A stretch of 50,014 nucleotides of DNA, from positions 1 to 50,014 of the forward strand of contig JAUYSH010000085.1 in assembly GCA_030696455.1 (NCBI GenBank), written 5' to 3'. Shown piece by piece: positions 1 to 50,014 of this stretch (the first letter of the stretch is position 1; every line of letters begins with the position of its first letter). This stretch comes from Elusimicrobiota bacterium (lineage in GTDB: Bacteria > Elusimicrobiota > Elusimicrobia > UBA1565 > UBA9628). Below the pieces are notes generated by a model, which worked only from the letters and a program-made list of their open reading frames with translations, was not told the origin of the DNA and did no database searches. The translations under genes were made by a program, and so were the position numbers.

Positions 1-1060
1 TTCCCGCGCCGCCGGCGGCCAGGACGAGGCTCGCGCGCCGGCAGCCTTCGGCGGCGAAGGCCAGCGGGACGGCGGCGCCGGCGGCGGCGGTGGCGGGAAG
101 CAGGATCAGTCCTACGGCGGCCAGCTTGAGCGCTTCGAAGAGGTAGAACCCGGCGGTGGTGTCCGGGACGGCCGCGCGGAGAAGCGCGAAGATGTAAGGC
201 AGCTGCGCGCAGGCGAGCAGGCACAGAGGCAAAGCGATCGCTTGCGCCGCGAGCGCGGCGGGGAGAGCGCTGCGGCCCAGGCGCCGGGAAACCGGGCCTG
301 CCATGAGCGCGCCGAGGGAGCCGCCGAAGATGACGGCGGCGGCCGCGCCGGCGAAGGAGTGCTCGGCCGAGCCCCCCGACAAGGCGGTGATCCGTATCCA
401 GACGAGCTCCGCGGTCATGGCCGCCAACGCGGCGGCGAACGCCGCCGCCGCGCCCGTCCCCGGCGCGAGCAGCGGCGCTCGCTCGTCTTCCCGCCGGGCG
501 GGCAGGGGCTCGCGGCGCAGAGCGAAGAGCCCCGCCGCGGCGCTCACCGCGGCGATGCCGATGAGGGCGCCGTCGAGCCCGAGGGCCGGGATGAGAACGA
601 AGCTCGCCGCGAGCGTGCCGAGAGCGGCCCCGCCCGCGTTGGTAAAGCATAAGCCTTGGAATAGGCCTTCGGAGCGGTGGGCGTGAGCGCTCAGGGCGGG
701 GAGGACGGCGCCCTGGATCACCGCCGGCGCGAACACGAGCAGGAACCCGGCCGCCACGCGCAGACCCTCGGGAAGCAGGCCCAGCGCGGCGGTCGCGGGC
801 GCGCTGAGGAGGATGAGAGCGGCGACCGCGAGCTGAAGCTTGGCCGCCGCCGCGAGGGGACGGGGCGAGGCTTCGGCGCGGCGGCCGAGCGCCGCGGCGC
901 CGAGCGCCAAACCCGACAGGTACGCGCCGAGCACGAGCGCCTGCGTCGGGGCTCCGCCGCCGAGCTCAAGGGCGGCCGCGCGCGCCCATACGGCCTGCGC
1001 GGCGAGCCCGGTGAAGCCGGACGCGGCCGCCTGGCCGAAAAGGAACGCCCGGCCCCTCAT
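1..1060 (-). CDS. Spermidine-synthase-like polytopic membrane protein (C-terminus beyond window edge)
   Basis: The reverse strand is open from an ATG at 1058-1060 to the window edge, giving 353 residues with no stop. The protein is almost entirely hydrophobic, rich in Ala, Leu and Gly. It contains two copies of the signature of the membrane half of fused MFS/spermidine-synthase-like proteins: GLAAQAVWAR near residue 20, followed by LGAYLSGLALG, and AELVWIRITALSGGS about 215 residues later. The two copies suggest an internally duplicated membrane domain. A soluble aminopropyltransferase-like domain may follow beyond the edge but cannot be seen. The start lies 3 bases after the stop of the PilX-like gene, so it is probably the last visible gene of the prepilin operon. 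The substrate is unknown; polyamine synthesis should not be assumed. Confidence 0.75.
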   Translation of the reverse strand, partial: MRGRAFLFGQAAASGFTGLAAQAVWARAAALELGGGAPTQALVLGAYLSGLALGAAALGRRAEASPRPLAAAAKLQLAVAALILLSAPATAALGLLPEGLRVAAGFLLVFAPAVIQGAVLPALSAHAHRSEGLFQGLCFTNAGGAALGTLAASFVLIPALGLDGALIGIAAVSAAAGLFALRREPLPARREDERAPLLAPGTGAAAAFAAALAAMTAELVWIRITALSGGSAEHSFAGAAAAVIFGGSLGALMAGPVSRRLGRSALPAALAAQAIALPLCLLACAQLPYIFALLRAAVPDTTAGFYLFEALKLAAVGLILLPATAAAGAAVPLAFAAEGCRRASLVLAAGGAG

Positions 1061-1063
1061 GCC

Positions 1064-2380
1064 CTAGAGACCGGCGGGCCAGCCGCGAACGTCGCTTTGC
1101 CAGGAGGACCGGGTCAGGCTCACGTTCGTCGTGACGATGCCGGAGGCCGCGTTGCCGTTGTAGTAGAAGTCGACGGGGGAGGCCGCGGCGATGGTCGAGG
1201 TTCCCACGGCGTAGAGCACGCCGTACACATCGCTGTTGCCGCCGCCGCCGCCGCCGTTGTTGAAGTTCCCGCCGACATAGAGAAAGCCGTTGACCGATAT
1301 TTTACTGGAGTTGAGGGGGGTGACCGTGGCGGTGTAGTCCGAATTGATGCCGGGGAAAGCCGCCGGGTCGGTCGAATCGTTCCCGTAGGCCTGGTAGGTG
1401 GCCCAGGCATTGCAGTACTGCTTCCAGGCTTTGTCGGGCATGATCATCGAGACGGTGCCCTTGCCCCAGACGCCGGCGGGCAGATTCATATTGCCCATGA
1501 CGATGAGCGTCCCAGTGTGGAACATCCCAGGCGACTTGACCGAGAGACTGCCCTCGATAAAGATGGTTTTTCCGCTCGTGGTGTTGGCCCAGTTGGCGAC
1601 GCTGCCGGCGTAGTAGCATGAACCCGCGGGCGTGCCCCCGGCGGGGCAGCCCGCGGTGGCCGCGGCCGAAGACCGGTAGAAGTCGAAGTCGATGGAGGGC
1701 GCCGCGGGCAGGCTTGTCTGGAAGGCGTGCCATTGGCAGCAGCCGGGAGAGTCGCAGTTCGGCGGATTGGCGGAGGTGTCCTTGCCGATGATCTGGCTGG
1801 CCGACCAGAATTGAGGGAAATTTCGGCCGGTCGCGTCGATGTTGCTGGGGCTCATGACCGCGCCCCAGTGCACGTTGGCGCCGCCGCCGACGCGCACGCC
1901 CTGCCCGGCGAAGATCGCGGTGTCGCCCATGACGGTGTTGCTGTAGACGACCCGCAACGCGCGCGTCTCCCGTCGGAGCCGGTCCCGTCCGACGGTGATG
2001 ATCGTGACTTGCTGAGCCGCGGGACCGCTGGTGATGCTGATCGCGTAGGTGCCCCCTTCGATGTCGGCAAATGCCTTGTCGAAGGCGTAATCGGTTTGGG
2101 GAATTCCGGCCTGGATGGCGTTCCAAGTGATCGTCGACAGCGAGATGTAAAGGTAGGCTTTTTCCGTGCCGGCTTCCGCGAGGTGGAAGGCGGTGGTGTT
2201 GTGGGACTGCTTGCTGGCGAAGATCGTCTCGCGCTGGATCCACAGCACGATGGCCGGGACCATCACGGCCAGGATCACGAGCATGGCGACGGCTCCCGGG
2301 AGGATCTGGCCCCTTTCCTGACGGAATATGGAAGGGGCACTTCCTCGCTTATCGCTCGGTCGACCGCTTATTTTAATCAT
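1064..2380 (-). CDS. PilX-like pilus assembly protein
   Basis: 438 residues. A basic N-terminus is followed by a hydrophobic helix at about residues 25-47 (GQILPGAVAMLVILAVMVP), then a charged stretch and FHLAEAGTEKAYLYI. This is the typical beginning of PilX-like minor pilins, where the alanine/glutamate helix packs into the pilus. The conserved Glu at mature position 5 of classical pilins is absent, as is usual for PilX-type proteins. The rest is a Gly/Ser/Thr-rich extracellular part with a glycine run (FNNGGGGGGNS) near residue 372. The ATG overlaps the TAA of the preceding prepilin gene by one base, so the genes are translationally coupled. Likely role: minor pilin or pilus-associated surface protein. 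The C-terminal part matches nothing I recognise. Confidence 0.75.
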   Translation of the reverse strand: MIKISGRPSDKRGSAPSIFRQERGQILPGAVAMLVILAVMVPAIVLWIQRETIFASKQSHNTTAFHLAEAGTEKAYLYISLSTITWNAIQAGIPQTDYAFDKAFADIEGGTYAISITSGPAAQQVTIITVGRDRLRRETRALRVVYSNTVMGDTAIFAGQGVRVGGGANVHWGAVMSPSNIDATGRNFPQFWSASQIIGKDTSANPPNCDSPGCCQWHAFQTSLPAAPSIDFDFYRSSAAATAGCPAGGTPAGSCYYAGSVANWANTTSGKTIFIEGSLSVKSPGMFHTGTLIVMGNMNLPAGVWGKGTVSMIMPDKAWKQYCNAWATYQAYGNDSTDPAAFPGINSDYTATVTPLNSSKISVNGFLYVGGNFNNGGGGGGNSDVYGVLYAVGTSTIAAASPVDFYYNGNAASGIVTTNVSLTRSSWQSDVRGWPAGL

Positions 2381-2877
2381 TAGTTCATCACTCGGATTTT
2401 TTGAATGGTCAGCTCGAGGACCTTGCGCCGGCCGAGCTGGATGGACTTGCCCATCGTGATCGAGACGCTGACGATCGAGATGTCGTCGGTGCGGGGATAG
2501 GTGAAGGCGATGTAGACGAGGTTGTTGCTGACGATGGATTGCGCGGTGTCGATGACCTGGATGAGCCGGCTGCCTTGCTGGCGGAACTCCATGTAGCGGC
2601 CGTCCACATGCCGGAAGCGGATGCGGGAGAACGGCCCCTGTCCGGCGGGGGTGTCCATGACCACGGTCGTGGCGACGGCCTGGCGCATGTAGCGGTTGAC
2701 GGTGTCGAGCGTCGTGCGCGCGTCGCGCTGGATCTCGTAGCGCGCGCTCGTCATCAGGAAGAAGTTCTGCATCTGGGTCAACATGGTCGGCCCGACGGTC
2801 GCGAGGATGCCGATGATGGCGACGACCATCATCATCTCGGTCAAGGTGTAGCCGCGCCGGTTCGTCAGCTTCATCAT
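2380..2877 (-). CDS. Prepilin / pseudopilin with type IV N-methylation site
   Basis: 165 residues. The leader MMKLTNRRG is followed directly by YTLTEMMMVVAIIGILATVG, a textbook class III signal: prepilin peptidase would cut after Gly9, leaving Tyr1 with Glu at mature position 5. The C-terminal domain is small and lacks a disulfide loop, as in PilW/PulJ/FimT-type minor pilins. The start overlaps the stop of the large prepilin gene upstream (ATGA), and the stop overlaps the start of the PilX-like gene. The three genes therefore look like a minor-pilin set made together, perhaps forming the tip complex of a type IV pilus used in DNA uptake or adhesion; pilT, comM and dprA occur elsewhere in the window. 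Confidence 0.85.
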   Translation of the reverse strand: MMKLTNRRGYTLTEMMMVVAIIGILATVGPTMLTQMQNFFLMTSARYEIQRDARTTLDTVNRYMRQAVATTVVMDTPAGQGPFSRIRFRHVDGRYMEFRQQGSRLIQVIDTAQSIVSNNLVYIAFTYPRTDDISIVSVSITMGKSIQLGRRKVLELTIQKIRVMN

Positions 2878-5495
2878 GGGAGTGTCACGTTCTTGGAGGT
2901 CGCGACGCTCGGGGCGACGACGATGCCGCTGTAGGTCTTCGTCGTCACCGTCACGCCCGCTGCGGAGACGATGGGGATATACGCGGAGAGATAGTAGGTG
3001 GCGCCGCCCCGCACGGGCAGGACATAGGTGCCGTCGGCCTTGCTCGACACCATGTAGAGGGGGACCTGCGCCGGCGCGGAGGACCCGACGATGGCGGCGG
3101 GCGAGGTGGCGATGGTGTTGGTCGAGGCCAGCAGCAGGGCGCCGGAGGTGACGAGGCCGGCGGCATCGCTGACCGTCCCGGTGATGCTGCCGAAGGCGCC
3201 GGTGACGGTGAAGGTGCCGACGAACACGGTCCCCGTCGAGGTGACGGCCGCGGGAAGCGTGTTCGGCATCATGTCCTGGCCGGACTCCAGCACCGGGAAC
3301 ACCGTGTAGGTGCCCGTCGAGACGTTGCGGATCGTGAAGTTCCCGCTGGTGTCGGTCACGCCGGTGCCGACCTGGAAGCCGGCCCCGTCGATCGCGGCGA
3401 CCGGCTGGTAGGCGAGGGGGGTCGTGCCCGTGGTGATGTAGCCCATGATGCGGCCGCCGAAGTTCAGGGTGAAGTCCTGGGTCGTCACGGCGCCTTCGGC
3501 GATGACGGGCGCCTCGATGCCCTGGACATAAGACGGGTTGACGTTGTTGGGATTGGCGATGATGGTCACGGCACCGCTCGACACGGCCATGAAATACACG
3601 CCGTTGGAGCCGGTCGTTTTCGTGGCGCCGCCGCCTTGGACGACGATGCCGTTGATGGGCTGGTTGGAGGGGTTGGTGACCGTGCCTTTCACGAAGCCCG
3701 CGGCGGTCGTGCTCGTGAGCTGCATATGGACGGCTCCCGCGGCGGGCCAGGGGGGGGTGGTCGTCGCGTTGGGGACGCCCGTGTAGCCGTGCTGGACGAC
3801 GACGACGTTTTCATAGGTGTTCGAGTAGCCGGCGTAGGCGGCGGAGACGATCCAGGCCCCGGTCGAGACGGCCGCCAATTGAAACCGCGAGTACGGCAGG
3901 CCCGGGGCCGGGATCGTGCCGCTCGCGATGTAGGCGGTGAAGGCCGTCGTGGAGCCGGAGTTCGAGTCGCTGGCCGAGATGTAGGTCGTGCCGAGCAAGG
4001 TGGGGACCTTCCCGGCGATCGTCGTGAAGGCCCCCGCGGCCATGTTCTTGGGGGGATACACGAAGCCCGAGAACGAACCCGACTCGTAAAGGAAGTCCCG
4101 CGCGTTGCTGCCCGAGTCGTACGCGCGCCCGTAGTTCGGCAGGTCGGCCGCGCTGATGCCGGGGCTCGAAACCCGGACGAGCTGCTTGCCCGGCGGCACG
4201 CCCAGCCCGTCGGAGGCGGCGTCGTTGGGGATGTAGGTGCCCTCGTAATACCCCGCGGGGGCGTTGTTGTTGTCCGCCCAGCCGACCAGGTCGATGTAGG
4301 GGCTGGGGTAGGCGTGCTCCCAGTCGTAGTACAGGAACACGGAGCCGGCCTTGTTGTTCTTGATGTAGTCGGGATAGGTCAGGGGCAGGCCCAGCGCGTG
4401 GTCGCTGTAAGCGTCCGCCGCCATCCACCCGCCGTTGAGGTAGAAGTAGGAGGCGTTGGCGATGAGGTAGTAATGCCCCGGCGCGATGTAGGTGGTCACC
4501 TGGGTCATGAAGAATTGGCTGCCGAAGGAGCTCGAGTCCCAGCGGAAGGTCCCATCTTCTTCCCTGTATCCGAGCATGATCGTCTTGTACCCCGCCCCGG
4601 TCGTGCCGACGTTGAACGGGGAGGTGGTCGGGTTGTAGAGCTCGACGTACTCGAGGTCGATCGGCGTGCCGTCCGGGACGAAAGTGGCCGACGAGGCAAG
4701 CACCTGGCTGATGACGGGGAACGGGTTGTACCAAACGGCGCCGGTGATGTAGCCCGTGGCGACGGCGGTCAAGGTGAGGTCGGCCGTGACGGTCCCGCCG
4801 CGGCTGGCGATCACCGAGCCCTTGATCCCGTCGGTGAAGCCGGTCGAGGATGCCCGGACGGTGTAAGTCCCGCGATAAACCGCGAAAGAGTAGGCGCCGG
4901 CGGCGTTGCTCATGGCGCCCCAGTTCTCGTTCTGCTCGACGACGACGATGGCGCTCGCCACGGTGCCGCCCGCGGAGTTATTGACCGTCCCGGCGATCGT
5001 CGAATCGAGCGGGTTGACGTTCGGATTTTCGAGGAGGTTGCGCAAAGTCCACGATTTCTTGTTGCCCGCCTCCGACCAGACGATGCTCACCGTGATCTGC
5101 TTGAGGCCGGTGTCGGGATAGGTGAAGGCCACGCTGGTGATGTCGCTGCCCAACATATCGGCCATGCCCACGTAGGTGTAGCGCGTGAAGGTGATGCCGC
5201 CGATGGCGATGGTCTCCGGCGGGTAATTGACGGTGTCATAGAGGATATGGGGGCTGACGGTGGCGTCGGTGCCCGTCGCGGTCGTGATCTGGAGGGAGTA
5301 ATAGCTCAGGTTTTTGAGGGATTCGATGCGCTCCTGCCCCAGGTTGGTGGCCAGAGAGGTCGCGCGCGAGATGAAGGTCGACCTCGCGATGTATTTGAAC
5401 GCCCCGAAAAGGCCCAGAACGCCCACGGAGAGGATGACCGTGGCCACCATCAGTTCGGTCAGGGTCCCGCCCTGCCGGGAGTTTCGTTGGCGCAT
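2874..5495 (-). CDS. Very large PilV-like prepilin with lamin-tail-like and carboxypeptidase-regulatory-like domains
   Basis: 873 residues from the ATG at 5493-5495. The longer reading upstream would place a charged tail before the leader and would start upstream of the promoter -10 box, so it was rejected. The leader MRQRNSRQG precedes GTLTELMVATVILSVGVLG, a prepilin N-terminus with Glu at mature position 5. After about 170 residues of pilin-like sequence come a carboxypeptidase-regulatory-like beta domain (AGTVNNSAGGTVASAIVVV to GTYTVRAS), then a lamin-tail-like domain (DLEYVELYNPTTSPFNVG to KQLVRVSS). Further regulatory-like repeats follow (GTVTNPSNQPINGIVVQG, GYITTGTTPLAYQPVAAIDG, GTVSDAAGLVTSG). 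Ordinary minor pilins are 130-250 residues, so this is probably a pilus-tip adhesin or substrate-binding subunit. First gene of the operon. Confidence 0.8.
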   Translation of the reverse strand: MRQRNSRQGGTLTELMVATVILSVGVLGLFGAFKYIARSTFISRATSLATNLGQERIESLKNLSYYSLQITTATGTDATVSPHILYDTVNYPPETIAIGGITFTRYTYVGMADMLGSDITSVAFTYPDTGLKQITVSIVWSEAGNKKSWTLRNLLENPNVNPLDSTIAGTVNNSAGGTVASAIVVVEQNENWGAMSNAAGAYSFAVYRGTYTVRASSTGFTDGIKGSVIASRGGTVTADLTLTAVATGYITGAVWYNPFPVISQVLASSATFVPDGTPIDLEYVELYNPTTSPFNVGTTGAGYKTIMLGYREEDGTFRWDSSSFGSQFFMTQVTTYIAPGHYYLIANASYFYLNGGWMAADAYSDHALGLPLTYPDYIKNNKAGSVFLYYDWEHAYPSPYIDLVGWADNNNAPAGYYEGTYIPNDAASDGLGVPPGKQLVRVSSPGISAADLPNYGRAYDSGSNARDFLYESGSFSGFVYPPKNMAAGAFTTIAGKVPTLLGTTYISASDSNSGSTTAFTAYIASGTIPAPGLPYSRFQLAAVSTGAWIVSAAYAGYSNTYENVVVVQHGYTGVPNATTTPPWPAAGAVHMQLTSTTAAGFVKGTVTNPSNQPINGIVVQGGGATKTTGSNGVYFMAVSSGAVTIIANPNNVNPSYVQGIEAPVIAEGAVTTQDFTLNFGGRIMGYITTGTTPLAYQPVAAIDGAGFQVGTGVTDTSGNFTIRNVSTGTYTVFPVLESGQDMMPNTLPAAVTSTGTVFVGTFTVTGAFGSITGTVSDAAGLVTSGALLLASTNTIATSPAAIVGSSAPAQVPLYMVSSKADGTYVLPVRGGATYYLSAYIPIVSAAGVTVTTKTYSGIVVAPSVATSKNVTLP

Positions 5496-5505
5496 GTGCC
5501 CACGC

Positions 5506-5534
5506 AGTATAGGTGGTTGCCGAGGACAAATCAA
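5506..5534 (-). promoter_or_regulatory. Sigma-70-like promoter of the prepilin operon
   Basis: Reading the minus strand, TTGATT (5534-5529) is separated by 17 bases from TATACT (5511-5506). Transcription would begin about 4-6 bases before the ATG at 5495. No Shine-Dalgarno site is visible, so the mRNA would be nearly leaderless. Confidence 0.6.
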
Positions 5535-5612
5535 GGAAACTTCTCCGCAATATAGGGAAGCGACCAAAGTCACGGCCCGGGGCTCGACGAGCCGCGCGCC
5601 GACTGCTATCCT

Positions 5613-5963
5613 ATGAGCATGCCCCTGAGCAAAGACGCGCCTCCCTCCCTGGTCGGCCTCCTGAAGGCCTACCCCTGGTTGGGCGTCCTGCTCGCGCTCA
5701 GCCTGATCGTCACGTTATGGGCGGCCACCCGGCGCGCCCCGCCCCCTCCCGAGCCGATCCCTCCGGCCATCGAACCGGCCGCCGACGCTCAGGCGCCCGA
5801 GGCCGAGGTCGAGCCGGAGCCCACGGTGTGGCCCGACAGCCCTCCGCCGGCCCCGGAACCCGCCGCGTCCGCGGTCAAGCCGACGGCCGATGCCGACGAA
5901 CCCTTGACCCAGACCGAAGACGGCGCGTGGAAGGGCCCGACTTTGGCAAAACCCGAGCGCTAG
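5613..5963 (+). CDS. Small proline-rich single-pass membrane protein, unknown function
   Basis: 116 residues: a short N-terminus, one hydrophobic helix at about residues 23-43 (LGVLLALSLIVTLWAATR), then a Pro/Ala/Glu-rich low-complexity tail with no recognisable domain. This resembles the membrane anchor plus periplasmic linker of TonB/TolA-like or pilus accessory proteins, but without a C-terminal domain. TATCCT lies directly before the first ATG, with a poor TCGACG -35 box 17 bases upstream. A leaderless mRNA beginning at the second ATG (5619) is therefore possible. It stands divergent from the prepilin operon and convergent with nrdJ, 10 bases from that gene's stop. Function unknown. Confidence 0.6.
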   Translation: MSMPLSKDAPPSLVGLLKAYPWLGVLLALSLIVTLWAATRRAPPPPEPIPPAIEPAADAQAPEAEVEPEPTVWPDSPPPAPEPAASAVKPTADADEPLTQTEDGAWKGPTLAKPER

Positions 5964-5973
5964 ACCGCGGCGG

Positions 5974-8424
5974 TCACGAGCATTCGGAGTGGCCGCAGTC
6001 GTGGCAGGTCACGCCGGAGCAGCCCGACTCGTGCGAAACGTTGCGCGAGAAGCATTTCGGGCAATGCTCCGCGGCCGCCGCCTCGGCGGCGGCCTCCGGG
6101 GCGGCCCCGCCGCCGTCGATCCAGCCCGTCTTCTTGAGATGGGCGCGCAGGGCGATGGCGAGGGCGTGCGGGATGGAGTCGACGCGGTTGGGGCCCAGGC
6201 CGATCGGGCGGTCGCCCTTGACCGAGTTGAGGTGCTTGAGCAGGCGCAGGGGATCGCCGCCCTCGGCCAGATATTTCGAAACGAGGATGCCGACCAAGGA
6301 GGTCAGGCCCGCGATCTCGGTGCCGAGCGGAGGGATGTTGGTGAACAGCTGGAACGGCCCCCTCTCATCGTAGTTGATGTGCACGTGCAGCGGACCGTAG
6401 CCGGTGCGGATCTGGTAGTACTCGGCGTCGAGGCCGAGGGAAGCGTCCGGCGCGCGGCGCCTGCCTTTTGACGGAGTCGAGGAAAGGTTGAGCACCTGCT
6501 GGGCCTTCGACCCGTCCCGGTAGACGGTGATGCCCTTGCAGCCGAGCTCGTAAGACAAGAGATAGGCGTTGCGGACGTCCGCGGCGGTCGCCTCCTCGGC
6601 CAGGTTGATGGTTTTCGAGACTCCGTTGTCGGTGTGACGTTGAAACGCCGCCTGCATCCGGACATGGGTCTCAACGGCAACGTCGTGAGCAGTCGCGAAC
6701 AGCTTTTGAACGGAATCGGGGATCTCAGGAAGGCCGGCCAACGACTTGTGATTCGAGTCGATGCGGCGCATCAACGTCTTTTCGTCGGAACCGAACCATT
6801 TGTTCTTCTCAGCGAAATCCCGGAAGAGCGGATTCACTTCGAAGAATACGTCTTTTTCGTCGGGCTGTTGGCCGAGCTTGAGAAGCGCGAGAGCCTTTGC
6901 GTTGTAGCGTGTGTAACTTATCGCGAAAAACGGCTCGATGCCGCCGCCCTGCAGGCCCGCGGCGATGGCGATGGTGCCCGTCGGCGCGATCGTGGTGCGC
7001 GCGCAATGGCGCGGACGCCGCTTCTTTCCCCGGAAATGGCTCGAGTCCGGGTCGTAGGCCGAGTCTTTCCAGTTCGGGAAGACGCCGCGCTCCGCGGCGA
7101 GCGTCTCGGAGGCGTCGAGGGCGGCCCCGTTGATGAACGACATGACCTTGTCGCCGAGCTTGAGCGCCTCGGGCTCGCCGTAGGCGACGCCGCTCTTGAC
7201 CAAGGCCTCGGCCCAGCCCATCACGCCCAGGCCGACGCGGCGGTTGCCCTTGGCGAGGCGCTCGATCTCGGGCAGGGGATAGTTGTTGACCTCGATGATA
7301 TCGTCGAGAAAGCGCATGGCGAGACCGACCGTCTCTTTCAGGCGCGGGAAATCCCAGCGCCCCTCGCCGGTCACGAAGGCGGCCAAATTGAGCGAACCCA
7401 AGTTGCAGGGTTCCCACGCCAGCAGCGGGACCTCGCCGCAGGGGTTGGTGCTTTCGATCTGCCCGAGGGCCGGCGTCGTGTTGGAGCCCGAGGCGTTGAT
7501 GCGGTCGAGGACGACGTAGCCCGGATCGCCGGTCCTCCAGGCGAGGTCGACCATCGCGTCGAAAACCTCCTTGGCGCGCAGCTTGCCGGCCGGTTTGCCC
7601 GAGCGCGGATTGATCAGGTCGTACTCGGCGTCGGCCAGGACCGCGCGCATGAAGACCGCGTCTACGCCGACGGAGATGTTGAAGTTCTCCATGACGCCCG
7701 GCTGCGTCTTCATCTGGATGAAGTCCATGATCTCGGGATGGTCGTATCGCAGGATGGCCATGTTGGCCCCGCGACGGGTGCCGCCTTGCTTGACCACGTC
7801 GGTCATGGTGTCGAAAAGCTTCATGAAAGACAGCGCGCCCGAGGCGACGCCCCGCGTCTTCTTGACCGGATCGCCCTTGGGACGCAGCGAGGAGAAGGAA
7901 AAGCCGGTGCCGCCGCCCGACTTCTGGATCATCGACTGCGCCGAGAGCGCCTTGGTGATGGCCTCCATCGAGTCGGGCACGGGCAGGACGTAGCAGGCGG
8001 AGAGCTGCTGCAGCTCGCGGCCGGCGTTCATCAAGGTGGGGGAGTTCGGAAGGAAGTCCCAATGCGCCATCAGGCCGTAGAACTTGGAGGCCCACTCCTC
8101 GCGCAAAGCCTTGGCCTCGGGATGCTTGGCGCACGCTTTTTCCAGGTTGGCCAGCAGGCGCGTGAAGTTCGCCTGCCGCGCGTCGTTGTCGGGCGGGCCC
8201 GCGTGAAAGAGGGTCATGCCCGCCTCGGTTTTGCGCTCGACCCCGGCGAACGCGCCCCAGGCCTCGGCCTTCGGATGGCTCAGCAGTTCCCCGAGGGCCA
8301 CGTTGCGAGCCACGCCCATGAGCCACGCCTCCACCGAAGGGGCGTCGCGCAGGTATTTGTCCTTGATGACCTTGTGCTGATTGGCCGTCAGGTGAATTTT
8401 TCCGGCGGCGTGGGTTTTAGCCAT
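5974..8424 (-). CDS. nrdJ: Adenosylcobalamin-dependent (class II) ribonucleoside-diphosphate reductase
   Basis: 816 residues. The enzyme reduces ribonucleotides to deoxyribonucleotides using a B12-derived thiyl radical, so it works with or without oxygen. Recognisable segments are NSPTLMNAGRELQQLSACYV (first redox cysteine), SGGGTGFSFS, KQGGTRRGANMAIL, and the catalytic NPCGEVPLL with Asn327, Cys329 and Glu331. The radical-domain segment ARTTIAPTGTIAIAAGLQGG and the late TDNGVSKTINL follow. The C-terminus ends in a Cys-rich ribbon (CPKC, GCSGVTC, CHDC), which probably supplies the reducing thiols. GAGAGGAAGG precedes the ATG. It lies 52 bases downstream of a radical SAM gene on the same strand. 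No cobalamin riboswitch is visible in that gap. Confidence 0.95.
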   Translation of the reverse strand: MAKTHAAGKIHLTANQHKVIKDKYLRDAPSVEAWLMGVARNVALGELLSHPKAEAWGAFAGVERKTEAGMTLFHAGPPDNDARQANFTRLLANLEKACAKHPEAKALREEWASKFYGLMAHWDFLPNSPTLMNAGRELQQLSACYVLPVPDSMEAITKALSAQSMIQKSGGGTGFSFSSLRPKGDPVKKTRGVASGALSFMKLFDTMTDVVKQGGTRRGANMAILRYDHPEIMDFIQMKTQPGVMENFNISVGVDAVFMRAVLADAEYDLINPRSGKPAGKLRAKEVFDAMVDLAWRTGDPGYVVLDRINASGSNTTPALGQIESTNPCGEVPLLAWEPCNLGSLNLAAFVTGEGRWDFPRLKETVGLAMRFLDDIIEVNNYPLPEIERLAKGNRRVGLGVMGWAEALVKSGVAYGEPEALKLGDKVMSFINGAALDASETLAAERGVFPNWKDSAYDPDSSHFRGKKRRPRHCARTTIAPTGTIAIAAGLQGGGIEPFFAISYTRYNAKALALLKLGQQPDEKDVFFEVNPLFRDFAEKNKWFGSDEKTLMRRIDSNHKSLAGLPEIPDSVQKLFATAHDVAVETHVRMQAAFQRHTDNGVSKTINLAEEATAADVRNAYLLSYELGCKGITVYRDGSKAQQVLNLSSTPSKGRRRAPDASLGLDAEYYQIRTGYGPLHVHINYDERGPFQLFTNIPPLGTEIAGLTSLVGILVSKYLAEGGDPLRLLKHLNSVKGDRPIGLGPNRVDSIPHALAIALRAHLKKTGWIDGGGAAPEAAAEAAAAEHCPKCFSRNVSHESGCSGVTCHDCGHSECS

Positions 8425-8476
8425 TGGGGGGACCTTCCTCTCAGAGTGTAACAGCGGCCCCGGCTTCCGTCCAGGG

Positions 8477-9088
8477 TCAGGCGAGGATGGGGCGGGCGGC
8501 GAAGTCGGCGCCGATGGAACGCGCGAAGGTTTCCAGGGCCTTCAGGTCCACCCCGGGAAGCTCCACCGCCGTGACGCGCGTGCGGATGCCCGCCTTGACG
8601 CAGTTGGCGGCGAATCGCCGCGAAGCGGCGAACCCCTCTTCGCGATACGCCGGCGCCGGACGCAGCAGCTCGACCCATTGCTTCGGGTCGGCGGTATTGA
8701 GGCTGACCGCGACCTCATCGAGATAGCGGGCGAGTTCCGGGGTGATGTCCCGGTCCCAGATCAGGTCGCCGAGGCCGACGGTGTTCAGGCGCCGCGTCAC
8801 CTGCGGGTAATGGGCCTTGAGATGGAGGCCGACCGTGGTCATCTCCGGGAGGCGAAAGGTGGGCTCGCCGAAGCCGCAGAACACGACCTCGGCGCAGCCT
8901 CCGCCGGCGCCGAGCTTCGCCTCGAGGGCGTTGATCAGCCGAGCCGCCGTGGGCTCCGGGCCCTTGAGGCGAAGGTCGTTGCCCTCGAACAGGTAATCCC
9001 AGGGAACCTTGACGCAGAAGCTGCAGGAGACCGGGCAGCGGTTGGTCAGGTTGAGGTAGAGGGCTTGGCCTTTTTCGTAGAGGATCAT
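8477..9088 (-). CDS. Radical SAM protein of the TatD-associated type
   Basis: 203 residues from the ATG at 9086-9088; an in-frame TTG six bases earlier is the alternative start. LYLNLTNRCPVSCSFCVK near the N-terminus holds the CxxxCxxC that binds the [4Fe-4S] cluster and S-adenosylmethionine. GFGEPTFRLP resembles the GxGEP glycine motif that contacts SAM. The short length and NLTNRCP opening match the small radical SAM proteins usually found beside TatD-family nucleases; no tatD is visible here. The substrate is unknown. It lies upstream of nrdJ on the same strand and may share its transcript, which raises the possibility of a link to deoxynucleotide metabolism, but that is only inference from position. 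Confidence 0.75.
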   Translation of the reverse strand: MILYEKGQALYLNLTNRCPVSCSFCVKVPWDYLFEGNDLRLKGPEPTAARLINALEAKLGAGGGCAEVVFCGFGEPTFRLPEMTTVGLHLKAHYPQVTRRLNTVGLGDLIWDRDITPELARYLDEVAVSLNTADPKQWVELLRPAPAYREEGFAASRRFAANCVKAGIRTRVTAVELPGVDLKALETFARSIGADFAARPILA

Positions 9089-9158
9089 GGCCAAGATGCT
9101 GTAGCAACGATACGGCTTGGAACGTGAGCAAGATCACCGACGTGAGTTGATTCGGCCA

Positions 9159-9188
9159 GTGGCAATCGACCCGGATTCGTACTATACT
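9159..9188 (+). promoter_or_regulatory. Probable promoter for the small-protein/nucleotidyltransferase pair
   Basis: TATACT at 9183-9188 is a good -10 box. The -35 region (GTGGCA, 9159-9164, 18-base spacer) is weak. The expected start of transcription coincides with the ATG at 9195, so the message is probably leaderless. Confidence 0.45.
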
Positions 9189-9194
9189 GAGAGC

Positions 9195-9407
9195 ATGGAG
9201 CGCATGAAAAGAGTCGTTAAAGTGATCCCCGCCGGCACTTGGCCGGACTCGCGGGCGGATCAGCGCGCTTATTGGCTCTCGCGGCCTCCTTCGGAGCGCG
9301 TTCAGGCCGGAAGAGAATTGCAGCGAAAGATGCACTGGTGGATGACCGGCCGCGAGTTTCCGAGGAAAATGGATAAAGTGGTTCGCGTCTTTCGATACGA
9401 TCAATGA
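9195..9407 (+). CDS. Small basic protein paired with a nucleotidyltransferase
   Basis: 70 residues from the ATG at 9195, chosen because a TATACT box ends six bases upstream, leaving no room for the longer reading. The protein is basic and contains RAYWLSRPPSERVQAGRELQ, a pattern I associate with small proteins next to AbiEii/MNT-like nucleotidyltransferases. It ends in VVRVFRYD. Its stop overlaps the start of the nucleotidyltransferase (ATGA), so the two are co-translated. The arrangement resembles a toxin-antitoxin module or a two-part defence/regulatory unit, but neither role is shown. A second pair of this general kind lies at 47776-48487 with the gene order reversed. Confidence 0.6.
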   Translation: MERMKRVVKVIPAGTWPDSRADQRAYWLSRPPSERVQAGRELQRKMHWWMTGREFPRKMDKVVRVFRYDQ

Positions 9408-9880
9408 GCCGGGACTCTTCGGATGATTTCGGCTCGGATGATTTCGACAGAATCGTCGCCTCTCTCAATAAGCATCATGTCGACTTTATGATCATCGGCG
9501 GCTTTGCCGTCGTCTACCATGGCCACATCCGTGCCACGAAAGACCTCGACCTCTATATTCGGCGGACCGACGAAAATGCCGAAAGGGCGGTCGCCGCGCT
9601 TGAGGAAGTGGGTTTCGGCTCACCCGAGATGACGCCGCAAGTGTTTACCGCCGACAATGGGATTTCTCTGGGCACTCGGCCGCTCCAGATCGACGTCATG
9701 TCCAATCTCCGGGGTGTCGATTTCGACACAGCCTGGGCTCGCCGAGAGACCGGCTCCTTCGGGCGGGAAACCGTAAACTACATTTCTCGCGAGGACCTCA
9801 TCAGCAATAAGCACGCGGCGGGCCGGCCGTTGGACCTTGATGACGCCCGTGAATTGGAGAAGGGGAGAGATTCGAAATAG
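9404..9880 (+). CDS. MNT-fold nucleotidyltransferase (AbiEii/DUF6036-like)
   Basis: 158 residues. Residues 25-50 read VDFMIIGGFAVVYHG and then RATKDLDLYI, the GG...hGh..T.DlDl signature of nucleotidyltransferase-fold proteins, where the two Asp residues bind metal. A third acidic position is likely in LQIDVMSN. The C-terminal REDLISNKHAAGRPLDLDDARELE matches the typical end of these proteins, where a Lys and an Asp pack against the active site. Translationally coupled to the 70-residue protein upstream. Such proteins often act as toxins that add nucleotides to tRNA or to a partner protein, but the target here is unknown. Base composition is a little less GC-rich than the flanking ribosomal genes. 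Confidence 0.75.
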   Translation: MSRDSSDDFGSDDFDRIVASLNKHHVDFMIIGGFAVVYHGHIRATKDLDLYIRRTDENAERAVAALEEVGFGSPEMTPQVFTADNGISLGTRPLQIDVMSNLRGVDFDTAWARRETGSFGRETVNYISREDLISNKHAAGRPLDLDDARELEKGRDSK

Positions 9881-9898
9881 TCGAGGCCGCGGCCTTGC

Positions 9899-9927
9899 TT
9901 GCGCTTCGTCGGTGGTTTTGTTATGAT
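9899..9927 (+). promoter_or_regulatory. Promoter of rplU-rpmA
   Basis: TTGCGC (9899-9904), 17-base spacer, TATGAT (9922-9927). The rplU ribosome site AGAGGAG sits at 9941-9947, before the ATG at 9953. Confidence 0.5.
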
Positions 9928-9952
9928 GTACGCCTACCTCAAGAGGAGTCCT

Positions 9953-10264
9953 ATGTACGCGATTATCGAGACGGGCGGAAAACAACTTTGGGTCATTCCC
10001 GGCGAGACCGTCAAGGTCGAGAAGCTGGAGGCCAAGGAAGGCGAGACGCTGACGTTCAACGCGCTCTGGGCCGTCGGAGACGCTCCGGAAGGCCAGGAGC
10101 CGAAGTCCACGCGCAGCGCGAAGGTCACGGCGACCGTCGTCAAGCAGGGCCGCGGACCCAAGATCATCGTCTTCAAGAAGCGCACGAAGAAAGCGTACAA
10201 GAAGACCCAGGGCCATCGTCAGTGGCTCACGTCGATCAAAATCGAGAGCATTTCCTTAAACTAA
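9953..10264 (+). CDS. rplU: 50S ribosomal protein L21
   Basis: 103 residues, the usual size. It opens [14 protein letters not shown], the conserved L21 N-terminus, and carries [20 protein letters not shown], the basic rRNA-binding stretch, before TSIKIESI. The start follows AGAGGAG by five bases; a longer reading would begin before the promoter -10 box. Part of the large ribosomal subunit. One base separates it from rpmA, and obgE follows: the common rplU-rpmA-obgE order. Confidence 0.97.
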
Positions 10265-10265
10265 T

Positions 10266-10568
10266 ATGGCTTCAACAAAAGCACAGGGCTCATCGTCAAA
10301 CGGCCGGGATTCCCACGGTCAACGCCTCGGCGTCAAGCGCTACGGCGGAGAAGTCGTCAAGGCCGGCATGGTCATCATGCGCCAGCGCGGCACCAAGATC
10401 CTTCCCGGCCTCAACGTCGGCCGCGGCAAGGACGACACGCTGTTCGCGAAGATCAACGGCGTCGTGACGTTCGAGTGGGCGTACAAGGACAAGAAGCGCG
10501 CGTCCGTGTACCCCGCCGGCGACGCGAGGACCGTGACGGCGAAGACGCTCGCGAAATCCGCCAAGTAG
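10266..10568 (+). CDS. rpmA: 50S ribosomal protein L27
   Basis: 100 residues. Residues 8-25 ([17 protein letters not shown]) are the L27 signature, whose flexible N-terminus reaches the peptidyl-transferase centre. [20 protein letters not shown] follows. There is no cleavable N-terminal extension of the Firmicutes kind. It starts one base after the rplU stop and is followed by two strong hairpins. Confidence 0.97.
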
Positions 10569-10574
10569 ATCGAC

Positions 10575-10626
10575 TCGGCGCGCTCGCGCGCGCCGACGAC
10601 GGCCGCCGGCAATGCCGGCGGCCGTC
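10575..10626 (+). terminator. Two tandem hairpins after rpmA
   Basis: The first stem is TCGGCGCGC / GCGCGCCGA (10575-10583, 10588-10596) with loop TCGC. The second has 13 base pairs around an AAT loop (10598-10626). Only CCGCTTT follows, so the U-tract is poor. They may attenuate rather than end transcription before obgE, which starts 16 bases later. Confidence 0.55.
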
Positions 10627-10642
10627 CGCTTTAGGGTAACAC

Positions 10643-11965
10643 ATGAACTTCATCGATAAAGTCAAAGTCTATGTCGCCGCCGGCGACGGCGGCGACGGCT
10701 GTCTCTCGTTCAAGCACGAGAAGTACATGGAGTGGGGCGGACCCAACGGCGGCGACGGCGGACGCGGCGGCGACGTCTGGTTCGTCGCGGCCTCGCGCCT
10801 GACCACCTTGATGGACCTGCACTTCCGCCCGCACGTGACCGCGGGCCGCGGCGGCCACGGCAAGGGATCACACAAACATGGCGCCGCAGGCGCCATGGTC
10901 GAGATCCCGGTTCCCGTCGGCACGCTCATCTATCGCGACGGCGTGCTCGTCGCCGACCTCCACAAGGAAGGCCAGCGCTGGCGCGCCGGCGAGGGCGGCC
11001 GAGGCGGCCGCGGCAACTGGTCCTTCAAGACCCGCCTCAACAACGCGCCTCGCCTGGCCGAGAAGGGGGGCCCCGGGGAAAGGATCACGCTCGACATGGA
11101 GCTCAAGCTCCTCGCCGACGTCGGCCTCGTCGGCTACCCCAACGCCGGCAAGTCGAGCTTCGTCTCCCGCGTGTCCAACGCCCGCCCGAAGATCGCCAAC
11201 TACCCGTTCACCACCTTGTCGCCCAACCTCGGCGTCGCCTACCACAAGCACGTGAGCTTCGTCGTGGCCGATCTTCCGGGCCTTATCGAGGGCGCGGCCG
11301 ACGGCAAGGGCCTGGGGGTCAAGTTCCTCAAGCACACCGAGCGCTGCCGCCTGCTCATCCACCTCATCGATCCCGCCGGCTATATGGGCGAGTCCCCGCT
11401 CGAGGGGATCAAGACGATCGAGGGTGAGCTGAAGAAGTTCAGCCCCAAGCTCAAGAGCAAGCCCAAGCTCCTCGTGCTCAACAAGATGGACCTTCCCGAG
11501 AGCGCGGAGGTCCTCAAGACGTTGAAGAAGAAGCACAAGGGGATCCTGGCGATCTCGGTGGCCACCGGCGACGGCGTGGACGTCCTGCTCGACAAGATCA
11601 TCGCCGAGCTCGCCAAGCACGACGGGCCCATCCATTTCGCGGAGAAGACGGTCGACGACTCGATCCACAAGGTCGAGCAGGGCTTCGTCGTCGAGAACCT
11701 CGGCGGCGGGCATTTCCATCTCAAGGGGAAGTTCGTCGAGCGCGCCTCGGCGATGCTCGACGTCAGCCTGCCGGAGGCGATCAACCGCTATCAGCACACG
11801 CTCAAGCGCATCGGCGTGGACCGCGCCCTCAAGAAGGCCGGCGTGCAGAACGGCGACCGCGTCCGCTGCGGGGAGTTCGAGTTCGAGTGGTCGAACAACC
11901 CGCTCAAGCGCCTGAACCAGAAGCGCGGCGACGGCCGCACGCGGATCGGCATCGGCAAGAAATAA
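10643..11965 (+). CDS. obgE: GTPase Obg/CgtA
   Basis: 440 residues with all three Obg parts. The glycine-rich N-terminal fold runs to about residue 157 (AGDGGDGCLSFKHEK, GPNGGDGGRGGDVWF). The GTPase domain has GYPNAGKSSFVS (G1), DLPGLIEGA (G3) and LNKMDLPE (G4). A C-terminal OCT domain of about 75 residues is present (IHKVEQGFVVENLGGGHF to GDRVRCGEFEFEW). Obg binds the 50S subunit and (p)ppGpp and couples ribosome assembly to growth. The Obg-fold repeats are complete. Its TAA overlaps the ATG of hpnC by one base, an unusual coupling of a ribosome-assembly GTPase to isoprenoid synthesis. Confidence 0.97.
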   Translation: MNFIDKVKVYVAAGDGGDGCLSFKHEKYMEWGGPNGGDGGRGGDVWFVAASRLTTLMDLHFRPHVTAGRGGHGKGSHKHGAAGAMVEIPVPVGTLIYRDGVLVADLHKEGQRWRAGEGGRGGRGNWSFKTRLNNAPRLAEKGGPGERITLDMELKLLADVGLVGYPNAGKSSFVSRVSNARPKIANYPFTTLSPNLGVAYHKHVSFVVADLPGLIEGAADGKGLGVKFLKHTERCRLLIHLIDPAGYMGESPLEGIKTIEGELKKFSPKLKSKPKLLVLNKMDLPESAEVLKTLKKKHKGILAISVATGDGVDVLLDKIIAELAKHDGPIHFAEKTVDDSIHKVEQGFVVENLGGGHFHLKGKFVERASAMLDVSLPEAINRYQHTLKRIGVDRALKKAGVQNGDRVRCGEFEFEWSNNPLKRLNQKRGDGRTRIGIGKK

Positions 11966-12852
11966 TGGCGGATACGCTCAAGGCCTACGAGGCGAAGCTC
12001 TCGGATCCGAACGACGTCTCCGGGGCTTATCGCTTCTGCCAGGACCTGGCGGATTCTCATTACGAGAACTTCCCGGTCGCGTCCTTGCTCCTTCCGAAGC
12101 GCCTGCGCAAGCATGTCGCGGCTCTTTACGCCTTCGCGCGCATCGCCGACGACATGTCGGATGAGCCCGAGTACGAGGGCCGGCGCCGGGAGTGCCTGCT
12201 CAACTGGCGGTCTATGTTGGCCGACACGGGCAAGCGCCCCCCGACGCACCCGGTCTTCGTCGCCCTCGGCCGGACGATCAAGGAGCTCGACCTTCCCAAG
12301 GAGCCCTTCGACGATCTCCTCTCCGCTTTTCTTCAGGACACGGAGAAAAGCCGTTACGCGACCTACGACGAGGTCCTCGATTACTGCCGGCGTTCGGCTA
12401 ATCCGGTCGGGCGCATCGTCCTCATGATCCACGGCTACAAGGATCCCGAGCTGTTCCGCTACTCGGACGCGATCTGCACGGCCCTTCAGCTGGCTAATTT
12501 CTGGCAGGACGTGTCCGTCGACCTGAAGAAGGACCGCATCTATATTCCGGAAGAAGATTTTTCTTCTCACGGCTACTCCGAGGCCGACCTGCGCATGGGC
12601 GTCTACAACGACCGTTTCAAGAGCCTCATGAAGTTCGAGGTCTCCCGCGCGCGCTCACTGTTCGACCAGGGCAAGCCCCTTCCGGAAAAGCTGCACTGGC
12701 CGCTTTCCCTCGAGATCCGCCTGACCTGGTACGGCGGCATGCAGATCCTCAAGCTGATCCACAAGCTCGACTTCGACACCATCCGCACGCGTCCGATCCT
12801 GAAGAAAAGGGAGTGGATCCCTCTGGTCGCGCGTGCCCTCATCGGCACATGA
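11965..12852 (+). CDS. hpnC: Squalene/phytoene synthase family protein HpnC
   Basis: 295 residues from the ATG at 11965, which overlaps the obgE stop. Trans-isoprenyl diphosphate synthase family, all-helical. The first aspartate-rich motif is ARIADDMSDE and the second NFWQDVSVDLKKDRIYIP; both bind diphosphate through magnesium. In the characterised HpnCDE pathway, HpnC converts presqualene diphosphate to hydroxysqualene. hpnD and hpnE follow directly, overlapping in the same direction, so assignment to the three-step squalene route is firm. The protein is a little longer at its C-terminus than HpnD. Confidence 0.9.
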   Translation: MADTLKAYEAKLSDPNDVSGAYRFCQDLADSHYENFPVASLLLPKRLRKHVAALYAFARIADDMSDEPEYEGRRRECLLNWRSMLADTGKRPPTHPVFVALGRTIKELDLPKEPFDDLLSAFLQDTEKSRYATYDEVLDYCRRSANPVGRIVLMIHGYKDPELFRYSDAICTALQLANFWQDVSVDLKKDRIYIPEEDFSSHGYSEADLRMGVYNDRFKSLMKFEVSRARSLFDQGKPLPEKLHWPLSLEIRLTWYGGMQILKLIHKLDFDTIRTRPILKKREWIPLVARALIGT

Positions 12853-13688
12853 CCTCCGTGCCGCCTCGCGCCGAGAAGAAGTCGAATTTCTTCCTGGGCT
12901 TCCTGCTGCTGCCGAAGCCCAAGCGCGAGGCGCTCTCCGCCGTCTACGCATACTGCCGCCTCATCGACGACATCGTCGACGAACCCGGTTCCAAAGATGA
13001 GGCGCGCCGCCAGCTCGTTTTTTGGCGCGAGGAGATCGAGCGGCTGTATGACGGGAAGCCCGGGCACGCGGTCTCGCGGGGGCTGCAGAAGGCGATCGCC
13101 GACTATAAGATCCCCAAGGACGCTTTCCTCGAGATGATCCGCGGCTGCGCGATGGACCTCGACGGGGCCCGCTACGAGACGATCGAGGACCTGGAGAGCT
13201 ACATGCGCGGCGTGGCGTCCTCGGTGGGGATCATGTGCGTGCACATCTTCGGCTGGACGCACACGCCCAAGGAGCGCATGTACGAGTTCGCGACGACTTT
13301 CGGCTATGCCTTCCAATTGACCAACATCATCCGCGACGTCGGCGCCGACCTCGAGATCGGCCGGGTCTATTTGCCGCTGTCGGAGATCAAAGAGGCCGGC
13401 TACTCCGTCGACCGCCTCGTCCTGCGCGACCACGGCTACGCCTTCGACCGCCTGATGCTCGGTCAGTACAAGCGCGCGAAGGGCTACTACGCGCGCGCCC
13501 GCAACCTCGTGGACTTTCGCGACCGGCCGGGGCTGCTGCCCGCCGAGGTCATGGCCCACGTCTACGAGGGCTTGCTCGACGAGATCAAGGAGCGCGAGTT
13601 CCGCGTCCTGTTCCAGAAGACGAGCCTGCCGGGCTACCGCAAGCTGGCGCTCGGCTTCAAGGCGTGGCTCTACTGCCATGGGCTCTGA
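12849..13688 (+). CDS. hpnD: Presqualene diphosphate synthase HpnD
   Basis: 279 residues. Its start overlaps the hpnC stop (ATGA). YAYCRLIDDIVDEPG and FQLTNIIRDVGADLEIGRVY are the two aspartate motifs of squalene/phytoene synthases. The enzyme joins two farnesyl diphosphates into presqualene diphosphate, the substrate of HpnC. It has the size and motif spacing of HpnD. A phytoene synthase is the alternative, but the hpnC-hpnD-hpnE order favours squalene. Confidence 0.9.
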   Translation: MTSVPPRAEKKSNFFLGFLLLPKPKREALSAVYAYCRLIDDIVDEPGSKDEARRQLVFWREEIERLYDGKPGHAVSRGLQKAIADYKIPKDAFLEMIRGCAMDLDGARYETIEDLESYMRGVASSVGIMCVHIFGWTHTPKERMYEFATTFGYAFQLTNIIRDVGADLEIGRVYLPLSEIKEAGYSVDRLVLRDHGYAFDRLMLGQYKRAKGYYARARNLVDFRDRPGLLPAEVMAHVYEGLLDEIKEREFRVLFQKTSLPGYRKLALGFKAWLYCHGL

Positions 13689-15003
13689 GAAGACCGACGC
13701 GATCGTGCTCGGCGGCGGCTTCGCGGGGCTCTCCTGCGCGGTCGCGCTCGCCGAGAAGGGAAAAAAGGTCCTCGTTCTCGATAAAAAGCCGCATCTTGGA
13801 GGACGGGCTTATTCGTTCCGGGAAAACGGCCTCGACATCGACAACGGCCAGCATCTGTTCATGGGGTGCTATTTCGCGACAATAAAATTTCTGAAAACGA
13901 TCGGCACCCACGACAAGCTCGACGTCTATCAAGACGTGGTCGTGGATTACGCCGAGGCCGGGGGCAAGCGCGACCGCTTGGCGTGCCCGTCATGGCTTCC
14001 CGCCCCGCTGCATCTGGCGGCCGGGCTCCTCGGGCTCAAGGGCGTGTCGTTCCGTGAGAAATCGGCCTTATTGTCGTTCGACCGCTCGCTCAAGTCCATG
14101 AAATCCGGCCCGATCCCCGAGGCCGTCGAGAAGCTGACGGTCCGCGCCTGGCTGACTTCGCTCGGCCTTTCCGCCAATTTCCAGACCCGCTTCTTCGACC
14201 CCGCCGCGATCGGCATCCTCAACGACTCTCCCGATGTCGCCTCGGCCGCGGGCTTCGTCCAGGCCCTGCGGACGATGTTCTTCACGGGCGCGGAGTCCTC
14301 GCGCTTCGCGCTGGCCAAGACCGGGCTCTCCGAGCTGTACACCGACGCGGCGCGCGACTTCGTCGAGGCGCGCGGCGGGCGCGTCATCTCCAACGCGAAG
14401 GCGGCGGGCCTCATCGAGCGCGACGGCCGCGTGCGCGGCATCGTGACCGACATGGACTCGCGCTTCGAGGCGGGTCATGTCGTTTCTACGCTGCCTCCGT
14501 GGGATCTGAAGAAAATCGGTATTCCCTCCGCTCTGCGCGGCCCGTGGGAAGACCTCAAGCCCGCGCCGATCGTCGGCGTGACCATGAAGCTCGACCGCCC
14601 GGTGATGACCGAGCGATTCCTCGGGATGCTCCACACCGAGACCCACTGGGTTTTCAACAAGACCTTGGTCCATGGCACGAAGGAAGAGGGGCAGACGGTG
14701 GCGGTCGTCATTTCGGGAGCGCATAAGCAGATCGGGTACTCGCCCGAGAAGATCATGGCCGCCGCGACGCGGGATCTGGCGGCGTGCCTGCCCGAGTTCT
14801 CGAAAGCGAAGATCTTGGCGAGCAAAGTCGTCAAAGAACCCTTCGCGACCTTGTCCCCGCAGCCCGGCTCCGAGGCCAAGCGCCCCGAGCCCGGAACCGG
14901 CATGCCCGGCTTCGCCTTCGCCGGCGACTGGACGCGCACCGGCTTCCCCGCGACGATCGAGTCGGCCTGCCTGTCCGGCCAGATCGCCGCCGGACGGCTC
15001 TAA
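13678..15003 (+). CDS. hpnE: Hydroxysqualene dehydroxylase HpnE (FAD-dependent)
   Basis: 441 residues. The N-terminal AIVLGGGFAGLSCAVALAEKG is the GxGxxG dinucleotide fold; LVLDKKPHLGGRAYSF and NGQHLFMGCY are typical of HpnE/phytoene-desaturase-like amine oxidases. The C-terminal FAFAGDWTRTGFPATIESA is the second FAD-contact motif. It reduces hydroxysqualene to squalene, the last step of the HpnCDE route. It overlaps hpnD by 11 bases. No squalene-hopene cyclase or carotenoid gene is visible in the window, so the final product (hopanoids, sterol-like or squalene-derived pigment) is open. The TAA lies at the edge of a perfect 20-bp palindrome. Confidence 0.9.
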   Translation: MGSEKTDAIVLGGGFAGLSCAVALAEKGKKVLVLDKKPHLGGRAYSFRENGLDIDNGQHLFMGCYFATIKFLKTIGTHDKLDVYQDVVVDYAEAGGKRDRLACPSWLPAPLHLAAGLLGLKGVSFREKSALLSFDRSLKSMKSGPIPEAVEKLTVRAWLTSLGLSANFQTRFFDPAAIGILNDSPDVASAAGFVQALRTMFFTGAESSRFALAKTGLSELYTDAARDFVEARGGRVISNAKAAGLIERDGRVRGIVTDMDSRFEAGHVVSTLPPWDLKKIGIPSALRGPWEDLKPAPIVGVTMKLDRPVMTERFLGMLHTETHWVFNKTLVHGTKEEGQTVAVVISGAHKQIGYSPEKIMAAATRDLAACLPEFSKAKILASKVVKEPFATLSPQPGSEAKRPEPGTGMPGFAFAGDWTRTGFPATIESACLSGQIAAGRL

Positions 15004-15026
15004 CTGTTTCCGGAAACAGTTATAAT
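15002..15026 (+). promoter_or_regulatory. Perfect 20-bp palindrome abutting the dcd -10 box
   Basis: AACTGTTTCCGGAAACAGTT (15002-15021) is a perfect palindrome. It begins inside the hpnE stop codon, and its last T is the first base of TATAAT (15021-15026). No good -35 box precedes it. It could be an operator in the promoter spacer or a terminator hairpin (8-bp stem, CCGG loop) followed by an AT-rich run. Confidence 0.6.
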
Positions 15027-15054
15027 TTATCACCACCCGACGGAGGAGCCCGAG

Positions 15055-15618
15055 ATGATCAAGTCCGATATTTGGATCCGCGAGATGTCCCAGACCAAGA
15101 AGATGATCGACCCGTTCGTCGAGCATCAGGACGGCAAGGACAAGATCTCCTACGGGCTGTCTTCTTATGGTTACGATATCCGCGTCGCGGACGAATATAA
15201 AGTCTTCACGAACGTGCATGGCACCCTCGTCGATCCAAAGAACTTCGACGAGAAGGCGTTCGTCGACATCAAGGCCCCGACCTGCGTCGTCCCGCCGAAC
15301 TCCTTCGCGCTGGCCCGCTCCCTCGAGAAGTTCTCGATCCCTCGCGACGTGCTCGCGGTTTGCCTGGGCAAATCCACTTACGCCCGCTGCGGCATCATCA
15401 TCAACGTGACCCCTCTTGAGCCCGGCTGGGAGGGGTTCTTGACCATCGAGATTTCCAACACCACGCCGCTGCCCGCGAAGATCTACTCCAACGAGGGCAT
15501 CGCCCAGCTCCTGTTCTTCGGAGGCGATCAGCTCTGCGAGACCTCCTACTCCGACCGCAAGGGCAAGTACATGGACCAGGTCGGCGTGGTCCTGCCCCGC
15601 ATACTCGCCGCCAAGTGA
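15055..15618 (+). CDS. dcd: dCTP deaminase
   Basis: 187 residues, the normal length. The enzyme deaminates dCTP to dUTP for dTMP synthesis, as a homotrimer. Conserved segments: [55 protein letters not shown] (substrate binding, with the catalytic Glu in the following FLTIEISN) and [10 protein letters not shown]. The ATG follows GGAGGAG by a few bases. Whether it is the mono- or bifunctional (dUTP-forming versus dUMP-forming) type cannot be told from the sequence alone. The TGA overlaps the next start. Confidence 0.95.
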
Positions 15619-16172
15619 TGCTGAGCCTCCTGCTGTCGCTGGCCGCCATCGCGCACGCGGGAGCCCTCGGCGGCCATGAGCCCGCGGCGGCGCAGCCGGC
15701 CGTCGAGGCGGAGGACCGTGCCGCGGTGCTCGAGGAGATGTGGTCGCGGCGCATTCTATTGCCCGATCAGCCCGCCTGGGCGCCGGCGGACGCCCAGTTG
15801 CTCGGGCAGATCCGGATGGCCGAGGCCGACGCCCTGGCGTATTTGAGGAAAAAGGTGGGGAACACCCGCCGTTGGACCGCCCCGCGCCGCGGCAAGGAGG
15901 CCGGCCCCCGGCTGCTCACGAAGGAGGGCTACGAGAAGTATCTCTTCCACGTCACCCAGGACGCCCTCGCGTATTTCGAGAAAAAAGGCGCGGGCGCCAA
16001 GTGGGCGCTCAAGCTGACCGACTGGGACGGACGGCGCCTCTTCGACGGGGACGGCCGGTTGACCCCGGCGGGGCTCACGGTGTACACCCGCGCCAGGCTC
16101 AAGCTCGAGGTGTACTGGAAGTCGCCCAACGGCGAGGTTTTCGGCACGAGACGGCCTCCGGCCGCTCGTTAA
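15618..16172 (+). CDS. Exported protein of unknown function
   Basis: 184 residues from the ATG at 15618, overlapping the dcd stop by one base. The N-terminus ([19 protein letters not shown]) is a signal peptide with a probable cut after AHA. The mature protein is rich in Arg, Lys and Ala, with EEMWSRRILLPDQPAW, YLFHVTQDALAYFEKKG and DWDGRRLFDGDGRLTPAGLTVYTRARLKLE. I do not recognise a family. It is probably cotranscribed with dcd, which says little about its role. A hairpin that may end the operon follows at 16181-16196. Confidence 0.65.
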   Translation: MLSLLLSLAAIAHAGALGGHEPAAAQPAVEAEDRAAVLEEMWSRRILLPDQPAWAPADAQLLGQIRMAEADALAYLRKKVGNTRRWTAPRRGKEAGPRLLTKEGYEKYLFHVTQDALAYFEKKGAGAKWALKLTDWDGRRLFDGDGRLTPAGLTVYTRARLKLEVYWKSPNGEVFGTRRPPAAR

Positions 16173-16177
16173 TACCC

Positions 16178-16207
16178 TTGTTCCCCGACGGGGGAATTTG
16201 TTAAGAT
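16178..16207 (+). promoter_or_regulatory. Promoter of rplM-rpsI containing a terminator-like hairpin
   Basis: TTGTTC (16178-16183), 18-base spacer, TAAGAT (16202-16207), nine bases before the rplM ATG. The spacer holds TTCCCC-GACG-GGGGAA (16181-16196) followed by TTTGTT, which could terminate the dcd operon. No ribosome site precedes rplM. Confidence 0.5.
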
Positions 16208-16215
16208 TAACCACT

Positions 16216-16653
16216 ATGCCTCAGAACAGCTATATGCATCCTCCCCGCCAGGCGGCCACCAGCCGCAAATGGCATCACATCGACGCGAAGGGCCTCGTGC
16301 TCGGACGCATCGCGACGAAGGCCGCCGATCTACTTCGTGGAAAAGGCAAGGTCACCTACACCGATTACGTGGATTGCGGCGATTTCGTCGTCGTGACGAA
16401 CTGCAAGCAGATCAAGCTGACCGGCAACAAGCTCGATCAGAAGACCTATTTCTCCCACTCCGGCTTCGCCGGCGGAGCCAAGGTCATGCCCATGCGCCGT
16501 CAGATGGAGCGGGATTCCCGCCGCGTCATGATGCTCGCCGTGCGCCGCATGCTCCCCAAGAACCGCCTCGCCCGCAAGCAGATGGTTCGCCTCAAGATCT
16601 ACGTCGGCGACAAACACCCGCACTCGGCCGTCATCGCGCCGAAGGCAAAGTAA
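16216..16653 (+). CDS. rplM: 50S ribosomal protein L13
   Basis: 145 residues from the ATG at 16216, which follows the -10 box. RKWHHIDAKGLVLGRIATKAADLLRGK is the L13 opening; DYVDCGDFVVVTNCKQIKLTG, HSGFAGGAKVM and VRRMLPKNRLARKQMVRLKIY follow the family closely. Binds 23S rRNA early in 50S assembly. rpsI follows eight bases later, the usual L13-S9 pair. The short 5' leader suggests weak or leaderless initiation. Confidence 0.97.
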   Translation: MPQNSYMHPPRQAATSRKWHHIDAKGLVLGRIATKAADLLRGKGKVTYTDYVDCGDFVVVTNCKQIKLTGNKLDQKTYFSHSGFAGGAKVMPMRRQMERDSRRVMMLAVRRMLPKNRLARKQMVRLKIYVGDKHPHSAVIAPKAK

Positions 16654-16660
16654 GGAAACC

Positions 16661-17062
16661 ATGAGCAAAACCGAAGCGATCTGGGCCACCGGCCGCCGCA
16701 AAACCTCCGTCGCGCAGTGCCGCCTGCTGCCGAAGGGCGAAGGCAAAGTCACCGTCAACAAGAAGCCCGTCGAGATGTACTTCCACGGCCTTCCCCACCA
16801 GGTTCGGGACGTCACCGAGCCGATCACGATCATCGAAGCCGCCAAGAACCATGACTACATCGTCAAGGTCGTCGGCGGCGGCATCTCCGGCCAGGCCGGA
16901 GCGGCCCGCCACGCCATCTCCCGCGCCCTCGTCAAGCTCGACGAGAAGCACAAGAAGGCCCTTCGCGCCGCCGGCTTCCTGACCCGCGACCCCCGCATGG
17001 TCGAGCGCAAGAAGCCCGGTCAGCCGAAAGCCCGCAAGCGCTTCCAGTTCTCGAAGCGTTGA
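16661..17062 (+). CDS. rpsI: 30S ribosomal protein S9
   Basis: 133 residues. ATGRRKTSVAQCRLLPKGEGKVTVN is the S9 N-terminus. GGGISGQAGAARHAISRALV and the tail GQPKARKRFQFSKR, whose last residues reach the P-site tRNA, are canonical. AGGAAACC precedes the ATG. Second gene of the rplM-rpsI operon. Confidence 0.97.
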   Translation: MSKTEAIWATGRRKTSVAQCRLLPKGEGKVTVNKKPVEMYFHGLPHQVRDVTEPITIIEAAKNHDYIVKVVGGGISGQAGAARHAISRALVKLDEKHKKALRAAGFLTRDPRMVERKKPGQPKARKRFQFSKR

Positions 17063-17076
17063 TCGGACCGTCTCCC

Positions 17077-17379
17077 ATGGAGACGATCAAGATCTCAGGT
17101 CTGGCCCGTCTCGCCGCGGCGATCTTCGCCGGGTGGGGCGGGCTGGCCGCTTTCAAGGGGGTCTACGACCTTCTGGGCGGCGAACCCGAGGCCAACCAGT
17201 ACGCCCCGCAGGCGTGGGCCTTCGTCACGCGGGCGCAATGGCATCGCTTCGCGGCCTTCGAGCTTGTTTACGGCTTGACCTGCCTCGCCTTGGCCTGGTA
17301 TTGCCTGCGCTGGTCCCGGCGCCTGCCGGAGACCGTCAAGCGCCCCCGCCGTGAGCCGGAATTCAGCCTTTTCGGATGA
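17077..17379 (+). CDS. Small two-helix membrane protein, unknown function
   Basis: 100 residues from the ATG at 17077; an upstream TTG that overlaps rpsI is less likely. Two hydrophobic stretches (LARLAAAIFAGWGGLAAF at residues 6-23 and ELVYGLTCLALAWYCLRW near 64-81) predict a hairpin membrane protein with a basic C-terminal tail (RRLPETVKRPRREPE). No family recognised. Its stop overlaps the DUF72 start (ATGA), so it is co-translated with that gene. Confidence 0.65.
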   Translation: METIKISGLARLAAAIFAGWGGLAAFKGVYDLLGGEPEANQYAPQAWAFVTRAQWHRFAAFELVYGLTCLALAWYCLRWSRRLPETVKRPRREPEFSLFG

Positions 17380-18089
17380 TACGCGTCGGCTGCGCCGGCT
17401 ACCCTATCGGCCGGGACCGCTACTGGCGCTCCCTGTCGTTCGTGGAGACGGACACGGGCAAGGGGCTTCCCAGGCTTGAGACCTTGGCGGCATGGCGGGC
17501 GGACATCCCGGCGGGCGGTGAAGCCTCCCTGCAGGCGCTGCGATCGATCACCCATGGCCCCGAAGACCGGGGTTTTCCGGCCTCCGGCCGGAAAATGCCC
17601 AAGAACCGCCAGGTCCTTTGCGGCGCCTTCCGCGAGAGCCTCGAGGTGCATGAGGCCTGGATGGCCACAAAGGCCGCCGCCGAGACCCTGGGCGCCAAGA
17701 TCGTGGTGTTCGAGACCCCCGCGTCTTTTCAGCCCGGCTCGGACCGCCTGCGGGACATGTATCGCTTCTTCAAGGGCGCCGCGCGCGGCAAGCTGGTCTT
17801 CGTGTGGCATCCCCGAGGGAGCGAGTGGTCCTCCCTCGAGGACAAGGTCTGCGCCGAGCTGGGGCTGATCCGGGCCTTCGACCCCCTGCGCCAGCCTCCG
17901 CCGCGCAAGGGGGCGTTCCTGTACATGCGGCCGCTCATCGCGCGCATGGGAATCTTAGGTGTGGACAATATGGCCACAATCGCCTCCTCCTGCGGCGACG
18001 TCCCCGCCTACCTTGCGCTCTCTCATCGGACGGGCTTCCGCGACGCCGAAAGGATCAAGGACCTTCTGGGGCCGAAGAGGACGCGGTGA
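17376..18089 (+). CDS. DUF72 (YecE-like) family protein
   Basis: 237 residues. IRVGCAGYPIGRDRYWRSLSFVE at the start and SLQALRSITH are the TIM-barrel-like signature of DUF72 proteins. KIVVFETPASFQPGSDRLRDMYRFF and GKLVFVWHPRG match the middle of the family. The biochemical role of DUF72 is not established. It overlaps its neighbours on both sides (ATGA before, GTGA after). It contains at 17960-17978 a near copy (17 of 19 bases) of the palindrome found before tpiA. Confidence 0.8.
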   Translation: MIRVGCAGYPIGRDRYWRSLSFVETDTGKGLPRLETLAAWRADIPAGGEASLQALRSITHGPEDRGFPASGRKMPKNRQVLCGAFRESLEVHEAWMATKAAAETLGAKIVVFETPASFQPGSDRLRDMYRFFKGAARGKLVFVWHPRGSEWSSLEDKVCAELGLIRAFDPLRQPPPRKGAFLYMRPLIARMGILGVDNMATIASSCGDVPAYLALSHRTGFRDAERIKDLLGPKRTR

Positions 18090-18706
18090 GCCTGTGGTCG
18101 AGGGCGCGTGTGGCCTGGCAGGCCTTCAAGACCCGCCGCAAGCTGAACCGTCAGTTCGGCAAGCGCGAGGACCCGTTCTCCTATTCGACCGACCCCTATG
18201 AGATCGGCCGGCTCGAAGCCCTCGACGCGGCCTTGGGCCCGGGCCGCCTCGGCCGGGTCCTCGAGTTGGCTTGCGCGGAGGGCCATTTCACCGAGCGGCT
18301 GGCGCGCCGCGGCGCTTCGATCACCGCCCTCGACATCTCGGCCGTCGCCATCGAGCGGGCCCGCAGGCGCGCCCCCGGGGCGGCCTTCGTGGAGGGCGAC
18401 CTGCTCGTCTGGGAGCGGGTCGGGGCCGCCTTCGACGCGATCGTCGTCGCCGAGGTTCTCTACTACCTGGACCGCCCCGGCGTGAAGGCCGAGTTCGAGG
18501 CGCTGTTCCCTCGCGTCGTCGGCTGGCTGAGGCCGGGGGGCCTCCTTGTCATGTCCCACGCCTTCGCCGGAGACGCGGAGCTCGCGCACCGGAAGTCGTT
18601 CCGCGAGCGTTTCGAGCGCGCCGGCTTGCGTCTTTTGAATGAGACGATCCCGCCCGCCGACCGCGGCGGCGTGCGCTGCCTGGTGTCGACCCTCGAGAAA
18701 ATTTAA
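18086..18706 (+). CDS. SAM-dependent methyltransferase (NodS-like class I)
   Basis: 206 residues from a GTG at 18086 that overlaps the DUF72 stop; longer readings run through the DUF72 gene in another frame. VLELACAEGHFTERLARRG is motif I (SAM binding), ITALDISAVAIERARRRAP motif II, and DAIVVAEVLYYLDRPG motif IV. WLRPGGLLVMSH is the post-motif strand. The ELxCxEGHFTE wording resembles NodS and related small-molecule N- or O-methyltransferases. The substrate cannot be inferred from the neighbours. Confidence 0.8.
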   Translation: MSLWSRARVAWQAFKTRRKLNRQFGKREDPFSYSTDPYEIGRLEALDAALGPGRLGRVLELACAEGHFTERLARRGASITALDISAVAIERARRRAPGAAFVEGDLLVWERVGAAFDAIVVAEVLYYLDRPGVKAEFEALFPRVVGWLRPGGLLVMSHAFAGDAELAHRKSFRERFERAGLRLLNETIPPADRGGVRCLVSTLEKI

Positions 18707-18721
18707 TACACTTGCGCTCCG

Positions 18722-19288
18722 ATGAGGAGAAGCGCGGCGGAAAGCCTGAAGGGCCAGACGGAGACGCTCGTGGACGCGGCGACGGCCGCGGCCGACTGGT
18801 TTCGTCGTCCCGCCCCCTCGGCGCTGTCGGCGGCGCGCACCGCGCGCCTGCGGGCCCGGGGCTGGCGGGAGGCCGCCGTGCTCGCGCATAAGAGCCTGCG
18901 AGGGTTGCCCAAATCCGACGCGGCCGACGCGTCCTTCGCGCTTCGCGAGGCCGTCGAACATGTGACGCAGGCCGTGTCCGAGGGCGCGCGCTTCACCGTA
19001 GAGTCCGACGACGGCCTGGTCCGGACCGCCGAGGCCGTGCGCGAGGCGTCCAAGGCTCTCGCCGCCGCCGCCGCGGGGCGGGGCAAGCAGAAGGCCGCGG
19101 CGCTCGTGCTCGCCAAGAAGTGGGCGGGCGAGGCGGAGCGGCTGCGCCGGCTCACCCGCTCGGAGGCGCACGAGTTGCCGTCGTTGATGAACGCCCTCAA
19201 GCGCGAGGCCGTGTCCAACCGCCTGTCCAACGCCGCCGAGGCCGTGCAGCAGGCGTGCGACGCGCTGTCCGGGGATCTCGTCGAATGA
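18722..19288 (+). CDS. PhoU/DUF47-like helical protein
   Basis: 188 residues, probably all-helical, with charged amphipathic repeats and no membrane segment. The pattern (regular heptads, SFALREAVEHVTQAVSEGARF, NRLSNAAEAVQQACDALSG at the end) resembles DUF47/PhoU-like proteins that usually partner a Pit-type phosphate transporter. No transporter is present, but phosphate-releasing enzymes follow: the 5'-nucleotidase overlaps its stop (ATGA) and a HAD phosphatase comes next. A role in phosphate metabolism is therefore plausible but weakly supported; a generic coiled-coil protein is the alternative. Confidence 0.5.
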   Translation: MRRSAAESLKGQTETLVDAATAAADWFRRPAPSALSAARTARLRARGWREAAVLAHKSLRGLPKSDAADASFALREAVEHVTQAVSEGARFTVESDDGLVRTAEAVREASKALAAAAAGRGKQKAAALVLAKKWAGEAERLRRLTRSEAHELPSLMNALKREAVSNRLSNAAEAVQQACDALSGDLVE

Positions 19289-20790
19289 GCCTTCCTCGCC
19301 TCATCCTTCTCGTCGCGCTTCTGCTCGCAAAGGACGCCTCCGCCGAGGAGACCGTCAAGATCCGCGTCTATCACACCAACGACGTGCACGGCTGGATCAT
19401 GCCCCGTCCGGATAAGTTCCAGAAGAACCGCCTGATCGGCGGCGGCGCGGCGCTCGCGGCCCTGATCGCCAAGGAGGCCGGCCCGAAGCTCGTGCTCGAC
19501 GCCGGCGACTGGTGGCAGGGCACGCCGGAAGGCGGGCTGACCAAGGGCGAGGCCGTCGCCGACGTGTTCAACGCGGTCGGCTACGACGCGATCGTGGTCG
19601 GCAACCACGAGTACGACGACGGCGCGGAAGCGCTGCGGACCCTGATCGGGAAGATGAGGATGCCGGTGCTGTCGGCCAACACCTATGGCGCCGACAACAA
19701 GCCCGTTCCTTGGGTGCGGCCCTGGATCGTCAAGGAGGTCGCCGGCGTCAAGGTCGGCATCTTCGGCCTGACGACCTCGAACATGCTCCGCCTCGCTTTC
19801 CCGAAGAACATCCTCGGCCTGGATTTCCGGCGCGAGGTGGACGTCGCCCGCGACGCGGTCAAGGCGCTCAAGAAGCAGGGTGCCACGGTGATCATCGCGG
19901 TCACTCACATCGGCCTCGAGGGGGAGAACTCGAAGTTCGAGGGCGACCAGACGCTCGCGCGCGAGGTCCCCGGCATCGACCTCATCGTCGGCGGTCACTC
20001 CCACGCCTTCCTGAGCCGGCCGATCCGGGGCGAGAACGGGACCTTGATCGTGCAGGCGGGCCATTACCTGATCAAGGCCGGCCGCGTCGAGCTCGAGATC
20101 GACCCGAAGACCAAGACGGTCGTCGCCTCCTCCGGCGAGCTTCTCGACCTGTGGCCCGACCGTCTCGGCGAGGACGCCGGGGTCAAGGAGATCGTCGCTC
20201 GCCATGCCGACGCCGTCGGAAAGATCTTCGAGACGGTCGTCGCCACGGCGCCGGCCATGCTCGGCCGCGAGTCCGATCGCGAGAGCGCGCTCGGCAGCTG
20301 GATGGCGGACTGCTACCGGGAGACCTTGGGCGTCGATACCGCGCTTCAGAACGGCGGCGGCATCCGCGCCGAGATCCCCGCCGGGCCGGTGACCTTGCGC
20401 GAGATCTTCAACGTGATGCCGTTCGACAACGCCTTGGTCAAGCTGACGCTCAAGGGCTCCGACCTGCGCAAGGTCCTCGATCACGGCGTCGGGATGGGCC
20501 GGATCGCGCAGATCTCCGGCGCGCGCGTCGAGTATCACCGGCCCAAGCCCGCCGGCGAGCGCCTCGTCTCGGCCGCCGTCGGCGGCGCGCCGCTCGATGA
20601 CGACTCGCTCTATACGATCGCCAGCCTGGATTTCCTGACGAGCGGAGGGGACGGCTACTCCGTCTTCGACCGCTTCGTCTCATCGGAGGCGACGGGCGTT
20701 CTCGCGCGCGACATGCTGGGAGCCTGCGCCCGCAAGCAGGGCGTCCTGACCGCGCCCGAGCCCGGGCGCATGCGGCAAAGGGAGAACTGA
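19285..20790 (+). CDS. Exported 5'-nucleotidase / UshA-like phosphoesterase
   Basis: 501 residues from the ATG at 19285. The signal peptide LPRLILLVALLLAKDASAEE is followed by the calcineurin-like metal-binding domain: YHTNDVHGW, DAGDWWQGTP, VVGNHEYDDG, VTHIGLEGE and VGGHSHAFL. The C-terminal substrate domain has QNGGGIRAEIPAG, FNVMPFDNALVKLTLKG and FLTSGGDGYSVF. Such enzymes hydrolyse nucleoside monophosphates or UDP-sugars in the periplasm, releasing nucleosides and phosphate. A HAD phosphatase follows one base later and the deoxyribose-phosphate microcompartment starts soon after, so scavenging of external nucleotides may supply that pathway (inference). Confidence 0.9.
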   Translation: MSLPRLILLVALLLAKDASAEETVKIRVYHTNDVHGWIMPRPDKFQKNRLIGGGAALAALIAKEAGPKLVLDAGDWWQGTPEGGLTKGEAVADVFNAVGYDAIVVGNHEYDDGAEALRTLIGKMRMPVLSANTYGADNKPVPWVRPWIVKEVAGVKVGIFGLTTSNMLRLAFPKNILGLDFRREVDVARDAVKALKKQGATVIIAVTHIGLEGENSKFEGDQTLAREVPGIDLIVGGHSHAFLSRPIRGENGTLIVQAGHYLIKAGRVELEIDPKTKTVVASSGELLDLWPDRLGEDAGVKEIVARHADAVGKIFETVVATAPAMLGRESDRESALGSWMADCYRETLGVDTALQNGGGIRAEIPAGPVTLREIFNVMPFDNALVKLTLKGSDLRKVLDHGVGMGRIAQISGARVEYHRPKPAGERLVSAAVGGAPLDDDSLYTIASLDFLTSGGDGYSVFDRFVSSEATGVLARDMLGACARKQGVLTAPEPGRMRQREN

Positions 20791-20791
20791 C

Positions 20792-21385
20792 ATGGTGTTC
20801 AAGGAGACGCGGGCCAAGGTCGAGAAAGGCTGGACCACCGCCAAGAAGCTTCTGGCCATGATGAGCGTGTGGGGCCTGTTCTTCAGCCTCATCACCATCG
20901 GCCGCCTGGCCGTGGCCTTCGATTACGACGACACCCTCGTGGACGCCTCCAAGGCCTACGAGAAGGCCTCCGGCGCCGCCGTCACGCGCGAAGGGCCCGC
21001 CTTCTGGGGCGCGCTCAATAACGCCTACGACGTCGAATCCGTCAAGTACGTGCCGTTCGCCCTCGCCTGCGCCCTGCGCGGCCTCGGCTTTCGGGTCATG
21101 ATCATGGCGGAGCGTCAGGGCGCCGACGGGGACGCGCTGAGGAAGGAATGGCGCAAGCTCTCGCCCCGCTCCTTCATCTTCACCCCCGACCCCGCCGCCA
21201 AGCATCTGCACATGCAGGAGGGCCACTTCGTCGCCTTCTTCGGCGACAGCGACCAGGACATGCTCGAGGCCAAGAAGGCGAACGTGCTGGGCGTGCGCAT
21301 CAAGCGCGGCAAGCGCGCCGTCAAGAACGACCAGTACTCCCCGGGCAAGATGGGAGAGGTCGTCGTCCCCCTGTCCCAGTTCTAG
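20792..21385 (+). CDS. Membrane-anchored HAD-superfamily phosphatase
   Basis: 197 residues. An N-terminal helix at about 20-39 (LLAMMSVWGLFFSLITIG) is an uncleaved anchor or signal. RLAVAFDYDDTLVD is HAD motif I (the first Asp is the nucleophile), and FFGDSDQDMLEAKKANVLGVRIKRG is motif IV. The layout resembles class B (AphA-like) acid phosphatases, which remove phosphate from nucleotides, but length and motifs differ enough that the subclass is uncertain. It follows the 5'-nucleotidase by one base and is the last gene before the REP-like repeat at 21387. Confidence 0.75.
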   Translation: MVFKETRAKVEKGWTTAKKLLAMMSVWGLFFSLITIGRLAVAFDYDDTLVDASKAYEKASGAAVTREGPAFWGALNNAYDVESVKYVPFALACALRGLGFRVMIMAERQGADGDALRKEWRKLSPRSFIFTPDPAAKHLHMQEGHFVAFFGDSDQDMLEAKKANVLGVRIKRGKRAVKNDQYSPGKMGEVVVPLSQF

Positions 21386-21386
21386 A

Positions 21387-21429
21387 TTGGTGTCAGGCAT
21401 GTCGTTCTTTGCATAAGTCCTGACGCCAA
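21387..21429 (-). repeat. REP-like palindromic element, copy 1
   Basis: Arms TTGGTGTCAGG (21387-21397) and CCTGACGCCAA (21419-21429) form an 11-bp stem with one G-T pair around a 21-base loop. The minus-strand half from 21418 to 21388 (ACTTATGCAAA ... GCCTGACACCA) matches about three quarters of 31 aligned bases of the right half of the larger hairpin at 45448-45516, without gaps. It starts one base after the stop of the HAD gene. Confidence 0.65.
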
Positions 21430-21459
21430 AATCAGTCTATCGCCACCTGATTTTAACCA

Positions 21460-21488
21460 TTGACAGGGACGCGCGCACCCTGTAGAAT
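21460..21488 (+). promoter_or_regulatory. Strong sigma-70-like promoter of the microcompartment operon
   Basis: TTGACA (21460-21465), 17-base spacer, TAGAAT (21483-21488). It is the only convincing promoter seen before the run of closely spaced genes from tpiA to 31711 and possibly pilT. A leader of about 50 bases follows, containing the palindrome at 21516. Confidence 0.8.
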
Positions 21489-21515
21489 TCCTCCTGACGT
21501 CCGCAGGATGGAATA

Positions 21516-21534
21516 TGTGGCCAATTTGGCCACA
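21516..21534 (+). promoter_or_regulatory. Perfect 19-bp palindrome before tpiA (operator or mRNA hairpin)
   Basis: TGTGGCCAATTTGGCCACA has two perfect 9-base arms around a central T. It lies 27 bases after the -10 box and one base before the tpiA ribosome site GGAG (21536-21539). A DNA-binding repressor site downstream of the transcription start is the simplest reading. As RNA, the hairpin would sit just beside the ribosome site. Confidence 0.65.
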
Positions 21535-21545
21535 ATGGAGACAAA

Positions 21546-22310
21546 ATGGCATCCCCTTTGCGCCGTCCGCTGCTCGCCGGAAACTGGAAAATGAACCTCA
21601 CCTTGGCTCAGTCGGTCGAGCTGGCCAAACTCGTGGCCGGTGGGGCCAATTCGGCCTCGGGTGAGGTGGCCGTGTTCGTGCCCGCCACCGCGATCACCGT
21701 CGTGGGCGAGGTCCTCAAGGACACCCCGGTCCGTCTCGGGGCCCAGAACTGCTATTTCGAAGCGTCGGGCGCCTACACGGGCGAGATCTCCGCGGGCCAG
21801 GTCAAGGACGCGGGCTGCTCCATGGTCCTCATCGGCCACAGCGAGCGCCGCAAGCTGTTCGGCGACACCGACGAGTGGATCAACAGGAAGCTCGGCGCCG
21901 CGCTCAAGGCGGGGCTGACCCCGGTCGTCTGCGTCGGCGAGACCCTCGAGGAGCGCGAGTCGCAGAAGACCTGGCGCGTGCTCGAGACGCAGATCGCGGG
22001 CGGCCTGAAGGGGTTCGCTCCCGCCGACCTCGCCAAGGTCGTCGTCGCCTACGAGCCCGTCTGGGCCATCGGCACCGGCAAGACCGCCTCGCCCGCTCAG
22101 GCGCAGGAGGCGCACCTGTTCATCCGCTCCCAGCTCGCGAAGATTTATGGGGAAGGGTTTTCTGCGGGCACGCGAATTCTTTACGGGGGTTCCGTGACCG
22201 CTGAAAACGTGGACTCGCTGATGGCCCAGGCCGACGTGGACGGCGCGCTCGTCGGCGGGGCGAGCCTCAAGAAAGATTTCTTGCGCATCATGGGATATCA
22301 GATCGCGTGA
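21546..22310 (+). CDS. tpiA: Triosephosphate isomerase
   Basis: 254 residues, normal length. Active-site residues are present: Asn13/Lys15 in AGNWKMN, His98 in LIGHSERR and Glu170 in AYEPVWAIGTG, with the phosphate loop segments LYGGSVTAENV and VGGASL. It interconverts glyceraldehyde 3-phosphate and dihydroxyacetone phosphate in the cytosol. It is the first gene of the microcompartment operon, and pduL begins inside its stop (GTGA). That position fits the removal of glyceraldehyde 3-phosphate produced by the DERA encoded further down. It carries no targeting extension, so it probably acts outside the shell. Confidence 0.97.
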   Translation: MASPLRRPLLAGNWKMNLTLAQSVELAKLVAGGANSASGEVAVFVPATAITVVGEVLKDTPVRLGAQNCYFEASGAYTGEISAGQVKDAGCSMVLIGHSERRKLFGDTDEWINRKLGAALKAGLTPVVCVGETLEERESQKTWRVLETQIAGGLKGFAPADLAKVVVAYEPVWAIGTGKTASPAQAQEAHLFIRSQLAKIYGEGFSAGTRILYGGSVTAENVDSLMAQADVDGALVGGASLKKDFLRIMGYQIA

Positions 22311-22942
22311 CGGTCAATCCCCTTGCCGAGGACTTGTCACGCGAGATCGAGAAGCGCATGAAGCGCTCCAAGCTCGACATCCCCGCCGGGGTCTCGGTCA
22401 AGCACTGCCACCTCACCAAAGAGCACTTCAAGATATTGTTCGGCGCGTCCGCCGAGCCCAAGCGCGTCAAGGACATCAAGCAGCCCGGCTTCTACGCCGC
22501 CGAGGAGATGATCGACGTCCAGGGGCCCAAGGGCGTGCTCAAGAAGATAAGGCTCGTGGCGCCGTACCGGGATCACACCCAGATCGAGATCGCCGTGAGC
22601 GACGCGATGGCCATCGGCCTCAAGCCGCCGGTGCGCGAGTCGGGGGCCGTGAAGGGCTCCGCCGGCGCGATCCTCATCGGGCCCGCCGGACAAGTCGAGA
22701 TCAGAGAGGGCGTCATCATCGCCCAAAGGCATCTGCACTTTTCGCCGAGCGAAGCGAAGGGCCTCGGCATCGCCTCCGGCGAGGTGGTGAGGGTTCGCGC
22801 AGGAGCGAACGGCGGACGATCGACCGTCTTCGAAGACGTCGTGGTCCGCGTCTCGGATAAATACAGCCTGGAATTTCATGTCGATACGGACGAAGCGAAC
22901 GCCGCCGGGATCAAAACCGGAGACATCGTACACATCGCGTAA
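22307..22942 (+). CDS. pduL: Phosphate propanoyl/acetyl transferase PduL
   Basis: 211 residues from a GTG overlapping the tpiA stop. PduL exchanges CoA for phosphate on acyl-CoA inside microcompartments, conserving energy as acyl-phosphate and recycling CoA. Both zinc-binding His pairs are visible: VSVKHCHLT (His33, His35) and AQRHLHFSP (His142, His144). DVQGPKGVLKKIRLVAPYRDHTQIEI and the C-terminal VDTDEANAAGIKTGDIV are family hallmarks. The first pair reads HCH instead of the commoner H-[VIL]-H. The N-terminal LAEDLSREIEKRMKRS could form an amphipathic helix that targets the enzyme to the shell. Likely substrate here is acetyl-CoA. Confidence 0.93.
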   Translation: MTVNPLAEDLSREIEKRMKRSKLDIPAGVSVKHCHLTKEHFKILFGASAEPKRVKDIKQPGFYAAEEMIDVQGPKGVLKKIRLVAPYRDHTQIEIAVSDAMAIGLKPPVRESGAVKGSAGAILIGPAGQVEIREGVIIAQRHLHFSPSEAKGLGIASGEVVRVRAGANGGRSTVFEDVVVRVSDKYSLEFHVDTDEANAAGIKTGDIVHIA

Positions 22943-22954
22943 GGAGAACACTGA

Positions 22955-23251
22955 ATGAACGCACTTGGAATGATCGAGACCCGCGGCCTGATCGCCTGCG
23001 TCGAGGCCGCTGACGCCGCCGTGAAAGCCGCCGACGTCCGCATCGTCGGCTACGAGAAGGTCGGCACCGGCCTCGTGACCGTGCTGTTCCGCGGCGAAGT
23101 GGCCGCGTGCAAGGCCGCCTGCGACTCCGGCGCCGCCGCCGCGCAGAAGGTCGGCGAGCTCATCGCCGTGCACGTCATCCCGCAGCCGCACCCCGACCTC
23201 GAGGGCAAGATGCCGATCTCTTCGCCTGAGACGCTGGCCAGGAAGAAGTAA
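22955..23251 (+). CDS. BMC-H shell hexamer protein, copy 1
   Basis: 98 residues, one BMC domain: [20 protein letters not shown] at the start, [20 protein letters not shown] in the middle, and [19 protein letters not shown] at the end. This is the PduA/EutM type that tiles the facets of microcompartments as hexamers. AAGGAGAAC precedes the ATG. The C-terminal tail ([15 protein letters not shown]) is longer than in minimal BMC-H proteins. A second BMC-H is at 31163. Confidence 0.95.
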
Positions 23252-23560
23252 ATGATCTTCGCCCGGGTCACGGGCACCGTCGTCTGCACGTTAAAGGATG
23301 AAAAGCTGGTGGGTTCCAAGCTGCTGCTGGTGCAGCCCGTGGACCTCGCCGGCTCTTCCAAGGGCAGCCCCCTCGTCGCCGTCGACTCCGTCGGCGCCGG
23401 CGAGGGGGAGCTTGTTCTTCTTGTGCAGGGATCGAGTGCGAGACAGACCACGCGAACGGAAGGACGCCCCGTCGATGCGGTGATCTTCGCCATCGTCGAT
23501 ACGGTCGAGGCGAATGGAAAAACGGCGTTTAAGAAGTCTGAGGACGCTAATGCAAAGTGA
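23252..23560 (+). CDS. BMC-P (EutN/CcmL) shell pentamer protein, copy 1
   Basis: 102 residues: ARVTGTVVCTLKDEKLVGSKLLLVQPVD, then LVAVDSVGAGEGELVLLVQGSSAR and VDAVIFAIVDTVEA, the full EutN/CcmL fold. Pentamers of this family close the vertices of the icosahedral shell. It starts directly after the BMC-H stop and overlaps the start of the aldehyde dehydrogenase by 11 bases. Three different BMC-P genes are in this operon, as in several other microcompartment types. Confidence 0.95.
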   Translation: MIFARVTGTVVCTLKDEKLVGSKLLLVQPVDLAGSSKGSPLVAVDSVGAGEGELVLLVQGSSARQTTRTEGRPVDAVIFAIVDTVEANGKTAFKKSEDANAK

Positions 23561-25013
23561 AGAGATCGCACGCATAGTCTCCGAAGTGCTTAAGCGGTTG
23601 GAAAAAGAGGAGTTAGGCTCCGTCGTTACATCACCGTCGGCACCGGGAAGGTTCCCCAATCCGTTGCCGTTGAAATCATGCTCATCCGTCGTTTATCCAT
23701 CCGTCGACGCCGCCGTTCAAGCCGCGGTCGTCGCCCAAGGCGAATTTCAGGACCTCGGGCTGGAACTCAGGCGCGAGGTCATCCGCGCGATGCGCAAGGC
23801 CGCTATATCCAACGCCGAGCGCCTCGCGAAGATGGCCGTCGAAGAGACCGGCATGGGCCGGGTCGCCGACAAGGTCCAGAAGAACCTCGTGTGCGCCACC
23901 CGCACCCCCGGTGTGGAAGACCTCGCCAGCCGCGCCTACACCGGCGACAAGGGCCTCACCCTCGTCGAGTACGCCCCCTACGGCGTCGTCGCCGCCATCA
24001 CCCCGTCCACCAACCCCGCCGCCACCATCATCAACAACGCCATCTCCATCATCGCCGCCGGCAACGCCGTCGTCTTCGCCCCGCACCCCGCGTCCTTCAA
24101 GACCTGCGTGGAGACCATGCGCCTGCTCTGCGAGTCCGCCGTCGCCGCCGGCGCGCCCGCCGGCCTCATCACGACCTACGACAAGCCCTCCCAGGAGAAC
24201 ACGAAGAATCTTCTCGCGCACCCCGACCCGCGCGTGAACATGGTCACCGGCGGACCGGCGATCGTGAAGGTGGCCATGACCGTCGGTAAGACGTGCAAGA
24301 CCATCGCCGCGGGCCCCGGCAACCCTCCTGTCGTCGTGGATGAGACTGCCGAGTTCCCGAAATGCGCGGAAGACGTGATCTTTGGGGCGTCGTTCGACAA
24401 CAACGTACTTTGCACGGCGGAAAAAGAAGTCATCGTCACCGCCGCGGCCCGCGACCGCTTTCTCGCGGGGATGCGCGGCGACCGTCGAGCCTTCGAGTTG
24501 AACGCGTCTCAGACCGAGGCTCTCGTGAAGTTGGTGATCAAGGTCGGGGGTCGTGGATGCAAGGATCCAGTCCTCAATCGTGACTTTGTCGGTAAAGACG
24601 CATCGGTCTTGGCCAAGGGGATCGGCTTGGAAATCCCCAAGGAAGCCCGTCTTCTCTGGGCCGAAGTCCCCAACGACCATACCTTGGTGTGGACCGAACA
24701 GCTGATGCCTTTCTTGCCGGTAACCGTCGCCCCGGATGTGGACGCCGCCATCGACCTCGCCGCCCAAGCCGAAGGCGGCCACCGCCACACCGCCGCCATG
24801 CACTCGACCCATGTGGGCAACCTCACCAAGATGGCCCGCCGCATGCAGTGCTCGATCTTCGTCAAGAACGGCCCCACCCTGTACGGCCTCGGCCTCGGCG
24901 AAGGCTACGCGACCATGTCGATCGGCACGCCGACCGGCGATGGTCTCACCAAGGCGTCCCATTTCGCGCGCCCGCTGCACTGCGCGCTCGTCGGATACTT
25001 CCGGATCGCGTAA
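23550..25013 (+). CDS. CoA-acylating aldehyde dehydrogenase (PduP/EutE type) with encapsulation peptide
   Basis: 487 residues from the ATG at 23550. It oxidises acetaldehyde (or another short aldehyde) to acyl-CoA with NAD+. The N-terminal QSEEIARIVSEVLKRLEKE is an amphipathic helix of the kind that directs enzymes into microcompartments; a variable linker (residues about 23-47) follows. GVVAAITPSTNPAATIINN, NMVTGGPAIVKVA and FDNNVLCTAEKEVIV (catalytic Cys288) are hallmarks of the acylating class. The C-terminal GEGYATMSIGTPTGDGLT completes the fold. The likely aldehyde source is the DERA encoded at 29836, making acetaldehyde the best guess. Confidence 0.93.
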   Translation: MQSEEIARIVSEVLKRLEKEELGSVVTSPSAPGRFPNPLPLKSCSSVVYPSVDAAVQAAVVAQGEFQDLGLELRREVIRAMRKAAISNAERLAKMAVEETGMGRVADKVQKNLVCATRTPGVEDLASRAYTGDKGLTLVEYAPYGVVAAITPSTNPAATIINNAISIIAAGNAVVFAPHPASFKTCVETMRLLCESAVAAGAPAGLITTYDKPSQENTKNLLAHPDPRVNMVTGGPAIVKVAMTVGKTCKTIAAGPGNPPVVVDETAEFPKCAEDVIFGASFDNNVLCTAEKEVIVTAAARDRFLAGMRGDRRAFELNASQTEALVKLVIKVGGRGCKDPVLNRDFVGKDASVLAKGIGLEIPKEARLLWAEVPNDHTLVWTEQLMPFLPVTVAPDVDAAIDLAAQAEGGHRHTAAMHSTHVGNLTKMARRMQCSIFVKNGPTLYGLGLGEGYATMSIGTPTGDGLTKASHFARPLHCALVGYFRIA

Positions 25014-25021
25014 GGAGAACC

Positions 25022-25573
25022 ATGCTCGCCAACCTCGCCGTCGGATTCCTGGAAACCACCTCGCTCGCCAAGGGCGTCGAGGCGACGGACGCCATGGTCA
25101 AGATGGCGTCGGTCAAGCTCGTGAAGACCTCGGTCGTCGCGCGCGGCAAGCTGGTCATCTTCATCAGCGGCGCTCTGGGCGAGGTCGAGAGCGCGATGCG
25201 CGCGGGCCGCGAGGTCCTGGGCAAGACCCTGGTGGATGAAGTCCTCATCCGCAACGTGCACAACCAGGTCGTCGCCGCCCTCGACAAGCGCGTGCCCGTC
25301 GAGGTCTTGGGCGCGGTCGGCCTCATCGAGACCAAGGAAGCCATCGCCGCCGTGCTGGCGGCCGACGCCGCCGCCAAGGCGGCCAACGTCCACCTCATCG
25401 AGGTGAAGACCGTCGTCGGCGGCGGCAAGGGCTACCTGGCCCTGTGCGGCGAGGTCGGCGATGTGCGCACCGCGATCGCGGCCGGCATCACGGCGATCAA
25501 GAAGGAGCTCATCGTCAGCCACGTCGTCATCCCGCAGGCCGATCCGCAGCTGCTCGCGACGGTGGGCAAATAA
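25022..25573 (+). CDS. BMC-T shell trimer protein
   Basis: 183 residues from the ATG at 25022, after AAGGAGAACC. Two BMC domains are fused: VGFLETTSLAKGVEATDAMV begins the first and VGLIETKEAIAAVLAADAAA the second. Trimers of such proteins mimic hexamers and often hold a larger central pore for substrates, cofactors or electrons. The only Cys is in LALCGEVGD of the second domain, so a PduT-like iron-sulfur pore is unlikely. The next gene (caspase-like A) begins two bases after its stop. Confidence 0.93.
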   Translation: MLANLAVGFLETTSLAKGVEATDAMVKMASVKLVKTSVVARGKLVIFISGALGEVESAMRAGREVLGKTLVDEVLIRNVHNQVVAALDKRVPVEVLGAVGLIETKEAIAAVLAADAAAKAANVHLIEVKTVVGGGKGYLALCGEVGDVRTAIAAGITAIKKELIVSHVVIPQADPQLLATVGK

Positions 25574-25574
25574 G

Positions 25575-27290
25575 ATGAACGCCGCCGTCGTCCTCGCCCT
25601 GTCCTTTGCGCTCGCGGCTTTCGCCGCGGCTAAGGACATCCGCGTGGCGGCGGACGGCTCCGGCGATCACAAGAAGCTCTCGAAGGCGCTCGATAAGGCC
25701 GTTCCCGGCGACGTGATCGTCATCAAGAAGGCGTCCGGCATGGTGGGCGCCATCCTGAAAACGGGGAGCGACTTCATCCTCGACGGCGTCGTGGCGGGCA
25801 GCCCCGCCGAGGCCGCCGGCCTCAAGAAAGGGGAGCGAATCGCCGCCGTCGACGGGGTCGCGACGGCCGGGCGGTCGATGCCCGAGGTGGTGTTGCGGAT
25901 ACGGGGCCCGGTCGGCACGACCGTCGAGCTGACGGTGGCCGGCGAATCGGGGGAACGGGTGGCGACGATCGTGCGCGGCGAGATCCGCGTCGAGATCAAG
26001 GACGATTTGAGCAAGATGCGCATCGCCCAGGGTGAAGAGGACTTCGAGACGGCCGCGGAATACGCGCGGAAGCTCGCGGAGGGCGGATCCGTCGACGCGC
26101 AGGCCTATCTCGCGTTCCAGCATCACAACGGCCAAGGCGTGAAGAAGGACCCGAAGAAGGCGTTCTTCTGGGCCTCCCGGGCCGCCGAGGCGGGCGACGC
26201 CGGGGCCCAGCGCCTGCTGGCCTGGTTTTATCAGCGCGGGGCGGGGACGCCGCAGGACCACTCCCAGTCGTTGTACTGGAACAAGAAGGCCGTCGAGAAG
26301 AACGATCCTTACGCCATGGTGAACTTGGCCACGGCCTACGAGAACGGTTGGGCCGTCCAGGCCGACCCGGCCGCCGCGTTGGCGCTGTACCGCCGCGCGC
26401 TCAAGCTGGAATTGAACGCGGAGACCGCGTCGGCGGTTCAAAGCCGTGTCACCTTGCTGGAGCGGGCCGCCGCGGCCCCCGCGCCCGCCGTCGCGAACTC
26501 GCCCGCTCCGGCCGCGCCTGCCCCAGTCGCGCCGACGGCGCCCGCCGCGATCCGCTCAGACCTCGACGACCTGCCCGCCGCGCGCCCGGTGAACCCGAAC
26601 GCGGTCGCCGTCGTCATCGGCGTCGAGCGCTACCGCGAGAACCTGCCCAAGGCCGACTTCGCCGCGGGCGACGCCAGGCTCGCGGCGGAGTATTTCCGCC
26701 GCATCCTCGGCGTGTCCGAGGAGAATCTCGTCGTCCTGACGGATGACCGCGCCACGAAGAGCGACTTCGAGAAGTATTTCGAGCAGTGGCTGCCCAATCA
26801 CGCGGATAAGGACTCGGAGGTGTTCGTGTTCTTCTCCGGTCACGGCGCGCCGGATCCCGCGAAGGGCGACGCCTATCTGGTCCCCTACGACGGCGACCCG
26901 ACCTATATCAAGCAGACCGGCTACTCGGTCAAGCGCTTGTACGCTCAGCTGGGCAAGCTCCCGGCGAAGAGCGTGACCGTGGCGCTGGACTCCTGCTTCT
27001 CCGGAGCGGGCGGCCGTTCCGTGCTCGCCAAGGGCGCGCGGCCGCTCGTCACCGTCCAGCAGGGCGCGCCGCCGGCGAGGATCACGGTCCTGTCGGCGTC
27101 GGCCTCCGACCAGATCTCGAACAGCTATCAAGAGAAGGGCCGTGGACTCTTCACCTACTTCCTGCTCAAAGGCCTGAAGGAGAAGGGCGATCTCGAGGGC
27201 GCCTACGAGTACCTCGGCCCCGAGGTCTCGCGCGTCGCCCGGCGCGTGTACAATTCCGACCAGACGCCGCAGCGGCGGGAGGGAAAATGA
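25575..27290 (+). CDS. Exported PDZ-Sel1-caspase-like protein (caspase A)
   Basis: 571 residues. Domains in order: signal peptide (MNAAVVLALSFALAAFAAAKD); a short VAADGSGDHKKLSKALDKAV segment resembling the start of pectate-lyase-like repeats; a PDZ domain at about 70-135 (GVVAGSPAEAAGLKKGERI); Sel1-type TPR repeats at about 155-275 (AQAYLAFQHHNGQGVKKDPK, AQRLLAWFYQRGAGTPQDHS); a Pro/Ala linker; and a C14 caspase-like domain at about 350-560. Catalytic residues are His423 (FFSGHGAPD) and Cys474 (ALDSCFSGAG). It lies between BMC-T and rpiB, overlapping rpiB (ATGA). The signal peptide implies export, at odds with a cytosolic shell. Target unknown. Its catalytic domain closely resembles that of the gene at 27730. 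Confidence 0.85.
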   Translation: MNAAVVLALSFALAAFAAAKDIRVAADGSGDHKKLSKALDKAVPGDVIVIKKASGMVGAILKTGSDFILDGVVAGSPAEAAGLKKGERIAAVDGVATAGRSMPEVVLRIRGPVGTTVELTVAGESGERVATIVRGEIRVEIKDDLSKMRIAQGEEDFETAAEYARKLAEGGSVDAQAYLAFQHHNGQGVKKDPKKAFFWASRAAEAGDAGAQRLLAWFYQRGAGTPQDHSQSLYWNKKAVEKNDPYAMVNLATAYENGWAVQADPAAALALYRRALKLELNAETASAVQSRVTLLERAAAAPAPAVANSPAPAAPAPVAPTAPAAIRSDLDDLPAARPVNPNAVAVVIGVERYRENLPKADFAAGDARLAAEYFRRILGVSEENLVVLTDDRATKSDFEKYFEQWLPNHADKDSEVFVFFSGHGAPDPAKGDAYLVPYDGDPTYIKQTGYSVKRLYAQLGKLPAKSVTVALDSCFSGAGGRSVLAKGARPLVTVQQGAPPARITVLSASASDQISNSYQEKGRGLFTYFLLKGLKEKGDLEGAYEYLGPEVSRVARRVYNSDQTPQRREGK

Positions 27291-27733
27291 GAGTCGTCAT
27301 CGGCTCCGATCATGGCGGGTTCGGCGCGAAGGCCTTCATCATCAAGGCCATCCAGGCGCTCGGTCACGAGGTGGCCGATTACGGCTGCCACTCCACCGAC
27401 GCCGTCGATTACCCCGACGTGGCCCAGCTCGTGGCCGAAGCGGTCGTCTCCGGGCGCTTCGACAAGGGAGTGCTCATCGACGGCTTCGGCGGCGCGGTGT
27501 GCATGGCGGCCAACAAGGTCAAGGGCGCGCGCGCGGTCGCGGCCTACGACTCCGTCTCCGCGCGCATGGCCGCCCAGCACGACGACGCCAATGTCCTGTG
27601 CATCGGCGGCAAGTCCCACGGCGAGCTGATCCACACCGAGATCCTGAAGGTCTTCTTCGGTACTCCTTTCGAGGGCGGGCGCCACTCGGGCCGCCTCGCC
27701 AAGGTCCACGCGATCGAAGGTTACCGAAAATGA
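27287..27733 (+). CDS. rpiB: RpiB/LacAB-family sugar-phosphate isomerase, altered active site
   Basis: 148 residues. VVIGSDHGGFGAKAFIIKAI opens the RpiB fold and HDDANVLCIGGKSHG matches the family. RpiB interconverts ribose 5-phosphate and ribulose 5-phosphate. In the common ICGTGIGMSIAANK loop, Cys is the catalytic base. Here the loop reads LIDGFGGAVCMAANK, with Asp65 at the Cys position and a Cys seven residues later at 72. Actinobacterial RpiB also lacks this Cys and uses a Glu in the same loop, so activity is possible but the substrate or chemistry may differ. The gene is wedged between the two caspase-like genes, overlapping both by ATGA. Confidence 0.88.
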   Translation: MRVVIGSDHGGFGAKAFIIKAIQALGHEVADYGCHSTDAVDYPDVAQLVAEAVVSGRFDKGVLIDGFGGAVCMAANKVKGARAVAAYDSVSARMAAQHDDANVLCIGGKSHGELIHTEILKVFFGTPFEGGRHSGRLAKVHAIEGYRK

Positions 27734-29118
27734 ATCGTTTGCTGATCGCCGCCTGCTTCGCGTTCGCCGGGTGCGTCGGACCCATGATGGTCGGCGCGCC
27801 GGGACAGACACGGTCGGTCAAGCCTCTCGGCGCGCCCGGCGTGCGCCCCGACGACCCGGCTCTCTGCGTCGCCGGGATCAGCGATAGGTTCTACGCCTAT
27901 CTCCACGCCACGGTGGAACTGCGCTCGTTCCGGCTTCTGACACAGGAGCATTACGATACCGCCGGTTGCGACCTCGTGCTGCGACTCCTTCATCCCGGCG
28001 CGTCGACCTTCTCGCGCGACGAGATCCAGGCGTACTCCGCTTTTGGAGGGGAACAGCTCTGGCAGGGCGCGGCGCAGGGCGGGTCGGGGACATACGGCGC
28101 GTTTTATCTTCTCCAGCAGTTGATCCGGGATTTCCGGCCGGGAGAGCCGCTGCGCGCGAAGCTCGAGCATGACAAGGCGAGCGGACGACGCCTTGCAAAG
28201 GCCGATCTGGATCGCGCCGGCCTTGTCCTTCAATCCGAGGCCGGCATGGATAAGTCGGCCCTTCGTGCCATCGCGAGCAGCCGAGGGTCCGAAGCTCCTC
28301 GCTCGCTCGCTGCCGGAACCACCCCCGCGGCCACGCCGGCCCCGACCATAGTCCCGCCAATGTCCGCCGCCGTCCGCAGCGATGTCGATGACCTGCCAGC
28401 GGCGCGCGCCGCCTCGCCGAAGCGCCACGCCGTCGTCATCGGCGTCGAGCGCTACCGCGAGAACCTGCCCAGGGCGGACTTCGCCGCCGGGGACGCGAAG
28501 CTCGCGGCCGAGTACTTCAAGCGCGTGTTCGGCGTGCCCGAGCAGAACATCGCGGTCTTGATCGACGAGCGCGCGGCCAAGAGCGACTTCGAGAAGTACT
28601 TCGAGCGCTGGCTGCCGAACCGCGTCGAGGCGGGCGACGAGGTCTTCGTTTATTTCTCGGGGCACGGTTCGCCCAACCCCGCCAAGGGCGACGCGTACCT
28701 GGTCCCCTACGACGGCGATCCGACCTACATCGACCAGACCGGCTACGCGCTCGACCGCCTGTACGCTCAGCTGGCCAAGCTGCCGGCCAAGTCGGTCACC
28801 GTCGCGATGGACTCCTGCTTCTCCGGCGCGGGCGGCCGCTCCGTGCTCGCGAAAGGCGCCCGCCCTCTCGTCACCGTCGCCGTGGTCGACGCGCTGCCCG
28901 CGAATATCACCGTGCTCTCGGCCTCGGCCGGCGATCAGATCAGCAACAGCTATCAAGAGAAGGGCCACGGACTCTTCACCTACTTCCTGCTCAAGGGCCT
29001 CAAGGACAAGGGCTCGAACATGAAGGACGTCTTCGAGTACCTCAAGCCCGAGGTCGCGCGCACCGCGCGCCGCGAGCTCAACAGCGACCAGGATCCGCAG
29101 TGGAGGCAGGGCAAATGA
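27730..29118 (+). CDS. Lipoprotein with caspase-like domain (caspase B)
   Basis: 462 residues. MNRLLIAACFAFAGCVGP carries a lipobox (FAGC, lipidated Cys15), so the protein is expected at the inner or outer membrane. Residues about 30-200 are an uncharacterised domain (LCVAGISDRFYAYLHATVEL, FGGEQLWQGAAQGGSG), followed by a Pro/Ala linker. The C14 caspase-like domain at about 235-455 has His312 (YFSGHGSPN) and Cys363 (AMDSCFSGAG). The catalytic half is strikingly close in protein and DNA sequence to caspase A two genes upstream, indicating duplication, while the N-terminal halves are unrelated. It overlaps rpiB and the following BMC-P gene. Function in or near the microcompartment is unknown. 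Confidence 0.85.
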   Translation: MNRLLIAACFAFAGCVGPMMVGAPGQTRSVKPLGAPGVRPDDPALCVAGISDRFYAYLHATVELRSFRLLTQEHYDTAGCDLVLRLLHPGASTFSRDEIQAYSAFGGEQLWQGAAQGGSGTYGAFYLLQQLIRDFRPGEPLRAKLEHDKASGRRLAKADLDRAGLVLQSEAGMDKSALRAIASSRGSEAPRSLAAGTTPAATPAPTIVPPMSAAVRSDVDDLPAARAASPKRHAVVIGVERYRENLPRADFAAGDAKLAAEYFKRVFGVPEQNIAVLIDERAAKSDFEKYFERWLPNRVEAGDEVFVYFSGHGSPNPAKGDAYLVPYDGDPTYIDQTGYALDRLYAQLAKLPAKSVTVAMDSCFSGAGGRSVLAKGARPLVTVAVVDALPANITVLSASAGDQISNSYQEKGHGLFTYFLLKGLKDKGSNMKDVFEYLKPEVARTARRELNSDQDPQWRQGK

Positions 29119-29399
29119 AGCTTGCCCGCGTCATCGGCCGCGTGTTCTGCTCGCGCCAGGAGCATGCGCTCGACGGCAAGACCATGCTCCTCATCCAGCC
29201 CCTGCGCTGGGAGGACGAGTCACCCCTGGGCGACCCGATCGTGGCGGCCGACGCCGTCGGGGCGGGCTCCTCGGAAAAGGTATTCTGGGTGGCCTCCCGC
29301 GACGCGGCCGTCGCTTTCAAGGACGCGCCGCCGGTGGACGCCGCCGTCGTCGGCATAGTCGACGGCCATCAGGTCAAGGATTTTCGCCGTGCGAAATGA
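29115..29399 (+). CDS. BMC-P (EutN/CcmL) shell pentamer protein, copy 2
   Basis: 94 residues from the ATG at 29115, overlapping the caspase B stop. ARVIGRVFCSRQEHALDGKTMLLIQPL, IVAADAVGAGSSEKVFWVAS and VDAAVVGIVDGHQ follow the EutN/CcmL pattern; it differs clearly from copies 1 and 3. Vertex protein of the shell. A stem-loop follows at 29420. Confidence 0.93.
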   Translation: MKLARVIGRVFCSRQEHALDGKTMLLIQPLRWEDESPLGDPIVAADAVGAGSSEKVFWVASRDAAVAFKDAPPVDAAVVGIVDGHQVKDFRRAK

Positions 29400-29419
29400 T
29401 CATTCGCGGTCGTGTCGGT

Positions 29420-29446
29420 CCGCGACTGTCGTCAACGACAGTGCGG
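29420..29446 (+). promoter_or_regulatory. Stem-loop between two BMC-P genes
   Basis: CCGC (29420-29423), a bulged G, then ACTGTCGT pair with ACGACAGT and GCGG around a CA turn. The 12-bp stem is followed by TTGTG, not a U-tract. It lies in the only sizeable gap (95 bases) inside the operon, so it may be an RNA-processing or attenuation point that adjusts downstream expression. Confidence 0.45.
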
Positions 29447-29494
29447 TTGTGAAAAGCGTGGATAACTTCATCGCGGCATCGAGGACGGCATAAC

Positions 29495-29791
29495 ATGTTC
29501 GTCGCCGAGGTCGTGGGCAACGTGTGGGGCACGCGCAAGCACTGCTCGCTGTGCGACAAGCGCCTGCTCCTCGTGCGGCCGATCGATCCGCTGACCGAGG
29601 AGCGCACCGGCGACGCGCTCATGGCGGTGGAGTACGGGACCGGCGCGGGCCCCGGCTCGATCGTGCTCGTGATGGACGAGGGCGGCTCGGCGAGAAGCGT
29701 GCTGCACGATGAAAAAGCGCCGATCCGGACCGTGATCGTCGGGATCGTGGATTCGGTCGTTTCGGGTGGGAAGGTAAAAAAATATGACTGA
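29495..29791 (+). CDS. BMC-P (EutN/CcmL) shell pentamer protein, copy 3
   Basis: 98 residues: [52 protein letters not shown] and [16 protein letters not shown] CxxC (CSLC) between the first strands is absent from copies 1 and 2 and could bind a metal or form a disulfide. Shell vertex protein. deoC follows 44 bases later behind the hairpin at 29805. Confidence 0.93.
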
Positions 29792-29804
29792 ACATAGTGA
29801 AGAA

Positions 29805-29835
29805 ATGGTCGCGTCCATCGTCGTGGGAGGCGACC

Positions 29836-29837
<2 letters not shown>
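29805..29837 (+). promoter_or_regulatory. Hairpin enclosing the deoC ribosome site and start codon (copy 1)
   Basis: ATGGTCGC (29805-29812) and GCGACCAT (29830-29837) are perfect complements around a 17-base loop that contains GGGAGG. The right arm includes the first two bases of the deoC ATG. The same arms, loop length and most loop bases recur at 35616-35648 before the sensor kinase gene. When folded, it would hide the start codon and part of the ribosome site. Confidence 0.7.
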
Positions 29838-30831
<994 letters not shown>

Positions 30832-30835
30832 GCGA

Positions 30836-31153
30836 ATGGGCAAAGAAAAAAAGGACGATCAGCCGCCGAAGTACAAGATCAACATCGACCTGCAGTGCGG
30901 GGCCTGCGCGGCGATCATGCACACGCACAAGGACCAGCCCTTGCCGAAGTTCTGCGCCGGCTGCGGCGCGGGCATGCAGAAGTTCTGCTTCAAGTGCCAC
31001 AAGAAGGTGGAGATGTTCTTCGAGGAATGGTGGCCCGAGGACGATGAGTGCCAGAGGACGTACACCACGCCGCGCCGCTGCACGCACTGCAACGCCGTGC
31101 TCGAGACGGGCGCCGAGGGCCGCGAGGCCTTGGGCGAGGACGATTCGCGTTAA
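30836..31153 (+). CDS. Cysteine-rich zinc-ribbon protein of the microcompartment operon
   Basis: 105 residues, highly charged, with four CxxC pairs and a lone Cys: LQCGACAA, KFCAGCGAG, KFCFKCHKK, DDECQ and RRCTHCNAV. They could form two zinc ribbons (or bind iron). Basic and acidic ends flank them; there is no export signal or encapsulation helix. It begins four bases after the deoC stop and ends nine bases before BMC-H copy 2. No family recognised. Possible roles are assembly factor, redox or metal-handling protein, or RNA-binding regulator; none is supported beyond position. Confidence 0.7.
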   Translation: MGKEKKDDQPPKYKINIDLQCGACAAIMHTHKDQPLPKFCAGCGAGMQKFCFKCHKKVEMFFEEWWPEDDECQRTYTTPRRCTHCNAVLETGAEGREALGEDDSR

Positions 31154-31162
31154 GGGGGACAG

Positions 31163-31462
31163 ATGGCTGATATTCGAGAAGCGCTGGGCTTGGTGGAGAC
31201 GAAGGGTTTCACGGGCATGATCGAGGCGTCGGACGCCATGGCGAAGGCCGCCAAGGTCCGCTTGGTCGGTTATGAAAAAGTAGGCAACGGCCTGTGCACG
31301 ACCTTGTGCCGGGGCGAGGTCGGCGCCGTGCGCGCCGCCGTCGACGCGGCCGCGGCGGCCGCCCAGAAGGTCGGCGAACTGGTCGCGGTGCACGTGATCC
31401 CGCGCCCGCACGACGACCTCGAGAAATACCTCGACCGCATCGCCATCAAGTTGGAGCGCTAA
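31163..31462 (+). CDS. BMC-H shell hexamer protein, copy 2
   Basis: 99 residues. [48 protein letters not shown] and [19 protein letters not shown] make a complete BMC domain, similar to copy 1 but with a different N-terminus and a tail ending [11 protein letters not shown]. Preceded by AAGGGGGAC. Two distinct BMC-H proteins suggest mixed facets with different pores. Confidence 0.95.
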
Positions 31463-31711
31463 ACGCTCACGCGCGACGACCTGCTCGACATCCTCGTCGC
31501 CGGCTTGGCCAGGTCCAAGCCGGCGGCGGTCGCGCGTCCGTGGGTATCGACCGGGCCCGCGGGAAGGCCGTTCCTCTCGGAATACGACATAAAAAAGAGG
31601 TTGACGCCGGGCGGCGTTCGCCTTACAATTCCGGAGAATGCGATCATAAGCCCCTTGGTCACGGATTGGCTGACCCTAAGAGGAATAGAAATCGTAAGAG
31701 GACTGAGCTGA
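31463..31711 (+). CDS. Small cargo-like protein with an encapsulation helix and no canonical start codon
   Basis: 82 residues if begun at ACG 31463, directly after and in frame with the TAA of BMC-H copy 2. TLTRDDLLDILVAGLARSK is an amphipathic helix like those on the aldehyde dehydrogenase and DERA. A short linker leads to FLSEYDIKKRLTPGG, VRLTIPENAIISPLVTDW and LTLRGIEIVRG, a compact module that I recall from some BMC-associated proteins of the EutQ/adenosyltransferase kind, though I cannot confirm this. GGAG lies seven bases before the ACG. The next usual start, TTG at 31505, would remove the helix. Options are ACG initiation, stop readthrough from BMC-H, or a point error. pilT begins one base after its stop. 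Confidence 0.55.
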   Translation, partial: TLTRDDLLDILVAGLARSKPAAVARPWVSTGPAGRPFLSEYDIKKRLTPGGVRLTIPENAIISPLVTDWLTLRGIEIVRGLS

Positions 31712-31712
31712 C

Positions 31713-32798
31713 ATGGCGATCGACATCAAGAACCTGCTGACTTTGATGGTGCAGAAGGACATCTCGGACATCCACTTCAAGGCCGACTCCGTGCCCGCCC
31801 TGCGGGTGCGCGGCGCCATGATCCTGGCCACGAACCTCCAAAAGCTCTCCGCCGAAGACATCAAGGCCGTCGCCTACGAGCTCATGAACAAGGAGCAGGC
31901 GGCGCAGTTCGAGAAGACGATGGAGCTCGACCTCGCCTACAGCCTCGACGGCCTGGCGCGCTTCCGCGTCAACGTCTACCGTCAGAAGGGCTCGCTCGGC
32001 CTGACCTTGCGCGTCGTGCCGATGAAGCTGCGCACCTTCGAGGAGCTCAACCTCCCCGTCGACGCGATGACCAAGCTCGGCAGCGAGGGCCGCGGCCTGA
32101 TCCTGTTCACCGGGATCACGGGCGCGGGCAAGACCACGACGCTCAATAGCTTCCTGCACTACATCAACAACACCCAGCAATACCGCATCATCACGATCGA
32201 GGACCCGATCGAGTTCTATCACACCGATGCGAAATCCACGATCGTCCAGCGCGAGGTCGGCCTCGACACGCGCTCCTTCGGCTCGGCCCTCAAGCACATC
32301 CTGCGCCAGGACCCCGACGTCGTCGTCATCGGCGAGATGCGCGACCTCGAGACGATGCAGGCCGCCATCGCCGCGGCCGAAACGGGCCATCTCGTGCTTT
32401 CCACGGTGCATACGCTCGACGCGATGCAGACGGTCGACCGCATCGTGGACGCCCATCCCGCCCACCAGCACTCCCAGGTTCGCCAGCAGCTGGCGAACTG
32501 CCTCAAGGGCGTGATCGGCCAGCGCCTGGTCCTGTCCAAGGACGGCAAGACCCGCTTTCCCGCGACCGAGATCATGATCGGCAACAGCCTCGTGCGCCGT
32601 CACCTCCTCGAGGGCAAAACCGCCGAGATCCGCAAGGTGCTCGAGGGCGGCGAGTACTACGGCATGCACACCTTCGATCAGGACCTCCTCCGGCTGTTCG
32701 CCGAGGGGAAGATCGACGACAAGGTGGTGCTCGAAGAGGCATCCAATCCCGAGGACGTGGCTCTGCGCCTGAAGGGCTTGTCGGTCGGCGGCACCTGA
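31713..32798 (+). CDS. pilT: Type IV pilus retraction ATPase PilT
   Basis: 361 residues. N-terminal PAS-like part (KDISDIHFKADSVPALRVRG) and a RecA-like ATPase: Walker A GITGAGKTTTL (Lys140), Asp-box ITIEDPIEF, Walker B DPDVVVIGEMRDLETM, and His-box TGHLVLSTVHTLDA. PilT hexamers depolymerise type IV pili, powering twitching and DNA uptake. The AIRNLIRE retraction motif is not exact in the C-terminal part. The start is one base after the stop of the small microcompartment protein, so transcripts may run from the BMC operon into pilT. It begins the pilus/competence-like block. Confidence 0.93.
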   Translation: MAIDIKNLLTLMVQKDISDIHFKADSVPALRVRGAMILATNLQKLSAEDIKAVAYELMNKEQAAQFEKTMELDLAYSLDGLARFRVNVYRQKGSLGLTLRVVPMKLRTFEELNLPVDAMTKLGSEGRGLILFTGITGAGKTTTLNSFLHYINNTQQYRIITIEDPIEFYHTDAKSTIVQREVGLDTRSFGSALKHILRQDPDVVVIGEMRDLETMQAAIAAAETGHLVLSTVHTLDAMQTVDRIVDAHPAHQHSQVRQQLANCLKGVIGQRLVLSKDGKTRFPATEIMIGNSLVRRHLLEGKTAEIRKVLEGGEYYGMHTFDQDLLRLFAEGKIDDKVVLEEASNPEDVALRLKGLSVGGT

Positions 32799-32799
32799 G

Positions 32800-33711
32800 A
32801 TGGCGGAAGAGCCGAAGAAGGACCATCCCGAGGACATCGAGTCCATTCTTTCGGACTTGGACGCCATCCTCTCGGATATGGGGGGCGAAGCCCCGGGCGC
32901 CCCCAAGCCGACGGAGCCCGCGAAGGCGGCTCCGGTCGAAGCCGCTAAGCCCGCCGAACCGCCGAAGCCGGTGGAGCCGCCGAAGCCTGTCGAAGCCCCC
33001 AAGGCTCCGATCATCGAGCTCGCGCCGCGCGACGGCATGATCAAAACTCCAGAGAGGAAGCCCGAGCCTCCGAAGCCGGCGCCCAAGCTCCCCGTGCAAT
33101 CGGGAATCGAACTATCCTCGGGTCCCGCGCCGGCCGGCATTGATTCGCCGAAGGCGCCGCCTCCGCCGCCTCCGCCGCCTCCGCCGACCCCCGCGGAACC
33201 CCCGAAGCCCGCCGCGGCGCCCGTCGATGCCCCGCCGCCCGCGCCCGAGCCGGTGGCCGCCAAGCCGCCGGAGCCGGCGAAGTCCGCTCCTCCGGCCGCG
33301 GCGGACGCCAAGTCCGACGAGCCTCCGGCCGACGCGCCGAAGGAGCAGATCCGCCGCGTCGCGTACATCTACACCCCATCATGCTCCGAGGTGAAGGCGA
33401 CCTTCGCGGCGTTCCTGAGCCAGGCCTCGCGCACGATCTCGAAGAAGCCGCTGTTCCTGCGACAGGTTCTGTCGCTCGAGGTCGGCGCGGCGAGCGATCC
33501 CAACGCCGTGGTGCAGAAGGCCCAGCAGGCGAAGGCGGTCGCCATCCTTGCCGTCGTCGAGGACTGGCCCGCCGCGAAGGTCGAGGATATGGCCGACGCG
33601 TGCTCTCGCGCGAACCTGTTGTTCCGCGCCGTGGCGCCGGCGGACGCGCAGAAGAAATCCACCGCCGTCGATGTCATCGTCGATATGATGCTGCTTCCGG
33701 GGGAAGGCTGA
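32800..33711 (+). CDS. Proline-rich protein of unknown function downstream of pilT
   Basis: 303 residues. An acidic N-terminus (HPEDIESILSDLDAILSDMG) is followed by about 150 residues of Pro/Ala/Lys-Glu low complexity, including a run of ten prolines. A folded C-terminal domain of about 115 residues follows (RRVAYIYTPSCSEVKATF, AKAVAILAVVEDWPAAKVED), probably alpha/beta. No signal or membrane segment, so cytoplasmic. It starts one base after the pilT stop and overlaps the DnaA-like gene by one base. The shared Pro-rich architecture suggests that the two proteins act together. Not recognised. Confidence 0.65.
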   Translation: MAEEPKKDHPEDIESILSDLDAILSDMGGEAPGAPKPTEPAKAAPVEAAKPAEPPKPVEPPKPVEAPKAPIIELAPRDGMIKTPERKPEPPKPAPKLPVQSGIELSSGPAPAGIDSPKAPPPPPPPPPPTPAEPPKPAAAPVDAPPPAPEPVAAKPPEPAKSAPPAAADAKSDEPPADAPKEQIRRVAYIYTPSCSEVKATFAAFLSQASRTISKKPLFLRQVLSLEVGAASDPNAVVQKAQQAKAVAILAVVEDWPAAKVEDMADACSRANLLFRAVAPADAQKKSTAVDVIVDMMLLPGEG

Positions 33712-35543
33712 TGGATCGCTGGGAAATCCGGCCCTCGCCGAACGAGGACGATCCCCAGCGGCATCTCCTTCTGCTGCACGGTGGCGTCGCCGACGTTTCC
33801 GCGGTGCTCAAGAAATTCGGAGCCTTGTGCGGCCGGCCCACGTCGCTCGACGGCGAGGAATTCAACTTGAGCTTCGTGCTTCATAAGGTGACGCCGGAGA
33901 TGAGCGAGAAACTCGCCGACTGGCTCGGCAAGATGTCGCCCAAGCCGGCTCCTGTCGAGCCTCCGTCCACGCCTGCTCCGGCCACGCCGCCGCCGGCCGT
34001 CCCGCCGATGCCGGTGCTGGCGCCGCCGGCCGCCCTGGAACCGCCGCCGCCACCGACTCCTCCGCCGCTCTCCGGGATACCCTCCGCGTCGGAGCTCAAG
34101 CCGCCGTCCGATATCCTTCCGCCGATCCCGCCGCCCCCGGGCATGACCCCGCCCCCGCCGCCGACCCCGGTTCCGGCCAAGGAGCCGCTGATCTCCCTGG
34201 GTCCGGAGGCGGCGTTCACGCCGCCGGCGCCGATGGCGGTCCCGGCGCCGGCCCCGTCGGTGCCGTTGCCGCCGCCGACGGAGGTGCGCATGGCCACGCC
34301 CGCTCCGGCTCCGGCCGAGGCGCCCCCGGCGGCCGCGGGCCCGGTGAACGCCGCGTCCATGGCGTTGACGGACGAGCTTCGCCCTGATTGGACCTTCGAG
34401 ACGCTGCTCGTGGGCGCGTACAACCGCTTCGCCCACGCGGCGGCCATGTCGGTGGTGACCTCCCCGGGGTCGATGTACAACCCGCTTTTCTTGTATGGAG
34501 TGCCGGGGACCGGGAAGTCTCATCTGCTCTACGCGATCGCGGGCTCGATGTCGAAGGGCCTGGGAACCGCGTCGCTGCTGGTGACCTCCGGCGCTCGCCT
34601 GTCCCGCGTGGTGAGCGCCGCCGCCGCGAGCGGGACCATGGCGGCCGTCGACAAGAAGGTGGCCGACTCCAAGGCGATCTTCGTCGACGACATCCACCTT
34701 CTGGCCGTCACCGACCAGAACAAGGATCTTCTCGCGAAGGTGTTCAAGTCGTTCTTCGACCGGGGCCTGCAGGTCGTCATCACTTCGATGTACCCGCCGA
34801 AGGCGCTGGGGACGCTCGAGGAAGCCCTGAAGTTCACGTTCGCCAAGGGCTGGTCGGTGGACTTGAAGATCCCGGGACCCAACATACAACGCGATCTCGT
34901 CGCGGCCGTGGCCGATCGCGTCGGCGCCCAGCTCAGCGGCGACGAGATCGGTCAGCTCGCCGACAAGCTGACGCTCTGGGGCTATCCGGAGCTGTCGTTG
35001 TGGGCCAAGCGCCTCGCCGTCTTGCGCGGAATCCGCACGGCCGCCGGTCAGCCCGCGCCGCTGATGGACATGCTCCGGACTATCTATGAGCCGATCACCA
35101 TCGGCTCGGAGGCGCCGCCCGTGTCGACGGCGTCGGCGGTCTTCGCTCCCCCCGGGTCGCCGGCCGGCGCGCCGCCGCTCGCGATCGTCGTTCCGCAGGG
35201 CCAGCAGGGTCTCGGCGAGTACGCCGCCTCGCAATTCCTTGACGCGGGCGGCAAGAACGGATTTACGAGCCCCTACCGCTACGCGATGATGGGGACCTAC
35301 GACGCGATGCAGCAGGTCGGCGTGCCGTTTCAGATCGCCGACATGTGCCACCGCGCCGGCGTGGCGCGCGCGCTCATCGTGGGACCCGGCCCGGAATCGC
35401 CGCTGGCCGCGCGCGCCAACGAGTTCGGCCACGCGGTTCGCCATATCCTCGAGAGCTCCGGTGTCGCCGCGGGTTGGGTGCCTCACTCCCAGGTGCACAT
35501 CGCGGCCCATTACGTGAACGCCCACCTCGATTTCCAGAGATGA
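33711..35543 (+). CDS. DnaA-type AAA+ ATPase with long Pro-rich linker
   Basis: 610 residues. An N-terminal domain of about 70 residues (ending DWLGKM) is followed by a Pro/Ala linker to about residue 220. A DnaA-family AAA+ domain follows at about 225-450: LRPDWTFETLLVGAYNRFAH matches the opening of the DnaA ATPase domain. Walker A is GVPGTGKSH (Lys269), and Walker B is KAIFVDDIHLL (Asp326, Asp327). The DnaA domain IV DNA-binding helix-turn-helix is absent. Instead there is a distinct C-terminal domain (PPLAIVVPQGQQGLGEYAAS, YRYAMMGTYDAMQQVGVPFQ). It is therefore not the replication initiator; it may be a Hda-like or motility-linked ATPase. It lies between the pilT block and a sensor kinase. 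Confidence 0.8.
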   Translation: MDRWEIRPSPNEDDPQRHLLLLHGGVADVSAVLKKFGALCGRPTSLDGEEFNLSFVLHKVTPEMSEKLADWLGKMSPKPAPVEPPSTPAPATPPPAVPPMPVLAPPAALEPPPPPTPPPLSGIPSASELKPPSDILPPIPPPPGMTPPPPPTPVPAKEPLISLGPEAAFTPPAPMAVPAPAPSVPLPPPTEVRMATPAPAPAEAPPAAAGPVNAASMALTDELRPDWTFETLLVGAYNRFAHAAAMSVVTSPGSMYNPLFLYGVPGTGKSHLLYAIAGSMSKGLGTASLLVTSGARLSRVVSAAAASGTMAAVDKKVADSKAIFVDDIHLLAVTDQNKDLLAKVFKSFFDRGLQVVITSMYPPKALGTLEEALKFTFAKGWSVDLKIPGPNIQRDLVAAVADRVGAQLSGDEIGQLADKLTLWGYPELSLWAKRLAVLRGIRTAAGQPAPLMDMLRTIYEPITIGSEAPPVSTASAVFAPPGSPAGAPPLAIVVPQGQQGLGEYAASQFLDAGGKNGFTSPYRYAMMGTYDAMQQVGVPFQIADMCHRAGVARALIVGPGPESPLAARANEFGHAVRHILESSGVAAGWVPHSQVHIAAHYVNAHLDFQR

Positions 35544-35591
35544 CCAAGCCTAAGCGCGGCCGCTTCCTGACGACCTTTGGAAGCGGCACTT

Positions 35592-35609
35592 CCGCGCCTT
35601 ATGGCGCGG
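35592..35609 (+). terminator. Hairpin after the DnaA-like gene
   Basis: CCGCGCC-TTAT-GGCGCGG, a perfect 7-bp stem flanked by TT and TCGGAA. No U-tract, so termination is uncertain. It sits seven bases before the second ATGGTCGC hairpin. Confidence 0.4.
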
Positions 35610-35615
35610 TCGGAA

Positions 35616-35648
35616 ATGGTCGCGTCGATCGCTTTCGGAGGCGACCAT
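35616..35648 (+). promoter_or_regulatory. Hairpin enclosing the sensor kinase ribosome site and start codon (copy 2)
   Basis: ATGGTCGC (35616-35623) and GCGACCAT (35641-35648) around a 17-base loop ending CGGAG, the same design as at 29805. The right arm again takes in AT of the ATG at 35647. From the GAAATGG upstream to ATGAC downstream the two copies differ at only a few loop positions. Confidence 0.7.
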
Positions 35649-37599
35649 GACCGGAGCCGCGGCCGTCGTCGGCGTGCTGTCCTCGGCCTGCGCGGCCGCC
35701 GCGCTGTGGTGGTGGTTCTCGTTCCGCCGGGTGCTGCCCCTCGAGCGCGAGACGCGCGCGCTGCGCGCGGAGCTGGAGGATCTGCGCAAGTTCGCCGCCG
35801 AGGCGCTCGATCTCGACGCCGTCGTGCGCCGGCCCGGCCACGCCCTCGAGGAGGCTGCCGGCCGCGTGCTCGGCGCGATCCACCGGCGCCAGCCGGAGCT
35901 GACCTTGGCCGCCTTCGCTCGCCGTCCGGACGGCAGCGCGGCGCTGCTGGCGCACCGGGGCGGGCCTTGGGCCAGGCTCGAGCTATCGTCGTTCCGCTTC
36001 GACGCCGGCCTGCTCGCCCGAGCGGCCGCGTCCGGAAGCTCCGCCTGGAGCCTGCGCGACGCGGCGGGCGAGCCGGATGCCCTGACTCGCGGTCTCGCCC
36101 AACAGGGGTACAGCTCGGCCACGGCCGGCGGCTGGCTCGATGAGCACGGCGCCGGGGTCATCCTCGCGGTGCGCGCGGCTCCAGGAGAGGACAGCGGCGC
36201 GCTGGCCGCCCGCCTGGAGCTCGCCGCGGCCGCCATGCGCTCGGCCTCGACGCTCGCAGCCGGGCTGTCGGACCTCTCCAGCTCGCGCGAGAAGCTCGAG
36301 GGGGGGCTGTCCGCTGCGATGCAGGAGCTCACGGCCGCCCAGGACCGTCTTATAAAAAAGTCAAAGGAAATAAAGACTTTGCACGACGTCGCGGGAGCCC
36401 TGAGCTCGCGAGCGGCCCAGGCGCCCTCGACCTTGGCCGCGATCGTCTCGATCGTGGCGCGCTCCCTCGAGGCGGACCTCGTCGCGTTCCTGATCCTGGA
36501 CGAGGGCACCGGCGAGCTCGTCACGCAGACCGGGGCCTTCGGCCTCGAGGGCGAGGAGATGCTGTACCGCCTGGCGCTGAGCGACGAGCGCTCTTCTTCC
36601 GTGAGAGTGTTCAAGACCCGCCGGCCCTTCATCAGCGGCAGCGCCCAGGACGACCCCCAGGTCAACGCCCACTACACCAAAATGTGGAGCATTCACTCGC
36701 TCATGGTCGTGCCTCTTATTTTAGAGGACCGCTGCATCGGAGTGATGCGGGTCGGAAGCAAGCGGAATGACGCGTTCTCCGACGAGCAGATCGCCCTCGT
36801 GTCGGTCATCGCGGAAGAGGCGGCGATCATCGTGGAGACCGCCATTTTGAACCGAAGATTGGCCAAGACGGCGGAACAATTGGCCACCCTCAATCGTATG
36901 AAGGATGAGTTCGTCTCGACCGTCAGCCATGAGTTCAAGACCCCCTTGACCACGATCTCGGGGTTTCTGACCGTGATGCTGGAAGGCGATACGGGACCGC
37001 TCAACGCACAACAAATGAAATTCCTCGCCATCGCGAAGGCCGCGTCGAAAAGGCTGTCGGGGCTCGTCTCCGACCTGCTCGACCTGTCGCGCCTGGAGGG
37101 GGGGGCCAAGATGGAGATGGGGCCCTTCGACCTCGGGCGCCTGGTGCTCGAGTCGGTGGAGAACCATCAGCCCTCGGCCGCCGAGGCGAGCAAGACCCTC
37201 TCCGCGGAGGCCCCGGGCGTGCTGCCCAAGGCCCTGGGCGACGAGCGCTGGATGCAGCTCGTGCTCGACAACCTCGTCTCCAACGCGATCAAGTTCACCA
37301 TGCCCGGCGGCCGGGTGCGCGTGCGCATCCAGGACAAGGGGGAGTTCGTGATGGTTTCCGTCTCCGACGACGGCATCGGCATTCCTCCGGAGGACCGCGA
37401 GAAGGTGTTCGAGCGCTTCTACCGCGCCGGCAACCGCTCCGCGGTCAACGCGCCCGGGACCGGCCTCGGCCTCGCCATCGCCCGGGAGGTCGTCGACAAG
37501 CACGGCGGCAAGATCTGGCTCGAGTCGGAGCTCGGCAAGGGCACCACCTTCCACTTCGTCGTCCCCGCGGCCGGCCGCGAGAAGCAGGAGGCGAATTGA
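35647..37599 (+). CDS. GAF-domain sensor histidine kinase
   Basis: 650 residues. One N-terminal membrane helix (VVGVLSSACAAAALWWWFSF) and a coiled coil (LERETRALRAELEDLRKF). A degenerate sensor region of about 200 residues and a second coiled coil (EKLEGGLSAAMQELTAAQD) follow, then a GAF domain at about 255-405 (ADLVAFLILDEGTGELV to RVGSKRNDAFSDEQIALV). The HisKA domain has FVSTVSHEFKTPLTTISGFL (phosphorylated His428). The HATPase domain has N box LVSNAIKF, G1 VSDDGIGIPPEDREKVFERF and G2 GTGLGLAIAREVV. No response regulator gene is adjacent. It starts behind a hairpin identical in design to the one before deoC. Confidence 0.9.
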   Translation: MTGAAAVVGVLSSACAAAALWWWFSFRRVLPLERETRALRAELEDLRKFAAEALDLDAVVRRPGHALEEAAGRVLGAIHRRQPELTLAAFARRPDGSAALLAHRGGPWARLELSSFRFDAGLLARAAASGSSAWSLRDAAGEPDALTRGLAQQGYSSATAGGWLDEHGAGVILAVRAAPGEDSGALAARLELAAAAMRSASTLAAGLSDLSSSREKLEGGLSAAMQELTAAQDRLIKKSKEIKTLHDVAGALSSRAAQAPSTLAAIVSIVARSLEADLVAFLILDEGTGELVTQTGAFGLEGEEMLYRLALSDERSSSVRVFKTRRPFISGSAQDDPQVNAHYTKMWSIHSLMVVPLILEDRCIGVMRVGSKRNDAFSDEQIALVSVIAEEAAIIVETAILNRRLAKTAEQLATLNRMKDEFVSTVSHEFKTPLTTISGFLTVMLEGDTGPLNAQQMKFLAIAKAASKRLSGLVSDLLDLSRLEGGAKMEMGPFDLGRLVLESVENHQPSAAEASKTLSAEAPGVLPKALGDERWMQLVLDNLVSNAIKFTMPGGRVRVRIQDKGEFVMVSVSDDGIGIPPEDREKVFERFYRAGNRSAVNAPGTGLGLAIAREVVDKHGGKIWLESELGKGTTFHFVVPAAGREKQEAN

Positions 37600-38666
37600 A
37601 CCGCCTCGCTCTGCTCGCGGCCGTCTCCTTGCTGTCCGCCTGCTCCTCCTTCGGGCGTCTGAAGCCCGGCCTCACGAAGGACGGCGCCGCCGTCGCCGTC
37701 GTCGCGCCGACGGCGGCGGAGGCCCGCCGGCTCGCCGTGGCGGACGCTCTGCCCCTTTTCCTGGCGCCCGGCTCCTCCGCGTCGGCGCGGATCGCGGAGT
37801 CGTTCGGCGGCCGGGCCGACGAATTCACCGGGCGCGCCCGCTTCAAGAAGGGGCAGGGCGTCGTCGAGCTCCGCTTCGGAAGGATGCTCGCCGCCCTCGA
37901 CAAGGAGGGCCTGCTGCGGCCGGCGGGCTTCCCGTCCCGGGTGCCTCGCGTCCTGCTCCTTGTCTCCGAGCCTCAAGGCATACTGGATCTGGGCGTGGGG
38001 CCCGCCGCCGACGCCCTGCGGCGCGGCCTGTCCGCTTACGGGATGACGGCCATCGACGGGCGCGACCACCTGAATAATTTCCTATCCAAGGGCCAAGACC
38101 CCGCGGCGCTGGCGGCCGGAGCGGCCAAGCTTGGCGCGGAATGGCTGGTCGTCGCCGCCGCGTCGGCGAGCGCGGAACTCGATCCCGTGACCGGTACCTG
38201 GCGCGGCCGAGCGACGCTCATCGCCGACCAGTACGCGGTCGCGGGGGCGGCGCCGGTCGGGCAGACGCAAAGCGACGCCTCGATCCTCGACACCTCCTCC
38301 GCCGCGGCGCGCGGCCGGGCCTTGGACCAGACCGGCGAGGACGCCGCCGCGAAGGTGGCCGCCGAGATCGGTCGCCGCCGCGCCGGGCGCTCGGAGGGCG
38401 CCGTCTTCGTCATCGGCGGCTCGGGGCTCGACAGCCTCAAGGGGCTTCTCGCCGCCGTGCGGCGCGTCGAGGGCGTGGAGGGCGCTTATCTGGGGGTCTG
38501 GCGCGGGGACGAACGCAGCGTCGTCCTGCGCGTGTTCCTGGCCGGCCTCGGTGTCGACGGCCTGGCGGCGCGGCTCCTGCGCAACTACCCGTCGCTGACC
38601 TTGATGGGCGTGGAGACCGAGAGCGGACGGCTCGCGGTCGAGCTGCCGGGCGGGCGAGACCCATGA
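37596..38666 (+). CDS. Lipoprotein of unknown function
   Basis: 356 residues from a TTG at 37596 that overlaps the kinase stop and follows a strong GGAGG. LLAAVSLLSACSSF is a lipobox with lipidated Cys16. The mature part is rich in Ala, Gly and Arg and may hold two alpha/beta domains (VPRVLLLVSEPQGILDLGVG, GAVFVIGGSGLDSLKGLLAAV). The middle, with LAAGAAKLGAEWLVVAAASASAE, is reminiscent of curli-assembly CsgG-like or LPP20-type lipoproteins, but this is weak. It overlaps comM (ATGA). Probably membrane-attached on the periplasmic side. Confidence 0.65.
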   Translation: MNRLALLAAVSLLSACSSFGRLKPGLTKDGAAVAVVAPTAAEARRLAVADALPLFLAPGSSASARIAESFGGRADEFTGRARFKKGQGVVELRFGRMLAALDKEGLLRPAGFPSRVPRVLLLVSEPQGILDLGVGPAADALRRGLSAYGMTAIDGRDHLNNFLSKGQDPAALAAGAAKLGAEWLVVAAASASAELDPVTGTWRGRATLIADQYAVAGAAPVGQTQSDASILDTSSAAARGRALDQTGEDAAAKVAAEIGRRRAGRSEGAVFVIGGSGLDSLKGLLAAVRRVEGVEGAYLGVWRGDERSVVLRVFLAGLGVDGLAARLLRNYPSLTLMGVETESGRLAVELPGGRDP

Positions 38667-40198
38667 GCCTCGCGCGCGTGAACGCGATGGGACTCAAGGG
38701 CGTCCAGGGCTATCCCGTCCTGGTGGAGCTCGACCTCGCCAACGGCCTGCCCAACTTCACGACCGTGGGCCTGCCCGACGACGCCGTGCGCGAGGCGCGG
38801 GAGCGGGTCGCCGCGGCCATGCGCAACTCCGGCTTCGCGATGCCCAACCGCCGGGTCACCGTCAACCTGTCGCCCGCCCGCCCGCGCAAGCAGGGAAGCC
38901 ATTACGAGCTGCCGATCGCGCTGGCGCTGCTGACGGCGTCGGGCCAGGTCGCCGGCGGCGAGTGGTCGTCGCGCTGGTGCGTGGTCGGGGAGCTGTCGCT
39001 CGACGGCCGCGTGCAGCCGATCTGCGGGGTGCTCGCGATGGCGGCGCGCGCGAAGGCCGCGGGGTTCTCCGCCATCATGGTCCCCGAGGCCAACGCCGAG
39101 GAGGCGCGCGCGGCCGGCATCGAGGCGCTTCCCGTGGCCGACCTGCGTGAGGCGGCGGAATTGGCCGGCGGGGCTCTCCCGCGAAGCCGCAAGGGCGGCC
39201 CGGTCTCGAACGCCGAGGCCCCGGAGCCGGACCTTGCCGACGTGCGCGGCCAGGCCATGGCCAAGCGCGCGCTCGAGATCGCCGCGGCCGGCGGCCACAA
39301 CTTATTGTTCGTCGGCGCGCCGGGCACCGGCAAGTCCATGCTCGCTCGCCGCCTGCCGGGCCTGCTGCCTCCGCTGACCGGCGACGAAGCCCTGGAGGTC
39401 ACGCTCGTGCAGTCCGCCATCGGGCGCGCGACCCCCGGCCTGGTGCGGGAACGCCCCTTCCGCGCGCCCCATCACGGGGCCTCCGCGGCCGCCCTCATCG
39501 GCGGGGGGCCGTTCTCGCGGGCGGGGGAGGTGTGCCTGGCCCACGGCGGCGTCCTCTTCCTCGACGAGCTCGCCGAGTTCTCCCGGCCCGCCCTCGAGGC
39601 GCTGCGCCAACCCCTGGAGGACCGCCGCGTCGCCGTCGCGCGCGCGCGTGAGACGGTCGAGTATCCGTCCCGGTTCACGCTCGTGGCGGCGGCCAACCCT
39701 TGCCCGTGCGGCTGGCGCGGCCATCCCCGCAAGGCCTGCGTGTGCGCCCCGAACGAGGTGGGCCGCTACCTGTCCCGCCTGTCGGGGCCGTTGATCGACC
39801 GCATCGACCTGCAGATCGAGACCCCGGCCGTCGCCTTCGGCGACTGGGCCGCCGCGACCACGACGGGGGAATCCACCGCCGTCGTGCGCGCGCGCGTGTG
39901 CGCCGCCCGTGAGCGGCAGAGGGCGCGGTGGAACTCCTCCGCCGCGCCGGTCAACGCCTTCGTCGACGCGGCCGCGTTCCGCCGCGGTGCCCGCCTGCTC
40001 CCGGAGGCGCTCGAGACCCTCGCGGCCGCCGAGCGCAAGAGCGCCCTGTCGGCGCGCGCCCTCGACCGCGTCCTGCGCGTGGCGCGCACGATCGCCGATC
40101 TGTCTCATCGAGAAGAGGTGAGGGCCTCCGACGTGCTGGAGGCCGCCTCGCTGCGCGGCCTGGACCGCTTGCGGTCGGGCCTGGAGGTCGCCGTTTGA
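38663..40198 (+). CDS. comM: YifB/ComM family Mg-chelatase-like ATPase
   Basis: 511 residues. N-terminal Lon-protease-like domain (VELDLANGLPNFTTVGLPDDAVREARERV; KQGSHYELPIALALLTASG; GELSLDGRVQPICGVL), then the AAA+ domain with Walker A VGAPGTGKSMLARRLPGLLP and Walker B GGVLFLDELAEF. The RPFRAPHHGAS segment is typical of the family. The zinc-like AANPCPCGWRGHPRKACVC and the C-terminal RALDRVLRVARTIADL complete it. ComM is a branch-migration helicase that helps integrate transforming DNA. dprA follows two genes later, supporting a role in natural transformation. Confidence 0.93.
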   Translation: MSLARVNAMGLKGVQGYPVLVELDLANGLPNFTTVGLPDDAVREARERVAAAMRNSGFAMPNRRVTVNLSPARPRKQGSHYELPIALALLTASGQVAGGEWSSRWCVVGELSLDGRVQPICGVLAMAARAKAAGFSAIMVPEANAEEARAAGIEALPVADLREAAELAGGALPRSRKGGPVSNAEAPEPDLADVRGQAMAKRALEIAAAGGHNLLFVGAPGTGKSMLARRLPGLLPPLTGDEALEVTLVQSAIGRATPGLVRERPFRAPHHGASAAALIGGGPFSRAGEVCLAHGGVLFLDELAEFSRPALEALRQPLEDRRVAVARARETVEYPSRFTLVAAANPCPCGWRGHPRKACVCAPNEVGRYLSRLSGPLIDRIDLQIETPAVAFGDWAAATTTGESTAVVRARVCAARERQRARWNSSAAPVNAFVDAAAFRRGARLLPEALETLAAAERKSALSARALDRVLRVARTIADLSHREEVRASDVLEAASLRGLDRLRSGLEVAV

Positions 40199-40578
40199 AG
40201 AAGCTGATATTCGTCGTCGCCGTGCTGTACGGGACGTACTGGTACGCGAGCCGCCACTATAATTTCTCGGACACCTTGGTCTTCGCGCGGAAGAATCCCC
40301 AGGCCAAGTGGGCCCCCGCCGCGGAATATTACGTCGGCCTGGTGTATTTTCAGCGAGCCGAGTACCCCAAGGCTCAGGAGGCCTTCACCCAGCTCCTCAC
40401 GGACTTCTCGACGGGCCCCTACACCGCCAAGGGTCTGATGCGCCTGGCCGCCTCCGCCGAGGAGAACCGCGACTTCGAGGTCGCGCGCCAATCGCTGACG
40501 CGCTTCCTCGAGGAGTTCCCCGACCACAAGGACAAGAAGATCGCCGAGCGCCGGCTGGAGTACATCAAGTTCAAATGA
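40195..40578 (+). CDS. Membrane-anchored TPR protein
   Basis: 127 residues from a TTG at 40195 overlapping the comM stop, behind GGAGG. A short hydrophobic N-terminus (KKLIFVVAVLYGTYWYAS) acts as anchor or signal. Residues about 40-125 contain two tetratricopeptide-like units (AAEYYVGLVYFQRAEYPKAQ and AKGLMRLAASAEENRDFEVA), ending in YPxF-type FLEEFPDHKDKKIAERRLEYI. This resembles the BamD/YbgF class of periplasmic scaffolds. Its position between comM and dprA suggests envelope function in the same block, but a partner cannot be named. Confidence 0.7.
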   Translation: MKKLIFVVAVLYGTYWYASRHYNFSDTLVFARKNPQAKWAPAAEYYVGLVYFQRAEYPKAQEAFTQLLTDFSTGPYTAKGLMRLAASAEENRDFEVARQSLTRFLEEFPDHKDKKIAERRLEYIKFK

Positions 40579-40973
40579 GCGAAGCTCCGGCCTTCTCCCG
40601 CCTCGTCACGGACGCCATGGCCCGTCGCGGCCTGGGCCTGCGCGAGCTGTGCCGGCGAGCGAAGCTCGATCCGTCCTTCTTGTCGAAGGTATTAGCGGGA
40701 AAAAGAAATCCGCCGGCCGAGGAAGACGTGCTTCGGCGCATCGCCGCGGTCCTCGAAACCGACGCGGTGGAGCTGTTCGTCGCCGCCGGGCGCATTCCCT
40801 CGGAATGGAAGTCGTTGACGAGCAATCCCGAGCTCCTTCGCCGCGTCGACGCCATGATGCATTCCGGTCAACTTCGAAAACCAGCTCCGTTGCCGTTGAG
40901 ATCCTTTCCCGCGCCGCGGTCCTCGACGCCGTTGCCGTTCTCTCCAAAGCCGTTCAACGAGGAATTGCTTTAA
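40575..40973 (+). CDS. XRE-family helix-turn-helix regulator
   Basis: 132 residues, start overlapping the TPR gene stop (ATGA). Residues 5-65 are a Cro/CI-type domain: LVTDAMARRGLGLRELCRRA, LDPSFLSKVLAGKRNPPAEE and VLRRIAAVLETDAVELFVAAG. The C-terminus is Pro/Ser-rich and without a recognisable ligand domain. It probably regulates neighbouring genes (comM-dprA block) or itself. dprA starts two bases after its stop. Confidence 0.8.
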   Translation: MSEAPAFSRLVTDAMARRGLGLRELCRRAKLDPSFLSKVLAGKRNPPAEEDVLRRIAAVLETDAVELFVAAGRIPSEWKSLTSNPELLRRVDAMMHSGQLRKPAPLPLRSFPAPRSSTPLPFSPKPFNEELL

Positions 40974-40975
40974 CC

Positions 40976-42085
40976 GTGGCCGTCCCCTGGACCGACCGTC
41001 AGCGCTGGGCCGTGCGCTTGAACGTGGATACTCCTCCGCGCCGCGCCTGGGATATTCTCAATGAATTGGGCCCGCAAGGTCTCCCCAAATCCGTTGACGC
41101 CGACTGGTCCCGCGTCAGCGCGGCGAAATTAGAAGACGTCGCCTCGTGGCGCCGCGCCGCCCTCGCCTTCGACGTCGTCGCCGAGGAGCTCCGTTGCTCC
41201 TCATTGGGAGCCCGTCTCATCCTCAGGGGAGACCCCGACTACCCCGATCTCTTAGCCTCGATCCACGACCCGCCCCTCGTCCTCTACGTCCAAGGCACGT
41301 TCAGCCCCGCGTCCGCCGTCGCCTTCGTCGGCACCCGCTACCCCACCCCCTACGGCCGCCGCATGGCCCGGCGCTTGGCGGGCGATGCCTCCCGCGCCGG
41401 CCTGACCATCGTCAGCGGCCTGGCCCGCGGCATCGACGCCGAGGCCCACCTGGCCGCCCTGGACGCCAAGGGCCCGACCTGGGCCGTCCTGGGCACCGGC
41501 CTGGGTCACGTATACCCGTTTGAAAACGCCCCCTTGGCCCGTCGCATCGTCGCGGAGGGGGGGGCCGTCATCTCCGAGCGCCCGATCGACACCGGCCCCG
41601 ACCGGCACCTGTTCCCGCGCCGCAACCGCATCGTGGCCGGCCTGTCCTGGGCCGTGGTGGTCGCAGAGGGACGCCATAAGTCCGGCGCGATGATCACCGC
41701 CCGTCACGCGCTGGACCAGGGTCGGGAAGTGTTGGCCGTCCCGGGTCCGGCCGACTCCGTCATGTCCGAGGCGCCTCATCGCCTGCTCGATGAAGGCGCT
41801 GCGATGGCCTCGGGTGTCGCGGATATCCTCGGACGCCTGCCTGACGGCCATTTATTGGCCGCCAGGAAGTCCTCCGATCCGGCTCCTGCACCGCTGGAGC
41901 CTCCGACGGGGGAGGAGGCGTCCGTGATGGCCTTGCTCGGCTCCGACGCCCTCTCCTTAGATGAACTGGTTCAGCTCTCGGGGCTTGACACGACGCGCAT
42001 TTCCTCTATAATGTTCGGGCTGGAAATAAAGGATAAAGTAATCTCCGTACCTGGAAACCGCTATGCCCAAAAAGAAGCCCGCTGA
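40976..42085 (+). CDS. dprA: DNA processing protein DprA
   Basis: 369 residues from a GTG at 40976, chosen because it gives the family length and avoids reading through the XRE gene; a GAGGA lies 12 bases before it. Rossmann core: VAFVGTRYPTPYGRRMARRL, TIVSGLARGIDAEAHLAAL, WAVLGTGLGHVYPFEN, LFPRRNRIVAGLSWAVVVAEG and SGAMITARHALDQGREVLAVPG, all DprA hallmarks. C-terminal winged helix (ALSLDELVQLSGLDTTRISS). DprA loads RecA on incoming single-stranded DNA. The end of the gene overlaps topA by 23 bases and contains the topA promoter. Confidence 0.95.
   Translation: MAVPWTDRQRWAVRLNVDTPPRRAWDILNELGPQGLPKSVDADWSRVSAAKLEDVASWRRAALAFDVVAEELRCSSLGARLILRGDPDYPDLLASIHDPPLVLYVQGTFSPASAVAFVGTRYPTPYGRRMARRLAGDASRAGLTIVSGLARGIDAEAHLAALDAKGPTWAVLGTGLGHVYPFENAPLARRIVAEGGAVISERPIDTGPDRHLFPRRNRIVAGLSWAVVVAEGRHKSGAMITARHALDQGREVLAVPGPADSVMSEAPHRLLDEGAAMASGVADILGRLPDGHLLAARKSSDPAPAPLEPPTGEEASVMALLGSDALSLDELVQLSGLDTTRISSIMFGLEIKDKVISVPGNRYAQKEAR
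41985..42012 (+). promoter_or_regulatory. Consensus sigma-70 promoter for topA, inside dprA
   Basis: TTGACA (41985-41990), 16-base spacer, TATAAT (42007-42012): both hexamers match the consensus exactly. About 45 bases of leader precede the topA ATG at 42063. It lies within the coding sequence of the DprA C-terminus. Confidence 0.8.
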
Positions 42086-44528
42086 AAAGAAGCCCGCCAA
42101 AGTCGTTAAAGCCGTCAAAGCCGCTCCCAAGGCGAAGGCTCCCCCCGTAGAAAAGGCCCCCAAGGCCCCTAAATCATCCAAGGGTGCCCGGACGGGCCCC
42201 AGCCTCCTGGTCGTCGAGTCTCCGGCCAAGGAAAGAACGATCTCCCGCTTCCTTAAGAATGAATTCGTGGTCAAGTCTTCCTTCGGCCACGTTCGCGACC
42301 TGCCCGTGCGCAAGATCGGCGTCAACGTCGACGACGATTTTTCACCTCAGTACGTCGTTCTGCCCCGGGCCAAGAAGATCCTGGCCGAGTTCAAGTCCCT
42401 CGTCTCGAAGGCCGCTTTCGTCTACCTCGCGACCGACCATGACCGCGAGGGAGAGTCCATCGCCTGGCACCTCGTCGACATGCTCAAGCTCAAGCCCGAC
42501 CAGGTCAAGCGCATCACCTTCCACGAGATCACCCCGACCGCCATCAAGGCCGCCATCGCCGAGCCGCGCGCGATCGACGAGAACCTGGTGCACGCCCAGC
42601 AGGCCCGCCGCGTCATCGACCGCCTCGTCGGCTACAAGCTCTCGCCGCTGCTCTGGGCCAAGATCCAGAGCGGCCTGTCCGCCGGCCGCGTGCAGTCCGT
42701 CGCCGTGCGCCTGCTCGCCGAGCGCGAGCACGAGATCAAGGACTTCGTCTCCGACGGCTACTGGACCCTGACCGCCGCGCTCGAGAAGGCTGGAGCACCG
42801 CCTGTGTTCGATGCCAAGCTCTCTTTATGGAAGAAGGAGAAGGTCGAGACGACCCGCACCTACGACCTGTTCAGCGAGCAGTATCGCGTGAAGGCGACGA
42901 CCTTGCGCACCGCCGAGGACATGGACGTGGTGTCCAAGACCGTCCAGGGCGGGGCCTTCAAGGTGGTCAAGGTCGAGAAGAAGGAGGTGCGCCGCCGTCC
43001 GCCGCCCCCGTTCTCGACGTCGACCATGCAGCAGGCCGCGTCCCAGAAGATGGGCTTCGCCGCCGAGCGCACGATGCGCATCGCGCAGTCCCTCTACGAA
43101 GGCGTCGACCTCGGCGGCACCGACCCGGCCGGTCTGATCACCTACATGCGCACGGACTCGTTCTCGATCGCCAAGACCGCGGCCGAGGAGTGCTCCGCGT
43201 TCGTGAAGGAGACCTACGGCGCGAATTACGCCCCGGCGGAATTCCCCACGTACCAGACCAAATCCCGCGGCGCCCAGGAAGCCCACGAGGCCATCCGGCC
43301 CACGAGCGTCCTTCGCACCCCCGACGAGGTCCGCAAGTTCCTCAACCCCGACCAGATCCGCCTCTATGAGCTGATCTGGAAACGGTTCGTCGCGTCGCAG
43401 ATGATCGAGGCGACCTACGACACCGCCTCCGCCGACATCGAGAACGGCGAGTCCCTGTTCCATTGCACGGGCCGCACCCTCAAGAGCGAGGGCTTCCTGC
43501 GGGTGTACCGCGACGCCCCGAAGGGCGACGAGGAACCCGACGAGGAAGTCGAGGAGGAGGGCAGCCGTCTGCCCCCGCTCGTCGAAGGCGACATGCTCAA
43601 GCTCATCGAGCTCAAGCCCGAGGAGCACCGCACCAGCCCTCCCCCGCACTACAACGAGGCGAGCCTGATCCGCGCGATGGAGAAGCACGGCATCGGCCGC
43701 CCTTCCACCTACGCCCCGACCATCAAGACCATCGTCGACCGCGGCTACGTGCGCCGGAACATGAAGGACCGCAAGCTGATTCCCACCGAGCTCGGCATCC
43801 TCGTGACCGAGAAGCTCAAGGGTCATTTTCCCGACGTGGTCAGCCTGACCTACACCGCCAACGTCGAGGCCCAGCTCGACAAGATCGCCGAGGGCCAGCA
43901 GGGCTGGACCGAGGTGGTCAAGACCTTCTACGCTCCCTTCTCGAAGGCGCTCGTCGCGGCCGAGACGGAGATGGAAGCCTCGCGCATCGAGCCGAAGATG
44001 TCGGATGAGCTGTGCCCGATCTGCACGGCGCCGATGCTTATCCGCGAGAGCCGCTTCGGCAAGTACCTGTCCTGCTCGACCTTCCCCAAGTGCAAGGGCA
44101 AGATCCAGCTCACACCCGAGGGCCAGAAGGTCGTCCTCGAGCTCACCGGCGAGAACTGCGACCTATGCGGCAAGCCCATGGTCATCCGCACCGGCCGCAA
44201 GGGCAAGTTCATGGCGTGCTCCGGCTATCCCGAGTGCAAGAACACCTTCTCGCTCGACGCCGACGGCAAGAAGATCGAGGGCTCCCGGCCTCTTTTGACG
44301 ACGCGCCCGTGCAACAAGTGCCAGAAGCACATGTGGCTGCGCGTCGGCAAACGCGGCTTCTTCCTCACCTGCCCCGGCTACCCCAAGTGCCGCAACTTGA
44401 AGCCGGTGTCGAAGGAAGAGGGCGAAAAGCTGCGCGTCGAAGGCGAAGGCCTGCGCGCGGCTCAGATCGCCGCCCGCCTGGCCGCCGAGGCGGCGGCCGC
44501 CGCCGCTGCTCCGACGGCGCCGAGCTGA
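42063..44528 (+). CDS. topA: DNA topoisomerase I (type IA)
   Basis: 821 residues. It relaxes negative supercoils. TOPRIM segment SLLVVESPAKERTI and YLATDHDREGESIAWHL; catalytic Tyr361 in GLITYMRTDSF; HEAIRPTSV and KHGIGRPSTYAPTI. Three C-terminal zinc ribbons follow: CPICTAPM...CSTFPKCKG, CDLCGKPM...CSGYPECKN and CNKCQKHM...CPGYPKCRN. The first 45 residues are a Lys/Ala/Pro-rich histone H1-like extension (KKPAEKKPAKVVKAVKAAPK), which probably increases DNA affinity, and the C-terminus ends in an Ala-rich tail. It has its own consensus promoter. Confidence 0.96.
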   Translation: MPKKKPAEKKPAKVVKAVKAAPKAKAPPVEKAPKAPKSSKGARTGPSLLVVESPAKERTISRFLKNEFVVKSSFGHVRDLPVRKIGVNVDDDFSPQYVVLPRAKKILAEFKSLVSKAAFVYLATDHDREGESIAWHLVDMLKLKPDQVKRITFHEITPTAIKAAIAEPRAIDENLVHAQQARRVIDRLVGYKLSPLLWAKIQSGLSAGRVQSVAVRLLAEREHEIKDFVSDGYWTLTAALEKAGAPPVFDAKLSLWKKEKVETTRTYDLFSEQYRVKATTLRTAEDMDVVSKTVQGGAFKVVKVEKKEVRRRPPPPFSTSTMQQAASQKMGFAAERTMRIAQSLYEGVDLGGTDPAGLITYMRTDSFSIAKTAAEECSAFVKETYGANYAPAEFPTYQTKSRGAQEAHEAIRPTSVLRTPDEVRKFLNPDQIRLYELIWKRFVASQMIEATYDTASADIENGESLFHCTGRTLKSEGFLRVYRDAPKGDEEPDEEVEEEGSRLPPLVEGDMLKLIELKPEEHRTSPPPHYNEASLIRAMEKHGIGRPSTYAPTIKTIVDRGYVRRNMKDRKLIPTELGILVTEKLKGHFPDVVSLTYTANVEAQLDKIAEGQQGWTEVVKTFYAPFSKALVAAETEMEASRIEPKMSDELCPICTAPMLIRESRFGKYLSCSTFPKCKGKIQLTPEGQKVVLELTGENCDLCGKPMVIRTGRKGKFMACSGYPECKNTFSLDADGKKIEGSRPLLTTRPCNKCQKHMWLRVGKRGFFLTCPGYPKCRNLKPVSKEEGEKLRVEGEGLRAAQIAARLAAEAAAAAAAPTAPS

Positions 44529-44538
44529 CGGCGGGGAC

Positions 44539-45441
44539 ATGGCGATCGAAGCGCCTCAGGGGCCTCTGCGCCTCCAATCCGAGCGCTTTCTGACCCATCT
44601 GCGCGCCTCGCGCAACTACTCCCCGCACACCCTTCGCGCCTACGGCAAGGACCTCGAGGCGTTCGTCGTCAAGTACCCGGGCCTCGAGCCGGGCGGCATC
44701 GAGCGCGTGCACGTGCGCGCCTTCCTCGCCGACCTCCAGAAGGAGGGGGGGCTGGCGCGGGCGAGCATACTGCGGCGCATGGCGGCCCTGCGTTCCTTCA
44801 TCAAGTTCCTCCGCTCGGGGGGCCTGTTGAAAGGGAACCCGGTTTTCGGCGTGCCCCTGCCCAAGCGGGGGCGCCCCCTGCCCAAGTTCCTGACGGAGAA
44901 CGAGATGGCGGAACTGATGTCGGTGCCCGCCTCTTCCAACGCCGCCCAACAGCCGCGCGACCGGGCGCTCATCGAGCTGATCTACTCGTCGGGCCTGCGC
45001 CGCGCCGAGGTGACCTCCCTCAACTGCGGGGACATCGACTACATGTCCGGGACCGTGCGCGTCTTCGGCAAGGGCTCTAAAGAACGTATCGTCCCGGTCG
45101 GCAATGGCGCGTTGAAGTGCCTGCGCGCCTACCTCGAGGGACGCCGCAAGGAGGACGCCGAGCCGGTCTTCGTCGGCCCCTCCGGCAAGCGCCTCTCCGA
45201 CGCCGGGCTGGTCTTCATCCTCTCCCGCTGGGTCAAGGCCAGCGCCCTCAAGAAGCGCATCACCCCGCACGTCCTGCGCCACAGCTTCGCCACCCACCTC
45301 ATGAACCGCGGCTGCGACATCCGCATGGTCCAGGAGATGCTCGGCCACGTCAGCCTCACTACGACCCAGATCTACACTTACGTCTCCCTCGACCGGATGA
45401 AAGAGGTTTACAAAGACTCCCATCCGAGAAGCCCGAAATGA
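44539..45441 (+). CDS. xerC: Tyrosine recombinase XerC/XerD
   Basis: 300 residues, the Xer length. N-terminal SAM-like DNA-binding domain (RFLTHLRASRNYSPHTLRAYGKDL). The catalytic domain has Arg in SSGLRRAEV, Lys in VFGKGSKERIVPVG, HVLRHSFATHL, MLGHVSLTTTQIY and nucleophile Tyr279. It resolves chromosome dimers at dif. Whether it is XerC, XerD or a single XerH-like enzyme cannot be decided without the rest of the genome. It starts ten bases after topA and is followed by the REP-like hairpin at 45448. Confidence 0.88.
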   Translation: MAIEAPQGPLRLQSERFLTHLRASRNYSPHTLRAYGKDLEAFVVKYPGLEPGGIERVHVRAFLADLQKEGGLARASILRRMAALRSFIKFLRSGGLLKGNPVFGVPLPKRGRPLPKFLTENEMAELMSVPASSNAAQQPRDRALIELIYSSGLRRAEVTSLNCGDIDYMSGTVRVFGKGSKERIVPVGNGALKCLRAYLEGRRKEDAEPVFVGPSGKRLSDAGLVFILSRWVKASALKKRITPHVLRHSFATHLMNRGCDIRMVQEMLGHVSLTTTQIYTYVSLDRMKEVYKDSHPRSPK

Positions 45442-45447
45442 GCATAA

Positions 45448-47769
<2,322 letters not shown>

Positions 47770-47775
47770 CCCGGC

Positions 47776-48285
47776 ATGGAAAAGCGGAGCTTTGAGACGA
47801 TCATCCGCGCCCTGGATAAAGCCGGCGCGCGCTACCTGATCGTCGGCGGAGTGGCGGTGGTGGCCCACGGCTATGTCCGCTTCACGGTCGATTTGGATGT
47901 TTTCCTGGATCTCGAACCCGAAAATTTGAAGACGGCCCTTTCCGTCCTGTCGGGGCTCGGCTACAGGCCCCGCGCGCCCGTCAACATCGCCGATTTCGCG
48001 GATCCGGCCATCCGCCGGGTTTGGATCGAAGAAAAAGGAATGAAGGTTTTCTCCCTATCCAGCTCCGAACATCCCTCGACCGAGATCGACATTTTTTCCG
48101 AAGCCCCGTTTGAATTTTCCGCAGCTCATGCTCAAGCCGTTCGCTTGGAAGTTTGTCCCGGCGTGGCGGCCGCCTTCGTCGACCTCGATCGCCTCATCGC
48201 CATGAAAAAACGAGCGGGCAGGCCGAAGGACCTTCTGGATGTCGACGAGTTGAATGCCTTGCGCAAGGAGCCCTCCGGTGACTGA
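47776..48285 (+). CDS. MNT-fold nucleotidyltransferase, second copy
   Basis: 169 residues. ALDKAGARYLIVGGVAVVAHGYVR followed by TVDLDVFLDLE gives the GG...hG...T.DlDv nucleotidyltransferase signature. STEIDIFSEAPFEF adds the third acidic residue, and LIAMKKRAGRPKDLLDVDEL is the standard C-terminal end. It differs from the copy at 9404 in sequence but matches the same fold. It overlaps a 69-residue protein downstream by eight bases. Possible toxin or regulatory enzyme of a two-gene module; target unknown. The gene is less GC-rich in places than purA. Confidence 0.78.
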   Translation: MEKRSFETIIRALDKAGARYLIVGGVAVVAHGYVRFTVDLDVFLDLEPENLKTALSVLSGLGYRPRAPVNIADFADPAIRRVWIEEKGMKVFSLSSSEHPSTEIDIFSEAPFEFSAAHAQAVRLEVCPGVAAAFVDLDRLIAMKKRAGRPKDLLDVDELNALRKEPSGD

Positions 48286-48487
48286 GGATTGGGAATGCGG
48301 CTGGGAAAGCCACCGCCGCGCGCAGGCCGTCCGATGCGCCGCGTGGTCGTTGTCGGAAAAGCTCGAGTGGCTTGAAGAGGCTCAGCGGCTCGTCGATCGT
48401 TTCGCCCGCGCCAAGGCCAAGTCGGAGGGCGCGCCGGCCTTCTTGCGCGATGCTCCGGACGCGAAGGGAAAAGAAGGGGGCTTGTGA
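48278..48487 (+). CDS. Small partner protein of the second nucleotidyltransferase
   Basis: 69 residues from a GTG at 48278, chosen because AAGGAG lies six bases upstream (48267-48272) and the start overlaps the nucleotidyltransferase stop. TEDWECGWESHRRAQAVRCA and WSLSEKLEWLEEAQRLVDRF form a helical protein similar in design to partners of AbiEii-like nucleotidyltransferases. It is probably the antitoxin-like or substrate half of the module. The order (enzyme first) is opposite to the pair at 9195-9880, and the two small proteins share little sequence. Confidence 0.6.
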   Translation: MTEDWECGWESHRRAQAVRCAAWSLSEKLEWLEEAQRLVDRFARAKAKSEGAPAFLRDAPDAKGKEGGL

Positions 48488-48529
48488 CGATTCCCTCGTC
48501 GAGGAATGCGATTGCCGGGGCCTTGGGTC

Positions 48530-48557
48530 TTGACAATAGAACGGCGCCTGCTATACT
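48530..48557 (+). promoter_or_regulatory. Strong sigma-70-like promoter for the riboswitch transcript
   Basis: TTGACA (48530-48535), 16-base spacer, TATACT (48552-48557). The transcript would begin near 48564, just before the c-di-GMP-I motif. Confidence 0.8.
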
Positions 48558-48569
48558 CCGAAGGTCGGA

Positions 48570-48660
48570 CGTTGGAGCGATAAACCGGCAAACCGTTCGC
48601 GAGGGCGGGGCGCAAAGCGAAGGGCCTCGAAGAGTCCCGAGGTCGCCTGGCTACCGAAAC
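48570..48660 (+). ncRNA. c-di-GMP-I (GEMM) riboswitch
   Basis: The aptamer core is clear: GGCAAACC (48587-48594), then the P2 hairpin CCGTTC / GGGCGG (48593-48598, 48603-48608) closed by the GNRA loop GCGA. CGCAAAGC (48611-48618), a P3 hairpin CCTCG / CGAGG (48625-48629, 48638-48642) and GGCTACCG (48649-48656) follow. Compared with the Vibrio Vc2 aptamer, the ligand-contact bases are kept: G at the G20 position (48588), A at A47 (48615) and C at C92 (48654). G20 favours c-di-GMP over the cGAMP-binding variant, which has A. The outer boundaries are approximate. The ORF begins six bases after the motif, so control is probably translational or by termination within the leader. Confidence 0.8.
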
Positions 48661-48665
48661 CAAAC

Positions 48666-49226
48666 ATGCTGATTAAAGGCGTGCGCGCACGATTTCGCTC
48701 GGCCCTTGCTTACCATGGACGGGACAGAGGGGTTCCATGGTCGGTGGGGCCGGGCCTGTTTTTGGCCCTGGCGCTGCTCGCGCCGGCGGGCCGCGCGGAG
48801 ACCGCGGCCGGCCTCGACGCGCAAGGGGTCGATCCCCGGGCCGCGGTCGAGAACAAGTGGGGCCTCGACGTCCGCGACGCGGCGGGCCGCCCCGTCAGCC
48901 GCGAGCAGGTCCTGTCCGACCTGAAGGGCGCCGCGGTCAAGCGCGCGGCCGACAACTCGTTTTCCAGCAATCTGCCCAGGGCTCGGGCCGTGTTGGCGGC
49001 GCTCGAGTTGGTCAACGATTTCGCCGACGCCTTCCGCATGGCCGCGGCCGGCTTCGCCTTGGCCAAAATCCTTCCCGGCCTGCCGGGGGGGGCGCCGAAG
49101 ATCTCGGTGCTCTGGCTGCTCCTCGCGGCCTGCGTGCCCATGACTTTCGCCTTCTGTTGTCGTCCCTCGACCGTCTTGACGCTTTCCCGTTCCCGCCAAA
49201 GCTCCATCGAAGTCCTCCGCTGTTAA
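48666..49226 (+). CDS. Exported/membrane protein under c-di-GMP riboswitch control
   Basis: 186 residues from the ATG at 48666. A basic N-terminus (KGVRARFRSALAYHGRDR) precedes a hydrophobic signal (VGPGLFLALALLAPAGRAE), so export is likely. The mature part has ENKWGLDVRDAAGRPVSREQ and ends with a hydrophobic helix (ISVLWLLLAACVPMTFAFCC) and a short basic tail. The motif-like DVRDAAGRPVS is not recognised. No ribosome site is visible before the ATG; a GTG further in (SVGPG) is an alternative start that would leave more leader for riboswitch control. By analogy with other c-di-GMP-I targets, a role in surface attachment, pili or matrix is plausible. Confidence 0.6.
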   Translation: MLIKGVRARFRSALAYHGRDRGVPWSVGPGLFLALALLAPAGRAETAAGLDAQGVDPRAAVENKWGLDVRDAAGRPVSREQVLSDLKGAAVKRAADNSFSSNLPRARAVLAALELVNDFADAFRMAAAGFALAKILPGLPGGAPKISVLWLLLAACVPMTFAFCCRPSTVLTLSRSRQSSIEVLRC

Positions 49227-49245
49227 AGAAGGTGCCAACCCCCTC

Positions 49246-49266
49246 CTTCCCCGCTCCGCGGGGAAG
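49246..49266 (+). terminator. Terminator-like hairpin after the riboswitch-controlled gene
   Basis: CTTCCCCGC-TCC-GCGGGGAAG, a perfect 9-bp stem with a 3-base loop, followed by ATTAC. The stem is strong but the U-tract is missing. The remaining 90 bases before the next gene show no clear promoter. Confidence 0.5.
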
Positions 49267-49356
49267 ATTACAGCGATAACCAAACCGTATGGACTCCGTG
49301 CCGGAAACATTTCCGACACCCGGTCCCCGCCGAAGAACCGCACCATAGAGGGTCAA

Positions 49357-50014
49357 ATGACCAGCCTTGGGTGGATTGCGTCTCCTTGTTGTGCGCGCAC
49401 GCGAAATAGCGCATTGCTCGTTGCGATGCTCTTTTTGGCGTGCGCCCTTTCTTATACGCGCGCGCACGCGGCGGCGGCGCCGCAGAAGCCCGCGCGCGCG
49501 AAGGCCGACCTGCGAGGCAGCGCCGCCGAGCGCCTGGAGGCGGCCGACGCCGCCCGCTTCGGCCGCGGTGCCCGTCCCGCGGCGGCCGAACTGGACGCGG
49601 CCGTCGCGCGCGAGGCCAATCCCCAGGTGCGCTACGGCCTGCTGCAGGCCCTGGCCGCCCAGGACCCCATCGCCGCCGTGCCGGTGCTGAGCCGCTCCCT
49701 GCGCTCGGACGCCTCCCCCATCGTGCGCGTGGCCGCCGCCCAGGAGCTGGGCCGGCTCGAGGACCCGGCGGCGGCCCGGGCGCTGGCTTCAGCGCTCGCG
49801 GGCGACGCGGACCTGGACGTGCGCCGCGCGGCGGCCGCCTCGCTGTCGGTGCACCGCTCGACCTCCGCCGCGGCCGCGTTGGCCGCAGCGGCCGTTCAGG
49901 CCGATCCCGGCGTGCGCCGGTTCGTGGCGCGAGCGTTGAGCCGTCATGACGGCGCGGGCGTCGAGGCGGCTCTGACCCGGCTCGCGGCCGATCCCGACCG
50001 CGCGGTCGCCGCCG
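49357..50014 (+). CDS. Exported HEAT-repeat protein (C-terminus beyond window edge)
   Basis: 219 residues visible, reading open to the edge. The N-terminus is basic and then hydrophobic (NSALLVAMLFLACALSYTRAHA), a probable signal peptide with a cut after AHA. From about residue 50 there are HEAT-like helical repeats of about 31 residues with the recurrent VRxAAAxxLG pattern (VRYGLLQALAAQDP, VRVAAAQELGRLEDP, VRRAAAASLSVHRS, VRRFVARALSRHDG). Such solenoids bind other proteins or act as bilin-lyase-like scaffolds; the partner here is unknown. It may be exposed in the periplasm. GAGGG lies shortly before the ATG. Confidence 0.75.
   Translation, partial: MTSLGWIASPCCARTRNSALLVAMLFLACALSYTRAHAAAAPQKPARAKADLRGSAAERLEAADAARFGRGARPAAAELDAAVAREANPQVRYGLLQALAAQDPIAAVPVLSRSLRSDASPIVRVAAAQELGRLEDPAAARALASALAGDADLDVRRAAAASLSVHRSTSAAAALAAAAVQADPGVRRFVARALSRHDGAGVEAALTRLAADPDRAVAA

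Follow-up and report, generated by a model that had tools for sequence, protein, structure and literature searches.

The 873-residue prepilin V, encoded by an Elusimicrobiota bacterium together with two smaller pilin genes, J and K, is on balance likely to belong to a complex capping a type IV filament, with V bearing an exposed arm whose lamin-tail-like (LTD) segment seems to have been exchanged. On its profile matches V is PilV/GspI/ComGE-like. The LTD segment seems, from alignments and trees, to have a history separate from the rest of V, which is new here. The sequence analysed, hereafter the window, is a stretch of 50,014 nucleotides of contig JAUYSH010000085.1; features are listed in Table 1.

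Table 1. Positions in the window of V, its parts and its partner genes.
Feature	Positions	Strand	Remarks
V	2874..5495	-	873-aa prepilin: PilV/GspI-like pilin module and ~700-residue beta arm
Promoter-like TTGATT-17-TATACT	5506..5534	-	ends 10 bases upstream of the V ATG
V class III leader, residues 1-9	5469..5495	-	last residue G9; E14 is Glu5 of the mature protein
V pilin alpha1, residues 10-61	5313..5468	-	model helix 12-61
V putative pilin head (beta), residues 62-163	5007..5312	-	AlphaFold model
V carboxypeptidase-regulatory/transthyretin-like domain, residues 164-245	4761..5006	-	Pfam; structure match 5aq0
V lamin-tail-like (LTD) segment, residues 246-478	4062..4760	-	Pfam, family matches, 4q1z; variable, apparently exchanged
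V beta segment 2, residues 479-596	3708..4061	-	model; second in average variability
V beta segments 3-5, residues 597-873	2877..3707	-	prealbumin/CnaB-like, stalk-like by structure matches
J	2380..2877	-	165-aa prepilin with Glu5; N_methyl match
K	1064..2380	-	438-aa PilX/GspK/ComZ-like pilin without Glu5
K beta-solenoid insert, residues 149-410	1151..1936	-	DUF3494 ice-binding-like solenoid matches

Integrity and distribution of the V gene

V is read from an ATG at 5495 to a stop at 2876-2874; the coordinates of the original prediction hold and the open reading frame is genuine. A frameshift fusion of two genes, named there as one finding that would overturn it, is ruled out because the frame is conserved in relatives from named genomes, 53/53 of those listed reading through the aligned region without a stop (one, L108, extends off the end of its own contig). 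Broken or split copies occur in other genomes (G032:C1, with 2 stops, G035:C62, G037:C79 and G051:C62). One promoter-like match was found near V and 0.8 were expected by chance, and the motif alone is therefore no evidence.

Scanning contigs of named genomes with two peptide patterns gave, among the matches listed, at least 60 loci, 53 of which match along most of V and the remaining 7 along part of residues 241-520 only. The 53 comprise 47 with Elusimicrobiota names (Elusimicrobia, Elusimicrobiales, Elusimicrobium, Endomicrobia and similar), five labelled only as 'bacterium', and one, L112, deposited as Chloroflexi. Counts for L078-L130 and L038-L076 are not independent because many genomes are common to both. 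Outside the phylum, 146 Myxococcota genomes were sampled; matches occur in 46, and among those listed none starts before model position 151. On the sequences found so far the V family appears to be one of the Elusimicrobiota and normal in its own lineage, and its spread across the phylum rules out V as a lone oddity. The view that minor pilins of this size are unusual thus stands against textbook pilins but not within the Elusimicrobiota. No description of the family was found among the papers listed by the literature searches.

The suggested count of similar giant prepilins in the genome returned V alone, in one copy. A second three-gene cassette lies on contig C111; its K' aligns with the N-terminal part of K, and it was rejected as a V homologue since only the N-terminal helix aligns with V.

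The pilin module

The leader and pilin helix had been called normal, and both are. The mature N-terminus read from the sequence after G9 is GTLTE, which gives V the Gly(-1) and Glu5 of the class III leader of modular type IV pilins; G9 and E14 are invariant in 20 sequences and at least 90% conserved in 54. The AlphaFold model (mean pLDDT 84.0, pTM 0.61) consists of a single long helix followed mostly by beta strands to the C-terminus, and alpha1 is the best-conserved part of V among close relatives. The Pfam N_methyl match of V (E 3.8e-4, 20.4 bits) is slightly under the cut-off of 21.2, and reaches 25.3 bits, above cut-off, in a genome-wide profile search. The PilV model TIGR02523 covers only residues 9-61 at 18.7 bits vs a cut-off of 52.2, and V is therefore termed PilV/GspI-like and is not classed as PilV. 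At E<=0.01 the family matches profiles of PilV (42/54 members), ComGE (41/54) and GspI (28/54). ComGE is itself assigned as PilV in PMC12040237.

The beta arm

An extra, non-pilin part follows the pilin module, as in other modular pilins. The ~700 residues of beta domains originally described, including one of lamin-tail type, are all-beta in the model, with the LTD divergent. Domain borders were placed by eye from model and alignment, and the LTD end was shifted from 490, used in the charge calculation, to 478 in the later identity and tree comparisons. The proposed CarboxypepD_reg search gave a strong match (E 1.6e-18), repeated in 53/54 family members, and the domain superposes on 5aq0 with Z 13.4 and rmsd 1.3 A over 80 residues. 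The parallel search for the LTD succeeded for the family and fell short for the window protein. In V itself PF00932 has E 0.0029 and 18.4 bits, under the gathering score of 34.3, and a search of its own genome with the LTD family gave no match at E<=0.001, so that the call from window V alone is weak; across the family, 29/54 members match at E<=1e-3 (best 4.3e-9), and the homology is therefore real but divergent. Given 18.4 vs 34.3 bits the label 'LTD-like' is used.

The DUF4876 protein BT_1938 (4q1z) matches V residues 164-488 (Z 12.4, 267 aligned), and the rmsd of 15.7 A suggests that the two domains are oriented differently in V and 4q1z. Segments 3-5 match UafA, SdrD, GBS52 and SpaA in structure and NOMO2 by profile (E 3e-12). 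The structure matches listed for V are mostly transthyretin-like domains, with no GspI, PilV or lamin-tail chain among them.

The partners J and K

Co-encoding with a small prepilin and a PilX-like protein, also predicted originally, is confirmed in J and K. The three genes stand together, with V first, in 44/44 cassettes examined, an association with J- and K-type minor pilins that is expected of PilV/GspI; the start of J overlaps the end of V, and the start of K the end of J. G9 and E14 of J are invariant in 23 sequences (alignment A4 used 22/51 J sequences), its pseudopilin matches are weak, and its subunit type is uncertain. Glu5 is present in 0/45 K sequences (alignment A3 omits the split K matches L124, L125 and L129 from the 45), and PilX_N matches 5/43. 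The three best Foldseek matches of the K model are all ComZ chains (E 1.3e-6 to 2.0e-6), with Z 9.1 and rmsd 10.6 A over 281 residues for ComZ structure VIA; at the sequence level K and ComZ gave no match. Like ComZ, the K model has a pilin fold with an inserted beta-solenoid, which aligns with the DUF3494-type 4nuh (Z 13.8, rmsd 3.1 A, 176 aligned). Since V is PilV-like and K lacks Glu5 and resembles ComZ, the three most likely cap a filament, with V carrying the exposed arm.

Variability and apparent exchange of the LTD segment

In 39 close pairs the LTD has the lowest average identity of the V domains (0.50, with 19.8 gap columns), against 0.71 for the helix, 0.63 for the head and 0.66 and 0.69 for the last two segments. 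Segment 2 (0.54), segment 3 (0.55) and the carboxypeptidase-type domain (0.58) come close to this value, and the LTD is the lowest domain in only 15/39 pairs, which counts against exchange. Distances were correlated over 38 cassettes (43/44 taken, L069 with split V being dropped, and five removed as K failed the length filter). LTD distances correlate with those of other parts at 0.46-0.59, whereas the remaining parts, segment 2 excepted, correlate mutually at 0.71-0.86; within 15 lineage-A cassettes the contrast is smaller (0.44-0.64 vs 0.58-0.88).

This pattern could arise without recombination, by fast evolution under diversifying selection, e.g. for escape from phage or protists, or by alignment error in a gap-rich domain, and the gap-rich LTD alignments speak for such an origin. 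Fourfold sites favour exchange in several pairs, the window and G016 differing at 37/60 in the LTD vs 174/541 elsewhere (Fisher counts reconstructed from rounded fractions). That synonymous divergence of the LTD is clearly raised in some pairs only, and not in G003-G007 (p 0.32) or G014-G018 (p 0.10), speaks instead for an origin without recombination, and the p-values are overstated because neither sites nor pairs are independent. In tree tests on 12 hand-picked lineage-A cassettes, conflict as such is not special to the LTD, as the segment 3-5 tree is rejected by J+K at dlnL 221; yet the LTD data reject the topologies of all other parts tried (dlnL 145-218, AU p <=5e-4), far beyond segments of similar length, for which the dlnL against the non-LTD alternatives is 19-21 (segments 3-5) and 7-16 (N-terminal part). 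Moreover, G016 and G007 carry one LTD allele, their fourfold divergence in it being low (0.23), whereas non-LTD trees place G007 outside window/G003/G016 (support 76-100) and in the LTD tree G016+G007 (86) group with G043, a member of another family (100). Selection or misalignment appears an unlikely source of the pattern. Variability, raised synonymous divergence and topology conflict together fit recombinational swapping of a ligand-facing module.

Possible roles in DNA uptake or secretion

V-J-K could instead cap a DNA-uptake pilus as a competence receptor, with a ComZ-like K and a DNA-binding LTD. Beyond the ComZ resemblance of K, ComEC is encoded in the genome, and DprA and a Mg-chelatase protein, which we take to be ComM, lie on the V contig; all three are very widespread, and the ComEC family occurs in 11/14 control genomes. 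Thermus ComZ is a DNA-binding pilin that partners a neighbouring GspI-like pilin (PMC6561018), LTDs are known from DNases (PMC4486849) and natural transformation is proposed for Endomicrobium (PMC8809381). The predicted net charge of the LTD region (residues 246-490) is negative in 54/54 members (mean -11.4, maximum -2). Such acidity speaks against simple DNA binding, and DNA binding by the LTD was demoted accordingly. The K solenoid is also predicted to be acidic (average -8.5, window -3); that of ComZ is likewise without positive patches according to its authors (PMC6561018). ExeM could clear DNA on plates without its LTD, the role of which is described there as unknown (PMC6085458). A variable, swapped domain would in any case be unexpected in a non-specific DNA receptor, and this role for V-J-K seems quite unlikely.

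A type II secretion-like pseudopilus tip, in which V-J-K would be GspI-J-K and the V arm would engage or gate secreted cargo, draws on the GspI matches of the family, the I-J-K gene order, the GspK/ComZ type of K and the secretin, T2SSE ATPase and T2SSF platform on contig C36. In about half of the loci, though, V-J-K adjoins nrdJ and tmk-holB-metG and not a secretion operon, a PilT-like ATPase is present in the window (not adjoining V), and we know of no GspI with a 700-residue swappable arm; such a tip is decidedly improbable. T2SSE ATPase profiles match 14 times in the genome, which also has at least two further minor-pilin sets, and both findings count against assigning V-J-K to a type IV tip. 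It is very improbable that V has only borrowed a pilin leader and serves outside any filament as a surface or stalk protein: its arm is similar to the stalks of Gram-positive pilins and adhesins and 7/54 members match an S-layer glycoprotein model, but leader, Glu5 and helix are conserved and J and K accompany V in every cassette examined.

A putative tip complex and its relation to known systems

The type IV tip reading builds on gene order, leaders, Glu5 pattern, predicted folds, conservation and LTD incongruence, all observed computationally. After processing and polymerisation, K would cap the filament and bear its beta-solenoid, V would sit just beneath, and J would join below V and connect to the major pilin. 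The V pilin module would anchor the arm projecting from the tip, in the order carboxypeptidase-type domain, LTD and further beta-sandwich-like segments. The LTD would be the ligand-facing part, replaced by recombination between related bacteria; replacement would change specificity while scaffold, J and K are co-inherited. As the filament extends, the arm would be displayed, and on retraction anything bound to the arm would be drawn in. Of the pilus-tip adhesin or polymer-binding subunit originally suggested, a tip-exposed, ligand-facing subunit thus has good inferential support from the PilV-like V, the ComZ-like K without Glu5 and the variable, apparently exchanged LTD; adhesion or polymer binding is not borne out, as no ligand can be inferred.

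BT_1938 similarly combines a carboxypeptidase-type and an LTD-like part, with no pilin part to our knowledge. Plasmid PilV has ends made interchangeable by a shufflon, unlike V, in which LTD exchange would be between genomes. TP114-type plasmid PilV tip adhesins (PMC9045228) are minor pilins, PilV by name, that confer adhesion specificity, as V may. PilY1 on FimU-PilV-W-X (PMC7541494, PMC9934059) is a large exposed effector on a minor-pilin complex; V differs from PilY1 in that the effector would form part of the PilV-like pilin. KilL-M-N of the Myxococcus Kil system (PMC12075869), a Tad system used in predation and likened to V-J-K by description, are three modular minor pilins of one cluster with a predicted heterotrimeric tip, and paralogous sets occur within one genome, as here. 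Thermus ComZ/PilA2 (PMC6561018) resembles K/V in a pilin with inserted solenoid beside a GspI-like pilin gene, although PilA2 has a small subdomain only and V ~700 extra residues. Modular pilins of large size, some with PF13620, have been described as a class (PMC8179133). Within it S. sanguinis PilB/PilC (PMC8179133, PMC9934059) share with V a class III leader, a small pilin module to which a non-pilin one is attached and a predicted tip position, PF13620 being a frequent extra module. Unlike PilB/PilC, V is phylum-wide, lies in an I-J-K type cassette and has a six-beta-segment arm with an apparently swapped LTD.

Elusimicrobiota have been little cultured, and no description of their pilus tips was among the matches listed in the literature searched. 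PF05567 (PilY1) matched 0/119 phylum genomes, the controls and a Corallococcus genome being equally silent with the same profile. It is conceivable, and we propose it tentatively, that many Elusimicrobiota have a tip independent of PilY1, its receptor-binding arm being built into the PilV-like pilin, with the LTD as a specificity module exchanged between species and families by homologous recombination, a natural domain-swap system. If true, this would be an old tip design with the effector fused to a PilV-like subunit. The swapped LTD would then offer a handle on what bacterial lamin-tail domains bind, and the LTD alleles that occur naturally on scaffolds closely related to one another would be ready reagents for ligand mapping.

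Domain composition of the V protein

V, the 873-residue prepilin of the original prediction, is confirmed as an open frame on the minus strand. Its leader terminates at G9 and the mature N-terminus, GTLTE, carries Glu5. Against Pfam the protein matches CarboxypepD_reg (E 1.6e-18), bearing out the carboxypeptidase-regulatory-like domain that had been proposed, and N_methyl (3.8e-4). The proposed lamin-tail domain (LTD) is real but divergent: window V falls under the Pfam cut-off (18.4 vs 34.3 bits) and the PF00932 profile finds nothing at E<=0.001 over its own genome, yet a scan of the family alignment gives LTD matches in 29/54 members at E<=1e-3 (best 4.3e-9). Homology is thus established through the family and not by the score of the window protein. 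At the same threshold CarboxypepD_reg is found in 53/54 members and N_methyl in 38/54.

The structural model of V (pLDDT 84.0, pTM 0.61) has a single long helix at residues 12-61 and mostly beta strands thereafter. Carboxypeptidase D domain 5aq0 superposes on residues 165-245 (Z 13.4, rmsd 1.3 A over 80 residues). The stretch 164-488 aligns with 4q1z (Z 12.4, 267 aligned) at an rmsd of 15.7 A, which suggests that the domains are oriented differently in the two structures. Parts of 598-767 of the model match domains from the stalks of Gram-positive pilins and adhesins.

Coordinates of V, its cassette partners and other features discussed
Feature	Location	Strand	Remarks
V, 873-aa prepilin	window 2874-5495	-	
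J, 165-aa prepilin with Glu5	window 2380-2877	-	
K, 438-aa PilX/GspK/ComZ-like pilin	window 1064-2380	-	
Window first gene	window 2-1060	-	membrane-like N-terminus, no Pfam match, open to contig end
PTAC (PduL-like) phosphotransacylase near acetaldehyde-dehydrogenase-like protein	window 22307-22942, 23514-25013	+	
Protein with PDZ, Sel1 repeats and caspase (Peptidase_C14) domain	window 25461-27290	+	
PilT-like ATPase	window 31713-32798	+	same contig as V
ComM/Mg-chelatase-type protein	window 38141-40198	+	same contig as V
DprA	window 40649-42085	+	same contig as V
Second three-gene minor-pilin-like cassette	L155 (C111:12000-20988) 4146-7844	+	
C111 last gene	L155 7850-8989	-	Spermine_synth C-terminus, 5' end open
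Additional K-like gene	L054 2908-4326	-	tandem, after V-J-K cassette
Match to LTD part of V	G074:C82:15872-16411		another genome of the phylum; within 5862-codon open frame

The V-J-K cassette

The original prediction also had V co-encoded with a small prepilin and a PilX-like protein, and J and K indeed stand beside V in 44/44 cassettes (39 relative loci and the window), one K being cut by a contig end and V being split in L067 and L069. Of the 53 listed named loci, 51 have J and 49 have K, with four of these K cut by contig ends; three loci (L104, L108, L111) end too early for a full cassette, and K was not found within the remaining 0.55 kb of L093. The locus is old, since tmk (24/40), holB (24/40), metG (22) and nrdJ (21) recur as neighbours over 40 loci of limited length, by gene names as read, with a family check for nrdJ and one holB.

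NCBIfam matches of the V family (E<=0.01) are to PilV (42/54), ComGE (41/54) and GspI (28/54), window V itself lying far under the PilV cut-off (18.7 vs 52.2 bits). The pseudopilin matches of J are of several kinds, among them 'Verru_Chthon cassette protein C' (21/23 members) and GspJ (5/23); from these sequences there is a hint that the J family may be related to a Verrucomicrobia pilin-like cassette. Glu5, whose absence is described as a signature of capping pilins in PMC12040237, occurs in 0/45 K proteins. The top three Foldseek matches of the K model (pLDDT 89.1) are all ComZ chains (E 1.3e-6 to 2.0e-6). Over 106 residues its pilin part superposes on S. sanguinis PilA (Z 9.9, rmsd 2.9 A), and 176 residues of 149-408 superpose on ice-binding solenoids (Z 13.8, rmsd 3.1 A), a likeness also drawn for the ComZ solenoid by its authors (PMC6561018).

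Two old cassette lineages are resolved in a tree of 43 V proteins, and each includes species of the window's genus. Both are present in G003, where the copies are in tandem, and in G023 and G024; G052 likewise has two distant copies. We infer an ancient duplication followed by differential loss, and transfer could also have played a part. One locus, L054, has a further K-like gene.

A second, C111-borne trio of the window's own genome resembles V-J-K in N-terminal parts only. Of its three products, the one of 547 aa is prepilin-like (RG then SVLLE) and matches nothing in Pfam, the one of 281 aa is a prepilin, and the third, of ~413 aa, can be aligned in its N-terminal part with the K family. 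Among 92 relative loci such a trio occurs only in G012 (L046), where it adjoins V divergently. The first gene of the window and the last of C111 are apparently halves of one spermidine-synthase-like membrane gene; C111 would then continue from the window start, placing both cassettes in one locus.

Distribution and integrity

A search of 58 genomes, among them that of the window, matches V in 53, mostly at full length. Named genomes yield at least 60 loci; of those listed, 53 match most of V and 47 of these bear an Elusimicrobiota-type name. Frameshift fusion, one of the events by which the prediction could have failed, and assembly artefact are ruled out: the matched stretch is free of internal stops in 53/53 listed loci, L108 running past the end of its contig. 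Copies that are split or broken do occur, at G032:C1, G035:C62, G037:C79 and G051:C62.

Within a phylum sample, 124/294 genomes (98/189 of good quality) match V at E<=1e-10, a count that includes partial or weak matches such as G128 and G245 (best E ~1e-16), which may share only single domains with V. Nineteen of 20 listed among the 170 V-less genomes belong to one family, f12, with genomes of 1.3-1.7 Mb and a presumably host-associated life; one f12 genome, G179, has V. Matches in Myxococcota (46/146 genomes) are, among those listed, limited to LTD or transthyretin-like pieces. A complete cassette in a genome titled Chloroflexi (L112) probably reflects mislabelling or misbinning. An LTD-part match also lies within a giant open frame of another genome of the phylum (Table).

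A separate history for the LTD

Averaged over the 39 pairs whose V proteins are at least 0.5 identical, identity falls from 0.71 in the helix to 0.63 in the head, 0.58 in the carboxypeptidase-type domain and 0.50 in the LTD, then rises to 0.54 in segment 2, 0.55 in segment 3 and 0.66 and 0.69 in the final two segments; J averages 0.70 and K 0.61. Gap columns number 19.8 in the LTD and at most 2.1 in every other part, and the LTD is the lowest-identity V domain in 15 pairs, against 8 for segment 3, 8 for the carboxypeptidase-type domain and 6 for segment 2. Across 38 cassettes, distances of the LTD and of other parts show correlations of 0.46-0.59, compared with 0.57-0.72 between segment 2 and the rest and 0.71-0.86 for remaining pairs; among 15 cassettes of lineage A the contrast is smaller (LTD 0.44-0.64, rest 0.58-0.88).

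Sites grouping G016 with G007 against G003, vs the opposite pattern, number 74 and 10 in the LTD, 23/35 in residues 1-245, 20/20 in 479-596, 11/43 in 597-873, 2/22 in J and 17/82 in K (Fisher p 1.4e-16, the sites not being independent). For 12 cassettes of lineage A, the LTD data reject the pooled-rest, J+K, segments 3-5 and N-terminal topologies (dlnL 145-218, AU p <=5e-4). The converse rejection of the LTD topology by each non-LTD data set (dlnL 178-766, AU p <=1.1e-22) is less telling, because the segments 3-5 tree is likewise rejected by J+K (dlnL 221) and by the pooled rest (198). A fair test compares data sets of about the same length, and that comparison carries the claim: other non-LTD topologies are rejected by segments 3-5 with a dlnL of only 19-21, and by the N-terminal part with one of 7-16. 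The LTD tree pairs G016 with G007 (support 86) and adds G043, a member of another family (100); in non-LTD trees G007 branches outside window/G003/G016 (76-100).

Fourfold sites were compared in seven non-independent pairs with uncorrected p. Differences are higher in the LTD than elsewhere for window-G016 (37/60 vs 174/541, p 1.2e-5), window-G003 (31/56 vs 181/538, p 0.0019), G003-G016 (28/58 vs 166/553, p 0.0071) and window-G007 (29/54 vs 171/470, p 0.017), and lower for G016-G007, which have a common LTD allele (20/88 vs 165/474, p 0.027); G003-G007 and G014-G018 differ insignificantly (p 0.32, 0.10). Replacement of the LTD segment would explain these sequence patterns better than amino-acid selection alone, few genomes carrying the test.

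Function

The genome has filament machinery that may serve V-J-K, with a C36 operon for a secretin, T2SSE ATPase, T2SSF platform and prepilins besides the PilT-like ATPase of the window. The window also encodes a caspase-domain protein and a phosphotransacylase beside an acetaldehyde-dehydrogenase-like gene, the latter two possibly belonging to a microcompartment. A role of V-J-K in competence is suggested by the likeness of K to ComZ, by ComEC in the genome and by DprA and a ComM-type gene in the window, but it is unlikely given the net negative charge of the LTD region (246-490) in 54/54 members (mean -11.4) and of the K solenoid (average -8.5). The favoured reading is a tip complex in which the V arm would contact a putative ligand through its LTD.

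Modular pilins, PF13620 ones included (PMC8179133), modular tips from three genes (PMC12075869) and ComZ (PMC6561018) are already described. The new features are a large arm fused, in a widespread family, to the PilV-like subunit of an I-J-K type cassette whose cap is ComZ-like, and an LTD whose history is separate from that of the rest of V.

Follow-up and report, generated by a model that had tools for sequence, protein, structure and literature searches.

A c-di-GMP riboswitch leader in Elusimicrobiota carries a conserved terminator-like hairpin that is probably a small RNA in its own right

Near the end of the window, a 50,014-nucleotide stretch of Elusimicrobiota DNA analyzed here as a whole, a promoter is followed by a GEMM-I aptamer, a terminator-like hairpin and the gene of an exported protein of no recognized family, termed here the LRC protein. 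The features of this locus are as follows.

48530..48557, + strand: extended sigma-70-type promoter, TTGACA-16-TGc-TATACT, from a consensus scan
48571..48575, + strand: 5′ strand of P1, GUUGG, pairing with CCAAAC at 48660-48665 (sequence reading)
48577..48658, + strand: GEMM-I aptamer core, from the RF01051 match and orthologous aptamers in relatives
48660..48665, + strand: 3′ strand of P1, CCAAAC, abutting the ATG at 48666 (sequence reading)
48666..49226, + strand: ORF of the exported LRC protein, with homologues in relatives
48694..48765, + strand: conserved 22-bp terminator-like hairpin, bulged at column 14, from covariation, covariance-model search and folding
48720..48733, + strand: conserved loop CGGGACAGAGGGGT, from an alignment of 23 sequences
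48757..48763, + strand: intrinsic-terminator T tract TGTTTTT (sequence reading; a T-rich tract is kept in relatives)
49357..50014, + strand: exported HEAT-repeat protein, continuing beyond the window end (Pfam HEAT_2, E 5e-17)

The aptamer is the sole Rfam match in the whole window. Cmscan aligned the complete RF01051 model (c-di-GMP-I, GEMM-I; positions 1-87) to 48577-48658 on the + strand with 53.6 bits and E 8.8e-8, against a gathering score of 35. An earlier sequence-only reading had proposed a GEMM-I riboswitch at this locus, with a covariance-model search as its check, and the proposal is borne out. The ligand contacts that it regarded as retained are all present in the alignment, at positions that correspond, in Vc2 numbering, to G20 (~48587), A47 (~48614) and C92 (~48654); the same letters were checked in the orthologous aptamers. 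The GNRA tetraloop is kept as GCGA, and both strands of the 11-nt receptor (the CUAA and UAUG columns) are deleted. We treat docking of these two elements as an accessory feature outside the Rfam threshold, so that the deletion is no bar to RF01051 membership; another, helical receptor for GCGA is possible. P1 comprises 5 bp, with UUGG/CCAA-type pairing recurrent in most members of the genus. The variant class c-di-GMP-I-GGC (RF03167) was rejected: it needs G47, whereas the window and its relatives carry A47 (GCAAAG), and the window aptamer scores 51.9 against a gathering score of 59. Judged from the alignment, RF03167 scoring in relatives does not amount to a GGC binding site, A47 being kept there. 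GEMM-I riboswitches are common; by its alignment this one is a new RF01051 member, and one more of the kind is ordinary. In the class-level relatives L100 and L101, AGCAAAAC in the aptamer replaces the GGCAAAC of others and places A at the G20 position, the letter associated with cGAMP-type GEMM-I RNAs.

Upstream, the promoter boxes (TTGACA 48530-48535, a 16-nt spacer, TGc and TATACT 48552-48557) match 11 of 12 consensus positions, in agreement with the consensus-like promoter described before. This is the only such match in the kilobase, with 0.1 expected by chance from shuffles, and transcription is predicted to start at ~48564.

The first ATG of the LRC ORF, at 48666, lies 7 nt past the last base of the aptamer. 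A signal peptide is present, as is the motif RD..RPVS, and the protein ends in VLRC or PLRC; as previously judged, the exported target is not recognizable, with no match in Pfam or NCBIfam, and its AlphaFold2 model (mean pLDDT 63.9) was too poor for a fold search. In the homologue alignment the last cysteine is nearly invariant despite a highly variable middle, and since the VLRC/PLRC codons vary synonymously, this constraint acts on the protein. In genomes without the remaining protein, matches to the ORF cover the first 40-odd codons alone, because the ORF start overlaps the conserved hairpin DNA. Caution over the start codon was well placed: from the sequence, ATG 48666, which reads through the hairpin, and GTG 48744 are both possible. 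Within the genus, an open frame runs from ATG 48666 via the hairpin into the signal peptide; it is kept across members and survives a 9-nt deletion in one of them. In other lineages the LRC start lies mostly after the hairpin (inside it in L098 and L099), and in some a short upstream ORF enters the hairpin. The next exported gene, which was suggested to share the regulon, recurs as well: a similar HEAT-repeat ORF lies downstream in several relatives, and the gene possibly belongs to the LRC operon. The genome has two further GEMM-I RNAs. The ORF immediately after one of them resembles TPR-repeat outer-membrane proteins, and the other RNA precedes a CsgG/FlgO protein. These contexts fit the c-di-GMP-controlled surface lifestyle envisaged for the target, and an envelope or surface-lifestyle theme for c-di-GMP control is reasonable.

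The most unusual part of the locus lies just beyond the interval assigned to the riboswitch by the sequence-only reading. Its account of aptamer, promoter and target stands, but it missed a conserved hairpin that overlaps the ORF start and is solitary in GEMM-free relatives. This 72-nt element consists of a bulged 22-bp stem, a 14-nt loop and a T tract. Across 23 sequences, 95.7% of paired cells in the stem are standard pairs, compared with 29-52% in slid controls, and all columns of the loop (CGGGAYAGAGGGGU) are invariant except two. Nine pairs are altered on both sides, with 41 both-side changes versus 15.9 in shuffles. Because G-U pairs are numerous and changes are compensatory, the constraint acts on RNA; a DNA-level or coding constraint is ruled out by the same features and by the stand-alone copies described below, which have no conserved reading frame. 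The isolated hairpin folds better than its shuffles (z -2.86), and the whole window leader is no stabler than shuffles (z -0.01). Searching the hairpin against 4227 Rfam families gave no gathering-score match, and the hits below that score all had E above 6, as expected by chance (cut-off E 10, short stretch); the hairpin in relatives likewise had no Rfam match, and the literature covered yielded nothing relevant on the loop sequence or on RNA motifs of Elusimicrobia.

A covariance model, R1, was built from the hairpin alignment and used for genome searches. It matched the element in its own genome with E 1.8e-23 and in 35 of 58 relatives, with one convincing copy each and two in genome G009. 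Of 341 genomes across the phylum, 42 gave a match, although the last few of these are generic terminators. When 84,980 species genomes were scanned with a pattern, 33 records came back, nearly all bearing Elusimicrobia(ota) MAG names; 32 of them are from Elusimicrobiota or from unclassified MAGs that correspond to loci known from relatives. Spread outside Elusimicrobiota was rejected, the lone Spirulina match (14 bits over 24 positions) being taken as chance, and a scan of viral contigs found no hairpin. The element ranges over one Elusimicrobiota order plus three class-level outliers, essentially once per genome, usually in the conserved neighborhood topA-xerC-ORF-purA-(NTase)-element. At 47776-48285, between purA and the riboswitch, the window encodes a weak AbiEii/DUF6036-type nucleotidyltransferase found in some relatives only.

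The hairpin occurs in two settings. About 30 loci have the order promoter, GEMM-I aptamer, hairpin and LRC gene. At nine further loci, in eight genomes, the hairpin stands alone: no aptamer precedes it, the LRC gene is also absent, and at the eight loci with readable upstream DNA the promoter leads directly into the hairpin. A GEMM-I match is absent genome-wide in all eight genomes. All 37 readable orthologous promoters, of both forms, have the -10 box TATACT and 36 have the 16-nt spacer; between the -10 box and the hairpin lie 116-202 nt when the aptamer is present versus 16-67 nt when it is absent. Nearly every stand-alone copy has the identical loop. Well-supported branches of a neighboring-protein tree force at least four changes of aptamer presence, and repeated loss is the simplest reading because all outgroup families have the aptamer. 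Aptamer-free genomes contain 2-4 GGDEF domains, compared with mostly 5-9 in aptamer-bearing family members (a count that left out the stand-alone genome G233); total loss of c-di-GMP signaling is thereby ruled out.

At two stand-alone loci, L066 and L102, the next gene is convergent, and the hairpin therefore has no leader role there. At the other seven (L079, L084, L085, L090, L096, L070 and L077) a CHASE2-cyclase gene comes next in the same orientation, and a leader role retains some residual likelihood. These CHASE2-domain nucleotidyl cyclase genes often have their own TAGAAT-like (-10-like) box just before the start codon. L066 (G009:C35:4878-4949) is the second copy in its genome; it comprises a promoter and hairpin on a separate contig, together with a short leader hairpin of its own, and is evidence that such a unit can undergo duplication as a gene. 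The aptamer-LRC unit of G026 ends in a plain terminator with the loop missing, so cis termination and loop conservation are separable.

Lineages without GEMM or LRC still keep the promoter and the hairpin, which argues that the hairpin has a role of its own; it is probably a separate small RNA that also serves as leader terminator of the c-di-GMP riboswitch operon. As the best explanation of the whole we favor, with modest assurance, a terminated leader of aptamer and hairpin, an LRC mRNA made by read-through, and a hairpin with its own function in trans. The strong constitutive-type promoter would drive a leader in which the GEMM-I aptamer precedes the conserved hairpin. Much of the transcript would end at the hairpin, releasing an RNA of ~200 nt that holds both, and read-through would produce the mRNA of the exported LRC protein and perhaps of the HEAT protein. 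The hairpin, whose 14-nt loop is fixed, would be functional by itself, likely in trans, with the loop offered to a partner. A search of 38 genomes for antisense targets of the loop returned the element itself and chance-level matches, similar to a reversed-pattern control. A CsrA-titrating or Hfq-dependent small RNA was rejected, since none of 58 genomes encodes Hfq and two encode CsrA.

The order of aptamer, terminator and gene is also the usual one for an ordinary transcriptional c-di-GMP riboswitch, in which the ligand would decide whether the terminator hairpin or an antiterminator involving the aptamer forms, and termination would be the only role of the hairpin. Within the genus, the 5′ arm of the hairpin can indeed pair with the P2/P3 strands of the aptamer; the hairpin is absent from the predicted best fold of some members, and the best fold predicted for the full leader in the window is an alternative one. 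However, such an antiterminator is not conserved. Pairing of each aptamer with its own arm averages -25.0 kcal/mol versus -23.6 kcal/mol for swapped partners, aptamer-arm shuffles score similarly for most rows, and overall a conserved aptamer/hairpin-arm antiterminator does not rise above swapped or shuffled controls. Most predicted folds contain the hairpin, and the invariant loop and the stand-alone copies would be left unexplained, making this account unlikely.

Within the favored reading of a terminated leader whose hairpin has its own function, c-di-GMP would in this genus most likely act at the AUG abutting P1. Bound ligand would stabilize P1 and block initiation, leaving the hairpin undisturbed by the ribosome and free to terminate; in its absence, ribosomes would translate through the hairpin. 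Such control of initiation, with translation then disrupting the hairpin, is proposed because the AUG touches P1 and the ORF crosses the terminator in this genus, and it is possible though on the doubtful side. It is not the ancestral mechanism, as most LRC genes outside the genus start after the hairpin. The hairpin's own function is the stronger of the two claims.

A stand-alone hairpin might instead be a relic of the deletion of aptamer and gene, kept solely as an insulating terminator between the purA side and the next gene. It does lie downstream of purA, in the same place in most genomes, and would terminate towards the next gene. Yet a fixed loop is unnecessary for termination and is near-identical in the stand-alone copies, a strong promoter is retained that insulation does not need, and G009 holds its second promoter-plus-hairpin copy on another contig; we consider this explanation quite improbable. 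Least credible of all is a reservoir in which an abundant terminated aptamer-hairpin RNA buffers c-di-GMP: a near-consensus promoter and an early terminator do predict an abundant short RNA and a massively expressed GEMM RNA provides precedent (PMC3627812), but the aptamer form precedes a protein gene and the hairpin persists without the aptamer.

That precedent, the 445-nt merRNA known only from Bdellovibrio (Karunker et al. 2013), is the nearest one for a GEMM RNA as the product itself. As in merRNA, the GEMM aptamer here probably belongs to a short RNA driven by a strong promoter; the part retained alone is the hairpin here and the aptamer in merRNA. A merRNA-like noncoding GEMM RNA was rejected for this element, because the LRC ORF follows the aptamer forms and the forms lacking the ORF have no aptamer. 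Compared with RF01051 riboswitches, the locus shares the above-threshold full match, G20/A47/C92, the GNRA tetraloop and a position as an envelope-gene leader; it differs in the missing 11-nt receptor, the start codon abutting P1 and the non-Rfam hairpin with its conserved loop. In the Bc1 c-di-GMP-I riboswitch of Bacillus thuringiensis the aptamer likewise precedes intrinsic terminators, in a long terminator-bearing expression platform (PMC11218506); the part of its abstract considered mentions neither a conserved hairpin loop nor stand-alone terminator copies. Unlike in usual riboswitch leaders, the conserved-loop terminator here also exists alone.

What is unusual is that a terminator hairpin with a fixed loop has outlived both riboswitch and gene, with its promoter kept, in several lineages. 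This retention is a natural experiment pointing to hairpin function, and suggests that a riboswitch expression platform and a small RNA can be one molecule. Tentatively, and with slightly more hesitation than confidence, we regard the element as a candidate for an undescribed Elusimicrobiota small RNA family, defined by a strong promoter and a 22-bp hairpin whose 14-nt loop is invariant, and acting in trans free of Hfq and CsrA; in most genomes, where it bears the aptamer, it would be a second-messenger-sensing small RNA whose terminator doubles as the switch of an exported-protein operon. The element offers a concrete way into RNA regulation of an uncultured group without Hfq and mostly without CsrA. 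It also draws attention to a family of exported proteins that is linked to c-di-GMP and has a conserved cysteine at the C terminus. In many loci a GTCAAG-N9-CTTGAC inverted repeat recurs upstream of the -35 box and overlaps the -35 region; it might bind a regulator.
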